Source: Closterium sp. NIES-65 (Eukaryota > Streptophyta > Zygnematophyceae > Desmidiales > Closteriaceae). From it: a stretch of 64,000 nt of DNA. The stretch covers positions 682,001 through 746,000 of the forward strand of contig CANXME010002675.1 of assembly GCA_948144175.1 (NCBI GenBank), given 5' to 3'. Numbering within the stretch: the stretch's first letter is position 1; every line of letters starts with the position of its first letter. Positions 1 to 64,000 of the stretch are shown here, in pieces. A program made the position numbers and the translations under genes. The notes beneath the pieces were generated by a model. That model saw only the letters and a list, made by a program, of their open reading frames with translations, did not search any database and was not told where the DNA came from.

Positions 1-2018
1 GGACAGGCAGGAGGAGTTCCAGTGTCTGGCAGCCGCTTCACCTCATCTCGCGTCTGTACTGCTAGCCCCTGAGGGAGACCCGGATGCACCAGACATCCCG
101 ACTCCGCGCTCTTACGCGGAGGCGATAGAGGGTCCCTACTCCTCTCAGTGGCAGGCAGCTACGGATGCAGAGATGGCTTCCTGGAAGTCCACAGGCACCT
201 ACGTCGACGCTGTTCCCCCTCTTGGGGCGAACATCGTCAGTGGCATGTGGATTTTCAGGGTGAAGCGGCCGCCGGGTTCACCGCCTGTCTTCAAGGCGCG
301 TTACGTGGCTCGTGGCTTCAGTCAGCGGCAGGGGGTTGACTACTTTCAGACCTTCTCCCCCACCCCGAAGATGACTACTCTTCGGGTTCTGCTGCACGTT
401 GCTGCTCACCGTGACTACGAGCTGCACTCTCTCGACTTCAGCACAGCTTTCTTGCAGGGCAGTCTGCACGAGGAGATCTGGCTGCGTCGCCCACCTGGCT
501 TCACTGGGTCTTTCCCTCCTGGTACCCAGTGGAGTCTCCGGCGTCCAGTCTACGGTCTCCGCCAGGCGCCTCGTGAGTGGCACGACACACTGAGGACTAC
601 GCTCGCGGCACTTGGGTTTGCTCCGTCTACTGCCGACCCGTCGCTGTTTCTGCGCACCGACACCTCTCTGCCGCCGTTCTACATCCTCGTGTACGTCGAC
701 GACTTGGTCTTTGCCACAGCTGACACTGCTGGACTCGCCTACGTGAAGTCTGAGCTGCAGAAGAGACACACGTGCACTGACCTGGGTGAACTGCGTAGCT
801 ACCTTGGCTTGCAGATCACCCGGGACAGAGCGCGCCGCACCATTACCCTGACTCAGTCACACATGGTGCAGCAGGTCCTTCAGCGCTTCGGCTTCACGTA
901 CTCCTCGCCTCAGGCCACTCCTCTGCCTACTCGCCACTCACTCTCAGCTCTGCCTTCGGATGAGTCCGTAGAGTCGAGTGGCCCGTTTGCAGAGCTTGTT
1001 GGCTGCCTCATGTACCTGATGACCTGCACACGTCCTGACCTTGCATACCCTCTTAGCATTCTCGCACGCTATGTTGCTCCTGGGAGACACCGACCAGAGC
1101 ACATGGCTGCATCGAAGAGGGTGTTGCGCTACTTGTGCAGCACGTCGGGCATGGGGCTAGTGCTTGGAGGGCGCAGTCCAGTGGTCCTCACTGGGCACGC
1201 AGACGCTTCTTGGGCTGACGACCAGGCTACGCAGCGGTCGTCACAGGGTTACACCTTCAGCCTTGGTTCCGGCTCGGTTTCGTGGCGGGCTACCCGCTTG
1301 TCTTCTGTTCTCGGCTCCAGTTGTGAGGCTGAGATCTACGCTGGGGCTATGGCTGCGCAGGAGTTACGTTGGCTCACCTACCTGCTGACCGACCTTGGAG
1401 AGCAGCCTCGTTCTCCTCCAGTCCTGTATGTAGACAACAAGGCCATGCTGGCCTTGTGTCGAGAGCAGCGACTGGAGCACAGAACGAAGCACATTGCTCT
1501 CCGCTACTTTCTTGCTCGTGAGCTACAGCAGCGTGGACAGTTGCGACTTGCGTACGTGGCCTCTGAGGCCAACACTGCTGATGTCTTCACCAAGGCACTT
1601 GCGCCTTGTGATCATCAGCGTTGTTGCACGCAGTTGGGTCTTGTGCCTGTCTTGCCTCACTTGCTCTCCTCTTGACCTTGCTTGTACCTTCGCCTATATA
1701 TACTCTTGTTCTTGCTTGTTTGCCTCTTGTATATCTCTATATATGATCTTGCATGTGAACTGGCCTTCTGGCCTTTGAACTTGTGCTCGGAATGCGTGGT
1801 GACTTTGTGATCCACCCTGAGCTTTGCTTTGCTTTGCTTGACTGGTCTTGTGACCCCTTGTTCTCCCCCACTTTGCCTATGGGGGTGTGTCAGAACATAT
1901 AGCTTACTTGTTTCTGTAGGCTATAGTGGGGTATCCCATAAGGGGTACAACCCAATCAGGGTTTCCTATTTGTACTCACTTCGTTCATAGTCATTTCATC
2001 CTCGTTCACTTCTTCTCA
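1..2018 (+). mobile_element. Copia LTR retrotransposon copy A, 3' part
   Basis: This is a Ty1/Copia fossil cut by the window start. It shows reverse transcriptase (YVDD at about 690) and RNase H (DASW, SSCEAE, YVDNKA, with ADVFTKAL near the end), then a non-coding 3' region and a 131-bp 3' LTR. The visible part looks whole. It is almost identical to 17478-19495, including the flank after the LTR, so it is part of the tandem duplication and not an independent insertion. Confidence 0.9.
1888..2018 (+). repeat. 3' LTR of Copia A
   Basis: This 131-bp LTR starts TGTCAGAACATATAG and ends CTTCTCA (TG...CA), and is followed by GCGCG. Confidence 0.9.
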
Positions 2019-2846
2019 GCGCGCGTGCTTAATAATAAGGAAACTGACAACGCGATAGAGTGAAAATGCGAAATCAGGGAAGCGGACAGTGGGAACAAGA
2101 CTGGGAGAAACGGGAGGAGAATTGTCAAACAAATAATGGGAATTGCTCAGAGGAGAGAGGAGATTTCCTACATTTCCAAGGATGTAGCTTTTGATCTATC
2201 TTACGACAGCCCTAGGTGATGCCTAGGAGAGTAGGTAAGGTAGGTTGACAAGTGACTCGAACATGTTTTGTTTGACACAATTTGACTAAACAAGTTGAAC
2301 TGAACCAGATTGTTTGACCCGAAGAATTATATTTTGTAACTTACATGTTTGAGTCAAACAAAACCTGTTTTCTGTTCGACTCAAACATGGTTGAAATTTG
2401 CCCATGCCTAGATACGGATCGGGTCGGGTCGGGTCGGGATGACCCGGTCAGGTCGAGCCCACTACGGGGGCAACCTGCCTCAGCAAAATACCGGGGGTCG
2501 ACCTGACCGGACATTACGCTATTTTAAGGCCTAGTCTCTGCACAACCTTTGTAATCTTCTCTCCATTCCTTTCATTTCCTTTTGTTGCTATCTTGACTTC
2601 GCGTTGCCCTTTCCCTTTCCTATGCTCAATCCCCGCACAAATTAGGATTTGTCTTGGAGCAAGAACACGCCTCTCCTCACTTCTCTTGCCCCCCTCTATC
2701 CCATGGCATTGTCAAAACACATCTCATGAAGAAAGTCCCTTGCACAGCCTTACATTAACAGGAATTTTGCCTGCCAATAAAGTTGTTTGCTCTTATACCA
2801 GAACTGTATCTGACTCATGCATGCCCTGTTGTGATCATTGGCGCAG
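2019..2846. other. Intron/flank before LRR exon L1
   Basis: I see no gene here. The stretch holds a hAT-like end (TTTGCCCATGCCTA near 2397-2410), a GGGTC pentamer run and an inverted repeat at 2444-2510. It is duplicated at 19496-20323. Confidence 0.6.
2444..2510. repeat. Perfect 13-bp inverted repeat
   Basis: CCGGTCAGGTCGA (2444-2456) and TCGACCTGACCGG (2498-2510) are exact reverse complements with a 41-nt loop. They are also present at 19921-19987. Confidence 0.75.
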
Positions 2847-2918
2847 AAATCTTTACGAAAATCAGCTCACTGGCTCAATCCCCACTGCAATCACCAACCT
2901 TGCAAACCTAGTCGTCAT
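2847..2918 (+). CDS. LRR exon L1
   Basis: This 72-nt exon follows a CAG acceptor and precedes a GTAAGT donor. It encodes one 24-residue LRR ([18 protein letters not shown]...). Its phase, one nucleotide in front and two at the end, matches every other LRR exon of the locus. Confidence 0.75.
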
Positions 2919-5900
2919 GTAAGTAGAGATGAGCAGGTGGTGGTGAGCCCTGTAGAAGATGGATAGGTGAACATCAGGGCACAATGGGAAGAAGATCATA
3001 TCCTTAGCGAGAAGATGGTACAAGCCTCAAAGGCGAGGCAGAGTGTTCTCTAATCATAATATCTTGGGAAGTAGTGTAGCCATAGATGTATGGCTGAACA
3101 CTTGAGGCTAGCTGCCGCCCTATAAGTTGAGGGCAAGGCTAGCCAACCTTGCCAAGCTAGCAAGTGAGGCCTCTTGTTGCACATGCAGGTCAGGCTGGAA
3201 CATATGGCACACCATAGGGGCCAGAAATGTGAATATGGAATGCCAGAAATGTGAATAAGGAATGCCAGAAATGAGAATAAGGAATGCCAGAAATGTGAAT
3301 AAGGAATGCCAGAAATGTGAATAAGGAATGCCAGAAATGTGAATAAGGAATGCCAGAAACGTGAATAAGGAATGCGAGAAATGTGAATATAGAACATATG
3401 GCGCATCATAAGTGGCAAGGCCAGCAGTGACCACACTTCACGGTAGTTGAGTGTGGTGGGGTATGGACATCCCATGGTGAGCATAAATATGAGAGGAGAA
3501 AGTGCAGTGTCTAAACTGATCCACTTTGGTTTGAAACAAACCAGCTCGTGATTGGATGTTAGAGTGGCCAAACCCAAACCTGATTGGGTTCGAGCCCCAC
3601 TAATCAGCGCCGAACCGTTCAAGTTCGGTTGCCTGGACCGAATGTAAACAACAGTGTACTTAAGCAGCTGTAGGCTGCCTACTGATTCAAAATCAGTACG
3701 ACACACACATAACTAGGGTGTTGTTACTGGAGACGTTGAATTGCCATATAATGGGATCCGCTGTTCCACTGAGTCTAAGTTGTGCAATCGTCAATTCAAG
3801 GGTAACCTGTTTGACCCGAAACTTGAGCTTCTTGAATGCTCGACCCGTTCATCATTGCAGGTCACTCATCTTTGCAAGCTTCTTGCGTCCTTCTCTTCCT
3901 CCCTTCACAGCACTCTGTCTCGTTGTTTTCTGTCCCTATTCCTCTATATAGTTTCCGCCTCTCTGACACCCTCTCCCGTGTTCTCTTCCTTGGGCCATTC
4001 TATATGTCAATGGCACTCCTTGGGGCACACAAAGTGCATGTTGCTTCTCACATCTTCTGCTCCCACCTATCCTATGCCAGCGTTAGCTCACATTCACGGA
4101 CAATGTCCATGTTGCTGCATTTCATTCCTTCGTTGCATTCTCGGAAATCTCGCCCTCAAGTGGAGCTGCGCTGGTTGAGCTTCTTGTGCCTACTACACGC
4201 GCATTCATGCTCATCGTGGCAGAGATCTCAGTAGCAATCAACTCACTGGCACAATTCCAGCTTTAATGGGGCACTTTGCAGACCTGACTTATTTGTAAGC
4301 TCCCGGCAAGGCCTATGCTTGGCTGTACTCTAGCTTATTCTCGTCTCTAGTGTCCGCCATTTCTCCTTCTTTTGATGCTAGTCCTGTCCTATGCCATCCA
4401 TTCTCCTCTCTTCCTTCTTATCCAGGTCTCTCATGTGTTCGTCCTCGTGACCATTCTACGCGTGGATGGCACTAGGGCACTTACAGAGCACATCTTTCCT
4501 CACTTCTCGTGTCCCCGTCTATCCCTTGCCACTGTCCGCACACATCTCACTGACAATGTCCATCGTGCTGCGTTTCATGCCGTTCTTACATTCGAAGTAA
4601 TTTCGCATCGTAATGGAGTTGCTTGTTCCAACTGAGCTTGGTGCCATGCAAACTTGAGGTTCCTGCATCCACCGCATGCCCATTCATGAGCAAATCCCGA
4701 ACACGAACGAGCTTGGGTCGATCGTCTATTGAACTCGTTTAGCGGGCGAACTGAACGTGTTTGGTTTCGGCCCAAAAGCTTCTATAAAATTTTTGTCGGG
4801 GTGTTAGTCTTTGTAGGTGAACACTTATGTATTTGCCTCGAACACCACAATCATGTTCGAGGCAAACATGTTTGTGTGTGTTCGCCTAGGGGGTGCATTT
4901 CGCTTTAGTCACATTACAGACGACATTCAATTCTGCAATGTACTTGAGAACCTTACTCCTTGAATATTTCGATTACAACGATTGTCAATGAAATGAAGCC
5001 CCAGCAAGGTATAACGGAGGAGGACCTAGCTAGGCGGGAACCTCAGTAGGCAAGGTTGGGTGCTGGTCTGGAAATGCCAAGCCCGAAGGCAACGCGAGTC
5101 AGTGGCCTCAGGTGGCGAGGTCATCGGATCGAGCCTAGTCTTCCAAAAAGGTGAAGCGTTGTTGCGTAAGCTCAGAAAGGAATAGAAAAAATTTATAGAA
5201 TGCCCTTTAGCCTTTTGGCCAATCACAGACGTGAGTGCGAATTTTTAGAACGGATCTATTTGATCCAGTATTGGCAACATGCGTAGCTTGTAACGTATGT
5301 CAGTATTTGGGCACCAGGTTTCCTTCTGAGGAATCACCCGATGCTGGCATTGGTATTCCCTTCCTTTTACCTGACATTCCTTGCTTCCCTTTGCCATGCA
5401 GGCATGAGATAATGATCAAACATGTGTTCGGTTCAACTAGAACACGTAGCTATTCAATTCAACCATGTTCGTTTCGCTCGAGAATTTCAGCCATGGAGAG
5501 TTGAACAAAAAAATGTTTGACTGCACATGTTGTGCGTCGCAAAGACTCTTGTGTTCACGTCAACAATCACGCGGCTTGGGACGCGCTGGTTGACATTCTA
5601 GATCCATATTTTTTTTAGCTCATACGCCCTCATGCCCGCCCCACAAGGCTCCGTTCTCATGTTTGATTATAAGAAGCCAACTTGTTGATTTTTTTTAGAG
5701 TAATCGGTCTTTTACCCGCCGTATACCGTGTTCGACACGGGGCGTCGATGAACACCAATGTGTTTGTCAACGATTTGACCCGCGACCAATGTTTAGGTCG
5801 CGGGTCAGTGTGCTTGGGCTCATTTTTCGAGCGAGCATCACTTCTCCATCATAGACATATAGTACAACTTTCCACACTTTTCCTGCCCTCATCTATCCCC

Positions 5901-8900
5901 TGCCGTTATCAGCACACTTCCCGTGGACGTTGTCCATCACTCTGCCATTCTTGACTTGTTTGCGATTTCAGGGATATTGCCTCCCATTATGATTGTAGTT
6001 ACTTCTTCCTATCTGCTGCTCGTTGCCATGCAAACCTGAGCTTCGTGTATGTACCGCATGCCCGTTCACGCCCATCGTGGAAGAGATCTTTCGAGCAATC
6101 AGCTCTCTGGTGCAATTCCCACTGCAATAGGCAACCTTTCAAACATGAATTACCTGTAAGCCCCTTTGCTTGGCTGTGTTTCCCTTTCTGCGCTTCTCTT
6201 TCACTTTGTATCCTGCATATAAGCTATATAGATTGGGTATAGTGTGTAAAAATTTGAGGTAAATTCTATGAAATAAATAATGAGCTCAAGGTACATCAGA
6301 AACGGCTTGAAATGAATGGGAAGACCGATCTCAAACAGGCTGAAATCTTCAATTGGTGAGATCAGCTGAAGTGATTGAACCCTAAACAGAATGTTGAGTT
6401 TTTGGCTCACAATTGGGTAAGGTCGGGACGGAGATAAGCATCGAACATGACTTCCATTCGGTTTGACTGAACGGGTTTCTCCACAGGTCGAACCAGACCT
6501 TTCCTTAGCAAAAAACGTTCGTGCCGAACTGTACAAGTTTGAGGCATCACCTTACCTCGTAGGCATCACCTTACCTCGTAGGCATCACGTTTGCAAAAAA
6601 CGTTCGTCCCGAACCGAATCAACTCGGTCGAGCAGTTTGACGCATCACCTTACCTCTTAGGCAACACCTCGTACCCACCCAAGCAAACCACGCACCTACC
6701 CACTTGCATATGGGTGTGGTGTGAAGTTGAAGGTTCATTTTAGGGCGAGTTCATTTTACAGCATTCCGTTCAGGGTTTAGCTCCATCTGCATGACTTAGG
6801 CGTGTAGGGCTCTTAAAGGCAATTAGGGGCTGTTCTTTGATAATAGGTTCAATATGGCCACATCATGGGGAGCAGGCAACCAGGCCGTGAGAGAGAGGCC
6901 AGGTCCAAGCGTGACCCTTTTGCTCCCGTGACCCGACGTCGGCGATTTTGGTAGTTGAACAGAACCTGTTCGTGTTTGGGTCGATTCTGACCTTCCAGAT
7001 CTTGAACCTCCAGATCTTGAACCTCCAGATCTTGAACCTCCAGATCTTGAACCTCCAGATCTTGAACCTCCAGATCTTGAACCTCCAGATCTTGAACCTC
7101 CAGATCTTGAACCTCCAGATCTTGAACCTCCAGATCTTGAACCTCCAGATCGTGAACCTCCAGATCTTGAACCTCCAGATCTTGAACCTCCAGATCTTGA
7201 ACCTCCAGATCTTGAACCTCTCCATTGCATGTTTTTGTTTGTTTGTAACAAACAGGTTCGTTTTGACTAGGAAAGAAGTTTGACAAGGCTTGGCGAACCT
7301 GTTTGGGTCCGGTTCATGCTCATGTCTAGGTTGGGGTGTTGCTTTTTGCTGCTATAGTGTCTTTCCCTTTTGTCTTCCTTTTCCTTGCGCAAATTGCGAG
7401 GTACCTTAGGGAAAGCATGGAACACGTCTTTCCTCACTTCCGGTCCCTTTGTATCCTCTGCCATTGGCAGCACACATCTCACAGACAAAGTCCATTGCTC
7501 AGCATTTCATGCCTCTGTTGCAACATCTGCAATTTTTCCTCCTAAAGGAGTTGCTTGCTCCTTTCCTTTCTCGTTGTGCAATCGTCAGCTCCAAGTATAA
7601 TGCCATTCGTGTTCATCGTTGCAGATATCTTCAGTACAATCAGCTCACTGGCTCAATCCCCGCTGCAATCGGCACCCTTACAAACCTGGAACACCTGTAA
7701 GCAGGAACGAGCAAGTACTGTACTCGAACCGGTTTAGGCCAAACCTGGTCGAACCGGGAGGTGTAGTCAAACAGGGCCAGCCTAAACTGCATGTGGAAAA
7801 ACACACTTAATGTGCATAATGTGCACAAGGAGGAACTGGTTCAGTAATGCTTGAGAAATGATCCACAAACTGTTAAGAACCAAAGAGCAAGATGCTATGT
7901 TATCATAATCTGAAAAAGCTGAAGTGAAAGGAGTTGGTTTGGAGAGATGCTGTGCTTCAAGGAGATCTGAAAAGCTCAATGTCTCTTGCAGAGGATTCTC
8001 ATGCAACACTTAGATGTTCGTGTAGAGCGAACCGAACATGTTCGCTGTTCGCCCGTTGCTCATGTCTAGATTAGGGTGTAACATTTTCAGTACACTTCGC
8101 TCATTTCCTTTTGTCGCTATCTACAATTTGCCTCTCCTGTTCCCTCTCCTATGCCCAGTTGCCTCCGCAAATTATGATGTGCCTTGGGCCACGCTAAGAA
8201 CACGTCTGTCCTCACTTCTCCTACCCCTTTCTATCCCCTGCCATCGTCAACACACATCTTATGGAGAAAGTCTATCGCACAGCCTTTCATGCCTCTGTTA
8301 CATTTTCAGGAATTTCGCCTCTCAATGGAGTTGCTTTTTCCTATCCCTGCTCGTTTCCATGCAATCTTCAGCTCGTCGTAACTGACTGATGCATGCCCAT
8401 TCGTGTTCACCACCGCAGATTGCTTGATCATAATCGGCTCACTGGCTCAATCCCTACTGCAATTGGCAACCTTGCAAACCTAAAAAGCCTGTAAGTAGGC
8501 AAGAGCACATACCGAACCCAAATTGTTCAGGTCAAACCTGGTCGAACTGGCGGCATGAATAGTTTGACCCTTGTCGGGCCACGACTAGACCTAGTAGGTT
8601 TCCGGTGAGGGTAATATACGTGGCCCTGACATTGTTTTCGAAAATAAGTACTATTGATGTTCGTTTACGTCGCAGATTTCGCCGATCCGTCGAACGTGGC
8701 CAGAAGTGACCACGTTCAAATGTACGTGCTTGCGCACGTTCATCAACAGATTCAACTTTCGTTCTACTGCCATTTCTTGGGCAATTGGCAGTTTTCACTC
8801 GGCGAGGCGAGCTGAGTAGAAAAATACTCACTTTTTACTCGTTACAAAGAGATGAGGAAGAAAACCGACTTTGTCAACCTGTCACGCCGGAATCACATTG

Positions 8901-11900
8901 AGCAATTACATGTTCGTCTATTGCTTCTTCTTTATGCAATACAGCCCCTTGGCTTTCCAGTCATTGCAACGATTCTCTTTTTCACACCTTGTGTTCATTG
9001 CAGACATCTTAATAACAATCAGCTCACTGGCTCAATCCCCACTACAATCAGCATGGTTACAAATCTAGAAGGCCTGTAAGTATGCATGTGCAAGTGCCGA
9101 ACCCAAACCGGTTCCGTCGAACCTGGTCGAATTGGCGGGCGTAGTTGAACGAAGCGAAGCACTTTGTTTCGGATTGAACCAGCCTAACAGCTTATGGTTC
9201 GATGTTCAAGCGCTCACATCCGAACCTCAATGGGTTTGAATCGCACTGGTGCAGCTCGTGCTGAACCGGTTTAAGAACTTAAGTATGTAAGCACCTGAGT
9301 ACCTAATGCTCCAAAATCTGTACAACACAGATGTAACTAGATCATTGTTACTTGGAATGGGAAAGGAAAGTGAGCTCCAAGGTTGCGTTGCTATGTAGTG
9401 GGACCCACCGCGGAGTTTGATTCGCACGACCACTTCTATTTGGGGGAACAAGTTCGACCTGAAATAGATCGATAAGAAAAATGTCCCTAATTGAGGCAAA
9501 CCAGTTCCCAAGCAGCATGTCTCTCCTCACTCCCCCTACCACCATCTACTCTTTGCCAATGTCAGTTTACATCCCACAATCAATGTCGTTCTGCACATCA
9601 TGCCTCTGTTGCATTTCCATAAAGTTCGCTCCAACAGAGTATCTTCCTCCTGTCTCCAGCTCGTTTCCATGCAAGCTTGAGCTTCCTGTATCTACCGCAT
9701 GCCCATGCATGCTCATTGTGGCAGAGGGCTTTCTAGCAATCAACTCACTGGTGTGATTCCCACTGCAGTAAGCTGCCTTGTAAAGCTAAATTACATGTAA
9801 GCCCCGTTACTTGGCCGTGTTTCCCTTGTGCCCGTCCCCTCCATGATTTTCCCTCCATGACTTTCCTTCCATGTGATGTGTGTAAGCCACATTGCTTGGG
9901 TACAATCTGTAAGAACTTGAGGTAGATTTTTCTCTCCCCTCCTTCATTTTCTTTGTCATTTTCGTGTAATCTCTGGGTGTCTGTCTCGATAGACAGAATA
10001 GTGGATATCTTTGAAAACACGGTCGAGGCCTTGAAAATAAAGAGGATTAGGGTGTAACATTTTCAGTACGCTTCGCTCATTTCCTTTCGTCACTATCTAC
10101 AATTTGCCTCTCCTGTTCCCTCTCCTATGCTTAATTGCCTCTGCAAATTATGATGTGCCTTGGGCCACGCTAAGAACACGTCTATCCTCACTTCTCCTAC
10201 CCCTTTCTATCCCCTGCCATCGTCAACACACATCTTATGGAGAAAGTCTATCGCACAGCCTTTCATGCCTCTGTTACATTTTCAGGAATTTCGCCTCTCA
10301 ATGGAGTTGCTTTTTCCTATCCCTGCTCGTTTCCATGCAATCTTCAGCTCGTCGTATCTGAATGATGCATGCCCATTCGTGTTCACCAACGCAGATGGCT
10401 TGATCAGAATCAGCTCACTGGCTCAATCCCTATTGCAATTGGCAACCTTGCAAACCTAGAACGCCTGTAAGTAGGCAAGAGTAGACATGAGCAAAAATTC
10501 GAACCCCTGTTCGGTTCGGCTTCGAAGTGTTCGACTCGAACGTGTTCGACTGTTTTTTTTTTTCCCAAAATTGTTCGTGACGAACACCGTTGTGTTCGTC
10601 ACAAACACGTTCGACTGTTCGAGTGTTCATGTGCAGAAAAATGCACAAACACCTAGGTGTTCGCTAACACAATGTGTTCGTCACAAACACCCGGGTGTTC
10701 GAGGGAAAATTAGGCGCGTCAAAGTTTCACGCGCTGGATCTTAAAGGGGAAAGCGACGATGAGCCCAATCGGCGATAAAGCCTAAGGATGGCATTCCGCC
10801 CCCTACCCACGGTTAAAATTTCACATTGTGGCCGGAAATGTTAGGTATAAGGTTGGATAAGGGTAGGAGACGGTTAAAAAAGGAACTGAGGGCATTTCGG
10901 TTTAGGTTGGAGTTTAGCAAGGCAAAATTGGATATCCACCAGATCTGCGCCAAGCCTAACTATATCTGTTGTAGGGCTATAGGGAATGTGATATTGCTTC
11001 TAGTACACTCGCACTGCCTGAATGTGACTATAATGAAAGAATCCCCCAAGGCAAACTGTTCGAGTTCGAGTCAAACACCTTAGTGTTCGGCCTTGCCTAA
11101 AAAATGTTCGACCCTATACTCGGACGGGGAACACTAACATTTAAGAAAACCGTTCGAGTCACACGTGTTTGGTTCGGTTCGAGTTGACCAAGTGTTCGCA
11201 AACTGTTCGAAACAAACGTGTTCGGTTCGCCCGTTGCTCATGTCTAGGCAAGAGCAGATACGGAACCCGAATTGTTCAGGTCGAACCTGGTCGAACTGGC
11301 GGCATGAAGACGAGGGGTGGAAGCAGAGAGAGGAGGAAATGGTCGGTCTTTGTGATCTTCCGAATGCAGCTCTCAATGACGCCATTCTCCTTAGGGGAGT
11401 ACGGGAGGGTGTGAGTCTGATCTGGTGGATGCCATACGCGGCACAGTAGGAGGCAGGCAGGGGTCTTGTTTAGAGAACTCTTTTCTGCCGTTGAGTGCAA
11501 GGCTGTTCTGTCCTATTGATGACCATAGCAGATGCCTCGACCTTGGTATGAAGGAACAAGGTCGAGGAGTACCTGTTAGACGTGAGCAACAGGAGGACTC
11601 GAACATGTTCTTACGAACAGTTTCGAACGCGTGAGATACCTGAACCAAACTCGAACGGTTCAATTCCAAACTCGCTATGAAGGGGGGGATTCGTGGTTAA
11701 CCCGTTTGTTAACGATCCGCTGTGTAGGGGTCGATTCGTGGTTCGATTATAGATTAACAAACCAAACCGATTGTTCCTGAGCTAGTGCGCTTCGATACTA
11801 AACCAAACCGATTCGATTTGGTTGATATCCTTCACATCGCACTACTTGTGACGCTTTAAACGAACCAAATTGACAAACTAACTGGTTTATCACAAATCAG

Positions 11901-14900
11901 TTCGTCACAAACTAGTTTCATAAAAAAATGGTTTGGTTCAGGTAATACCGAAAGCACGCACGCCATATGCGAAGCGCACACGCGCGTGTCAGAACATATA
12001 GCTTACTTGTTTCTGTAGGCTATAGTGGGGTATCCCATAAGGGGTACAACCCAATCAGGGTTTCCTATTTGTACTCACTTCGTTCATAGTCATTTCATCC
12101 TCGTTCATTTCTTCTCATGGTATCGAGCAGGTTCCCCTGTGGGAACTGTTCGTAGGGCCCACCACCGCTACCGCTTAACTTTTTTTTCTGCCCGGAGCGC
12201 GCTCCGGGCCCTCGTACTTCCTTTTTTTTCGATCTGCCCTAGTGCTCTGACGGCCGCCCGCCCTAGCGCCCGAGCGCCGCCGCCCTTGCGCCCTGACGGC
12301 CGCCCGCCCTAGCGCCCTGACGGCCGCCCGCCCTAGCGCCCTGACGGCCGCCCGCCCTAGCGCCCTGACGGCCGCCCGCCCTAGCGCCCGAGCGCCGCCC
12401 GCCCTAGCGCCCGAGCGCCGCCCGCCCTAGCGCCCGAGCGCCGCCCGCCCTAGCGCCCGAGCGCCGCCCGCCCTAGCGCCCTGACGGCCGCCCGCCCTAG
12501 CGCCAGTGCGCCGCTCGCCCTAGCGCCCTGACGGCCGCCCGCCCTAGCGCCCGTGCGCCACTCGCCCTAGCGCCCTGACGGCCGCCCGCCCTAGAGCCCT
12601 GTCGGCCGCCCGCCCTAGCACCCGAGCGCCGCCCGCCCTAGCGCCCGAGCGCAGCCCGCCCTAGCGCCCTGACGGCCGCCCGCCCTAGCGCCCGTGCGCC
12701 GCTCGCCCTAGCGCCCGAGCGCCGCCCGCCCTTTCGCCCTTACGGCCGCCCGCCCTGACGCCTGAGCGCCGTCCGTCGTCGCCCCAGCGCCCTAGCGCCC
12801 GACGCCCGCGAGCCGCCCGTCGCAGCCGCCCGTGAGCTGCCTGTACGCCGCCCGCCGAGCCTCTCGTGCACCCGCCGTCCCTGAGCCGCCCGCGCCGCCG
12901 TCCCTGAGCCGCCTGTGCAGCCGCCCGCGAGCCGCCAGCGAGCTGCCCGTCGCGACGCCCGCGCCGCACGAGCCGCCCGTACACCTGAGCCGCCCGAGCC
13001 GCCCGAGCCGCTCGCGCCGCCCCAGCAACCCGAGCCGCCCGAGCCGCCCGAGCCGCCCGAGCCGCCCGAGCCGCCCGCGCCGCCCCAGCGACCCGAGCCG
13101 CCCGAGCCGCCCGGGCAATCTGAGGAGCCGAGCTCCTGCTCCTGCGTGGCTGCTGCTGCTCCGAGGCGTGCGCAGCTGCTGTTCTGCCGAGTTGCTGAGC
13201 CGCTGTGCTACCCGACTCTTCGTGCCCGGTGAGACAATCAGCTGCTGCAATGGCCACCCCCAGTGTCCTGTCTTTTGACACTGAGGGTCGCGCCATTGAC
13301 TTTCCAGTCTGGATTGAGGACCTGCAGCTGTACTTACTGTGCGATGCGATCGATGAGGTTTCTCTCTTTGACTTTGTCTCTGGAGCTGTCCCTGCCCCTC
13401 CTGCTGATGCTGACCCTGCTGTTCGCTCCAAGTGGGCCACACGCGATGCTGCTGCACGTCTTGCTGTGCGTCGCCACCTCCCTTCCTCCGAGCGTGCCCA
13501 CTTTAGTCAGTGCAAGACCGCTCAGGCTTGTACGACGCTGTAGTTACACGCTACTCCTCCCCTTCCTCCGCTACGCTGAGCCGCCTCATGCTACCGTTTC
13601 TCTTCCCTGACCTCGCTGCCTTTCCCACTGTCGCTGACCTCGTTACCCACCTCCGCGCTAGTGACGCTCGCTACCGCGCTGCCCTTCCTGCTGAGTTCCG
13701 CGCCGCAAACCCTCCTCCCATGTACATCACTCTCTACTTTCTTGTCACCCGTCTCCCTGAGTCCCTTCGTGTCGTTAGGGACCAGTTTCTCTCTGTCTGT
13801 CCCACCACCCTCACTGTCGACCTCCTTGAGGAGTCCCTGCTAGCGGCTGAGAAGAGCATCGTCGCTGTAGGGGCCTCTCGGGGTGACCCTCGCACCCCCA
13901 TCTTTGAGGGGTGTTCTCCTTCCCCCCTGCTGCCCTCTGTCGCCTCTGCCGCTGCGGCCGACCTCGCTGGTTTTGAGTCGGTCGGTGCGGCGTCTGCCCC
14001 CAGCGGTAGACGCCGCTCTGGCAAGGGCAAGGGGGGCAAGGGAGCGGGTGGAGCTAGAGGGGGCAGTGGAGGCGGAGGAGGTGGGGGTGGCGGAGGGAGT
14101 GGGGGTGGCGGTGGAGGTGGTGGCGGGAGTGGAGGTACTGGTGGAGGCGGTGGAGGCGGAGGTGGCGGCGGAGGCGGTGGCGGAGGAGGCGGGGGCGAGG
14201 GTACCGGTGGGGGCGGTGGCGGTGGAGACGGGGGTGGCGGTGGAGGCGGGAGTGGCGGTGGCGGCGGGGGTCGGAGTGGCTCGTCCCAGCGGAGCAGCTC
14301 TGGGGGTGGCCAGCGCCAGCAGCAGCAGCGCTCTCGCACCGTCCCCGCCCCTCAGCAGCTCCGTAAGTGGTACTTGCAGCGTCAGCGTGGTGGTGCGTTT
14401 GGTCCCTGCCCCTACGTTCTTCGCACCGGTGACCGTGCGGGGGAGAGGTGTGGAGGCACCCACGCAGCCCGCCGCTGCTTTGGCCGCCTGACCGACGCTT
14501 GGCGTCAGCAGTTTCCAGAGGCCGCTGAAATCCCCCACTGGGGGGAGCTGTCTAGGGCTGGTGTAGCCATTTATGATCTTGACTTTGATGCTATTCTTTC
14601 TGCTATGTATGCTGTGACTGTTAGTGATGAGGATGACTGTTACCGGTGTTTCCCGCCCGACCCGGGCATTGGTACTGCTGCGTCAGATGCTAGTGAGGCT
14701 GCTGCTCTAGGTGCCAGTGCGTCTGTGCTCTCAGGTACTGGTGAGTTTGCCCTCTCAGGTACTGTGTCGGCTTCGGCCTCTCACACCTTCACCCTTGACT
14801 CTGGAGCGTCTCGCTCCTTCTTTCGGGACCGCACCACTCTCACGCCGCTGAGTCGGCCGGTTGCGGTGTCCCTGGCTGACCCCTCTGGGGGGCCTGTCCT

Positions 14901-17900
14901 GTCTCGCTTCTCCACGGTCCTTCCGTGTCCTGCGGCCCCCTCTGGCACCCTGTCTGGTCTCTACCTCCCCTCGTTCTCGAAGAACCTGGTGAGTGGTGCT
15001 GACCTACAGGATGCGGGTGTCCACCAGTTCACTCCTGCTCGTCAGCGAGTGACCCACTGCACGGAGGCTAGCACGGGACGCCACCTGGCTACGTTTACAC
15101 GTCGGCCAGGGTCGAGCCTGTACACACTGACCACTGCTTCTCCTCCAGGTGCTGAGTCTGGTAGGGTCCCTTCGTCTGGTCAGGTGTTTGCCGCAGCGTC
15201 CAGGTCTGGTCCTGAGTCTGCCCCCTGTTCGTGTCGTCGTCTGTCTCACGAGACCCTCCTCTGGCACCACCGCCTTGGCCACCCCTCTCTGCTTCGGCTC
15301 AGAGGCATGGCCTCCCGTCTTCTTGTGTCTGGTCTCCCCCGGTCTCTACCTCCCCTTCCTCAGGGCCCTGGCCCTGCCTGTGTCCCCTGTGTCGAGGGGC
15401 GCCAGCGTGCTGCCCCTCACTCCTCCCAGTTTCCTCCGACAGAGGCCCCGTTGCAGACGCTTCACATGGACGTGTGGGGCCCAGCCCGCGTCCGTGGACA
15501 GGGTCAGGAGCGCTACTTCCTGCTCGTTGTTGACGACTACTCGCGTTACACCACGGTCTTCCCCTTGCGCAGCAAGGGTGAGGTCACTGAGGTGCTGATC
15601 GACTGGATCCGCGCAGCTCGTCTTCAGCTCAGGCAGAGCTTTGGCTCCGACTTTCCTGTGTTGCGTCTGCACTCGGACAGAGGCGGAGAGTTCTCCTCTG
15701 GCCTTCTGCGTGCCTACTGTCGTGCACGAGGCATCCGCCAGTCCTTCACGCTTCCGGACTCCCCGCAGCAAAATGGGATTGCTGAGCGCCGCATTGGCAT
15801 GGTCATGGACGTCGCCCGTACGTCCATGATGCATGCGGCTGCCCCCCATTTTCTGTGGCCGTTTGCGGTCAGGTACGCCGCGCATCAGATCAACCTCCAC
15901 CCCAGGGTCTCCAGGCCGGAGACCTCCCCAGCCCTGCTGTGGACGGGGAAGGTTGGCGATGCGTCGGCGTTCCGGGTCTGGGGATCTCGGGCGTTTGTCC
16001 GCGACTTGTCTGCGGACAAGCTGTCCCCTCGCGCTGCTCCCTGCGTCTTCCTGGGGTTCCCCCCCGACGCCCCTGGGTGGCAGTTCTACCACCCCACCTC
16101 TCGACGTGTTCTGTCCTCCCAGGACGTCACGTTCGACAAGTCGGTACCCTACTACCGCCTCTTCCCCTACCGCACTCCGTCCCTCCCCCCACCCCCGCTC
16201 TTCTTGGTACCAGGTCCCCCCCCGGTAGACCCCCTCCCCCCTCAGGGTCCTGCCCCTTCAGGTGTGTCCCAGGTAGACGCGGTCGAGCCTGTCGAGGTCA
16301 CTGGTGACTCTGGTGCTGCTGCGGGAGCTGAGCCTGGGGGTGCGGAGCCTGGGGGTGCGGAGTCTGGGGGTGCTGTGCCTGGGGGTGCGGAGCCTGGGGG
16401 TGCGGAGTCTGGGGGTGCTGAGCCTGGGGGTGCTGAGCCTGGAGGTGCCGAGCCTGGGGGTGCTGAGCCTGGGGGTGCTGAGCCTGGGGGTGCTGAGCCT
16501 GGGGGTGCTGAGCCTGGGGGTGCTGTGCCTGGGGGTGCTTCGTCTCGCCGGGAGCCACTCTCCCCACAGGAGCTGCGTGAGTGGTTTGCCAGGCGCTGGA
16601 GGCGTGCTGCTGGTGCTGGTGGTTCTTCGGCTGCAGAGGGTACTGCTGCCGCGCGTCCCGGAGGTGCTCGTACTGTGGGTGCTGGAGCTGCTGGGTCTGA
16701 GGGTTCTCCTGGAGCTGGTGCTGCTGAGGGTGTTGGCGCTGTGCGTGCCGCTGGCGGTCCGACTGACAGTGCTCCTGGTGCTGCTGCTGGAGGTTCTGGT
16801 GCTGCTGCTAGAGGTTCTGGTGCTGCTGGAGGTGCTACTGTAGTGGGTGCTCCTGCTGGGGGTACTGGTGCTGTTCCTGCTGTTTCTGGCGTCGCCGCGC
16901 GGCCCCGACCGTACTTCGTTCCGCTCCTGCAGCAGGTTCTTGGTCTTACACCTCCTCCTCCCTTAGAGGGTCCGCAGCCTGTCCGGTCACAGCCACAGCT
17001 ACAGCCTACCTCCCCTTTGCCTGCTCCTTCTCCCTACGCTGGTCCGACTGGAGGTCTTACTGAGCGTCGTGAGCCTGCGTCTCGTCCTGCGTTGCCTGTT
17101 CGTACTGAGCGCGCTAGTGGTCGCGGGTCGCGTCAGCGTCCTCCTCCTGTCCCTGGCACGCACCGGATGTCACTGCGTCCGTCCACTGCTCCTCTACGTG
17201 CCCCTTTGCCTTCTCCTCCTGCTTCCTCTCTTCCTGCTCTTGCCGACCCGGAGTCGGACTCTCTTCGTGCTGCCAGTCCTACTGTCACGCGTCTTCTTGC
17301 TACTGCTGTCACTGACTCTTCCTTCGGGTCGTCTGCTGCGTCTGCCCTTGTCACTGAGCTTGTCGACTTTGCTGCGCGCTGTCGTCTAGACTACGCTGCC
17401 AGTCTTGTCGGTGAGTCTGAGTCTGCGTGTCCTCCGTCCGTCGGGGGTGAGTGTGCCCTCGGCACGGACGTCCTTGAGGACAGGCAGGAGGAGTTCCAGT
17501 GTCTGGCAGCCGCTTCACCTCATCTCGCGTCTGTACTGCTAGCCCCTGAGGGAGACCCGGATGCACCAGACATCCCGACTCCGCGCTCTTACGCGGAGGC
17601 GATAGAGGGTCCCTACTCCTCTCAGTGGCAGGCAGCTACGGATGCAGAGATGGCTTCCTGGAAGTCCACAGGCACCTACGTCGACGCTGTTCCCCCTCTT
17701 GGGGCGAACATCGTCAGTGGCATGTGGATTTTCAGGGTGAAGCGGCCGCCGGGTTCACCGCCTGTCTTCAAGGCGCGTTACGTGGCTCGTGGCTTCAGTC
17801 AGCGGCAGGGGTTTGACTACTTTCAGACCTTCTCCCCCACCCCAAAGATGACTACTCTTCGGGTTCTGCTGCACGTTGCTGCTCACCGTGACTACGAGCT

Positions 17901-20900
17901 GCACTCTCTCGACTTCAGCACAGCTTTCTTGCAGGGCAGTCTGCACGAGGAGATCTGGCTGCGTCGCCCACCTGGCTTCACTGGGTCTTTCCCTCCTGGT
18001 ACCCAGTGGAGTCTCCGGCGTCCAGTCTACGGTCTCCGCCAGGCGCCTCGTGAGTGGCACGACACACTGAGGACTACGCTCGCGGCACTTGGGTTTGCTC
18101 CGTCTACTGCCGACCCGTCGCTGTTTCTGCGCACCGACACCTCTCTGCCGCCGTTCTACATCCTCGTGTACGTCGACGACTTGGTCTTTGCCACAGCTGA
18201 CACTGCTGGACTCGCCTACGTGAAGTCCGAGCTGCAGAAGAGACACACGTGCACTGACCTGGGTGAACTGCGTAGCTACCTTGGCTTGCAGATCACCCGG
18301 GACAGAGCGCGCCGCACCATTACCCTGACTCAGTCACACATGGTGCAGCAGGTCCTTCAGCGCTTCGGCTTCACGTACTCCTCGCCTCAGGCCACTCCTC
18401 TGCCTACTCGCCACTCACTCTCAGCTCTGCCTTCGGATGAGTCCGTAGAGTCGAGTGGCCCGTTTGCAGAGCTTGTTGGCTGCCTCATGTACCTGATGAC
18501 CTGCACACGTCCTGACCTTGCATACCCTCTTAGCATTCTCGCACGCTATGTTGCTCCTGGGAGACACCGACCAGAGCACATGGCTGCATCGAAGAGGGTG
18601 TTGCGCTACTTGTGCAGCACGTCGGGCATGGGGCTAGTGCTTGGAGGGCGCAGTCCAGTGGTCCTCACTGGGCACGCAGACGCTTCTTGGGCTGACGACC
18701 AGGCTACGCAGCGGTCGTCACAGGGTTACACCTTCAGCCTTGGTTCCGGCTCTGTTTCGTGGCGGGCTACCCGCTCGTCTTCTGTTCTCGGCTCCAGTTG
18801 TGAGGCTGAGATCTACGCTGGGGCTATGGCTGCGCAGGAGTTACGTTGGCTCACCTACCTGCTGACCGACCTTGGAGAGCAGCCTCGTTCTCCTCCAGTC
18901 CTGTATGTAGACAACAAGGCCATGCTGGCCTTGTGTCGAGAGCAGCGACTGGAGCACAGAACGAAGCACATTGCTCTCCGCTACTTTCTTGCTCGTGAGC
19001 TACAGCAGCGTGGACAGTTGCGACTTGCGTACGTGGCCTCTGAGGCCAACACTGCTGATGTCTTCACCAAGGCACTTGCGCCTTGTGATCATCAGCGTTG
19101 TTGCACGCAGTTGGGTCTTGTGCCTGTCTTGCCTCACTTGCTCTCCTCTTGACCTTGCTTGTACCTTCGCCTATATATACTCTTGTTCTTGCTTGTTTGC
19201 CTCTTGTATATCTCTATATATGATCTTGCATGTGAACTGGCCTTCTGGCCTTTGAACTTGTGCTCGGAATGCGTGGTGACTTTGTGATCCACCCTGAGCT
19301 TTGCTTTGCTTTGCTTGACTGGTCTTGTGACCCCTTGTTCTCCCCCACTTTGCCTATGGGGGTGTGTCAGAACATATAGCTTACTTGTTTCTGTAGGCTA
19401 TAGTGGGGTATCCCATAAGGGGTACAACCCAATCAGGGTTTCCTATTTGTACTCACTTCGTTCATAGTCATTTCATCCTCGTTCACTTCTTCTCAGCGCG
19501 CGTGCTTAATAATAAGGAAACTGACAACGCGATAGAGTGAAAATGCGAAATCAGGGAAGCGGACAGTGGGAACAAGACTGGGAGAAACGGGAGGAGAATT
19601 GTCAAACAAATAATGGGAATTGCTCAGAGGAGAGAGGAGATTTCCTACATTTCCAAGGATGTAGCTTTTGATCTATCTTACGACAGCCCTAGGTGATGCC
19701 TAGGAGAGTAGGTAAGGTAGGTTGACAAGTGACTCGAACATGTTTTGTTTGACACAATTTGACTAAACAAGTTGAACTGAACCAGATTGTTTGACCCGAA
19801 GAATTATATTTTGTAACTTACATGTTTGAGTCAAACAAAACCTGTTTTCTGTTCGACTCAAACATGGTTGAAATTTGCCCATGCCTAGATACGGATCGGG
19901 TCGGGTCGGGTCGGGATGACCCGGTCAGGTCGAGCCCACTACGGGGGCAACCTGCCTCAGCAAAATACCGGGGGTCGACCTGACCGGACATTACGCTATT
20001 TTAAGGCCTAGTCTCTGCACAACCTTTGTAATCTTCTCTCCATTCCTTTCATTTCCTTTTGTTGCTATCTTGACTTCGCGTTGCCCTTTCCCTTTCCTAT
20101 GCTCAATCCCCGCACAAATTAGGATTTGTCTTGGAGCAAGAACACGCCTCTCCTCACTTCTCTTGCCCCCCTCTATCCCATGGCATTGTCAAAACACATC
20201 TCATGAAGAAAGTCCCTTGCACAGCCTTACATTAACAGGAATTTTGCCTGCCAATAAAGTTGTTTGCTCTTATACCAGAACTGTATCTGACTCATGCATG
20301 CCCTGTTGTGATCATTGGCGCAGAAATCTTTACGAAAATCAGCTCACTGGCTCAATCCCCACTGCAATCACCAACCTTGCAAACCTAGTCGTCATGTAAG
20401 TAGAGATGAGCAGGTGGTGGTGAGCCCTGTAGAAGATGGATAGGTGAACATCAGGGCACAATGGGAAGAAGATCATATCCTTAGCGAGAAGATGGTACAA
20501 GCCTCAGAGGCGAGGCAGAGTGTTCTCTAATCATAATATCTTGGGAAGTAGTGTAGCCATAGATGTATGGCTGAACACTTGAGGCTAGCTGCCGCCCTAT
20601 AAGTTGAGGGCAAGGCTAGCCAACCTTGCCAAGCTAGCAAGTGAGGCCTCTTGTTGCACATGCAGGTCAGGCTGGAACATATGGCACACCATAGGGGCCA
20701 GAAATGTGAATATGGAATGCCAGAAATGTGAATAAGGAATGCCAGAAATGAGAATAAGGAATGCCAGAAATGTGAATAAGGAATGCCAGAAATGTGAATA
20801 AGGAATGCCAGAAATGTGAATAAGGAATGCCAGAAACGTGAATAAGGAATGCGAGAAATGTGAATATAGAACATATGGCGCATCATAAGTGGCAAGGCCA

Positions 20901-23900
20901 GCAGTGACCACACTTCACGGTAGTTGAGTGTGGTGGGGTATGGACATCCCATGGTGAGCATAAATATGAGAGGAGAAAGTGCAGTGTCTAAACTGATCCA
21001 CTTTGGTTTGAAACAAACCAGCTCGTGATTGGATGTTAGAGTGGCCAAACCCAAACCTGATTGGGTTCGAGCCCCACTAATCAGCGCCGAACCGTTCAAG
21101 TTCGGTTGCCTGGACCGAATGTAAACAACAGTGTACTTAAGCAGCTGTAGGCTGCCTACTGATTCAAAATCAGTACGACACACACATAACTAGGGTGTTG
21201 TTACTGGAGACGTTGAATTGCCATATAATGGGATCCGCTGTTCCACTGAGTCTAAGTTGCGCAATCGTCAATTCAAGGGTAACCTGTTTGACCCGAAACT
21301 TGAGCTTCTTGAATGCTCGACCCGTTCATCATTGCGGGTCACTCATCTTTGCAAGCTTCTTGCGTCCTTCTCTTCCTCCCTTCACAGCACTCTGTCTCGT
21401 TGTTTTCTGTCCCTATTCCTCTATATAGTTTCCGCCTCTCTGACACCCTCTCCCGTGTTCTCTTCCTTGGGCCATTCTATATGTCAATGGCACTCCTTGG
21501 GGCACACAAAGTGCATGTTGCTTCTCACATCTTCTGCTCCCACCTATCCTATGCCAGCGTTAGCTCACATTCACGGACAATGTCCATGTTGCTGCATTTC
21601 ATTCCTTCGTTGCATTCTCGGAAATCTCGCCCTCAAGTGGAGCTGCGCTGGTTGAGCTTCCTGTGCCTACTACACGCGCATTCATGCTCATCGTGGCAGA
21701 GATCTCAGTAGCAATCAACTCACTGGCACAATTCCAGCTTTAATGGGGCACTTTGCAGACCTGACTTATTTGTAAGCTCCCGGCAAGGCCTATGCTTGGC
21801 TGTACTCTAGCTTATTCTCGTCTCTAGTGTCCGCCATTTCTCCTTCTTTTGATGCTAGTCCTGTCCTATGCCATCCATTCTCCTCTCTTCCTTCTTATCC
21901 AGGTCTCTCATGTGTTCGTCCTCGTGACCATTCTACGCGTGGATGGCACTAGGGCACTTACAGAGCACATCTTTCCTCACTTCTCGTGTCCCCATCTATC
22001 CCTTGCCACTGTCCGCACACATCTCACTGACAATGTCCATCGTGCTGCGTTTCATGCCGTTCTTACATTCGAAGTAATTTCGCATCGTAATGGAGTTGCT
22101 TGTTCCAACTGAGCTTGGTGCCATGCAAACTTGAGGTTCCTGCATCCACCGCATGCCCATTCATGAGCAAATCCCGAACACGAACGAGCTTGGGTCGATC
22201 GTCTATTGAACTCGTTTAGCGGGCGAACTGAACGTGTTTGGTTTCGGCCCAAAAGCTTCTATAAAATTTTTGTCGGGGTGTTAGTCTTTGTAGGTGAACA
22301 CTTATGTATTTGCCTCGAACACCACAATCATGTTCGAGGCAAACATGTTTGTGTGTGTTCGCCTAGGGGGTGCATTTCGCTTTAGTCACATTACAGACGA
22401 CATTCAATTCTGCAATGTACTTGAGAACCTTACTCCTTGAATATTTCGATTACAACGATTGTCAATGAAATGAAGCCCCAGCAAGGTATAACGGAGGAGG
22501 ACCTAGCTAGGCGGGAACCTCAGTAGGCAAGGTTGGGTGCTGGTCTGGAAATGCCAAGCCCGAAGGCAACGCGAGTCAGTGGCCTCAGGTGGCGAGGTCA
22601 TCGGATCGAGCCTAGTCTTCCAAAAAGGTGAAGCGTTGTTGCGTAAGCTCAGAAAGGAATAGAAAAAATTTATAGAATGCCCTTTAGCCTTTTGGCCAAT
22701 CACAGACGTGAGTGCGAATTTTTAGAACGGATCTATTTGATCCAGTATTGGCAACATGCGTAGCTTGTAACGTATGTCAGTATTTGGGCACCAGGTTTCC
22801 TTCTGAGGAATCACCCGATGCTGGCATTGGTATTCCCTTCCTTTTACCTGACATTCCTTGCTTCCCTTTGCCATGCAGGCATGAGATAATGATCAAACAT
22901 GTGTTCGGTTCAACTAGAACACGTAGCTATTCAATTCAACCATGTTCGTTTCGCTCGAGAATTTCAGCCATGGAGAGTTGAACAAAAAAATGTTTGACTG
23001 CACATGTTGTGCGTCGCAAAGACTCTTGTGTTCACGTCAACAATCACGCGGCTTGGGACGCGCTGGTTGACATTCTAGATCCATATTTTTTTTAGCTCAT
23101 ACGCCCTCATGCCCGCCCCACAAGGCTCCGTTCTCATGTTTGATTATAAGAAGCCAACTTGTTGATTTTTTTTAGAGTAATCGGTCTTTTACCCGCCGTA
23201 TACCGTGTTCGACACGGGGCGTCGATGAACACCAATGTGTTTGTCAACGATTTGACCCGCGACCAATGTTTAGGTCGCGGGTCAGTGTGCTTGGGCTCAT
23301 TTTTCGAGCGAGCATCACTTCTCCATCATAGACATATAGTACAACTTTCCACACTTTTCCTGCCCTCATCTATCCCCTGCCGTTATCAGCACACTTCCCG
23401 TGGACGTTGTCCATCACTCTGCCATTCTTGACTTGTTTGCGATTTCAGGGATATTGCCTCCCATTATGATTGTAGTTACTTCTTCCTATCTGCTGCTCGT
23501 TGCCATGCAAACCTGAGCTTCGTGTATGTACCGCATGCCCGTTCACGCCCATCGTGGAAGAGATCTTTCGAGCAATCAGCTCTCTGGTGCAATTCCCACT
23601 GCAATAGGCAACCTTTCAAACATGAATTACCTGTAAGCCCCTTTGCTTGGCTGTGTTTCCCTTTCTGCGCTTCTCTTTCACTTTGTATCCTGCATATAAG
23701 CTATATAGATTGGGTATAGTGTGTAAAAATTTGAGGTAAATTCTATGAAATAAATAATGAGCTCAAGGTACATCAGAAACGGCTTGAAATGAATGGGAAG
23801 ACCGATCTCAAACAGGCTGAAATCTTCAATTGGTGAGATCAGCTGAAGTGATTGAACCCTAAACAGAATGTTGAGTTTTTGGCTCACAATTGGGTAAGGT

Positions 23901-26900
23901 CGGGACGGAGATAAGCATCGAACATGACTTCCATTTGGTTTGACTGAACGGGTTTCTCCACAGGTCGAACCAGACCTTTCCTTAGCAAAAAACGTTCGTG
24001 CCGAACTGTACAAGTTTGAGGCATCACCTTACCTCGTAGGCATCACCTTACCTCGTAGGCATCACGTTTGCAAAAAACGTTCGTCCCGAACCGAATCAAC
24101 TCGGTCGAGCAGTTTGACGCATCACCTTACCTCTTAGGCAACACCTCGTACCCACCCAAGCAAACCACGCACCTACCCACTTGCATATGGGTGTGGTGTG
24201 AAGTTGAAGGTTCATTTTAGGGCGAGTTCATTTTACAGCATTCCGTTCAGGGTTTAGCTCCATCTGCATGACTTAGGCGTGTAGGGCTCTTAAAGGCAAT
24301 TAGGGGCTGTTCTTTGATAATAGGTTCAATATGGCCACATCATGGGGAGCAGGCAACCAGGCCGTGAGAGAGAGGCCAGGTCCAAGCGTGACCCTTTTGC
24401 TCCCGTGACCCGACGTCGGCGATTTTGGTAGTTGAACAGAACCTGTTCGTGTTTGGGTCGATTCTGACCTTCCAGATCTTGAACCTCCAGATCTTGAACC
24501 TCCAGATCTTGAACCTCCAGATCTTGAACCTCCAGATCTTGAACCTCCAGATTTTGAACCTCCAGATCTTGAACCTCCAGATCTTGAACCTCCAGATCTT
24601 GAACCTCCAGATCTTGAACCTCCAGATCTTGAACCTCCAGATCTTGAACCTCCAGATCGTGAACCTCCAGATCTTGAACCTCCAGATCTTGAACCTCCAG
24701 ATCTTGAACCTCCAGATCTTGAACCTCTCCATTGCATGTTTTTGTTTGTTTGTAACAAACAGGTTCGTTTTGACTAGGAAAGAAGTTTGACAAGGCTTGG
24801 CGAACCTGTTTGGGTCCGGTTCATGCTCATGTCTAGGTTGGGGTGTTGCTTTTTGCTGCTATAGTGTCTTTCCCTTTTGTCTTTTCCTTGCGCAAATTGC
24901 GAGGTCCCTTAGGGAAAGCACGGAACACGTCCTTCCTCACTTCTGGTCCCTTTGTATCCCCTGCCATTGGCAGCACACATCTCACAGACAAAGTCCATTG
25001 CTCAGCATTTCATGCCTCTGTTGCAACATCTGCAATTTTTCCTCCTAAAGGAGCTGCTTGCTCCTTTCCTTTCTCGTTGTGCAATCGTCAGCTCCAAGTA
25101 TAATGCCATTCGTATTCATCGTTGCAGGTATCTTCAGTACAATCAGCTCACTGGCTCAATCCCCGCTGCAATCGGCACCCTTACAAACCTGAAACACCTG
25201 TAAGCAGGCACGAGCAAGTACAGTACTCGAACCGGTTCAGGCCAAACCTGGTCGAACCGGGAGGTGTAGTCAAACAGGGCCAGCCTGAACTGCATGTGGA
25301 AGAACATACTTAATGTGCATAATATTGCAAGCTTTTGCTTGTCATTGTTGTACCTGGAAATATTGTAAGCTGTTTATTGTTGTCCACCGCATGGTGCGTG
25401 GCCTGGCCACACATCCAGCATTGGCGCTGGCAGCGTGCGCAGCCGAAAAGAAACCGTCATCACACACATGCATGCATCACCGTTGTCATTCAGAATAAGG
25501 GCATTACCTTTCAGCAAGTTCTTGGCTCTTTCCGGTTCTCTCTCCTTCTGAGTCGACTCAAAAGTGTTTCTCCACGTCACCTCATATTGTGCTTGCATGT
25601 GTGAATAAAGGAATCTCCACACGAATAACCTTTCGGGGACCATTCCACCATCCACTGGAAGCCTTCTCTACTTGCAAAACTTGGAAGCTTTTATACCACG
25701 ATGCGTGTGTTCTGTTCTTGGAATCTACTACCGTGCCTGGGAAGGTGACCATGCCTAACCAACATTTCAAAAGCCATGGGTTGTCTATTCTTGCTCTCCT
25801 CTCCATGGCAGCACTATATGGGGCACCAACCTCACATGTCCAGCTGACGAAACCAGCTGTGTCACGAAGCAAAATCCTGTGACCGCCTTTTGCCGAAAGT
25901 GCCGTTCCTTTTGCACAACCTGCCTAAATTCTACATGTGAGTGCAGCGCACTGCATCATTGCATTAACAAAGATTCTATGAACAAAAGAAACAGCACATT
26001 CTGTCACTTGCCCATTTAACTCCAATAGCTCTAAGCTACCTAGGTTGAGTGATTGCATCAATCATTCGCCTAGGTTACAAGACTTTCTTAACCTTGTTTC
26101 TCCGGACGTTCTTTTGAGATTTCTCTAGTGCAACTGCCGGCCCAAACCTCACCCAAGTGACCTCACCCAAGTGACCTCAACTCATGTGAACTTTCTGAGC
26201 CTGTTTCTTTGGGCTGCTGGCAGCTGTCTCCCCAACCCCACCCACCCCATCGGCAGCGAGCCCCAACACCAGCAGCAGCAGCAGCGGTAGCAGCAGCAGC
26301 AGCGGTAGCAGCGGTGGCTTACCGTGGGCGACAATCATTGGCATAAGTGTTGCTGCCGTGCTTCTGCTGGTGCTGCTGCTAGTTGCTGTGCTGCTCTACC
26401 TCCGGCACAAGCCATCAGGTGGGAAGGAACGTTGTACCATTGTACATCGTAGAAATTGGTGGCTATAAGTGCCTGAGGTCAAGAAGTCATACAGCCAGAA
26501 GGTCCTTTGGAAAGGAAGCAAGCAAAAGATGAGAGGAGCGGGCACAGACCAACTAGCAATCTGACAACGTGCTGTGATTCTTGGGAGGCTCCTGGGTAAG
26601 TTTTGAGGCGATTCAGAAATCAACAGGTGGGAAGGAAGCATTGGTAGAGGAAAAGGACACCAAGTACATAGCAAAGGGGTAAGTGGGAAGAGATGAGTGG
26701 GATAAGGGGGTCCCATTGACTTTAGCCGCGACCTCCAATAGATAGAGGTTGGAATCTTGTTCTCACGGAAACTAGTGTAAGCACAAACACGCAAAACTGG
26801 TCAAGAATTTTATTATTCGATTTGGTTCTGTTGTATTTCGTGGTGTGTGTGTTGGGGGGGGGAGGGTTGGGGGGTGGGGGGTGCCAATGGAATCTGTTCA

Positions 26901-29900
26901 GACCTCTCAGACCTTGAGCCATCAGCCTCACCCCTCACCCCTCACTCACCCCTCACCTCTCACTCACCCCTCGCCCCTCACTCACCCCTTGCCCCTCACC
27001 CTCACCCTCAACCCTCGTCCCACAAGCAGCCACGGCTGGCAGTTTCGCAGCTTTACACAGCATTGAGACTTCTCTCGCTGAGGTCGAATCGGCCACCAAC
27101 AGCTGGTCCGCAGCCAACCAGCTGGGCTCGGGGGCCTTTGGTGACGTGTACAAGGGGGTGTCGCCGCGCGATGGCATCACACAATGGGCTGTGAAGCGTG
27201 CCAAGCTGATAGATGTTGACTTCCAGCGGGAGGTGAGTGACTCGTTGAATAATTGGGTTTACTGTGCATACATCCACATCTAGATTTATACATATGCGTG
27301 TCTGGAATCCTGTCGTGTTATGTTCCATCTCAATTCAGAAATCTGCTACTCGAACCCATATCAGCGTGTGCTGTGCGCGGTGCTGCTGCATACTTGTCAT
27401 CAGTGCATTCGTTGTATGCTTGTTATCTGATGCATGCCCTTCCTTCATGCCCGGCAGGTCCAGCAAATGGCGGACAAGAACCATCCCAACATTGTGCGGC
27501 TGCTTGGGTTTGCAGTGGGGGGAGACATGAGGACGCGGCCAGAGCAGGTTCTGATCTACGAGTTTGTACCCAACGGTGACCTCGAGAAGTGGCTGGATCC
27601 AACAAGTGAGTCCATGTTTGATTCCTCTTGTGCTTGTGATTGCAAATGGCTCTTGTGAGGACGCGGCCAGAGCATGTTCTCATCTACAAGTTTGTACCCA
27701 ACCATCAGTGACCTCGTAAGGTGGCTGGACCCTACAAGTGCGTCTACCTTGTGTGTCCTCGTGGTAACTGTTCCATAACATGTCATAACGCCATGTGCCA
27801 TGTGATTAATGCCATGTGACTAATACCCTGTACCTAATGCCATGAGCAACATGATCTGTGCTCATTCCCACCTGTCCTGATGCTGTCTTCCTCCTGCAGA
27901 GGCACCATTCCCTTTGACCCTGCCGCAGCGGCTGGGCATCCTGATTGGGGCAGCGCGGGGCTTGGAGTATCTCCACAGCTTTGGCTTCGTGCATCGCGAC
28001 ATCAAACCCGCCAACATCCTCATCACTGCTGACATGCAGGCAAGAAGAGTATAATTGCAAGCCCTCAACAATGAAAAAAGGACTTGAATTATGACAGCAG
28101 CGTTTTGGATGATAAAAACCCGAGATAGTGTGCATCTCAACACAAATCCGCAAGCCAAAAAAGAGAAGAAAAAAAACAAGAGTAAGAAGAACAAAAAAAC
28201 GGCATTCTGTCCATTGTATTACATTTCAGTTTATCATAAGTCGACTAAGTTTCAAGGCACCTCAATCACGTAGTAAATCACGGGCCAACCGAGAAAGCGT
28301 GCATCATGGCATCGAGTTCAAATTCTCACTAGTGCAGCCATGATTGTTCATGTGAGTCTGTTTTTACTCAATTCGAACAAAACAAATTTGAGGCTGAAAA
28401 AACAACATTTTTGGCAAAAAAAAAGAGGTTTCAACGTGTTCGAGTTGAACCGAACAAGCGTTCAAAAATCTCATGTCTACTTTCAGCTGTCCAGATCCCT
28501 CTCCTATGAACCTTAACACACTGGAAATCGGGATGTATGACGCTCAAATATGTCCTATAATAGTAAATGGAATGCACAAACGCTTGGATAGTACTTTTCT
28601 TCCTAATGGTTTGAATGTGCAATCAGCTTCCTTTGTGCTCTGCACGCCGGAGTATACCCCCATCCAATAACTATCCTACATATTTTGACTTGGTAACCTC
28701 TGTACCCACCAGGCCAAGGTTGCAGATTTTGGATTGGTGAGAGTGGGAGAGGGCACGACAGTGGGTTCTACGCGAGTAATGGGAACACCGGGCTATGTGG
28801 ACCCTGTTTACTCCAGGACAAAGAAGGCAACCACGGCCACTGATGTTTACAGGTACTTGAGGGAATCTAGGGCAATGTTCATAAGTTCATCATAAAAGTC
28901 AAATAACTTGTGCATGCATTTTCTCGTCAATCATATGTGCTCGCATTTCGCGCTGTAGAGGGAAAAAGACGAAGGGGATGCATGGTTGGCAAAAGATCAA
29001 GGTCTTTCGTTCAAAATGTAGGATCTCCTCTTTTTGCAAGCGTGTTATGTTGAACGTCTTGAGATGAATTCAAGCCTTGCTGTTATGACGCCTCACCATG
29101 TTGTTGGTGTCAGAACATATAGCTTACTTGTTTCTGTAGGCTATAGTGGGGTATCCCATAAGGGGTACAACCCAATCAGGGTTTCCTATTTGTACTCACT
29201 TCGTTCATAGTCATTTCATTCTCGTTCACTTCTTCTCATGGTATCGAGCAGGTTCCCCTGTGGGAACTGTTCGTAGGGCCCACCACCGCTACCGCTTAAC
29301 TTTTTTTTCTGCCCGGAGCGCGCTCCGGGCCCTCGTACTTCCTTTTTTTTCGATCTGCCCTAGTGCTCTGACGGCCGCCCGCCCTAGCGCCCGAGCGCCG
29401 CCGCCCTTGCGCCCTGACGGCCGCCCGCCCTAGCGCCCTGACGGCCGCCCGCCCTAGCGCCCTGACGGCCGCCCGCCCTAGCGCCCTGACCGCCGCCCGC
29501 CCTAGCGCCCGAGCGCCGCCCGCCCTAGCGCCCTGACGGTCGCCCGCCCTAGCGCCCTGACGGCCGCCCGCCCTAGCGCCCGAGCGCCGCCCGCCCTAGC
29601 GCCCGAGCGCCGCCCGCCCTAGCGCCCGAGCGCCGCCCGCCCTAGCGCCCGAGCGCCGCCCGCCCTAGCGCCCTGACGGCCGCCCGCCCTAGCGCCAGTG
29701 CGCCGCTCGCCCTAGCGCCCTGACGGCCGCCCGCCCTAGCGCCCGTGCGCCACTCGCCCTAGCGCCCTGACGGCCGCCCGCCTTTAGAGCCCTGTCGGCC
29801 GCCCGCCCTAGCACCCGAGCGCCGCCCGCCCTAGCGCCCGAGCGCAGCCCGCCCTAGCGCCCTGACGGCCGCCCGCCCTAGCGCCCGTGCGCCGCTCGCC

Positions 29901-31498
29901 CTAGCGCCCGAGCGCCGCCCGCCCTTTCGCCCTTACGGCCGCCCGCCCTGACGCCTGAGCGCCGTCCGTCGTCGCCCCAGCGCCCTAGCGCCCGACGCCC
30001 GCGAGCCACCCGTCGCAGCCGCCCGTGAGCTGCCTGTACGCTGCCCGCCGAGCCTCCCGTGCACCCGCCGTCCCTGAGCCGCCCGCGCCGCCGTCCCTGA
30101 GCCGCCTGTGCAGCCGCCCGCGAGCCGCCAGCGAGCCGCCCGTCGCGACGCCCGCGCCGCACGAGCCGCCCGTACACCTGAGCCGCCCGAGCCGCCCGAG
30201 CCGCCCGCGCCGCCCCAGCAACCCGAGCCGCCCGAGCCGCCCGAGCCGCCCGAGCCGCCCGCGCCGCCCCAGCGACCCGAGCCGCCCGAGCCGCCCGGGC
30301 AATCTGAGGAGCCGAGCTCCTGCTCTTGCGTGGCTGCTGCTGCTCCGAGGCGTGCGCAGCTGCTGTTCTGCCGAGTTGCTGAGCCGCTGTGCTACCCGAC
30401 TCTTCGTGCCCAGTGAGACAATCAGCTGCTGCAATGGCCACCCCCAGTGTCCTGTCTTTTGACACTGAGGGTCGCGCCATTGACTTTCCAGTCTGGATTG
30501 AGGACCTGCAGCTGTACTTACTGTGCGATGCGATCGATGAGGTTTCTCTCTTTGACTTTGTCTCTGGAGCTGTCCCTGCCCCTCCTGCTGATGCTGACCC
30601 TGCTGTTCGCTCCAAGTGGGCCACACGCGATGCTGCTGCACGTCTTGCTGTGCGTCGCCACCTCCCTTCCTCCGAGCGTGCCCACTTTAGTCAGTGCAAG
30701 ACCGCTCAGGCCTTGTACGACGCTGTAGTTACACGCTACTCCTCCCCTTCCTCCGCTACGCTGAGCCGCCTCATGCTACCGTTTCTCTTCCCTGACCTCG
30801 CTGCCTTTCCCACTGTCGCTGACCTCGTTACCCACCTCCGCGCTAGTGACGCTCGCTACCGCGCTGCCCTTCCTGCTGAGTTCCGCGCCGCAAACCCTCC
30901 TCCCATGTACATCACTCTCTACTTTCTCGTCACCCGTCTCCCTGAGTCCCTTCGTGTCGTTAGGGACCAGTTTCTCTCTGTCTGTCCCACCACCCTCACT
31001 GTCGACCTCCTTGAGGAGTCCCTGGTAGCGGCTGAGAAGAGCATCGTCGCTGTAGGGGCCTCTCGGGGTGACCCTCGCACCCCCATCTTTGAGGGGTGTT
31101 CTCCTTCCCCCCTGCTGCCCTCTGTCGCCTCTGCCGCTGCGGCCGACCTCGCTGGTTTTGAGTCGGTCGGTGCGGCGTCTGCCCCCAGCGGTAGACGCCG
31201 CTCTGGCAAGGGCAAGGGGGGCAAGGGAGCGGGTGGAGCTAGAGGGGGCAGTGGAGGCGGAGGAGGTGGGGGTGGCGGAGGGAGTGGGGGTGGCGGTGGA
31301 GGTGGTGGCGGGAGTGGAGGTACTGGTGGAGGCGGTGGAGGCGGAGGTGGCGGCGGAGGCGGTGGCGGAGGAGGCGGGGGCGAGGGTACCGGTGGGGGCG
31401 GTGGCGGTGGAGACGGGGGTGGCGGTGGAGGCGGGAGTGGCGGTGGCGGCGGGGGTCGGAGTGGCTCGTCCCAGCGGAGCAGCTCTGGGGGTGGCCAG

Positions 31499-31530
<32 letters not shown>

Positions 31531-34500
31531 CTCTCGCAGCGTCCCCGCCCCTCAGCAGCTTCGTGAGTGGTACTTGCAGCGTCAGCGTGGTGGTGCGGTT
31601 GGTCCCTGCCCCTACGTTCTTCGCACCGGTGACCGTGCGGGGGAGAGGTGTGGAGGCACCCACGCAGCCCGCCGCTGCTTTGGTCGCCTGACCGACGCTT
31701 GGCGTCAGCAGTTTCCAGAGGCCGCTGAGATCCCCCGCTGGGGGGAGCTGTCTAGGGCTGGTGTAGCCATTTATGATCTTGACTTTGATGCTATTCTTTC
31801 TGCTATGTATGCTGTGACTGGTAGTGATGAGGATGACTGTTACCGGTGTTTCCCGCCCGACCCGGGCATTGGTACTGCTGCGTCAGGTGCTAGTGAGGCT
31901 GCTGCTCTAGGTGCCAGTGCGTCTGTGCTCTCAGGTACTGGTGAGTTTGCCCTCTCAGGTACTGTGTCGGCTTCGGCCTCTCACACCTTCACCCTTGACT
32001 CTGGAGCGTCTCGCTCCTTCTTTCGGGACCGCACCACTCTCACGCCGCTGAGTCGGCCGGTTGCGGTGTCCCTGACTGACCCCTCTGGGGGGCCTGTCCT
32101 GTCTCGCTTCTCCACGGTCCTTCCGTGTCCTGCGGCCCCCTCTGGCACCCTGTCTGGTCTCTACCTCCCCTCGTTCTCGAAGAACCTGGTGAGTGGTGCT
32201 GACCTACAGGATGCGGGTGTCCACCAGTTCACTCCTGCTCGTCAGCGAGTGACCCACTGCACGGAGGCTAGCACGGGACGCCACCTGGCTACGTTTACAC
32301 GTCGGCCAGGGTCGAGCCTGTACACACTGACCACTGCTTCTCCTCCAGGTGCTGAGTCTGGTAGGGTCCCTTCGTCTGGTCAGGTGTTTGCCGCAGCGTC
32401 CAGGTCTGGTCCTGAGTCTGCCCCCTGTTCGTGTCGTCGTCTGTCTCACGAGACCCTCCTCTGGCACCACCGCCTTGGCCACCCCTCTCTGCTTCGGCTC
32501 AGAGGCATGGCCTCCCGTCTTCTTGTGTCTGGTCTCCCCCGGTCTCTACCTCCCCTTCCTCAGGGCCCTGGCCCTGCCTGTGTCCCCTGTGTCGAGGGGC
32601 GCCAGCGTGCTGCCCCTCACTCCTCCCAGTTTCCTCCGACAGAGGCCCCGTTGCAGACGCTTCACATGGACGTGTAGGGCCCAGCCCGCGTCCGTGGACA
32701 GGGTCAGGAGCGCTACTTCCTGCTCGTTGTTGACGACTACTCGCGTTACACCACGGTCTTCCCCTTGCGCAGCAAGGGTGAGGTCACTGAGGTGCTGATC
32801 GACTGGATCCGCGCAGCTCGTCTTCAGCTCAGGCAGAGCTTTGGCTCTGACTTTCCTGTGTTGCGTCTGCACTCGGACAGAGGCGGAGAGTTCTCCTCTG
32901 GCCTTCTGCGTGCCTACTGTCGTGCGCGAGGCATCCGCCAGTCCTTCACGCTTCCGGACTCCCCGCAGCAAAATGGGATTGCTGAGCGCCGCATTGGCAT
33001 GGTCATGGACGTCGCCCGTACGTCCATGATGCATGCGGCTGCCCCCCATTTTCTGTGGCCGTTTGCGGTCAGGTACGCCGCGCATCAGATCAACCTCCAC
33101 CCCAGGGTCTCCAGGCCGGAGACCTCCCCAGCCCTGCTGTGGACGGGGAAGGTTGGCGATGCGTCGGCGTTCCGGGTCTGGGGATCTCGGGCGTTTGTCC
33201 GCGACTTGTCTGCGGACAAGCTGTCCCCTCGCGCTGCTCCCTGCGTCTTCCTGGGGTTCCCCCCCGACGCCCCTGGGTGGCAGTTCTACCACCCCACCTC
33301 TCGACGTGTTCAGTCCTCCCAGGACGTCACGTTCGACGAGTCGGTACCCTACTACCGCCTCTTCCCCTACCGCACTCCGTCCCTCCCCCCACCCCCGCTC
33401 TTCTTGGTACCAGGTCCCCCCCCGGTAGACCCCCTCCCCCCTCAGGGTCCTGCCCCTTCAGGTGTGTCCCAGGTAGACGCGGTCGAGCCTGTCGAGGTCA
33501 CTGGTGACTCTGGTGCTGCTACGGGAGCTGAGCCTGGGGGTGCGGAGCCTGGGGGTGCGGAGTCTGGGGGTGCTGTGCCTGGGGGTGCGGAGCCTGGGGG
33601 TGCGGAGTCTGGAGGTGCTGAGCCTAGGGGTGCTGAGCCTGGAGGTGCCGAGCCTGGGGGTGCTGAGCCTGGGGGTGCTAAGCCTGGGGGTGCTGAGCCT
33701 GGGGGTGCTGAGCCTGGGGGTGCTGTGCCTGGGGGTGCTTCGTCTCGCCGGGAGCCACTCTCCCCACAGGAGCTGCGTGAGTGGTTTGCCAGGCGCTGGA
33801 GGCGTGCTGCTGGTGCTGGTGGTTCTTCGGCTACAGAGGGTACTGCTGCCGCGCGTCCCGGAGGTGCTCGTACTGTGGGTGCTGGAGCTGCTGGGTCTGA
33901 GGGTTCTCCTGGAGCTGGTGCTGCTGAGGGTGTTGGCGCTGTGCCTGCCGCTGGCGGTCCGACTGACAGTGCTCCTGGTGCTGCTGCTGAAGGTTCTGGT
34001 GCTGCTGGAGGTGCTACTATAGTGGGTGCTCCTGCTGGGGGTACTGGTGCTGTTCCTGCTGTTTCTGGCGTCGCCGCGCGGCCCCGACCGTACTTCGTTC
34101 CGCTCCAGCAGCAGGTTCTTGGTCTTACACCTCCTCCTCCCTTAGAGGGTCCGCAGCCTGTCCGGTCACAGCCACAGCTACAGCCTGCCTCCCCTTTGCC
34201 TGCTCCTTCTCCCTACGCTGGTCCGACTGGAGGTCTTACTGAGCGTCGTGAGCCTGCGTCTCGTCCTGCGTCGCCTGTTCGTACTGAGCGCGCTAGTGGT
34301 CGCGGGTCGCGTCAGCGTCCTCCTCCTGTCCCTGGCATGCACCGGATGTCACTGCGTCCGTCCAGTGCTCCTCTACGTGCCCCTTTGCCTTCTCCTCCTG
34401 CTTCCTCTCTTCCTGCTCTTGCCGACCCGGAGTCGGACTCTCTTCGTGCTGCCAGTCCTACTGTCACGCGTCTTCTTGCTACTGCTGTCACTGACCCTTC

Positions 34501-36807
34501 CTTCGAGTCGTCTGCTGCGTCTGCCCTTGTCACTGAGCTTGTCGACTTTGCTGCGCGCTGTCGTCTAGACTACGCTGCCAGTCTTGTCGCTGAGTCTGAG
34601 TCTGCCTGTCCTCCGTCCGTCGGGGGTGAGTGTGCCCTCGGCACGGACGTCCTTGAGGACAGGCAGGAGGAGTTCCAGTGTCTGGCAGCCGCTTCACCTC
34701 ATCTCGCGTCTGTACTGCTAGCCCCTGAGGGAGACCCGGATGCACCAGACATCCCGACTCCGCGCTCTTACGCGGAGGCGATAGAGGGTCCCTACTCCTC
34801 TCAGTGGCAGGCAGCTATGGATGCAGAGATGGCTTCCTGGAAGTCCACAGGCACCTACGTCGATGCTGTTCCCCCTCCTGGGGCGAACATCGTCAGTGGC
34901 ATGTGGATTTTCAGGGTGAAGCGGCCGCCGGGTTCACCGCCTGTCTTCAAGGCGCGTTACGTGGCTCGTGGCTTCAGTCAGCGGCAGGGGGTTGACTACT
35001 TTCAGACCTTCTCCCCCACCCCGAAGATGACTACTCTTCGGGTTCTGCTGCACGTTGCTGCTCACCGTGACTACGAGCTGCACTCTCTCGACTTCAGCAC
35101 AGCTTTCTTGCAGGGCAGTCTGCACGAGGAGATCTGGCTGCGTTGCCCACCTGGCTTCACTGGGTCTTTCCCTCCTGGCACCCAGTGGAGTCTCCGGCGT
35201 CCAGTCTACGGTCTCCGCCAGGCGCCTCGTGAGTGGCACGACACACTGAGGACTACGCTCGCGGCACTTGGGTTTGCTCCGTCTACTGCCGACCCGTCGC
35301 TGTTTCTGCGCACCGACACCTCTCTGCCGCCGTTCTACATCCTCGTGTACGTCGACGACTTGGTCTTTGCCACAGCTGACACTGCTGGACTCGCCTACGT
35401 GAAGTCCGAGCTGCAGAAGAGACACACGTGCACTGACCTGGGTGAACTGCGTAGCTACCTTGGCTTGCAGATCACCCGGGACAGAGCGCGCCGCACCATT
35501 ACCCTGACTCAGTCACACATGGTGCAGCAGGTCCTTCAGCGCTTCGGCTTCACGTACTCCTCGCCTCAGGCCACTCCTCTGCCTACTCGCCACTCACTCT
35601 CAGCTCTGCCTTCGGATGAGTCCGTAGAGTCGAGTGGCCCGTTTGCAGAGCTTGTTGGCTGCCTCATGTACCTGATGACCTGCACACGTCCTGACCTTGC
35701 ATACCCTCTTAGCATTCTCGCACGCTATGTTGCTCCTGGGAGACACTGACCAGAGCACATGGCTGCAACGAAGAGGGTGTTGCGCTACTTGTGCAGCACG
35801 TCGGGCATGGGGCTAGTGCTTGGAGGGCGCAGTCCAGTGGTCCTCACTGGGCACGCAGACGCTTCTTGGGCTGACGACCAGGCTACGCAGCGGTCGTCAC
35901 AGGGTTACACCTTCAGCCTTGGTTCCGGCTCTGTTTCGTGGCGGGCTACCCGCTCGTCTTCTGTTCTCGGCTCCAGTTGTGAGGCTGAGATCTACGCTGG
36001 GGCTATGGCTGCGCAGGAGTTACGTTGGCTCACCTACCTGCTGACCGACCTTGGAGAGCAGCCTCGTTCTCCTCCAGTCCTGTACGTAGACAACAAGGCC
36101 ATGCTGGCCTTGTGTCGAGAGCAGCGACTGGAGCACAGAACGAAGCACATTGCTCTCCGCTACTTTCTTGCTCGTGAGCTACAGCAGCGTGGACAGTTGC
36201 GACTTGCGTACGTGGCCTCTGAGGCCAACACTGCTGATGTCTTCACCAAGGCACTTGCGCCTTGTGATCATCAGCGTTGTTGCACGCAGTTGGGTCTTGT
36301 GCCTGTCTTGCCTCACTTGCTCTCCTCTTGACCTTGCTTGTACCTTCGCCTATATATACTCTTGTTCTTGCTTGTTTGCCTCTTGTATATCTCTATATAT
36401 GATCTTGCATGTGAACTGGCCTTCTGGCCTTTGAACTTGTGCTCGGAATGCGTGGTGACTTTGTGATCCACCCTGAGCTTTGCTTTGCTTTGCTTGACTG
36501 GTCTTGTGACCCCTTGTTCTCCCCCACTTTGCCTATGGGGGTGTGTCAGAACATATAGCTTACTTGTTTCTGTAGGCTATAGTGGGGTATCCCATAAGGG
36601 GTACAACCCAATCAGGGTTTCCTATTTGTACTCACTTCGTTCATAGTCATTTCATTCTCGTTCACTTCTTCTCAGTTGGCAATAACATCTCCCCCCCTCT
36701 CCCTATCTGCAGCTTTGGAGTGCTCATCCTGGTGGTACTCACTAGTCGTACCCACCATGCTGAGACTGCGGAGGGAAGCATGCACGTCCTACCTTGGGTG
36801 AGCACCA

Positions 36808-36842
<35 letters not shown>

Positions 36843-36908
36843 ACCGCCACCGCCACCACCGCAACTGCCACAATCACCACCACCAGCGCCACCACCGCCA
36901 CCGCTACC

Positions 36909-36942
<34 letters not shown>

Positions 36943-37420
36943 TCACCACCACCACCGCCACTGCCGCCGCCGCTGCCGCCTCCACCGGATTTGTGCTCTC
37001 ACTTTCAAGGCCTAACAGCTTTGGGCACCATGGTCTGTTCGAGGTTCGGCCACTTGCCATACACTCACTCTCAACTGCTCCCCTCCCAATCCCTTTCGAA
37101 ACGTCAGCACCCTTCAGGTGGAGGAGTGCCTGTCAAAGGGGGATTTGACGGGTCTGAAGAGCCCCGGCATGGACGCCCCAGCGGAGGTGTTGCTGCACCT
37201 CACTCAGCTGGCAATCAGTTGCACGGTGGCACGCACGGCAAACCGCCCGACAATGGGAGATGTTGCCAATGAGCTGCAGGCAGTCAAGAATGAAGTTGGG
37301 GGGAAGGAGGAGGTGCGTGCGGCAGTGAAAGTGGATGCGGAGGATGAGGAGAGGATGGGTGCAAACAACATACACCTAAGCTTGGATGAAGAATTAGACC
37401 TCATTCAAGCTGTTGCGTGA
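2847..37420 (+). CDS. LRR receptor-like kinase gene, 5' end outside window (exons joined)
   Basis: This is a plant-type membrane receptor kinase assembled from exons I could place by splice signals and phase: thirteen 72-nt LRR exons, a six-Cys exon, a Ser-rich stalk with one transmembrane helix, and six kinase exons ending in a TGA at 37418-37420. The kinase has the glycine loop ([11 protein letters not shown]), the ATP lysine (WAVK), the helix-C Glu (FQREV), [23 protein letters not shown] and the C-lobe RPTM, so the fold is complete. The usual APE-like Glu (DPEY in most plant RLKs) is Val (DPVY). The ectodomain would bind an extracellular ligand and the kinase would signal in the cytosol; the ligand is unknown. 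Two Copia elements lie in introns. The signal peptide and first exons are not in the window. The donor after the last LRR exon is altered, so this copy may be mis-spliced or decaying. The exon chain is inferred without transcript evidence. Confidence 0.7.
3221..3396. repeat. 22-bp minisatellite, 8 units
   Basis: Tandem units of CCAGAAATGTGAATAAGGAA plus TG, intronic. Open frames over it on the minus strand are repeat artefacts. Confidence 0.9.
4223..4294 (+). CDS. LRR exon L2
   Basis: This 72-nt exon lies between a CAG acceptor and a GTAAGC donor. It encodes [18 protein letters not shown] and the rest of one plant-specific LRR, in the common phase. Confidence 0.75.
4480..4690 (+). pseudogene. 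LRR module that has lost its exon
   Basis: The intron leader that precedes most LRR exons here (Cys/Thr-poor pyrimidine-rich text ending in GCATGCCCATTC) is present, but the 72-nt exon expected about 20 nt downstream is missing. The text switches near 4681-4690 to CATGAGCAAATCCCGAACAC, which resembles the hAT terminus found at 10482. The same arrangement recurs at 21957-22167. The exon was probably lost through a transposon insertion or a deletion. Confidence 0.5.
6084..6155 (+). CDS. LRR exon L3
   Basis: This 72-nt exon encodes [18 protein letters not shown] and the rest of one LRR. The acceptor reads GAAG rather than GCAG here, and the paralogue at 40627 keeps GCAG. The donor is GTAAGC. 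Confidence 0.72.
6995..7219. repeat. 15-bp minisatellite, 15 units
   Basis: The unit is CCAGATCTTGAACCT, intronic, with one GATCGTG variant. Because 15 is a multiple of three, several frames stay open on both strands. Confidence 0.95.
7625..7696 (+). CDS. LRR exon L4
   Basis: This 72-nt exon encodes [18 protein letters not shown] and the rest of one LRR, with a CAG acceptor and GTAAGC donor in the common phase. It is the last exon before the breakpoint of the recent tandem duplication at about 7820. Confidence 0.75.
8034..8065. mobile_element. hAT 3' terminus relic
   Basis: GTTCGCCCGTTGCTCATGTC followed by TA matches the last 22 bp of the hAT element at 10482-11246. No matching 5' end is visible upstream, and the duplication breakpoint at about 7820 may have removed it. 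A similar end (TTCATGCTCATGTCTA) lies near 7316-7331 and its copies near 24822-24837 and 41698-41714. Confidence 0.55.
8419..8490 (+). CDS. LRR exon L5
   Basis: This 72-nt exon encodes [18 protein letters not shown] and the rest of one LRR, with a CAG acceptor and GTAAGT donor. Its module (8066-8541) is a near copy of the L8 module. It keeps the empty version of the hAT insertion site at 8498-8505. Confidence 0.75.
9004..9075 (+). CDS. LRR exon L6
   Basis: This 72-nt exon encodes [18 protein letters not shown] and the rest of one LRR, with a CAG acceptor and GTAAGT donor. It lacks the long conserved upstream leader carried by most of the other modules. Confidence 0.75.
9725..9796 (+). CDS. 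LRR exon L7
   Basis: This 72-nt exon is open only in the common LRR phase and encodes [18 protein letters not shown] and the rest of one LRR. It lies between a CAG acceptor and a GTAAGC donor. The other frames contain stops. Confidence 0.7.
10395..10466 (+). CDS. LRR exon L8
   Basis: This 72-nt exon encodes [18 protein letters not shown] and the rest of one LRR, with a CAG acceptor and GTAAGT donor. The hAT element at 10482 is inserted 15 nt into the following intron and leaves the donor intact. Confidence 0.75.
10482..11246. mobile_element. Non-autonomous hAT-type DNA transposon
   Basis: This 765-bp element has perfect 13-bp terminal inverted repeats: TAGACATGAGCAA at 10482-10494 and TTGCTCATGTCTA at 11234-11246. 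It is flanked by the 8-bp duplication GGCAAGAG (10474-10481 and 11247-11254). An 8-bp duplication with TA(G)-type ends is the hAT signature. There is no transposase frame, and the interior is rich in CGAACA/TGTTCG. The sister LRR module carries the empty site GGCAAGAG at 8498-8505. Confidence 0.85.
11309..11420 (-). mobile_element. Copia integrase relic
   Basis: Minus-strand translation gives [20 protein letters not shown], the integrase stretch around the catalytic Glu of Copia elements. It is a short, old fragment of a different Copia lineage, with no LTRs visible around it, and it is broken. Confidence 0.6.
11547..11986. other. AT-richer intron sequence before Copia B
   Basis: I see no gene. 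Short inverted strings such as AACCGATTCGATTTGGTT occur near 11806-11823, and GCGCG at 11982-11986 is the Copia B target duplication. Confidence 0.5.
11987..12117 (+). repeat. 5' LTR of Copia B
   Basis: This 131-bp LTR begins TGTCAGAACATATAG and ends CTTCTCA. GCGCG precedes it and the primer site follows. Confidence 0.92.
12118..12131 (+). other. Primer-binding site of Copia B
   Basis: TGGTATCGAGCAGG directly follows the 5' LTR and resembles the complement of the initiator tRNA-Met 3' end (TGGTATCAGAGC in many plant Copia elements). The same sequence occurs in C at 29239. Confidence 0.8.
12240..12780 (+). repeat. 22-bp GC-rich array in the Copia B leader
   Basis: About two dozen tandem units of roughly 22 bp read CGCCCTAGCGCCCGAGCGCC or the variant with CTGACGGC. 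They lie between the primer site and gag. A Pro/Glu-coding CCGCCCGAG tract follows to about 13120. The leader is non-coding, and the long minus-strand frames over it are compositional. Confidence 0.85.
13250..19152 (+). pseudogene. gag-pol region of Copia B
   Basis: Domains in order: a gag homology region from [10 protein letters not shown]; a long polyglycine linker (about 14045-14275); a zinc-knuckle-like C-x3-H-x4-C ([10 protein letters not shown]); protease (LDSGAS); an HHCC pre-integrase region (HHRLGH ... CVPC); integrase with D-D-E ([22 protein letters not shown]); a linker of repeated GAEPG (about 16320-16540); RT with YVDD; and RNase H. It ends with TGA at 19152. It is a fossil with about one break. 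Confidence 0.88.
19365..19495 (+). repeat. 3' LTR of Copia B
   Basis: This 131-bp LTR is preceded by a purine run (TATGGGGGTG) that could serve as polypurine tract, and is followed by GCGCG. Confidence 0.92.
20324..20395 (+). CDS. LRR exon L1' (duplicate of L1)
   Basis: This exon is identical in sequence to L1, offset by 17477 bp, with the same splice signals. It belongs to the recent tandem duplication. Confidence 0.75.
20698..20873. repeat. 22-bp minisatellite, 8 units (duplicate)
   Basis: The same array as 3221-3396, with the same number of units. Confidence 0.9.
21700..21771 (+). CDS. LRR exon L2' (duplicate of L2)
   Basis: This is a 72-nt copy of L2 with the same CAG acceptor and GTAAGC donor, 17477 bp downstream. 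Confidence 0.75.
23561..23632 (+). CDS. LRR exon L3' (duplicate of L3)
   Basis: This is a 72-nt copy of L3 that keeps the same GAAG acceptor. A further, older paralogue lies at 40627. Confidence 0.72.
24472..24726. repeat. 15-bp minisatellite, 17 units
   Basis: The same unit as 6995-7219, with two extra copies and a GATTTTG variant. Confidence 0.95.
25128..25199 (+). CDS. LRR exon L4' (duplicate of L4)
   Basis: This 72-nt exon encodes [18 protein letters not shown] and the rest of one LRR, with a CAG acceptor and GTAAGC donor. The sequence shared with copy 1 ends shortly downstream, at about 25323. Confidence 0.75.
25611..25682 (+). CDS. Last LRR exon (L9')
   Basis: This 72-nt exon encodes [18 protein letters not shown] and then LYLQN, one LRR in the common phase, after an AAAG acceptor. 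The expected donor after TT reads GGAAGC here. The paralogue at 42494-42565 has GTTAGC at the same place, so the GT donor appears to have been lost in this copy. If so, the exon would be skipped, which stays in frame, or read through into the intron. Confidence 0.6.
25812..25936 (+). CDS. Six-cysteine ectodomain exon
   Basis: This 125-nt exon lies between a GGCAG acceptor and a GTGAGT donor and encodes [17 protein letters not shown] followed by [19 protein letters not shown]. It has six cysteines in about 40 residues, with two close C-x2-C pairs. Its phase fits the LRR exon before it (one leading nt) and the stalk exon after it (one trailing nt). I do not recognise a named domain. By position it is a membrane-proximal disulfide module. 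Confidence 0.6.
26224..26418 (+). CDS. Ser-rich stalk and transmembrane exon
   Basis: This exon encodes a Pro/Ser stalk ([20 protein letters not shown] and onward) built on AGC repeats. A hydrophobic helix ([20 protein letters not shown], continuing VLLY) and a basic stop-transfer signal (LRHK) follow. The acceptor is GGCAG and the donor CAG|GTGGGA. The AGC tract differs in length from the paralogue at 43093, which has seven more codons, so the stalk length is variable. Confidence 0.75.
26930..27020. repeat. CCCCTCAC tandem tract before kinase exon 1
   Basis: Repeats of CCCCTCACT or CCCCTCACC form a long pyrimidine-rich tract just upstream of the exon 1 acceptor and may serve as its polypyrimidine region. 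The counterpart is at about 43806-43890. Confidence 0.75.
27051..27232 (+). CDS. Kinase exon 1: glycine loop and ATP lysine
   Basis: This 182-nt exon encodes [18 protein letters not shown], the juxtamembrane helix typical of plant RLKs. The glycine loop [11 protein letters not shown], the lysine in WAVKRAK and the start of helix C (DFQREV) follow. The donor is GAG|GTGAGT. The paralogue at 43926 has GVVYKG where this copy has GDVYKG, an unusual acidic residue in the loop. Confidence 0.75.
27458..27605 (+). CDS. Kinase exon 2: helix C to hinge
   Basis: The exon encodes [17 protein letters not shown] (subdomains III-IV), then [20 protein letters not shown] (hinge and helix D). It lies between a GGCAG acceptor and a GTGAGT donor. 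Confidence 0.8.
27655..27742 (+). pseudogene. Partial duplicate of kinase exon 2 inside the next intron
   Basis: About 88 bp repeats the 3' part of kinase exon 2, from GAGGACGCGGCCAGAG through the donor region. It has small insertions and no acceptor, and it is not open in the kinase frame. The same relic is present at 44530-44617, so it predates the split of the two gene copies. Confidence 0.7.
27900..28039 (+). CDS. Kinase exon 3: catalytic loop (GC donor)
   Basis: This 140-nt exon encodes [20 protein letters not shown] and then [19 protein letters not shown], which carries the catalytic Asp, Lys and Asn. The exon must end at CAG because the next exon starts AKVADFGL in frame, so the donor is GCAAGA, a GC-AG intron. 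The same GC donor occurs in the paralogue at 44914. Confidence 0.8.
28713..28852 (+). CDS. Kinase exon 4: DFG and activation segment
   Basis: This 140-nt exon encodes [20 protein letters not shown], then [18 protein letters not shown] and TATDVY. DFG and GTPGY are present. The residue that is normally Glu (DPEY) is Val in both gene copies. The donor is GTACTT. Copia element C lies in the following intron. Confidence 0.8.
29108..29238 (+). repeat. 5' LTR of Copia C
   Basis: This 131-bp LTR (TGTCAGAACATATAG ... CTTCTCA) is followed by the primer site TGGTATCGAGCAGG. Confidence 0.92.
29360..29960 (+). repeat. 22-bp GC-rich array in the Copia C leader
   Basis: The same tandem leader array as in B is present, with a few more units, so its copy number varies between sister elements. 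Confidence 0.82.
30434..36331 (+). pseudogene. gag-pol region of Copia C
   Basis: Domain order and content match B: gag, polyglycine linker, zinc-knuckle-like motif, protease, integrase, GAEPG-repeat linker, RT (YVDD) and RNase H. The Gln run after the polyglycine linker is longer than in B. It is a fossil with about two breaks. Confidence 0.87.
36544..36674 (+). repeat. 3' LTR of Copia C
   Basis: This 131-bp LTR is identical as read to the 5' LTR, and the target duplication GTTGG follows. Confidence 0.92.
36713..36797 (+). CDS. Kinase exon 5: helix F region
   Basis: This 85-nt exon completes DVYSFGV and runs through [20 protein letters not shown] to VLPW. It follows a CTGCAG acceptor that lies 33 nt after the end of TSD-flanked element C. 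The donor GTGAGC leads straight into a CCACCG-rich tract. The motif usually read LLELLTGR is LILVVLTSR here. Confidence 0.75.
36807..36990. repeat. CCACCG/CCGCCA microsatellite in intron 5
   Basis: A trinucleotide-type tract between kinase exons 5 and 6. It is open in several frames only because of its composition. Confidence 0.88.
37118..37420 (+). CDS. Kinase exon 6: C-lobe end and tail
   Basis: After a TTCAG acceptor the exon encodes [18 protein letters not shown], then [20 protein letters not shown] with the conserved C-lobe Arg, then an acidic tail ([14 protein letters not shown]) and TGA. It joins exon 5 in frame (LPW|VEE). Confidence 0.8.
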   Translation: MEECLSKGDLTGLKSPGMDAPAEVLLHLTQLAISCTVARTANRPTMGDVANELQAVKNEVGGKEEVRAAVKVDAEDEERMGANNIHLSLDEELDLIQAVA

Positions 37421-39662
37421 TAAACTCGTTACAATGTTACAGCCGACAAGGAGGCACTGATTGTTTTTGTCATGTTGACATTTCTCAAATTCCACAAGTT
37501 GTTATTTGGTGTTTCGATTAAAGACACCGTATTCCCCCAGATAAACCACCCACCCGGCCGGGTGCATTTATATGACACTTATTTTGTTTAGCTGAAATGA
37601 TTGGAAACAAAACCAGGTGTAGGCCTTGACTTCTACTTGTCAACCTTGGTCACTCCATCTCGACCCTTGGTCTTCGTCGTTGGTAGTGGTTTTGTTGCTG
37701 TGCAAGAATGTTTGTATTAATTTCTTATTGTAACAACACCAACTAGGGGTTCTCCCTCTATATTTACATTAACTATCATGTCATCCAATAAGAGTGTCCC
37801 ATCAATATTTTTATTTACAATTGCTCTAAAGAATTCTCAAGTTCTTAGATGCCGTACAGGACATCTTTTGGGAGAATGGTTTCCTGCGTTCCACACAACA
37901 CAACCACGCAATCCCTGCCGAGCATCGTTGCAAAACACCTCTGGTCCATGCAACTAAATCTGGTGAGACTAGCAATAGACCCGCTCCAGGGCGGCCGCAA
38001 CCAAGACCTATTTTCTCATCCCAACATACTCGCCCTTTCTCACTCTGCTGCTTCCAGTCCCACCCACCCTTCTTTGCCCTTCATGCATCGGACATTTGAG
38101 GTGTTGCACTTGCAAACGGGGAGGCAATACTCGGGCGATACTGTTGGTGGGAAAATTGGGGGGGAACAATCTGGGCCCTAATCTGTTGCCCATCGGCTAA
38201 ATGATGGGGGAGCAGCACAGCACCGCATCAGCTGTGCGACAGGAGGCTCGGCGCGCATCAAAAAATTTGAAGGCTCGCGCTATTTTCATGCCCCCTCCGC
38301 GTGGTTTCAGGGCTAAGGTTTGTTTTTCCTTCGCAGATCGTCAAACCTCCTCCCGCCACCAACCATTCGATGGTTGGATGGCCTGGAAGCAAATGGGCCC
38401 ACCAGGACAAAGAAAAAACATTTTATACCTGCCCTGAACCACTTGGTGCGGTCCTTGGATCCCCCCTCTGACCCTGAACCAGGGCCGCACCACTTACCGC
38501 ACCCAATGAGCCTAGCCATTCCCACACTTGCACAACGAAATGCTTGCTCCTCTGCATCATATCTAGTGATGTGACTTAAGGTTGCGAATTTTGCACGCTG
38601 CACTCACAGGCTGGTGAGTGCGGTGAGGTGCGAGGTGTCATCAGACAACAGCCCCTGCTGCCGCGGCTCATCTCCGTTCACGTTGCTGCATGGGCAGGGG
38701 GTCAAGGGCAGGGGGGCAATGGCAAGGGGACAAGAGAACAGGAACAGCGGCAGTCGGGGGGACAAAGGCATGAAGTCTAGGGATTTGGGACAAGGGCATG
38801 CTTGCGAAACTTCCCACACTTGAACAAGGAGAGACGACGCCCATGGCATGCATGGTTCCAGCCGGTGCATCGTGTGTGCAGCAGCAAGGGTGGTAGGTGT
38901 GTGGCAATGGCAATGGCTCACAGGCACTGAAGGTTGTAGAGGCGAGTCACCCAGGCAGGGAATTCCAAGGCTCGCAGGAACGACAAGTCACTACAGGGGA
39001 GAATGCACTGGGATGGCAAGGGGACGGCACAGGAAGAACGTCAAGGTAGAGGGCTGGGCTCGTGCCAAATGGGCCGTCAGTGAAACCCTGCTCGTGCACG
39101 TGAACAAGCATGCTTCATTTGAACTACTCTTGGACCCGTATGCATCTGACTCAAAGTGCAGTGAGGGCTGTGAGGTATCGGATCTCCCTGGGTATCTCCC
39201 CCGTGGCATTGGTGAGCGAACTGAGTGTCTTGCGCACATGCACATGCACACACATGGAGAAGAGTCAACACCACCAAGGCACAATGAGAGTCAACACCAC
39301 CAAGGCACAATGAGAGTCAACACCACCAAGGCACGAGGAGAGTCAGCATTGCTACCAAGGCACAGTGAGAGTCAACACTACTACCAAGGCACAATGAGAG
39401 TCAGCACTACTACCAAAGCATAATGAGAGTCAACACTACTACCAAGGCTATAAGAGACGACCAGAAAGTCAGTTCACGCACTGACTGCTTTGAACTACAC
39501 AAGCTGACACATCAAGGCAGCACCGGCTCCCAGCGCACCGGAATCGAGCTTACAGGCTTTGAAGATTCTCCAGATGAGAGAGAACGTGCAGAGCGGACAA
39601 GCTCCCTGTGAATTCCACCAAGCCAAGTATATGCCTGGCGGGTGGTGGTGGAAGGGTTGTGG
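37421..39662. other. 3' flank of the RLK gene
   Basis: I see no convincing gene. The first part would hold the 3' UTR and polyadenylation site. A short hairpin (CCAACCAT TCG ATGGTTGG) lies near 38362-38380. The block is homologous to 46742-49457. Open frames in it differ between the two copies mainly by amino-acid-changing substitutions or are cut, which argues against coding. Confidence 0.6.
39262..39450. repeat. 26-29-bp minisatellite, short allele
   Basis: A handful of units of GAGAGTCAACACTACTACCA plus AGGCACAAT, with shorter CACCACC variants at the start. Confidence 0.88.
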
Positions 39663-40396
39663 GACGTATGAGAAGCTTTGGGGCGGGTGGACGGTGGGGC
39701 ACACGACATGGGGCTTGTACACAAGTTGCGGGTGGACGGTGGGGCGCCAGCCCCCTAAAGCCCACTACCGCCCTTACGAAGGAGTAATAAGAGCATCACT
39801 TCTCCATAATATAACTTTTTAGGGTACACAGTAGAGTAATAGATGGAACACCACAGTACTCCACCACAACACCTGTAACTCCCCTACCAAACATCTGGGA
39901 GGGCCAATTTCCCTGTTTGCCATGTGTGACTGTAGTGAAGGTTGTCCCTGGGCGAACACGAACGTGTTTGTTACGAACACGTTCGTGTTCGCCACTGCCA
40001 GCAAGGTGTTCGCCTTCACAGGTGAACGAAGGTTGTCCCTGCGTGAACACTGAACACCTTTATTTCCAAAAGGTGTTCGTGCAGGGGCAAACGAGAACAC
40101 GTTCGTGTTCGCCCCTTCCCCTACCTGGCCCTGGTCGGGCCGGCATGGCAAGAAAGCCGGCCCTCGGCCATGCAACCATATGCTGGTCGGGGTCGGGCCA
40201 GGCGGGGTCAGGCCAAGGCCCAGCGCAAGGTGTGCGCACCCAAGGAGGGTCCCGCAAGCTGCTAGGATAGGGGCAAACGCACGTACGGAGGGGGGCACGG
40301 GCTGCTGAAGCGTTTCCATCAAATGTTGTCTCTATGCTCGCCCTTCACATGCTCAATTCCCCGTAGCCGTTCTATACGTGGTTGACGCCTTCGCGC
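39663..40396. other. Unique spacer between RLK copies
   Basis: I see no gene. It holds a short repeat of GGGTGGACGGTGGGGC and a stretch (about 39955-40115) dense in CGAACACG/CGTGTTCG palindromes, with GAAGGTTGTCCCTG repeated on either side of it. The interior resembles the hAT element at 10482, but I found no termini. Confidence 0.5.
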
Positions 40397-40626
40397 AGAC
40401 ATATAGTACAACTTTCCACACTTTTCCTGCCCTCATCTATCCCCTGCCGTTATCAGCACACTTCCTGTGGACGTTCTCCATCACTCTGCCATTCTCGACT
40501 TGTTTGCAATTTCAGGGATTTTGCCTCCCATTATGATTGTAGTTACTTCTTCCTACCTGCTGCTCGTTGCCATGCAAACCTGAGTTTCTTGTATGTACCG
40601 CATGCCGTTCACGCCCATCGTGGCAG

Positions 40627-40698
40627 AGATCTTTCGAGCAATCAGCTCTCTGGTGCAATTCCCACTGCAATAGGCAACCTTTCAAACATGAATTACAT
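40627..40698 (+). CDS. LRR exon of paralogue (L3-type)
   Basis: This 72-nt exon encodes [18 protein letters not shown] and the rest of one LRR. Its GCAG acceptor is probably the ancestral form of the GAAG seen at 6083 and 23560. Confidence 0.7.
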
Positions 40699-43135
40699 GT
40701 AAGCCCCTTTTCTTGGCTGTGTTTCCCTTTCTGCACTTCTCTTCCACTTTGTATCCTGCATATCAGCTATATAGATTGGGTATAGTGTGTAAAACATTGA
40801 GGTAAATTCTATGAAATAAATAATGAGCTCAAGGTACATCAGAAACGGCTCGAAATGAATGGGTAGACCGATCTCAAACAGGCTGAAATCTTCAATTGGT
40901 GAGATCAGCTGAAGTGATTGAACCCTAAACGGAATGTTGAGTTTTTGGCTCACAATTGGGTAAGGTCGGGATGGAGATAAGCATCGAACATGACTTCAAT
41001 TCGGTTTGACTGAACGAGTTTCTCCACAGATCGAACCAGACCTTTCCTTAGCAAAAAACGTTCGTGCCGAACCGTAATAGTTTGAGGCATCACCTTACCT
41101 CGTAGGCATCACCTTACCTCGTAGGCATCACCTTACCTCATAGGCATCACCTTTGCAAAAAACGTTCGTCCCAAACCGTATCAACTCGGTCGAGCAGTTT
41201 GACGCATCACCTTACCTCTTAGGCAACACCTCGTACCCACCCAAGCAAACCACGCACCTACCCACTTGCATATGGGTGTGGGGTGAAGTTGAAGGTTCAT
41301 TTTAGGGCGAGTTCATTTTACAGCATTCCGTTCAGGGTTTAGCTCCATCTGCATGACTTAGGCGTGTAGGGCTCTTAAAGGCAATTAGGGGCTGTTCTTT
41401 GATATTAGGTTCAATATGGCCACATCATGGGGAGCAGGCAACCAGGCCGTGAGAGAGAGGCCAGGTCCAAACGTGACCCTGTTGCTCCCGTGACCCGACA
41501 TCGGCGATTTTGGTAGTTGAACAGAACCTGTTCGTGTTTGGGTCGATTCTGACCTCCTTCCAGATCTTGAACCTCCACATCTTGAACCTCCAGATCTTGA
41601 ACCTCTCCATTGCATGTTTTTGTTTGTTTGAAACTAGAAGGGTTGTTTTGACTAGGAAAGAAGTTTGACAAGGCTTGGCCGAACCTGTTCAGGTTTGGTT
41701 CATGCTCATGTCTAGGTTGGGGTGTTGTTTTTTGCTGCTATAGTGTCTTTCCCTTTTGTCTTCCTTTTCCTTGCGCAAATTGCGAGGTGCCTTAGAGAAA
41801 GCACGGAACACGTCTTTCCTCACTTCAGGTCCCTTTGTATCTCCTGCCATTGGCAGCACACATCTCACAAACAAAGTCCATTGCTCAGCATTTCATGCCT
41901 CTGTTGCAACATCTGCAATTTTTCCTCCTAAAGGAGTTGCTTGCTCCTTTCCATTCTCGTTGTGCAATCATCAGCTCCAAGGATAATGCCATTCGTGTTC
42001 ATCGTTGCAGATATCTTCAGTACAATCAGCTCACTGGCTCAATCCCTGCTGCAATCGGCACCCTTAGAAACCTGGAACGCCTGTAAGCAGGCACGAGCAA
42101 GTACTGTACTCGAACCGGTTCAGGCCAAACCTGGTCGAACCGGGAGGTGTAGTCAAACAGGGCCAGCCTAAACTGCATGTGGAAGAACATACTTAATGTG
42201 CATAATATTGTAAGCTTTTGCTTGTCATTGTTGTACCTGGAAATATTGTAAGTTGTTTATTGTTGTCCACCGCATGGTGCGTGGCCTTGCCACACATCCA
42301 GCATTGGCGATGGCAGCGTGCGCAGCTAAAAAGAAACCGTCATCACACACATGCATGCATCACCTTTGTCATTCAGAATAAGGGCATTACCTTTCAGCAA
42401 GTTCTTGGCTCTTTCCGGTTCTCTCTCCTTCTGAGTCGACTCAAAAGTGTTTCTCCACTTCACCTCATGTTGTGCTTGCATGTGTGAGTAAAGGAATCTC
42501 CACACGAATAACCTTTCGGGGACCATTCCACCATCCACTGGAAGCCTTCTCTACTTGCAAAACTTGTTAGCTTTTATACCAAGATGCGTTTGTTCTGTTC
42601 TTGGAATCTACTACCGTGCCTGGGAAGGTAACCATGCCTATCCAACATTTCAAAAGCCATGGCTTGTCTGTTCTTGCTCTCCTCTCCATGGCAGCACTAT
42701 ATCGGGCACCAACCTCACATGTCCAGCCGACGAAACCAGCTGTGTCACGAAGCAAAATCCTGTGACCGCCTTTTGCCTAGAGTGCAGTTCCTTTTGCACA
42801 ACCTGCGTAGATTCTACATGTGAGTTCAGCGCACTGCATCATTGCATTAACAAAGATTCTACGAACAAAAGAAACAGCACATTCTGTCACTTGCCCATTT
42901 AACTTCAATAGCTCTAAGCTGCCTAGGTTGAGTGATTGCATCAATCATTCGCCTAGGTTACAAGACTTTCTTAACCTTGTTTCTCCAGACGTTCTTTTGA
43001 GATTTCTCAAGTGCAACTGCCGGCCCAAACCTCACCCAAGTGACCTCAACTCATGTGAACTTTCTGAGCCTGTTTCTTTGGGCTGCTGGCAGCTGTCTCC
43101 CCAACCCCACCCACCCCATCGGCAGCGAGCCCCAA

Positions 43136-43179
<44 letters not shown>

Positions 43180-46100
43180 ACAGCAGCAGCAGCGGTAGCA
43201 GCGGTGGCTTACCGTTGGCGACAATCATTGGTATAAGTGTTGCTGCCGTGCTTCTGCTGGTGCTGCTGCTGGTTGCTGTGCTGCTCTACCTCCGGCACAA
43301 GCCGTCAGGTGGGAAGGAACGTTGTACCATTGTTGACGATATAAATTGGTGGCTATAAGTGCCTAAGGCAAAGAAGGCATACAGCCAGAAGGTCCTTTGG
43401 AAAGGAAGCAAGCAAAAGATGAGAGGAGCGGGCACATACCAAATAGCAATTTGACAACGTGCTCTGATTCTTGGGAGGCTCCTGAGTAAGTTTTGAGGCG
43501 ATTCGGAAATCAACAGGTGGGAAGGAAGCATTGATAGAGGAAAAGGTACATATGAAAAGGTTAAGTGGGAAGAGATGAGTGGGATAAGGGGGTCCCATTG
43601 ACTTTAGCCGCGACCTCCAATAGATAGAGGTTGGAATCTTGTTCTCACGGACACTATTGTAAGCAAAAACACGCAAAACTGGTAAAGAATTTTATTAATC
43701 GATGTGGTTCTGTTGTATTTCGTGATGTGTGTGTTGGGGGGAGAGGGGTGGGGGGTGGGGGGTGCCAATGGAATCTGTTCAGACCTCTCAGACATTGAGC
43801 CATCAGCCTCACCCCTCACCCCTCACTCACCCCTCACCTCTCACTCACCCGTCGCCCCTCACTCACCCCTCGCCCCTCACCCTCAACCCTCGTCCCACAA
43901 GCAGCCACGGCTGGCAGTTTCGCAGCTTTACACAGCATTGAGACTTCTCTCGCTGAGGTCGAATCGGCCACCAACAGCTGGTCCACAGCCAACGAGCTGG
44001 GCTCGGGGGCCTTTGGTGTCGTGTACAAGGGAGTGTCGCCACGAGATGGCATCACACAATGGGCTGTGAAGCGTGCCAAGCTGATAGATGTTGACTTCCA
44101 GCGGGAGGTGAGTGACTCGTTGAATAATTGGGTTTACTGTGTATACATCCACATCTAGATTTATACATATGCATGTGTGGAATCTTGTCGTGTTATGTTC
44201 CATCTTGATTCAGAAATCTGCTACTTGAACGCATATCAGTGTGTGCTGTGCGCGGTGCTGCTGCATACTTGTCATCAGTGTATTCGTTGTATGCTTGTTA
44301 TCTAATGCATGCCCTTCCTTCATGCCCGGCAGGTCCAGCAAATGGCGGACAAGAACCATCCCAACATTGTGCGGCTGCTTGGGTTTGCAGTGGGGGGAGA
44401 CATGAGGACGCGGCCAGAGCAGGTTCTCATCTACGAGTTTGTACCTAACGGTGACCTCGAGGAGTGGCTGGATCCAACAAGTGAGTCCATGTTTGATGCC
44501 TCTTGTGCTTGTGATTGCAAATGGCTCTTGTGAGGACGCGGCCAGAGCAGGTTCTCATCTACGAGTTTGTACCCAACCAACGGTGACCTCGATCGGTGGC
44601 TGGACCCTACAAGTGCGTCTACCTTGTGTGTCCTCATGGTGACTGTTCCATAACATGTCATGAGCCATGTGCCACGTGATTAATGCCATGTGACTAATAC
44701 CCTGTACCTAATGCCACGAGCAACATGATCTGTGCTCATTCCCACCTGTCCTGATGCTGTCTTCCTCCTGCAGAGGCACCCTTCACTTTGACCCTGCCGC
44801 AGCGGCTGGGCATCCTAATTGGGGCAGCGCGGGGCTTGGAGTATCTCCACAGCTTTGACTTCGTGCATCGCGACATCAAACCCGCCAACATCCTCATCAC
44901 TGCTGACATGCAGGCAAGAAGAGTATAATTGCAAGCCCTCAACAATGAAAAAAGGACTTGAATTATGACAGCAGCGTTTTGGATGATAAAAACCCGAGAT
45001 AGTGTGCATCGCAATACAAATCCGCAAGCCAAAAAGGAGAAGAAAAAAAACAAGAGTAAGAAGAACAAAAAAATGGCATTCTGTCCATTGTATTACATTT
45101 CAGTTTATCATAAGTCGACTAAGTTTCAAGGCACCTCAATCACGTAGTAAATCACGGGCCAACCGAGAAAGCGTGCATCATGGCATCGAGTTCAAATTCT
45201 CACTAGTGCAGCCATCTTCGTAAACCCTAGTCCATGCAACCATGATTGTTCATGTGAGTCTGTTTTTACTCAATTCGAACAAAACAAATTTGAGGCTGAA
45301 AAAACAACATTTTTGGCAAAAAAAAAAAGGTTTCAACGTGTTCGAGTCGAACCGTACAAGCGTTCAAAAATCTCATGTCTACTTTCAGCTGTCCAGATCC
45401 CTCTCCTATGAACCTTAACACACTGAAAATTGGGATGTATGACGTTCAAATATGTCCTATAATAGTAAATGGAATGCACAAACGCGTGGATAGTACTTTT
45501 CTTCCTAATGGTTTGAATGTGCAATCAGCTTCCTTTGTGCTCTGCAGGCTGGAGTATACCCCCATCCAATCACTATCCTACATATTTCGACTTGGTAAAC
45601 TCTGTACCCACCAGGCCAAGCTAGCAGATTTTGGATTGGTGAGAGTGGGAGAGGGCACGACAGTGGGTTCTACGCGAGTAATGAGAACACCGGGCTATGT
45701 GGACCCTGTTTACTCTAGGACAAATAAGGCAACCACAGCCACTGATGTTTACAGGTACTTGAGGGAATCTGGGGCGATGTTCGTAAGTTCATCATAAAAG
45801 TCAAAAAACTTGTGCATGCATTTGCTCGTCAATCATATGTGCTCGCATTTCGCGCTGTAGAGGGAAAAAGACGAAGGGGAAGCATGGTTGGCAAAAGATC
45901 AAGGTCTTTCATTCAAAATGTAGGATCTCCTCTTTTTGCAAGCATGTTATGTTGAACGTCTTGAGATGAATTCAAGCCTTGCTGTTATGATGCCTCACCA
46001 TGTTGTTGGCAATAACATCTCCCCCCCTCTCCCTATCTGCAGCTTTGGAGTGCTCATCCTGGTGGTACTCACTAGTCGTACCCACCATGCTGAGACTGCG

Positions 46101-46235
46101 GAGGGAAGCATGCACGTCCTACCTTGGGTGAGCACCACCACCGCCACCGCCACCACCGCAACCGCCACCACCACCACCGCCGCCGCCGCCGCCGCCGCCA
46201 CCACCACCACCACCGCCACCACCGCCGCCGCCACC

Positions 46236-46274
<39 letters not shown>

Positions 46275-46741
46275 ACCGCCACCGCCGCCGCCGCTGCCGC
46301 CTCCACCGGATTTGTGCTCTCACTTTCAAGGCCTGTCAGCTTTGGGCACCATGGTCTGTTCGAGGTTCGGCCACTTGCCATACACTCACTCTCAACTGCT
46401 CCCCTCCCAATCCCTTTCTAAACGTCTGCACGCTTTAGGTGGAGGAGTGCCTGTCAAAGGGGGATTTGACGGGTCTGAAGAGCCCCGGTATGGACGCCCC
46501 AGCGGAGGTGTTGCTGCACCTCACTCAGCTGGCAATCAGTTGCACGGTGGCACGCACGGCAAACCGCCCGACAATGGGAGATGTTGCCAATGAGCTGCAA
46601 GCAGTCAGGAATGAAGTTGGGGGAAAGGAGGAGGTGCGTCCGGCAGTGAAAGTGGATGCGGAGGATGAGGAGAGGATGGGTGCAAACAACATACACCTAA
46701 GCTTGGATGAAGAATTAGACCTCATTCAAGCTGTTGTGTGA
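40627..46741 (+). CDS. Second LRR-RLK copy, 5'-truncated paralogue (exons joined)
   Basis: This is an older duplicate of the 3' half of the upstream receptor kinase. Exons in order are two LRRs, a last LRR with an intact GT donor, the six-Cys exon, the stalk/TM exon and six kinase exons ending in TGA at 46741. All exon lengths match copy 2 except the stalk. The kinase keeps [23 protein letters not shown] and DFG. GTPGY has become RTPGY, and the APE-like Glu is Val. Homology starts abruptly at about 40397, so no signal peptide or early LRRs are present. It could be transcribed from a new upstream promoter, or it could be a decaying fragment. It has no Copia insertion between kinase exons 4 and 5. 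Confidence 0.6.
41560..41604. repeat. 15-bp minisatellite, 3 units
   Basis: Three units of CCAGATCTTGAACCT, one of them CCACATC. This is probably close to the state before expansion. Confidence 0.92.
42011..42082 (+). CDS. LRR exon of paralogue (L4-type)
   Basis: This 72-nt exon encodes [18 protein letters not shown] and the rest of one LRR, with a CAG acceptor and GTAAGC donor. Confidence 0.72.
42494..42565 (+). CDS. Last LRR exon of paralogue (L9-type)
   Basis: This 72-nt exon encodes [18 protein letters not shown] and the rest of one LRR, and it is followed by an intact GTTAGC donor. The donor supports the exon boundary that is no longer visible in the upstream copy. Confidence 0.65.
42695..42819 (+). 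CDS. Six-cysteine exon of paralogue
   Basis: This 125-nt exon encodes [17 protein letters not shown] and then [15 protein letters not shown]. All six cysteines are kept relative to copy 2, while several other residues differ. Confidence 0.6.
43093..43308 (+). CDS. Stalk and transmembrane exon of paralogue
   Basis: This is the same exon as 26224-26418 with a longer AGC/AAC tract, adding seven Ser/Asn codons. The TM helix ([18 protein letters not shown] and onward) and the LRHK stop-transfer are unchanged. Confidence 0.72.
43926..44107 (+). CDS. Kinase exon 1 of paralogue
   Basis: This 182-nt exon carries the [11 protein letters not shown] glycine loop, WAVKRAK and DFQREV, and ends at a GTGAGT donor. 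Confidence 0.72.
44333..44480 (+). CDS. Kinase exon 2 of paralogue
   Basis: The exon encodes [11 protein letters not shown] and [17 protein letters not shown], with a CAG acceptor and GTGAGT donor. Confidence 0.78.
44774..44913 (+). CDS. Kinase exon 3 of paralogue
   Basis: This 140-nt exon encodes [20 protein letters not shown] and onward, followed by a GCAAGA (GC-type) donor like copy 2. Confidence 0.78.
45615..45754 (+). CDS. Kinase exon 4 of paralogue
   Basis: The exon encodes [18 protein letters not shown], then [18 protein letters not shown]. The glycine of GTPGY is Arg here, unlike copy 2. Confidence 0.75.
46043..46127 (+). CDS. Kinase exon 5 of paralogue
   Basis: This 85-nt exon encodes [18 protein letters not shown] and the following residues. 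It is identical at protein level to 36713-36797. The preceding intron lacks element C. Confidence 0.72.
46137..46310. repeat. CCACCG/CCGCCG microsatellite in intron 5 of paralogue
   Basis: This is the counterpart of 36807-36990, with different internal order and length. Confidence 0.88.
46439..46741 (+). CDS. Kinase exon 6 of paralogue
   Basis: The exon encodes [18 protein letters not shown] and onward with ANRPTMGDV, and ends LDLIQAVV then TGA. The acceptor is TTTAG. Confidence 0.78.
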   Translation: MEECLSKGDLTGLKSPGMDAPAEVLLHLTQLAISCTVARTANRPTMGDVANELQAVRNEVGGKEEVRPAVKVDAEDEERMGANNIHLSLDEELDLIQAVV

Positions 46742-48562
46742 TAAACTCATTACAACGTTACAGCCAACAAGGAGGCACTGATTGTTTTTGTCATGTTGAA
46801 ATTTCTCAAATTCCACAAGTTGTTATTTGGTGTTTTGATTAAAGACATCGTAATCCCCCAGATAAACCACCCACCCGGCCGGGTGCATTTATATGACACT
46901 TAATTTTGTTTAGCTGAAATGATTGGAAACAAAACCAGGTGTGGGCCTTGACTTCTACATGTCAACCTTGGTCGCTCCATCTCGACCCTTGGTCTTCGTC
47001 GTTGGTAGTGGTTTTGTTGCTGTGCAAGAATGTTTGTATTAATTTCTTATTGTAACAACACCAAATAGGGGTTCTCCCTCTATATCTACATTAACTATCA
47101 TGTCATCCAATAAGAGTGTCCCATCAATATTTTTATTTACAATTGCTCTAAAGAATTCTCAAGTTCTTAGATGTCGTACATGACATCTTTTGGGAGAATG
47201 ATTTCCTGCGTTCCACACAACACATCCACGCAATCCCTGCCGAGCATCGTTGCAAAACACCTCTGGTCCATGCAACTAAATCTGGTCAGACTAGCAATAG
47301 ACCCGCTCCAGGGCGGCCGCAAACAAGACCTATTTTCTCATCCCAACATACTCGCCCTTTCTCACTCTGCTGCTTCCAGTCCCACCCACCCTTCTTTGCC
47401 CTTCATGCATCGGACATTTGAGGTGTTGCACTGGCAAACGGGGAGGCAATACTCGGGCGATACTGTTGGTGGGAAAATTGGGGGGGAACAATCTGGGCCC
47501 TAATCTGTTGCCCATCGGCTAAATGATGGGGGAGCAGCACAGCACCGCATCAGCTGTGCGACAGGAGGCTCGGCGCGCATCAAAAAATTTGAAGGCTCGC
47601 GCTATTTTCATGCCCCCTCCGCGTGGTTTCAAGGCTAAGGTTTGTTTTTCCTTCGCAGATCGTCAAACCTCCTCCCGCCACCAACCATTCGATGGTTGGA
47701 TGGCCTGGAAGCAAATGGGCCCACCAGGACAAAGAAAAAACATTTTATACCTGCCCTGAACCACTTGGTGCGGTCCTTGGATCCCCCCTCTGACCCTGAA
47801 CCAGGGCCGCACCAGTACCGCACCCAATGAGCCTAGCCATTCCCACACTTGCACAACGAAATGCTTGGGCCTTTGCATCATATCTAGTGATGTGACTTAA
47901 GGTTGCGAATTTTGCATGCTGCACTCACAGGCTGGTGAGTGCGGTGAGGTGCGAGATGTCATCAGACAACAGCCCCTGCTGCCGCGGTTCATCCCCGTTC
48001 ACGTTGCTGCATGGGCAGGGGGTCAAGGGCAGGGGGACAATGGCAAGGGGACAAGAGAACAGGAACAGCGGCAGTCGGGGGGACAAGGGCATGAAGTCTA
48101 GGGATTTGGGACAAGGGCATGCTTGCAAAACTTCCCACACTTGAACAAGGAGAGACCACGCCCATGGCATGCATGGTTCCAGCCGGTGCGTCGTGTGTGC
48201 AGCAGCAAGGGTGGTAGGTGTGTGGCAATGGCAATGGCTCACAGGCACTGAAGGTTGTAGAGGCGAGTCACCCAGGCAGGGAATTCCAAGGCTCGCAGGA
48301 ACGACAAGTCACTACAGGGGAGAATGCACTGGGATGGCAAGGGGACGGCACAGGAAGAACGTCAAGGTAGAGGGCCCGTCAGTGAAACCCTGCTCGTGCA
48401 CATGAACAAGCATGCTTCATATGAACTACTCTTGGACCCGTATGCATCTGACTCAAAGTGCAGTGAGGGCTGTGAGGTATCGGATCTCCCTGGGTATCTC
48501 CCCCGTGGCATTGGTGAGCGAACTGAGTGTCTTGCGCACATGCACATGCACACACATGGAGA
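46742..48562. other. 3' flank of the second RLK copy
   Basis: This is the homologue of 37421-39261. I see no supported gene. Confidence 0.6.
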
Positions 48563-49245
48563 AGAGTCAACACCACCAAGGCACAATGAGAGTCAACACC
48601 ACCAAGGCACAATGAGAGTCAACACCACCAAGGCACAATGAGAGTCAGCACTACTACCAAGGCACAATGAGAGTCAGCACTACTATCAAGGCACAAAGAG
48701 AGTCAACACTACTATCAAGGCACAATGAGAGTCAACACTACTATCAAGGCACAATGAGAGTCAATACTACTATCAAGGCACAATGAGAGTCAGCACTACT
48801 ACCAAGGCACAATGAGAGTCAACGCTACTACCAAGGCACAATGAGAGTCAACACTACAATCAAGGCACAATGAGAGTCAACACTACTATCAAGGCACAAT
48901 GAGAGTCAACACTTCTATCAAGGCACAATGAGAGTCAACACTACTATCAAGGCACAATGAGAGTCAACACTACTACCAAGGCACAATGAGAGTCAACACT
49001 TCTATCAAGGCACAATGAGAGTCAACACTACTACCAAGGCACAATGAGAGTCAACACTTCTATCAAGGCACAATGAGAGTCAACACTACTATCAAGGCAC
49101 AATGAGAGTCAACACTACTACCAAGGCACAATGAGAGTCAACACTTCTATCAAGGCACAATGAGAGTCAACACTACTATCAAGGCACAATGAGAGTCAAC
49201 ACTACTACCAAAGCATAATGAGAGTCAACACTACTACCAAGGCTA
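48563..49245. repeat. 26-29-bp minisatellite, expanded
   Basis: About two dozen units of the same repeat as 39262-39450. Mixed CTACTATC, CTACTACC and CTTCTATC variants suggest blockwise amplification. Confidence 0.9.
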
Positions 49246-49647
49246 TAAGAGACGACCAGAAAGTCAGTTCACGCACTGACTGCTTTGAACTACACGAGCT
49301 CACGCATCAAGGCAGCACCGGCTCCCAGCGCACCGGAATCGAGCTTACAGGCTTTGAAGATTCTCCAGATGAGAGAGAACGTGCAGAGCGGACAAGCTCC
49401 CTGTGAATTCCACCAAGCCAAGTATATGCCTGGTGGGTGGTGGTGGAAGGGTTGTGGTACTGTGGTTACCATGTACCGACCGGCCTTCCCCATTTATGGT
49501 ACTTCTGCTTCCTCAGATGCCTTCTTGCTCCTAATCTCCTCTCCTCCGCATCATGCCATGCATTCATTCCCTACCACTCACAACCTGCTCCCCATCCCCC
49601 CCACTAGCCTCCTCCTCGTCCTCCACACTCTCCTCCCCCAGCAACTC

Positions 49648-50686
49648 CTACCTCAATCCTCGCACCACGCGTACCACATCCTCTGAGTCAGGCCTCTCTG
49701 CAGGGTCCCTGGCCCAGCACGTCTCAATCAGCCGCCTGAGCCCCTCAGGGCACCCCGCTGGTATCGCCGGCCGCAGCCCATTCAGCGCCATCGCCACTGC
49801 AGCCTGCAGCGGCGAGTAACTCTCGTAGGGTAACCGCACAGTCAGCAGCTCCCATAGAACAATCCCGAAACTGTAGACATCGCTGGGAGGGGTGACGGAC
49901 CAGTGCCCCGTGGTGCCAAAGGCCTCAGGGGCCATCCAGCGGTATGTGCCCACCTACTTGGTCATCTCCGCTCCGTCTCCCACCAGCCGCACCACTCCAA
50001 AGTCCCCCACCACTGCCCGGCCTTGCTCGTCCAGTAACACATTGGCCGTCTTGAGGTCGCTGGAGAAAGGGGAGTGGAAGATAGCAGGGTTGGTTGTAGG
50101 ACTGGGTGATGTGTGAGAGAAGAGGGAAGAGGGGAGGGGAAGTGGAGAGAGTGGGGAAGCGGAAGCTCGGATGAGGTGGGTTGGAACGTGTAATGGGTGG
50201 GGAGGGGGAACAGAATCCATTGATGAGCCAGGAGCCACAAGATCGAGGGAACAAATTAGTACTCGACCGAGCGAACTACGAGTGACCCCAGCCAAGACCA
50301 GACACCCGCCCACTTATCCCCCCCCTCCCCTCTCCTCACCACCACACACACACCCCACTCATGCCCATTCATCACTCCCACTCACCGGTGAATGATCCCA
50401 TGGCGGTGCAGGAAGCGCATCCCCAACGCAATGTCCATCGCCACTCGCAGCAGCAGCGGCAGCGGCAGGCCCACGCCGTTGCGCCTCCTCAGCAGGTCGT
50501 GCAGAGTGCCGCCCAGCATGAGCTTGGTGACGATGCACATGCGGCGCCGCACATCCACACACACGCCGTAGAAGCGCAGCAGCTGCGGGCACCGCTGCCC
50601 ACACGACACCATCGCCATCACTTCCCACCGGAACTCTGCCCGCGCTGTTGCACAGCTGCTGCTGGTGATGCTGGGGCTCGACACGC
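49648..50686 (-). pseudogene. TKL/Raf-like protein kinase, catalytic region with in-frame stop
   Basis: Two minus-strand exons join at HR|D. Exon 50686-50386 encodes FRWEVMAMVSCGQRCPQLLR, then LMLGGTLHDLLRRR and FLHRHGIIHR. The next exon starts at 50059 with DLKTANVLLDEQGRAVVGDF and continues GVVRLVG. The splice sites are a GTGAGT donor and a CTCCAG acceptor. An in-frame TAG (49954-49956) falls between EMTK and VGTYRWMAPEAFG. Beyond it the C-lobe (SDVYSFGIVLWELLT ... RP) continues to a stop at 49648. A CAG or CAA to TAG change would explain it. HRDLKTAN, DFG and APE are all kept. I could not find the glycine loop or ATP lysine upstream. It is a recently inactivated gene, or the stop is a sequence error. 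Strand and content set it apart from the RLK. Confidence 0.75.
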
Positions 50687-51793
50687 CTGTGATCTCAGCA
50701 CCAAGTGAAGCAACAGCAGTAGCGGTAGTAGGAGAAGCAAGGCATGAGAGTGATAGCGCCAGTGATTTGCAGCTGCAGCAGCAGCATTAGCAGACACAAG
50801 AGCAACAGCAGCAGACGAGCAGCAAGCAGGAGGAAAGCAACCTGTGGCAATCCCTTTCCTCCCCACACACGTTCCTGCCTCTCGAATAGGAGAAGTGGGA
50901 TGCAGCTAGGTGCAGTGGGGTTGCAGAATGGAAGAGCCACATGCAGCAGGGAGAGTGCAGACAGCCAGAGTCGTGTGTGAGCATGTGTCTGCACTGTCAC
51001 ACGAATCAGCACCACACAAGGATTTGAGATAGTTGCCTTTGCCCATGGATGTGAACTCACCAAGTTCGCTCCTGTTGCCCTCCCTGCCCAGGATTGCTCC
51101 ATTTCCCCCATCCGGATCACATGCACCAAGCACTGCTGCTCCTCCCACTGGTGCTGCTCCAACCGCTGCTGATTTCAACCCTTTGGCTGCATCTGCAGAC
51201 GTCCTAACTGCTCCTGGAACCCCCACCCCCACCTCTCCCCCTCCCTTTTCCCCTCCTTTCCCACTCCCAGCCTGCCCACCTGCACCTGCACCACCACTCA
51301 TCCACCCTGCAGGACCAGCAGCACCACTCTCACTACACCCATACTGCAGTGAAGAAGCATCCCCATCTCCGCCCTCCCTCTTGCTAACCTCACACCTACG
51401 CCCCCCGCCCACCACAGCTCCTGCCGGCGCTACACCTACATCGCCCACACGGCCCTGTCTGGTATCCACTACCCCGTCACCCACCAGGGTGTTTATTGCT
51501 AATGCAGGCAGTTCCTGAGGCACACAGGGGGACGTGGACACTGCCAGAGCAGATTCTGGGAGTGCGACTGCTGATGCTGCTACCGCTCCAGCTGTCACAG
51601 CCACTGCTGCCACGTCTGCAGCATCTCCTGACGCCTTGGCCCACTCCCCCTTTTTGCTATCGCTTGCAGATGCAAACTCGCTCGCGCCACCAGTGCCGCC
51701 AATGCTGCTGCTGCAACTGCCGCTGCTACTGCCACAGCTTTTGCTGCTGATATTTCCAACACCCCAGCTACCACTGAAGCTCTACTGCTGCTG

Positions 51794-52930
51794 CTACCGA
51801 TGCTCACGCTGCTGCTGATGATTGCTGCTATTGCCTGTGCGGGAAGACCAGCTGGAACTGCCCCTGCCTAGGAAGGACAGGGGGGCCCTTCTCTGTACAC
51901 TACTGGAGGACGCTGCTGTGCCTGCAGCAGTAGCAACAGGAGGTTCTCCATACGTGGAGGGGGCAGTGCCGGGAGCAGCATTACCATCAGCAACAGCTGC
52001 ACAGGCAGCGGCAGCAGCAGCCATGTCAGTCGAATTTGGTTCCACACGTCCCGCGGCGCCAGTACCTGGTGCTGCCGCAGGTGTCTCCTCTTTCTGTGAT
52101 TCCAACGCATTTCCTCCCCTTTCTCTCCGTTCGACCCCCATTTCCTCCTCCTCCCACACTGAGAAGCCTCCTCTCCCCCAGCTGAATCCGCCACGCCCGC
52201 TCCCCTCGCTGCAAGTGCTGCCCGTGCTGCCGTCCCCCTGCATCTCATACGCCCCTTGAGGCGACCAAACCCCGCTGCTGCCCCTCCTGCCGCTCCCTTG
52301 CTGCCCTGACCAGCGCCAGAGGGAAGAGAGAGAGAGCGCGGACGCAGAGCCACGCATCCCTCCCATGCAGACTCCCAATCGTAGGCTGCTACCACTGCCA
52401 CTGCCACCGCCCCCGCTGCTGCTGCTGCTGCCGCTCCTGCCATGCCTGCCACGTGTGGTGCTGCTGGCGCCACCAGCTGCTGCCTCTCCCACATCCATCT
52501 CTGCCCCCCTACCTCCCCCCTCTCCTCCTGTGCCTGGGGCTGCACCGGCTTCAGCCAGCCCTGCTGAGGCTTGTGCAGAGGCAGCTTCTGCAGCAGCGAT
52601 AGCAGCTGAGAGTGTATCCTGCCAAGCGGGTCCCGCTGGCAGTAGCAGGGACGTCATGCAAAGGGTGCAGCCTGCAGGGTGAGCGGTCCAGGCGAGCAGA
52701 GGCATGCACATGCACACTGGAGACTTCAGTGATGCACCACCCTGCTGGTGCTGCTGCTGTACCTCAGCCCCCTGATTTCCGCCAATTCCCTTGTTCCCCT
52801 CGTTCAGCCAGTCTGGTTGCAAGCTGGTCAAAGTCTCAAGCCCAACCCCCTGCACTGCCCGTGACAGTGCAGTGAGCAGCAGAGGGTAGCACACGTGTAG
52901 GCTGCACGCAAAGCGCACATCCACATGCAC
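51794..52930 (-). CDS. Low-complexity open frame, possible N-terminal exon of the minus-strand kinase
   Basis: A 378-codon open frame rich in Ala, Gly and Ser, with a segment PAWQDTLSAAIAAAEAASAQ and a basic Ser-rich stretch. No domain is recognised. It lies upstream of the TKL kinase on the same strand, and such kinases often have long disordered N-termini. High GC alone could also keep the frame open, so this is weak. Confidence 0.3.
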   Translation of the reverse strand: MHVDVRFACSLHVCYPLLLTALSRAVQGVGLETLTSLQPDWLNEGNKGIGGNQGAEVQQQHQQGGASLKSPVCMCMPLLAWTAHPAGCTLCMTSLLLPAGPAWQDTLSAAIAAAEAASAQASAGLAEAGAAPGTGGEGGGRGAEMDVGEAAAGGASSTTRGRHGRSGSSSSSGGGGSGSGSSLRLGVCMGGMRGSASALSLSSLWRWSGQQGSGRRGSSGVWSPQGAYEMQGDGSTGSTCSEGSGRGGFSWGRGGFSVWEEEEMGVERRERGGNALESQKEETPAAAPGTGAAGRVEPNSTDMAAAAAACAAVADGNAAPGTAPSTYGEPPVATAAGTAASSSSVQRRAPLSFLGRGSSSWSSRTGNSSNHQQQREHR

Positions 52931-53066
52931 CAGCGGTGCTCCGCACTGCCCTGCTTCTCCACATGACCCCTCTGCTGCTGTTGCGCCTAGTGCTGCTGCT
53001 GCTGCTGCTGCTGCTGTGCCTGGTGCTGCTGCTGACGATTCTCATCTGGCCGATGTTACTGATGCT

Positions 53067-53341
53067 GGTGCACAGGTATCCGCTGCCATGTCCGCTGCAC
53101 ATCCCACGTGTAAACAGAAGTGTTTTGAGACGACTCAAAACACTTCTGTTCACACGTGTTTTGAGACGACTCAAAACACTTCTGTTTACACGTGTTTTGA
53201 GACATCTCAAAACACTTCTGTTTACACGTGATTTGAGACGTCTCAAAACACTTCTGTTTACACATGTTTTGAGACGTCTCAAAATACTTCTGTTTACACG
53301 TGCGGGTGCACAGGTATCCGCTGCCATGTCCGCTGCACATC
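53067..53341. repeat. Array of self-complementary units between 37-bp direct repeats
   Basis: Five units of about 36 bp (ACACGTGTTTTGAGACGACT then CAAAACACTTCTGTTT) lie at 53104-53304. Each holds a palindrome of the TTTTGAGACGTCTCAAAA type. The 37-bp sequence GGTGCACAGGTATCCGCTGC and onward occurs on both sides (53067-53103 and 53305-53341). Confidence 0.88.
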
Positions 53342-53411
53342 TGTCTGCACGGGTCACTTCCTCCCTGCTCCCTTCTCTCCGACCTCCCTACCGTCACTTA
53401 GCCTCTGTCCC

Positions 53412-54206
53412 TTGCCCCCAAGCTATATAAGTGTCTCGTGGGGGTCTCCTTTCCTCATTAGTTCATTCTGTTTCCAGTGTTTCGTAGCAATCACATTTGA
53501 CTCTGCCGCAACCAATAGGAACACTGCAACCCCAACCCCAACTCCACCCATGATCCACCCAGGCGACCTGGCGAAACGCCTGGACCTTTTCGCGCAAGTC
53601 GCAGGTTGGGACCTGGACCCACTGCGCGACAGTCGCCAGCCGCCCCTCGCACTTTCCTCCCGCGAATTCTCCTACGCACCTCGTCAGCTCGCAAACCTAA
53701 CTGGAACGCGATGATGAATCACCTCCTCCGTTTTCGCCAGGGATTCTGGTCTGGCCTGTATGACGAGGCGGTAGAAGCAATCTCCCTCCCAGCCCAGCCA
53801 CGTCACATACCCGACACTCAGGGCATCCTTGCCAGAGCGGAGGGACTGGCCAAGAGTGGCAACTTGGCCAAGTCACTCTAGTCCCTCCAAGCCACCCCGG
53901 TCTCACCTGCCTCCCCCGAAGTGTACGCGGCTTTGGCAGCTCGACACCCGCAAGCCCTCCAGCCCCTACCGGATTGGATACGCACCTTCTCCCCCGAGAA
54001 CACCCCTACGATTGAGCTGTGCGACTTCAGGCGCATCATCCCCAAACTCCCAAACGGGGTGGGAGCAGGGCCCTCAGGAACTACCTTCGAGCACATTCGT
54101 GACGCCGCGCTCGGAAATCCAGACATCTTCGCTCACCTTCTCGCACTCACTAGTACAGCTATAGCCGGGAAACTTAGTAGCGAGGCCACCGTGTTAAAAT
54201 ATATAT
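53412..54206 (+). mobile_element. Reverse-transcriptase fossil, truncated
   Basis: The translated text includes ARAEGLAKSGNLAKSL, then LCDFRRIIPKLPNGVGAGPS and GTTFEHIRDAAL. This resembles the region in front of and at the start of the RT domain of non-LTR-like elements known from algae and protists. The catalytic part is missing because Copia D begins at 54207. It is broken. A TATAA-like string (CTATATAAG) lies near 53423. The family assignment is tentative. Confidence 0.5.
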
Positions 54207-54600
54207 TGTAGCATGCCAACACATGTGACTGTACACCAATTGTGGTGTACAGTTGGGTTTGGACTACACCCAACTTTGGGTGTAGTCTTGCACTTTGGGG
54301 TGCCAATCCACCCAATTGTGGTGGAGCCCCCAAATGCAACCCTCTTGACTTGTGGGTACCTCACTTCCCACAAATGAGGTTCCCCAAAGCCAAGTGGGCC
54401 TAGGGTTGCCTCACTTCTACAAAGTATGGGCAACCCAACCCACTTGACCTATGGTTCCCTCATCCCCCCAAGTGAGGTCAACCCAACCTATGGTCCCTTT
54501 GATCCTTCCCTTCCATCCTTCCCTTCCAACGTTCCCTTCCAACTATGTATGCTAGGTTGCCTCTCTAATCTAATTACTTGTTCAATTCACAATCTTCACA
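54207..54600 (+). repeat. 5' LTR of Copia D with serial hairpins
   Basis: This LTR begins TGTAGCATGCC and ends TTCACA, followed by the primer site. Its first 80 bp hold two perfect 11-bp stem, 4-nt loop hairpins (54228-54253 and 54262-54287), followed by weaker ones. Confidence 0.78.
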
Positions 54601-56179
54601 TGGTATAGAGCTAGTTGTTCCTAAGCCTTTTCTCTCCCTCAAAGTTTTTCTTCCCCATGGGCCCACCCCACAGCCACAAACCCCCTACGTGTGGCTCAAC
54701 CTAGCACCTCCTTGGCACGACCTACGCAAGTGCATCATCCCCCCCCGTCGCCGCGACACACTGTCGCTGCCCCCCGCCCCCCCCCCCCCCCCACTTTCTT
54801 TTTTCCCGCCGCCGCGCCTTCTCTGGCGCCGCCTGCGCATCCCGCCGCGACGCCTTGTCGCCGCCTCCTCCTCCCTCCGCCGCGACACCCCGTCGTCGCC
54901 TGCCCCTCCCGCTGCCGCGACGTCGCATCGCCGCCTCCCCCTACCGCCGCCGCGCCTACTTCGGCGTCGCCCGCGCATCCCTCCGCCGCGACACCCCGTC
55001 GTCGCCTGCCCCTCCCGCTGCCGCGACGTCGCGTCGCCGCCTCCCCCTACTGCCGCCGCGTCTTCCTCGGCGCCGCCTGCGCATCCCTCCGCCGCGACAC
55101 CCCGTCGTCGCCTGCCCTTCCCACTGCCGCGACGTCACGTCGCCGCCTCCCCCTACCGCCGCCGCGCCTTCCCCGGCGCCGCCTGCGCATCCCGCCGTCG
55201 CGACGCCCCGTCGTCGCCTCCCGTCCCGTCGCCGCGACTTCGCGTCGCCGCCTGCACTCCCCATCGCCGCGACCCCCCCTGTCGCCACCTAAGCATCCCG
55301 CCGCCGCGACTCGCTCGTCGCCGCCTGCACGATCCTCCGCCGCGACTTCGCGTCGCCGCCTACGCATCCCGCTGCCGCGACCTTCTTGTCGCCACCTGCG
55401 CGACCTGCCGCCGCAACTTCGCGTCGCCATCTGCACCCCTTGCCGCCGCGACCTAAAGTCGCCGCCCGCGCGACCCGTTGCCGCGACCTAAAAATCGCCG
55501 CCCCCGCATCTTACCGCCGCGACCTACTCGTCGCCACCCGCGCATTTTTGCCGCCGCGCCTTCCTCGTAGCAGCCGCCTCATCCCTCAGCAGCAGCGTCA
55601 TTGGAGCAACAGCCCCGCCCACACCTACACCTGCGTTCTTCCTCCCACTCCCCCTTTCCTCTTCCTCTCCTCCCACGCAGCAGCAGCCGAGACACCTCAG
55701 CAGCCACAACAGCAACAGCGGCAGCAGCGGCAGCGGCAGCAGCAGCGGCAGCAGCTGCATCCACCATCTTCCTCCCCCCTCCTCCCCTCCCCCCCCCCCC
55801 CCCCTCTCCTCCCTCTCAGCAGCAGCAGCGGCATCAGCTGCAGCAGCGGCAGCGGCGGCAGCAACGGAAACAGCTGCATCCACCATCTTCCTCCCCCCCT
55901 CCTCCCCTTCCCCCCCCCCCCCCCCCCCCCCCTCTCCTCTCTCAGCAGCGGCAGTAGCAGCAGCATCGCCAGCAACGGCAGCAGCGGCAGCAGCAGCAGC
56001 AGCCGAAGAAGACCTCCACTCCCCGCAGCAGCACCCCCCCCCCCCTTCCCCCCCCCCCGCCCTCCTCCCTCTCGGCTGCCGCGTGTCGACCCGCCGTCGC
56101 CCTCCCCCCTTGATCGCCGCGGGTCCACCCGCCGCCGCCCACCTCTAGGCCGCCGCGGATCCACCCGCCGTCGCCCCTC
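54601..56179 (+). repeat. GC-rich repetitive leader of Copia D
   Basis: The leader contains units of roughly 100 bp built on CGCCGCGAC and CGTCGCCGCC (about 54740-55560). CAG/GCAGCAG tracts and long poly-C runs (about 55786-55803, 55902-55932, 56033-56060) follow. Several frames are open through it because of composition. I do not call them genes. Confidence 0.7.
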
Positions 56180-59100
56180 ATGGCTACCACTCCTCCCCCT
56201 CTCCCTCCTCCCATTGACGCCTCCTCCGTCGACAAGCTTCAGCTTGCCGCGGACCGCTCGGCGATTAATTGGCATTCCTTCGTTGGGAGTATCTGCCGTG
56301 TTCTCCAAGATGCATTCGTCGGACCCTACTGCGTCATCGACGTCCTCCTCCGCCGCCCGCAAGCCCTCCAGCCTACGGCACCCAATCACCCCGGCGAACC
56401 CCCTCCACCCCCCATTCCTCCTGGTCCTCCTCCTACTGAACCCACCTTGGAGATCGCCACTACCCCAGCGCTCCAGGATGCAGCCAATGCCGCATTCCTC
56501 CACGATCGCCGCGAATACCTCATCCGCAAGGCGGAGCGTGAGGTTGCGGTACACAACCACGACTTCGCGGTAGCGGAACGCGCCAATCGCCTGGCGCTCC
56601 TTGATGAATACAATACGGCCATGGCGGACTACCTCCCTCGGAGCATCGCGTGGGCCACTGCTGACAACCGCGCCTGCACCATCCTCCTCGGCGCACTCCC
56701 TGGTACCCTCATGCGCCGTTTCCAAGCTCGCGAGATGCGCGCCTCCCTCATCTGGGCCGAGCTCCAGGCGATGTTCGAGCGTCGCGACATCAGCTCTGTC
56801 GGCGCTCTGTTCCAGGAGTACTTCTCCATCACCCTCGCCACTTGTGATGGCGCAGTTGACTACGTGGGGCGCATGCAGGAGGTCGCTGATCGCCTTGCGG
56901 CACGCCAAGCTGCCCTCCCTGAGCCTCTGCAAATCCACCGCCTCCTCTACAACCTCACCCCGGACTACGAGTCCCGCCTCCATGCCTTCACTGAGGCCAA
57001 CCCCATGGCCAGCCTCGACGACGTGGTCCAGTGGATCATTGTCACGGAGGTCAAGCTTCGTACCCCCGTTGTCAACCTTACCACCCCTCAGTCCTCCTCC
57101 TCCACCTCCCTCAACGCTACGCAGCCGCGCAACCAGGGTGGTCGCTACGGCGGCGGCGGAAGCCGTGGTGGTGGCGGTGGTGGTGGAGGCCGTGGTGGTG
57201 GCGGTGGTGGTAGTGGTGGCCATGGTGGCCGTGGTGCCGGTGGAGGTGGTGCTGGCAGCGCCCCTGCTGGAGGACCTTCCGGTTCTGGTGGTGCTGTGAC
57301 TCGAGGCGGACGCCCTGGCACTCTCCCCCCATCCACATATGTGCGCCGCCATGGTCCCCATGCTGGTACCCCTTGCGGCCAGACCAACCATCCCCCCACC
57401 ACGTGCTTTAAGGCACTCGACGACGCCTGGTTTGATCGAGGCAACACTGGCACCCCTCCTCGCTGGAACTCGATCGCACCTCGCCCCACCTTAGTGGATA
57501 TTCAAACCCTCCCCTCTTTCCTCCCTGCTCACCTCCGCATGGTCACCCCCTCCCCACCCTCACAGCTGCAGCAGTTTCAGCAGCACCAGCAACTGCAGCA
57601 CCAGTACTTCCACCAGCGGCAGCAGCAGCCGCAGTTTCTCCAGCCCCAGCAGCCGCCGCTGCCGCAGGTCTTCCAGCCACCGCCGCTGCAGCAGAAGCAG
57701 TTCCTTCCCCCACCCTCGCAGCAGCAGCCACTCACCTTCGGCACGGCGGCCATGGCCGCTCATACCTCCCTTCCTCCTCCTCCCCCCTGGGGTTCCCTCC
57801 CCTCCCCACCCCCCAAGTGTTTCCGACACTTCTGGTAGTTTCCTTGGTAATATCAGTGTTGCACTGTCCGTTGCTGCCATGTATCCCTCTGCTATCAATG
57901 AGACTTCGTTTCAGTATCCCGTCCCACCCCCTCATCCCTCTTCTCCCACCCTGGACTTTGTCCTTGACAGTGGAGCCACTGAAACCGCACTGAAAGATGC
58001 TGGCACTCTCACCCCACTACCACTTCCCACTCAGGTTCATGGAGCTGATTCCAGCTTTTCCATTCCATGCACTCACCTTTCCACCCTCCCTTGCACTGCC
58101 TTCCCCTCCGGTAAGGTCACAGGTCTCCACATCCCCACTCTCCGCAACAACCTCCTCTCCCACCGTGAGCTCCAAGGTGTTGGTATCACTGCCACTTACC
58201 CCGGTTATGCCAATTACTGTGATCTCTACCAGACCTCCTCCGGTCGCTTCCTTCTCCGCATTCCGCTTTGCCCCCGCACTCGCCTCTACACACTCCGCAC
58301 ACCTCGCACATCTTTCTGCCACATCACCACTCGTTCCGGTGCTTCCACCGCTCCACCTCCTCCTCCTTTACTTCCCCCTTCCCCTCCCACTCAAGTAACC
58401 TCTTCTCCCTCCCCACCATCCCCCTCCTCCCCTCCCGTTCCTTCCTTTACCCCATCTCCCTCCTCCTCCGCTGCCCTCTCCCACCCTGCTGTCCTCCTAC
58501 ACCACAGACTCGGCCATCCCAACTTCACCGCCCTTCGCACCACAGTCACCTCTCGCCTCCTCCGCAGCCTTCCTCCCGTCTTACCTCCCCTCCCCTCCTC
58601 CCCCTCTCCCCCATGCCCTTCATGCATTCACGGCAAGCTCAAACAGTCCCCCCACCACAGTCATCCCACCTTCGCCGCCGCCCCCATTGACCTTGTGCAC
58701 ATGGACCTCTGGGGCCCCTATCCCATCCGCTCCTGCCAGGGGCATCGGTACATGCTCGTCCTCGTTGACGACCACAGCCGGTACTCCACCACCTTCTTCC
58801 TTCACACGAAAGACCAGGTGTCGTCAGTGGTCATCAACTGGGCCGAACAGTGCCGCAATCACTTCAAACGCCCCATTGGCCGCCTTCACTCTGATGGTGG
58901 GGGTGAGTTCATCAATAACACCCTTGCCACATACTGCGCCACCTACGGCATCCAGCAGACCTCCACTCTGCCCCATTCCCCTCAGCAGAACGGCATTGCT
59001 GAGAGCCGCATTCGTGAGATCACCAAGATTGCTCGCTGTCTCATTGCTCATGCCTCCACCCCTCCTTCCCTCTGGAGCTATGCCCTCCTCCACGCCGCCC

Positions 59101-59330
59101 TTCTCCTTAATCTCCGCTCCCACCCTCAGCATCCTTCCTCCTCCCCTACAGAGCTCTGGTCCAACGCCAAACCCGACGCTGCCGGCCTTCGCGTTTGGGG
59201 CTGCAAGGCCTTCGTTCTCATCCCACCCGCCGACCGCTCCCGCGCCGCTGGCAAGCTTGCTCCTCGCGCCCTAGAATGCGTTTACCTTGGGCACAATCGC
59301 GACTCCCCAGGCTACCTCAGGACATCCCCC
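56180..59330 (+). pseudogene. gag and integrase-bearing pol region of Copia D
   Basis: Gag starts MATTPPPLPPPIDASSVDK and ends in a Gly-rich stretch, a knuckle-like C-x4-H-x4-C (CGQTNHPPTTC) and a Gln-rich tail. The pol part carries protease, the pre-integrase zinc region and the integrase core. It is a truncated fossil. Confidence 0.78.
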
Positions 59331-59340
59331 AAATTTGTGG

Positions 59341-60469
59341 TTGCGTTTTCAGCCCGAGCCCACCAATTTCACCATCGGAAATGTATTTCCAACTTGGGAT
59401 TCGTGGTTTTCATGATTCCACAAGGAAGAGCACTCTCAGGCCCACTTTGAAGGTCCTTCACATCCCAACCTTGGGTGTGGGCAACTTGAGCACCTTTTTG
59501 GGCACTTTAACTCCCTTGAGGTGTTTCCCTTGAACTAGTTTGACAGTCTGCTTTCCAAAGGTACAACCTTTGTTTCAGGCCCAGGTTAAAAAACACGGTT
59601 GTCGGCTTCAGTCTTTGTTACAAACAGGCACAGAGGTTGTTGGTGCAACCCTACGGTTTGCACTCGGCTTGTTGTCCGTGTGCGTGCATGCGTGTGTGCA
59701 TGGAATGGTATGAAGGCACGAGATAATACATATATCATGCTTATTATAGTGTGTGAATGATGAGTCATTATGTCGAGTGTGTGTGTCGAGTCAATTGCGA
59801 GTTATCGTTAGTCGCGTGTTACGCGGTCATTTTGTGTGTCCCGCGCGGTTTCTATTTTGTCGCTTGTGTGTCTCGCGCGGTTTCTATTTTGTCGTGTGTC
59901 AAACGTTCGGCGTGTCGCAGGTGTGTGCAAAAGACCCATCGAGAACTCAAGGATGAGTTTGTGATGAAGAACCCGAGCCTTGCTGTCAAGCGTCAAGTGA
60001 TTTCGAAGCTCGCCAAAAGGGTACACTTCAAGATGTTGAAGATAGTTACATTGCAATGTGTAGTGTAACATTTCTATCGTGTAGACCCTTGTGGGGGGTA
60101 GTTTCGAGACCCTTGTTAATTGGGGACAGTGTGGCACTATTCCACATCACTGTACCTTGGCTCTTGGGGTTTGTAGGAGCTGGGAGTCACTCCCAACTCG
60201 TAAATCTTCCTAATTTGTGTTCTAAGACTATAGTGGCTGCCATAGTGCCGTTCGTTCAAACCAATGGTGTGTCGTGAGTACTTGGTAAAATTGTGCGATC
60301 TAAATTGCCTATGGCAGGTGACTTTAGGACGCTCCAGATCCAATTTGAATCAGGTCATTTGAAGCTGTGACCAGAACGCTATGATCGTTTAAAGCCGCTG
60401 TGCAGAAATCCGACTATGCACTCAATCTTTCGGTTTAGGCACATTGGAGCCTACACTGTCCATAATAAG
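59341..60469. other. Unassigned region, probably holding the LTR of Copia E
   Basis: I see no gene. The AT-richer text includes a TGTGTGTCGAGTCAA stretch and a near-repeat of CGCGCGGTTTCTATTTTGTC (two copies at about 59845-59899). The LTR of element E should end just before 60470, but I could not define its TG start. Confidence 0.4.
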
Positions 60470-63400
60470 TGGAATCAGAGCCCCTTGGAGCAGCTACGAA
60501 AATGGCTGGACCTGAAGAAAGGGGTGACAGAGGTGCTGGAGGCAGTGGAGGACCCCAAGCACAAGGTCAACCCCGTGATTCAGCCATGGCGCCCGCGCAA
60601 CCTTCTCTTGGACCTTCAAGGGATGAACCAAGAGTGTTTGGGCTTGACAAGTTCAACGGCGACAACTTTGCTGAGTGGTCCTTCATAATGGAGAACGTGT
60701 TTGACCACTATGACCTGCTGGAGGTGATGGAAGGAACGGAGAAGCACCCCGAGAACGACCTGGAGAAGAGCCTGTGGGTGCGGAAGAGCGCACAAGGCTA
60801 TCTCCTACTTGGGCAAGCGTTGGGGAGCAGCCAAATCCGTCACATCAAGCCATTCCAGCGTGAACCAGAGAAGGGACCAAAGTCATGGGCTGCTCTCAAG
60901 GGTGTACACGCTCCTGCAACAGCGGCGGTAGCTGTGGTGTTGGAACAGCAAATGGCAACACTACGAATTTAAGAGGATGAAGTGGTTGAAGAAGGGGTGC
61001 AGAAATTCTTCGACTTGTTGACGCGGCTTGAAGAAACCGATTTGAACTACAGTGAGCTCCAAAATAAGACCAAGTTGCTGGCCCTATTCCTGGAATCGTG
61101 GTCCTCGCTCATCATCAACTTGAACCGTGATCTGCCACGTCTCTCGCTTGAAGACATGAAGCACGAGATCCTTCAATAGGACTTCCGCCGCTGTGAGTTG
61201 GCGAGTGCGGATGGCGCTGGGGCAGCGAGCGTCGGCCGTGGATATAGCCGAGGAAGAGGCAGAGGACGAGGGGGAGGAAGGTTTGGTGCCAGCAACTTCA
61301 GTGGAGGCTGCGGAAGTGGCGGTTACGGCAGCGACGATAAGAGCTACGGTCGTGGTCGCGGCCGGTTCGACAGCGAGTGTCATTATTGCCACAGCAGCGG
61401 ACACATGTGGCGCGATTGCTTTAAACTCCCTGATGGATGGACCCCTACTCAAGGACAAGAGGGTAGAGGACCAGGAGGAGGGAGAGGAAGAGGCCGTGGG
61501 GGCCGTGGCGGTCGCGGAGGCAGTGCTGCAAACATGAAGAGCGAAGATAATGAAAAGGACCCGAGCGGCAATCGGTACCCGGGTCAATTCAGCTTTGTGT
61601 CAACGCAAGCACCAGCTGCACCAGAGAAGAATGAAGACTTTGAAGAGCCTGCAGCTGTGGGAAAGGTCACCCTTCACCTTCTAGACTATTGGGTGATCGA
61701 TAGCGACGCTACATATACCATGACACCTCGCACGGACTTACTCACCGAACCTGAACCGTCACCAGTGAAGCATGTCACATCGGCTCTGGAGCAGCGAGCA
61801 GAGGTGAAAGGCATGGGCAAGGCCATATCCAAGGGTGCTGATGGGAAGATGGTGGGCCTCAAGAATGTGCTTTGGGTGCCCTGATTTCCGTGCGGCGGTT
61901 GGCAAAGGTCGGCATGGACACGAACTCGAAGGGAGCCAAGACCTACACCGCGAGGCTTGGCGAGCGGATTCTATGGGACCTTCACGTGGATAAGGATGTC
62001 TACAATGAGATGTGGCAGATCCCTGTGGTCCCCATGCCTAAGGAGAGGCAAGTGGCAGCAAGCATCAGCACCAAGGGTGAAGCGGTTGGTAGCGCGGACG
62101 GTCGCACTAAGGAGAATGAGCTCAAGAGGAGCAAACCTGGAGGTACCAGCAAGCTGTGTGATCCTAAGGAGAGTGGTGCAGCAGCCAAGAAGCAGCACAA
62201 GGGTGAGGAGAACCCCGAGGCAGCACCGAAGGAGGACTACGGAGAGAGTATGTGGGGCGCTATTGTGAGCGCGGCATTCTCCAATCCAACTTCGGCTACG
62301 GGGGAGTGTGATTGGCTCACATTGCATCGGCGAATGGGGCATGTGGCCCTGCCCATCTTGCAACAGCTAGTGAAGAATGAGATGGTTGCTGGCATACGTG
62401 TGAAGGGGGAGCCCAATGAGGTGCTTGGCTGCCCAACGTGCATTCAAGCCAAGTTCACCCGGTTTCCGTTCCCTACTTGGGAGGCAATGGCAAAGGCACC
62501 ACTTGATGAGATGGTAATGGAAGTGGTGGGCCCCCTGAAGCTTGGAGCTGCTGGAGCTGAATATTTCCTCACCATTGTAGATGTCAACACCCGCATGACC
62601 TGGGTGTACGTGCTGTCCAAGAAGAGAAACGTAGCTGAAACGGTGAAGACCGATTGGTTGCGAATGGTTGAGCGGCAACAAGACTGCACCGATCATGGGG
62701 GAGAGTTCCTGACCAAGGAGTTCGGATTGTAGCTGACGAAGAATGGGATAAGGCACTCCCTTACCATGCCATACTTCCCTGCAATGAACGGTATCGCCGA
62801 GCGAGCGAACCGCACAATCACGGAGACGCCACGCGGGTTGCTTATTGAAGCCAGGCTACCCGACTATTCATAGCCTGATGCGGTGCGGAGTGCATGTGTG
62901 GCCAAGAACAGAGCCCTGAATCATGTGGGAGCAGACAAATGGGTGCCCTATGTGGAGTGGATCGGAAGAAAGCCAAAGGTGGATATGCTTCGGGTGTTCG
63001 GGTGCATGTGTATGGCGCTCGTGCCCAAGCACCTTTGGCACAACAAGCTTGGTGCCAAGGTGATATGGGTGGTGCACTTGGGCATGGCTCAAAACAGCAA
63101 GGGTTGGCTTCTTTGGGACTCATTCACTAAGAAGTTCTTGGTGAGCAGGGACTGCAAGTTCATGGAGAACCTGATGTACAATGATTGGAAGGCGGAGAAT
63201 GAGGCGAAGATAGGCATGTGGTTTGGGGAGGTGAAAAGTTCCGGCTTGGAGCACATGGAGCTGCCTTTGGAGCTGAGCAGCGGCAGCACTAATACAAGGC
63301 AATCTTCCCTTGTGAATGGGGGAGATGAGGCCAATGATGCAGAGGAAGAAGAGGAGGTGCAGCAAGTGAGCGAGCGTGCACCGACACTTCTTTCCCGCAC

Positions 63401-64000
63401 TACGATTGCTCCACAGATCCGAGCCACACCGCAGCAACGCCAAGGCCTTTAAGTCCCTGCAGCTGAGGAGGAAGAAAGGGGCAAGAGGAGAGCTCAAGCC
63501 CCTAATAGGGTGACATAAGATGCACCGGGAAAGCAAGGCAAGACAGCCTTGGTCGGAGCGGCAATGATGGTCGGAGACGACAAGGAGAGTGACTAAGAGG
63601 AGTATGGATTCGTGTTCTTCTCTCCGGTGGAGATGCCGGGGGAACTAGCAACTCTCAAGGATGCCTTTGAGAGTAGTGATACAGAGGAGTGGATGAAGAC
63701 CATGGAGAGTGAGTTGAAGAGCATTGAGGAGAGCGACACATGGGAATTGGTGGAGCTACCGGAGGGGCGTAAGGCGATTACGTCCAAGTGGCTCTTCAAG
63801 ATCAAGTCCGATGCCGACGGCAAGATCGAGCGATACAAGTCTAGGCTGGTGGCCAAGGGGTACCAGCAGAAGGAGAAGGTGGACTTCAAGGAGCTTTTTG
63901 CCCCTGTGGTGAAGCCGACGACGCTGCGTACCCTACTCGCGGGAGCTGCCATCAAAGGATGGGTGGTGAAACAAATGGACATGACAACCGCGTTCCTCAA
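60470..64000 (+). mobile_element. Copia LTR retrotransposon E, degraded, runs off window
   Basis: This is a third Copia lineage, less GC-rich. It has a primer site TGGAATCAGAGCCCC at 60470, gag (FNGDNFAEWSFIMENVF), a zinc knuckle (CHYCHSSGHMWRDC), a protease-like segment near 61690, a pre-integrase region (LHRRMGHVALP ... CPTC), integrase and the start of RT (WLFKIK, KSRLVAKGYQQ) at the window end. It is broken in several places and clearly older than B and C. The 5' LTR must lie between about 59.6 and 60.47 kb, but I could not fix its start. Confidence 0.8.

Follow-up and report, generated by a model that had tools for sequence, protein, structure and literature searches.

A gene that starts upstream of the window (the whole stretch of 64,000 nucleotides analysed here) appears to encode an LRR receptor kinase of the plant type. 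Its ectodomain is encoded by consecutive 72-nt, phase 2-2 exons, in an array that would change its length by whole exons or units; this reading, drawn from the sequence, is given a probability of about 70%. With this exon layout the ectodomain can lengthen or shorten in frame, and it appears to have done so recently, to go by two copies in one assembly that differ by one exon and by eight. The features of the window are listed in Table 1.

Table 1. Features of the receptor kinase gene, its partial duplicate and the intronic retrotransposons in the window
Feature	Positions	Strand	Remarks
LRR exon NLYE, 72 nt, phase 2	2847..2918	+	
LRR exon DLST, 72 nt, phase 2	4223..4294	+	
LRR exon DLSS, 72 nt, phase 2	6084..6155	+	
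LRR exon YLQY, 72 nt, phase 2	7625..7696	+	
LRR exon LLDH, 72 nt, phase 2	8419..8490	+	module 96% identical to WLDQ module
LRR exon HLNN, 72 nt, phase 2	9004..9075	+	
LRR exon GLSS, 72 nt, phase 2	9725..9796	+	
LRR exon WLDQ, 72 nt, phase 2	10395..10466	+	final exon of eight-exon unit
Copia-type LTR retrotransposon in WLDQ-NLYE intron	11987..19495	+	target-site duplication gcgcg
LRR exon NLYE	20324..20395	+	next unit
LRR exon DLST	21700..21771	+	next unit
LRR exon DLSS	23561..23632	+	next unit
LRR exon YLQY	25128..25199	+	next unit
LRR exon NLHT	25611..25682	+	last of array; GG, not GT
C-terminal cysteine cap exon	25812..25936	+	
Serine-rich stretch and transmembrane exon	26224..26418	+	by eye
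Kinase exons	27030..28852	+	27030-27232, 27458-27605, 27900-28039 (GC donor), 28713-28852
Copia-type element inside kinase intron	29108..36674	+	target-site duplication gttgg
Final two kinase exons	36713..37420	+	36713-36797, 37118-37420
Partial duplicate of 3' half	40627..46741	+	LRR exons 40627, 42011, 42494, cap, transmembrane, kinase exons

Gene model, LRR exons and 3' duplicate

The spliced model consists of one gene of 35 exons over 57 kb, with introns of up to about 9.9 kb, and encodes 1,117 residues without internal stops. All phases match along the order of a signal-peptide-like start (MELLWVLRALALAWCLAVPLVNA, read by eye), LRRNT, 25 LRR exons, cap, transmembrane segment and RLK/Pelle kinase. 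The 5' start lies at position 662328 of C2377, the contig of the window, 19.7 kb upstream of the window and together with 12 further LRR exons, so that the 13-exon locus described in the initial annotation contains real exons but is incomplete in the window. The single transmembrane segment is followed by a kinase with Lys, HRD and DFG motifs (segment and motifs assigned by eye). In a shortened model, from which 17 of the 25 LRR exons were left out, Pfam gave LRR_1 and LRR_8 matches and Pkinase at 4.7e-36, and no ROC-COR domain was among its 13 matches up to E 0.1. The closest PDB entries for the kinase were 3hgk and 2qkw (titled 'protein kinase', presumably Pto), FERONIA, BRI1 and CERK1; those for the ectodomain piece were the plant LRR receptors PEPR1, FLS2 and MIK2. 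Rfam and tRNA scans found nothing.

The window holds 16 LRR exons (13 at 2847-25682 and three at 40627-42565), and each is 72 nt long, opening with one codon base and closing with two (phase 2), as already described for them. An AG acceptor is present in 16/16 and a GT donor in 15/16, the exception being exon 25611-25682, where GG stands directly 3' (donor lost at 25683). Their DNA profile scores range from E 6e-16 to 5e-29, with a profile trained on 18 exons of both loci that include several of the 16, and they are far beyond chance. Each exon corresponds to one 24-residue repeat, and each intron falls within the codon for the first hydrophobic residue of the concave strand (xxL|xLxx). Because its donor is GG, the NLHT exon may drop out of the transcript, which keeps the frame, or translation may run past its end to a stop at 25756; leaving it out of the model gives an open frame of 1,093 residues.

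The three-exon locus that had been taken for a paralogue turned out to duplicate part of the gene, namely its 3' half. Its kinase frame is open, and the duplicate as a whole reads open over 524 residues (GT donor present at exon 42494). Where the two align, it shares 94-96% identity with the corresponding half of the first locus, and no 5' end or 5' exons of its own were found between 40627 and 46741, which together rule out an independent receptor. The cap, transmembrane and kinase exons of the two 3' halves, copies B and C, differ by 18 synonymous and 20 nonsynonymous changes (dN/dS 0.36). The locus might instead be spliced in the manner of Dscam or brown algal ROCO, with different exons and kinase ends (B or C) picked from transcript to transcript. 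The symmetry of all LRR exons means that skipping any of them keeps the frame, the model without the lost-donor exon is open, and the brown algal genes of the same exon form do so according to the available part of PMC11378527. Such combinatorial splicing would nevertheless be an improbable account of the locus.

Units of duplication

Self-alignment of the window gave two tandem copies, 1-7820 and 17478-25323, with 99.2% identity, and therefore four of the 13 exons of the first locus are recent duplicates of four others. Together with the further exons and the 5' end in the upstream flank, this rules out that the 13 exons make up a whole array in which each exon is independent. The recent duplication unit is 17.5 kb long, with eight exons and an intronic copia-type element, rather than a single exon. 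The element in the WLDQ-NLYE intron (7.5 kb; copia type assigned by eye from domain order) is part of this tandem unit. Five intronic copia copies have their left flank in common and the four complete ones also their right flank, which indicates one insertion that was copied along with the unit. The separate element in the kinase intron has LTRs that are identical over 131 bp.

Sharing of intron sequence was compared pairwise among nine exon types (NLHT left out). At least 150 bp upstream were common in one contiguous match in 13/36 pairs, compared with 1/36 pairs for at least 100 bp downstream, and none of 20 trials with introns shuffled in two-base steps yielded a pair; modules of intron plus exon are thus real, as had been proposed. 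YLQY, LLDH, WLDQ, NLYE, GLSS and DLSS have 184-350 bp upstream in common in 12/15 pairs, and since these six types make up 11 of the 16 window exons, the claim that most exons carry about 250 bp of common upstream intron also holds. HLNN has no common upstream intron, and DLST and DFSS share contiguously only with each other. Identity is 65-75% in 11 of the 13 pairs; LLDH/WLDQ reaches 96% and DFSS/DLST 92%, the two exons of the latter pair standing at equivalent places of two blocks. Single intron-plus-exon duplicates thus appear to be mostly old. Free interchange of exons is contradicted by their order, which is the same wherever they occur; the blocks at either end are incomplete, DLSS is missing from the second, and HLNN has been lost from one.

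Length differences and substitutions between copies

A second copy on contig C1703 (one of its LRR exons starts at 2095536) differs from the first block of C2377 at 8/2,488 positions (0.32%), keeps AG and GT in 29/29 LRR exons and is open over 767 residues. Compared with C2377, it lacks the HLNN exon because of a 394-bp deletion with a 2-bp (GG) overlap at the junction, and it carries at least one additional complete eight-exon NLYE-WLDQ unit with its copia element. These are natural cases of the in-frame gain and loss of exons that had been predicted. The last two C1703 units differ at only 9/8,401 positions, fewer in proportion than the first blocks of the two contigs (p = 0.036), and the extra unit therefore looks recent. 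A change of ectodomain length by recombination and deletion is supported as the probable course of events.

Artefacts of assembly in a near-identical 17.5-kb repeat with a 7.5-kb transposon could also produce such differences in units and exons. The copia-holding unit copies differ by only 0.1-0.4%; the C1703 copy breaks inside its third copia element, and its kinase end was not found in the assembly (among 40 matches listed for a 191-base kinase-exon query, only two places, both on C2377, exceeded 90%). Additionally, the gene next to the locus on C2377 has no match on C1703, which therefore may be a displaced or misassembled copy and not a simple allele. On the other hand, the one-exon deletion sits in the first block, which differs by about 2% from the other blocks, and has a clean 2-bp junction, so that it cannot stem from miscounted units; the unit copies also differ mutually at 4 to 19 positions in compared segments. 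An artefact is for these reasons considered unlikely. A query with the C1703 flank matched a dispersed repeat.

Substitutions in the seven block copies affect 10/360 exon and 68/2532 intron positions (p = 0.86), and those in three exons of a paralogous array 9/216 and 40/1,030. This equal density in recent copies would speak against strong constraint. The initial annotation had named a lack of expression together with random substitutions across exons and introns alike as evidence against its proposal; the densities are indeed alike, but the reading frame stays open and almost every splice site is preserved. Amino-acid variety is concentrated at five concave positions, taken from general LRR geometry and chosen after the exon sequences had been seen (exact permutation, p = 1.2e-4 for five exon types and 8.9e-5 for nine). 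The residues that vary thus gather on the face predicted to bind the ligand (p about 1e-4). At these positions dN/dS is 1.76 in one exon class and 0.34 in the other. Between LLDH and WLDQ, 6/72 exon and 11/350 intron positions have changed (Fisher p = 0.052, borderline), and all six exon changes are nonsynonymous.

The equal densities would also suit a decaying receptor, a transposon-invaded pseudogene or set of fragments whose array gains and loses exons without selection, as would the donor lost at 25683, the copia element inside the kinase intron, the C1703 copy without a kinase end and the longest introns. Decay is nevertheless judged the least probable of the alternatives: it is opposed by a 35-exon model free of stops and frame breaks, by AG and GT in 27/28 LRR exons on C2377 and in all those of C1703, by the kinase motifs and the dN/dS between the two 3' halves, and by variation concentrated on the predicted ligand face.

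Returning to a receptor array that changes by whole exons and units, it would grow and shrink when homologous intron/exon blocks, kilobases long and now holding a copia-type element, exchange unequally, and single exons would also be lost through end-joining deletions, with the frame kept because every LRR exon is symmetric. The ectodomain would bind a variable ligand, since the residues at which the repeats differ fall on the face where the ligand is predicted to sit; microbes or mating partners are obvious candidates for what is recognised, as guesses. It is tentatively suggested, at less than even odds, that an algal relative of land plants has a receptor kinase cluster whose ectodomains become diverse through germ-line gain and loss of LRR exon blocks, with an intronic LTR retrotransposon within the exchanged unit and with receptors of different length on the haplotypes of an individual. 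Should the host be a conjugating green alga, the case would bear on the origin of receptor diversity before land plants. Marker genes give this a thin basis: GRAS had 98 matches, counted as gene pieces among the best candidates, and radial spoke protein 3 had none, a result of little weight since the same search was also silent in all 14 control genomes. Both results would suit a seed plant equally.

Comparison with known LRR exon systems

Vertebrate glycoprotein hormone receptors, which are G-protein-coupled, have LRR exons with phase-2 introns, and are not known to have a comparable recent block duplication. A study by Zambounis from 2012 reportedly deals with brown algal ROCO and related LRR genes. 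For these algal genes the available part of PMC11378527, where the hormone receptors are mentioned with phase-2 LRR introns, describes 72-bp phase-2 exons, shuffling and sites under positive selection on the concave face. In rice, LRR kinases of complex structure have 72-nt one-repeat exons, with phase-2 introns inside the codon for the first Leu of xxLxLxx; they were proposed to have arisen through duplication and shuffling of exons, and split-LRR plant kinases include ERECTA, SERK and SYMRK (PMC3050792, available part). The 72-nt phase-2 design is thus already known from both groups, as far as these excerpts go, and the locus is a variation on a known theme.

All 16 window exons resemble those of the plant split-LRR kinases in length and in the place of their introns. 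Unlike the plant genes in the available part of PMC3050792, the present one has 25 LRR exons, recent eight-exon tandem units with a retrotransposon, introns of up to 9.9 kb and an exon number that differs between copies in one assembly. Unlike brown algal ROCO (a ROC-COR GTPase, as far as the available text goes), the Closterium gene would encode a membrane receptor kinase and duplicates in multi-exon blocks. In Tetrahymena, nearly 50,000 90-bp phase-2 LRR exons in ten species are described, with unequal crossing over, a retrotransposon beside the repeat units and some arrays fused with kinase domains (PMC6564038, available part); compared with that account, the exons here have 72 and not 90 nt, the element is LTR and not LINE-like, and one contig cluster was examined.

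Extent and model of the receptor gene

The receptor gene is larger than its part visible in the window (C2377:682001-746000 of an 874-Mb assembly), as its 5' end was found in pieces of the contig, C2377, upstream of it (Table). The window holds 16 LRR exons, each of 72 nt and all in one common phase; AG is present in 16/16 and GT in 15/16, the exon at 25611 being followed by GG in place of GT. Splicing of the upstream and window exons gives 35 exons and 1,117 residues with no internal stop over a span of 57,093 bp, in the order signal peptide (a signal-peptide-like start), LRRNT, 25 LRR exons, cysteine cap, transmembrane segment and kinase. Without the lost-donor exon at 25611 the model has 1,093 residues, and read-through past this exon runs into a stop codon at 25756. 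A model shortened by 17 of the 25 LRR exons has hits to LRR and kinase families in Pfam; the nearest solved chains are 3hgk and 2qkw (both of which we take to be Pto), FERONIA, BRI1 and CERK1 for the kinase and PEPR1, FLS2 and MIK2 for an ectodomain piece. Together with the plant-type receptor kinase, 98 GRAS matches (gene pieces, best candidates) and the lack of a match to radial spoke protein 3 are compatible with a conjugating green alga or a seed plant; the radial spoke result is weak, as that search gave no match in any of its control genomes either.

Table. Exons of the receptor gene and of its partial duplicate (last row); positions without contig prefix are window coordinates.
Feature	Position	Length
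First exon, signal-peptide-like start	C2377:662328	91 nt
LRRNT exon	C2377:663256-663379	
Twelve upstream LRR exons	C2377:663617 to 674993	
Eight LRR exons	2847-10466	72 nt each
Five LRR exons	20324-25682	72 nt each
Three LRR exons	40627-42565	72 nt each

In 144 kb of C2377 plus 120 kb of C1703 (the contig carrying a second receptor copy), a profile search returned no further plus-strand match at E <0.001 beyond the two arrays, and distant LRR exons could escape it since the diverged first LRR exon scored only 0.008. Two LRR-exon-like matches are found on the minus strand downstream of the window (piece L037, 2322-2413 and 2614-2710; E 1e-12 and 7e-16).

Intron-plus-exon modules and the copia-containing unit

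Among nine exon types, named here by the first residues encoded, 13 of 36 pairs have an uninterrupted stretch of 150 bp or longer in common on the upstream side of the exon, and 1 of 36 has at least 100 bp in common on the downstream side; shuffled introns gave no such pair in 20 trials. The youngest single-exon duplicates, LLDH and WLDQ, differ at 11/350 intron and 6/72 exon positions (exon vs intron p = 0.052), all six exon differences being nonsynonymous.

From the 5' start, the C2377 order is KIPE; YLQY LLDH GLSS WLDQ; NLYE DFSS YLQY LLDH HLNN GLSS WLDQ and a copia element (type assigned by eye from reading frames). After it come NLYE DLST DLSS YLQY LLDH HLNN GLSS WLDQ and a second copia, then NLYE DLST DLSS YLQY NLHT and the cap, transmembrane and kinase exons. 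The left flank is common to all five intronic copias (two on C2377, three on C1703) and the right flank to the four complete ones, and therefore a single insertion was copied together with its unit. In each of these four the two LTRs differ at 1/131 positions, and the LTRs of an element in a kinase intron are identical. A 15-bp tandem repeat (agatcttgaacctcc type) lies within the DLSS-YLQY intron at ~6990-7220 and 24460-24730, the second copy being ~30 bp longer. By eye, from an ORF list, two other retroelement-like polyprotein regions lie at 55293-59450 and 60469-63452.

Difference in exon number between C2377 and C1703

The second receptor copy, with the same 5' region, runs from 2092.2 kb of C1703. 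From the first YLQY to WLDQ the contigs differ at 8/2,488 positions, which fits two haplotypes because nine other, hand-picked, paired loci show 1 to 29 differences per ~3,200 positions. C1703 carries 29 LRR exons, all open and with AG and GT, without the last pre-kinase exons, against 25 on C2377 with these included. A stretch of 394 bp (C1703:2095335-2095728) containing the first-block HLNN exon is absent from C2377, the junction showing 2 bp of overlap; this loss is probably derived, since the other six YLQY-WLDQ blocks of both contigs keep HLNN. Complete eight-exon units number two on C1703 and one, plus a partial last one, on C2377. Comparison of the two final units of C1703 gives 9 differences in 8,401 positions, below the between-contig divergence of the first block (p = 0.036).

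The C1703 array ends inside its third copia. No kinase end for it was found in the assembly, the >90% matches to a 191-base kinase-exon query falling at two C2377 places only, among 40 matches listed, and C1703 gave no match to a gene that neighbours the receptor on C2377. C1703 may be the second haplotype in rearranged form, a copy that has been displaced, or the product of a misjoin. A separate kinase-like gene at 49648-51781 (minus strand; GTYRWMAPEA motif, by eye) has a paralogue of 88-90% identity at C2377:796,854; the 18 matches to it include no closer second copy.

The exon design is already known: brown algal ROCO genes are described with LRR exons that are phase-2 and, like those of the C2377 receptor, of 72 bp, with shuffling and alternative splicing (PMC11378527), and the LRR exons described for Tetrahymena are phase-2 and of 90 bp, undergo unequal crossing over and have a retrotransposon close by (PMC6564038). 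Judged by titles and abstract starts among the matches listed, no description was found in the literature on streptophyte-algal receptor kinases, or on LRR number in relation to haplotypes and LTR elements. The features for which none was found, and for which novelty is weakly indicated, are the block-plus-copia unit and the between-copy exon-number difference in one assembly.

Substitution patterns and related copies

Amino-acid variety is concentrated at five expected concave-face positions (exact permutation 4/33,649 with five exon types, 3/33,649 with nine), a test that is indicative because the exon types are related to one another and whose positions came from general LRR geometry rather than a structure and were picked after the exons were seen. 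One exon class has a dN/dS of 1.76 at these positions (with 9 synonymous changes summed over its pairs) and the other 0.34, which argues against a simple selection story. Substitution density is equal in exons (10/360) and introns (68/2532) of seven block copies (p = 0.86); the five youngest show 3/360 and 14/2532 (p = 0.46). Between the 3' halves of the main gene and the partial duplicate (40627-46741), dN/dS is 0.36 in the cap, transmembrane and kinase exons.

Among the matches listed, modules ~91% identical occur at C2377 544.7, 560.9, 579.8 and 598.6 kb. Their spacing of 16-19 kb (544,671-598,900; piece L051, 544501-547500) suggests a second, paralogous array; the three exons read at 544.7 kb also have the 72-nt form with AG and GT. 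Here too, for three exons of the array, substitutions are equally dense in exon and intron (9/216 and 40/1,030). Weaker listed matches to the module range from 119 kb to 1,085 kb on C2377, with others on C1645, C1646 and C2067. Six module matches at C2377:945,661-974,596 recur at 1,054,120-1,085,349, an offset of 108-111 kb that suggests a large segmental duplication. Additionally, a 98% identical copy of the receptor 5' region lies ~250 kb off, at C2377:414,578-415,290 (minus strand), so another receptor of the same family may start there. Downstream of the partial duplicate, a ~29 bp tandem repeat occupies 48563-49243.
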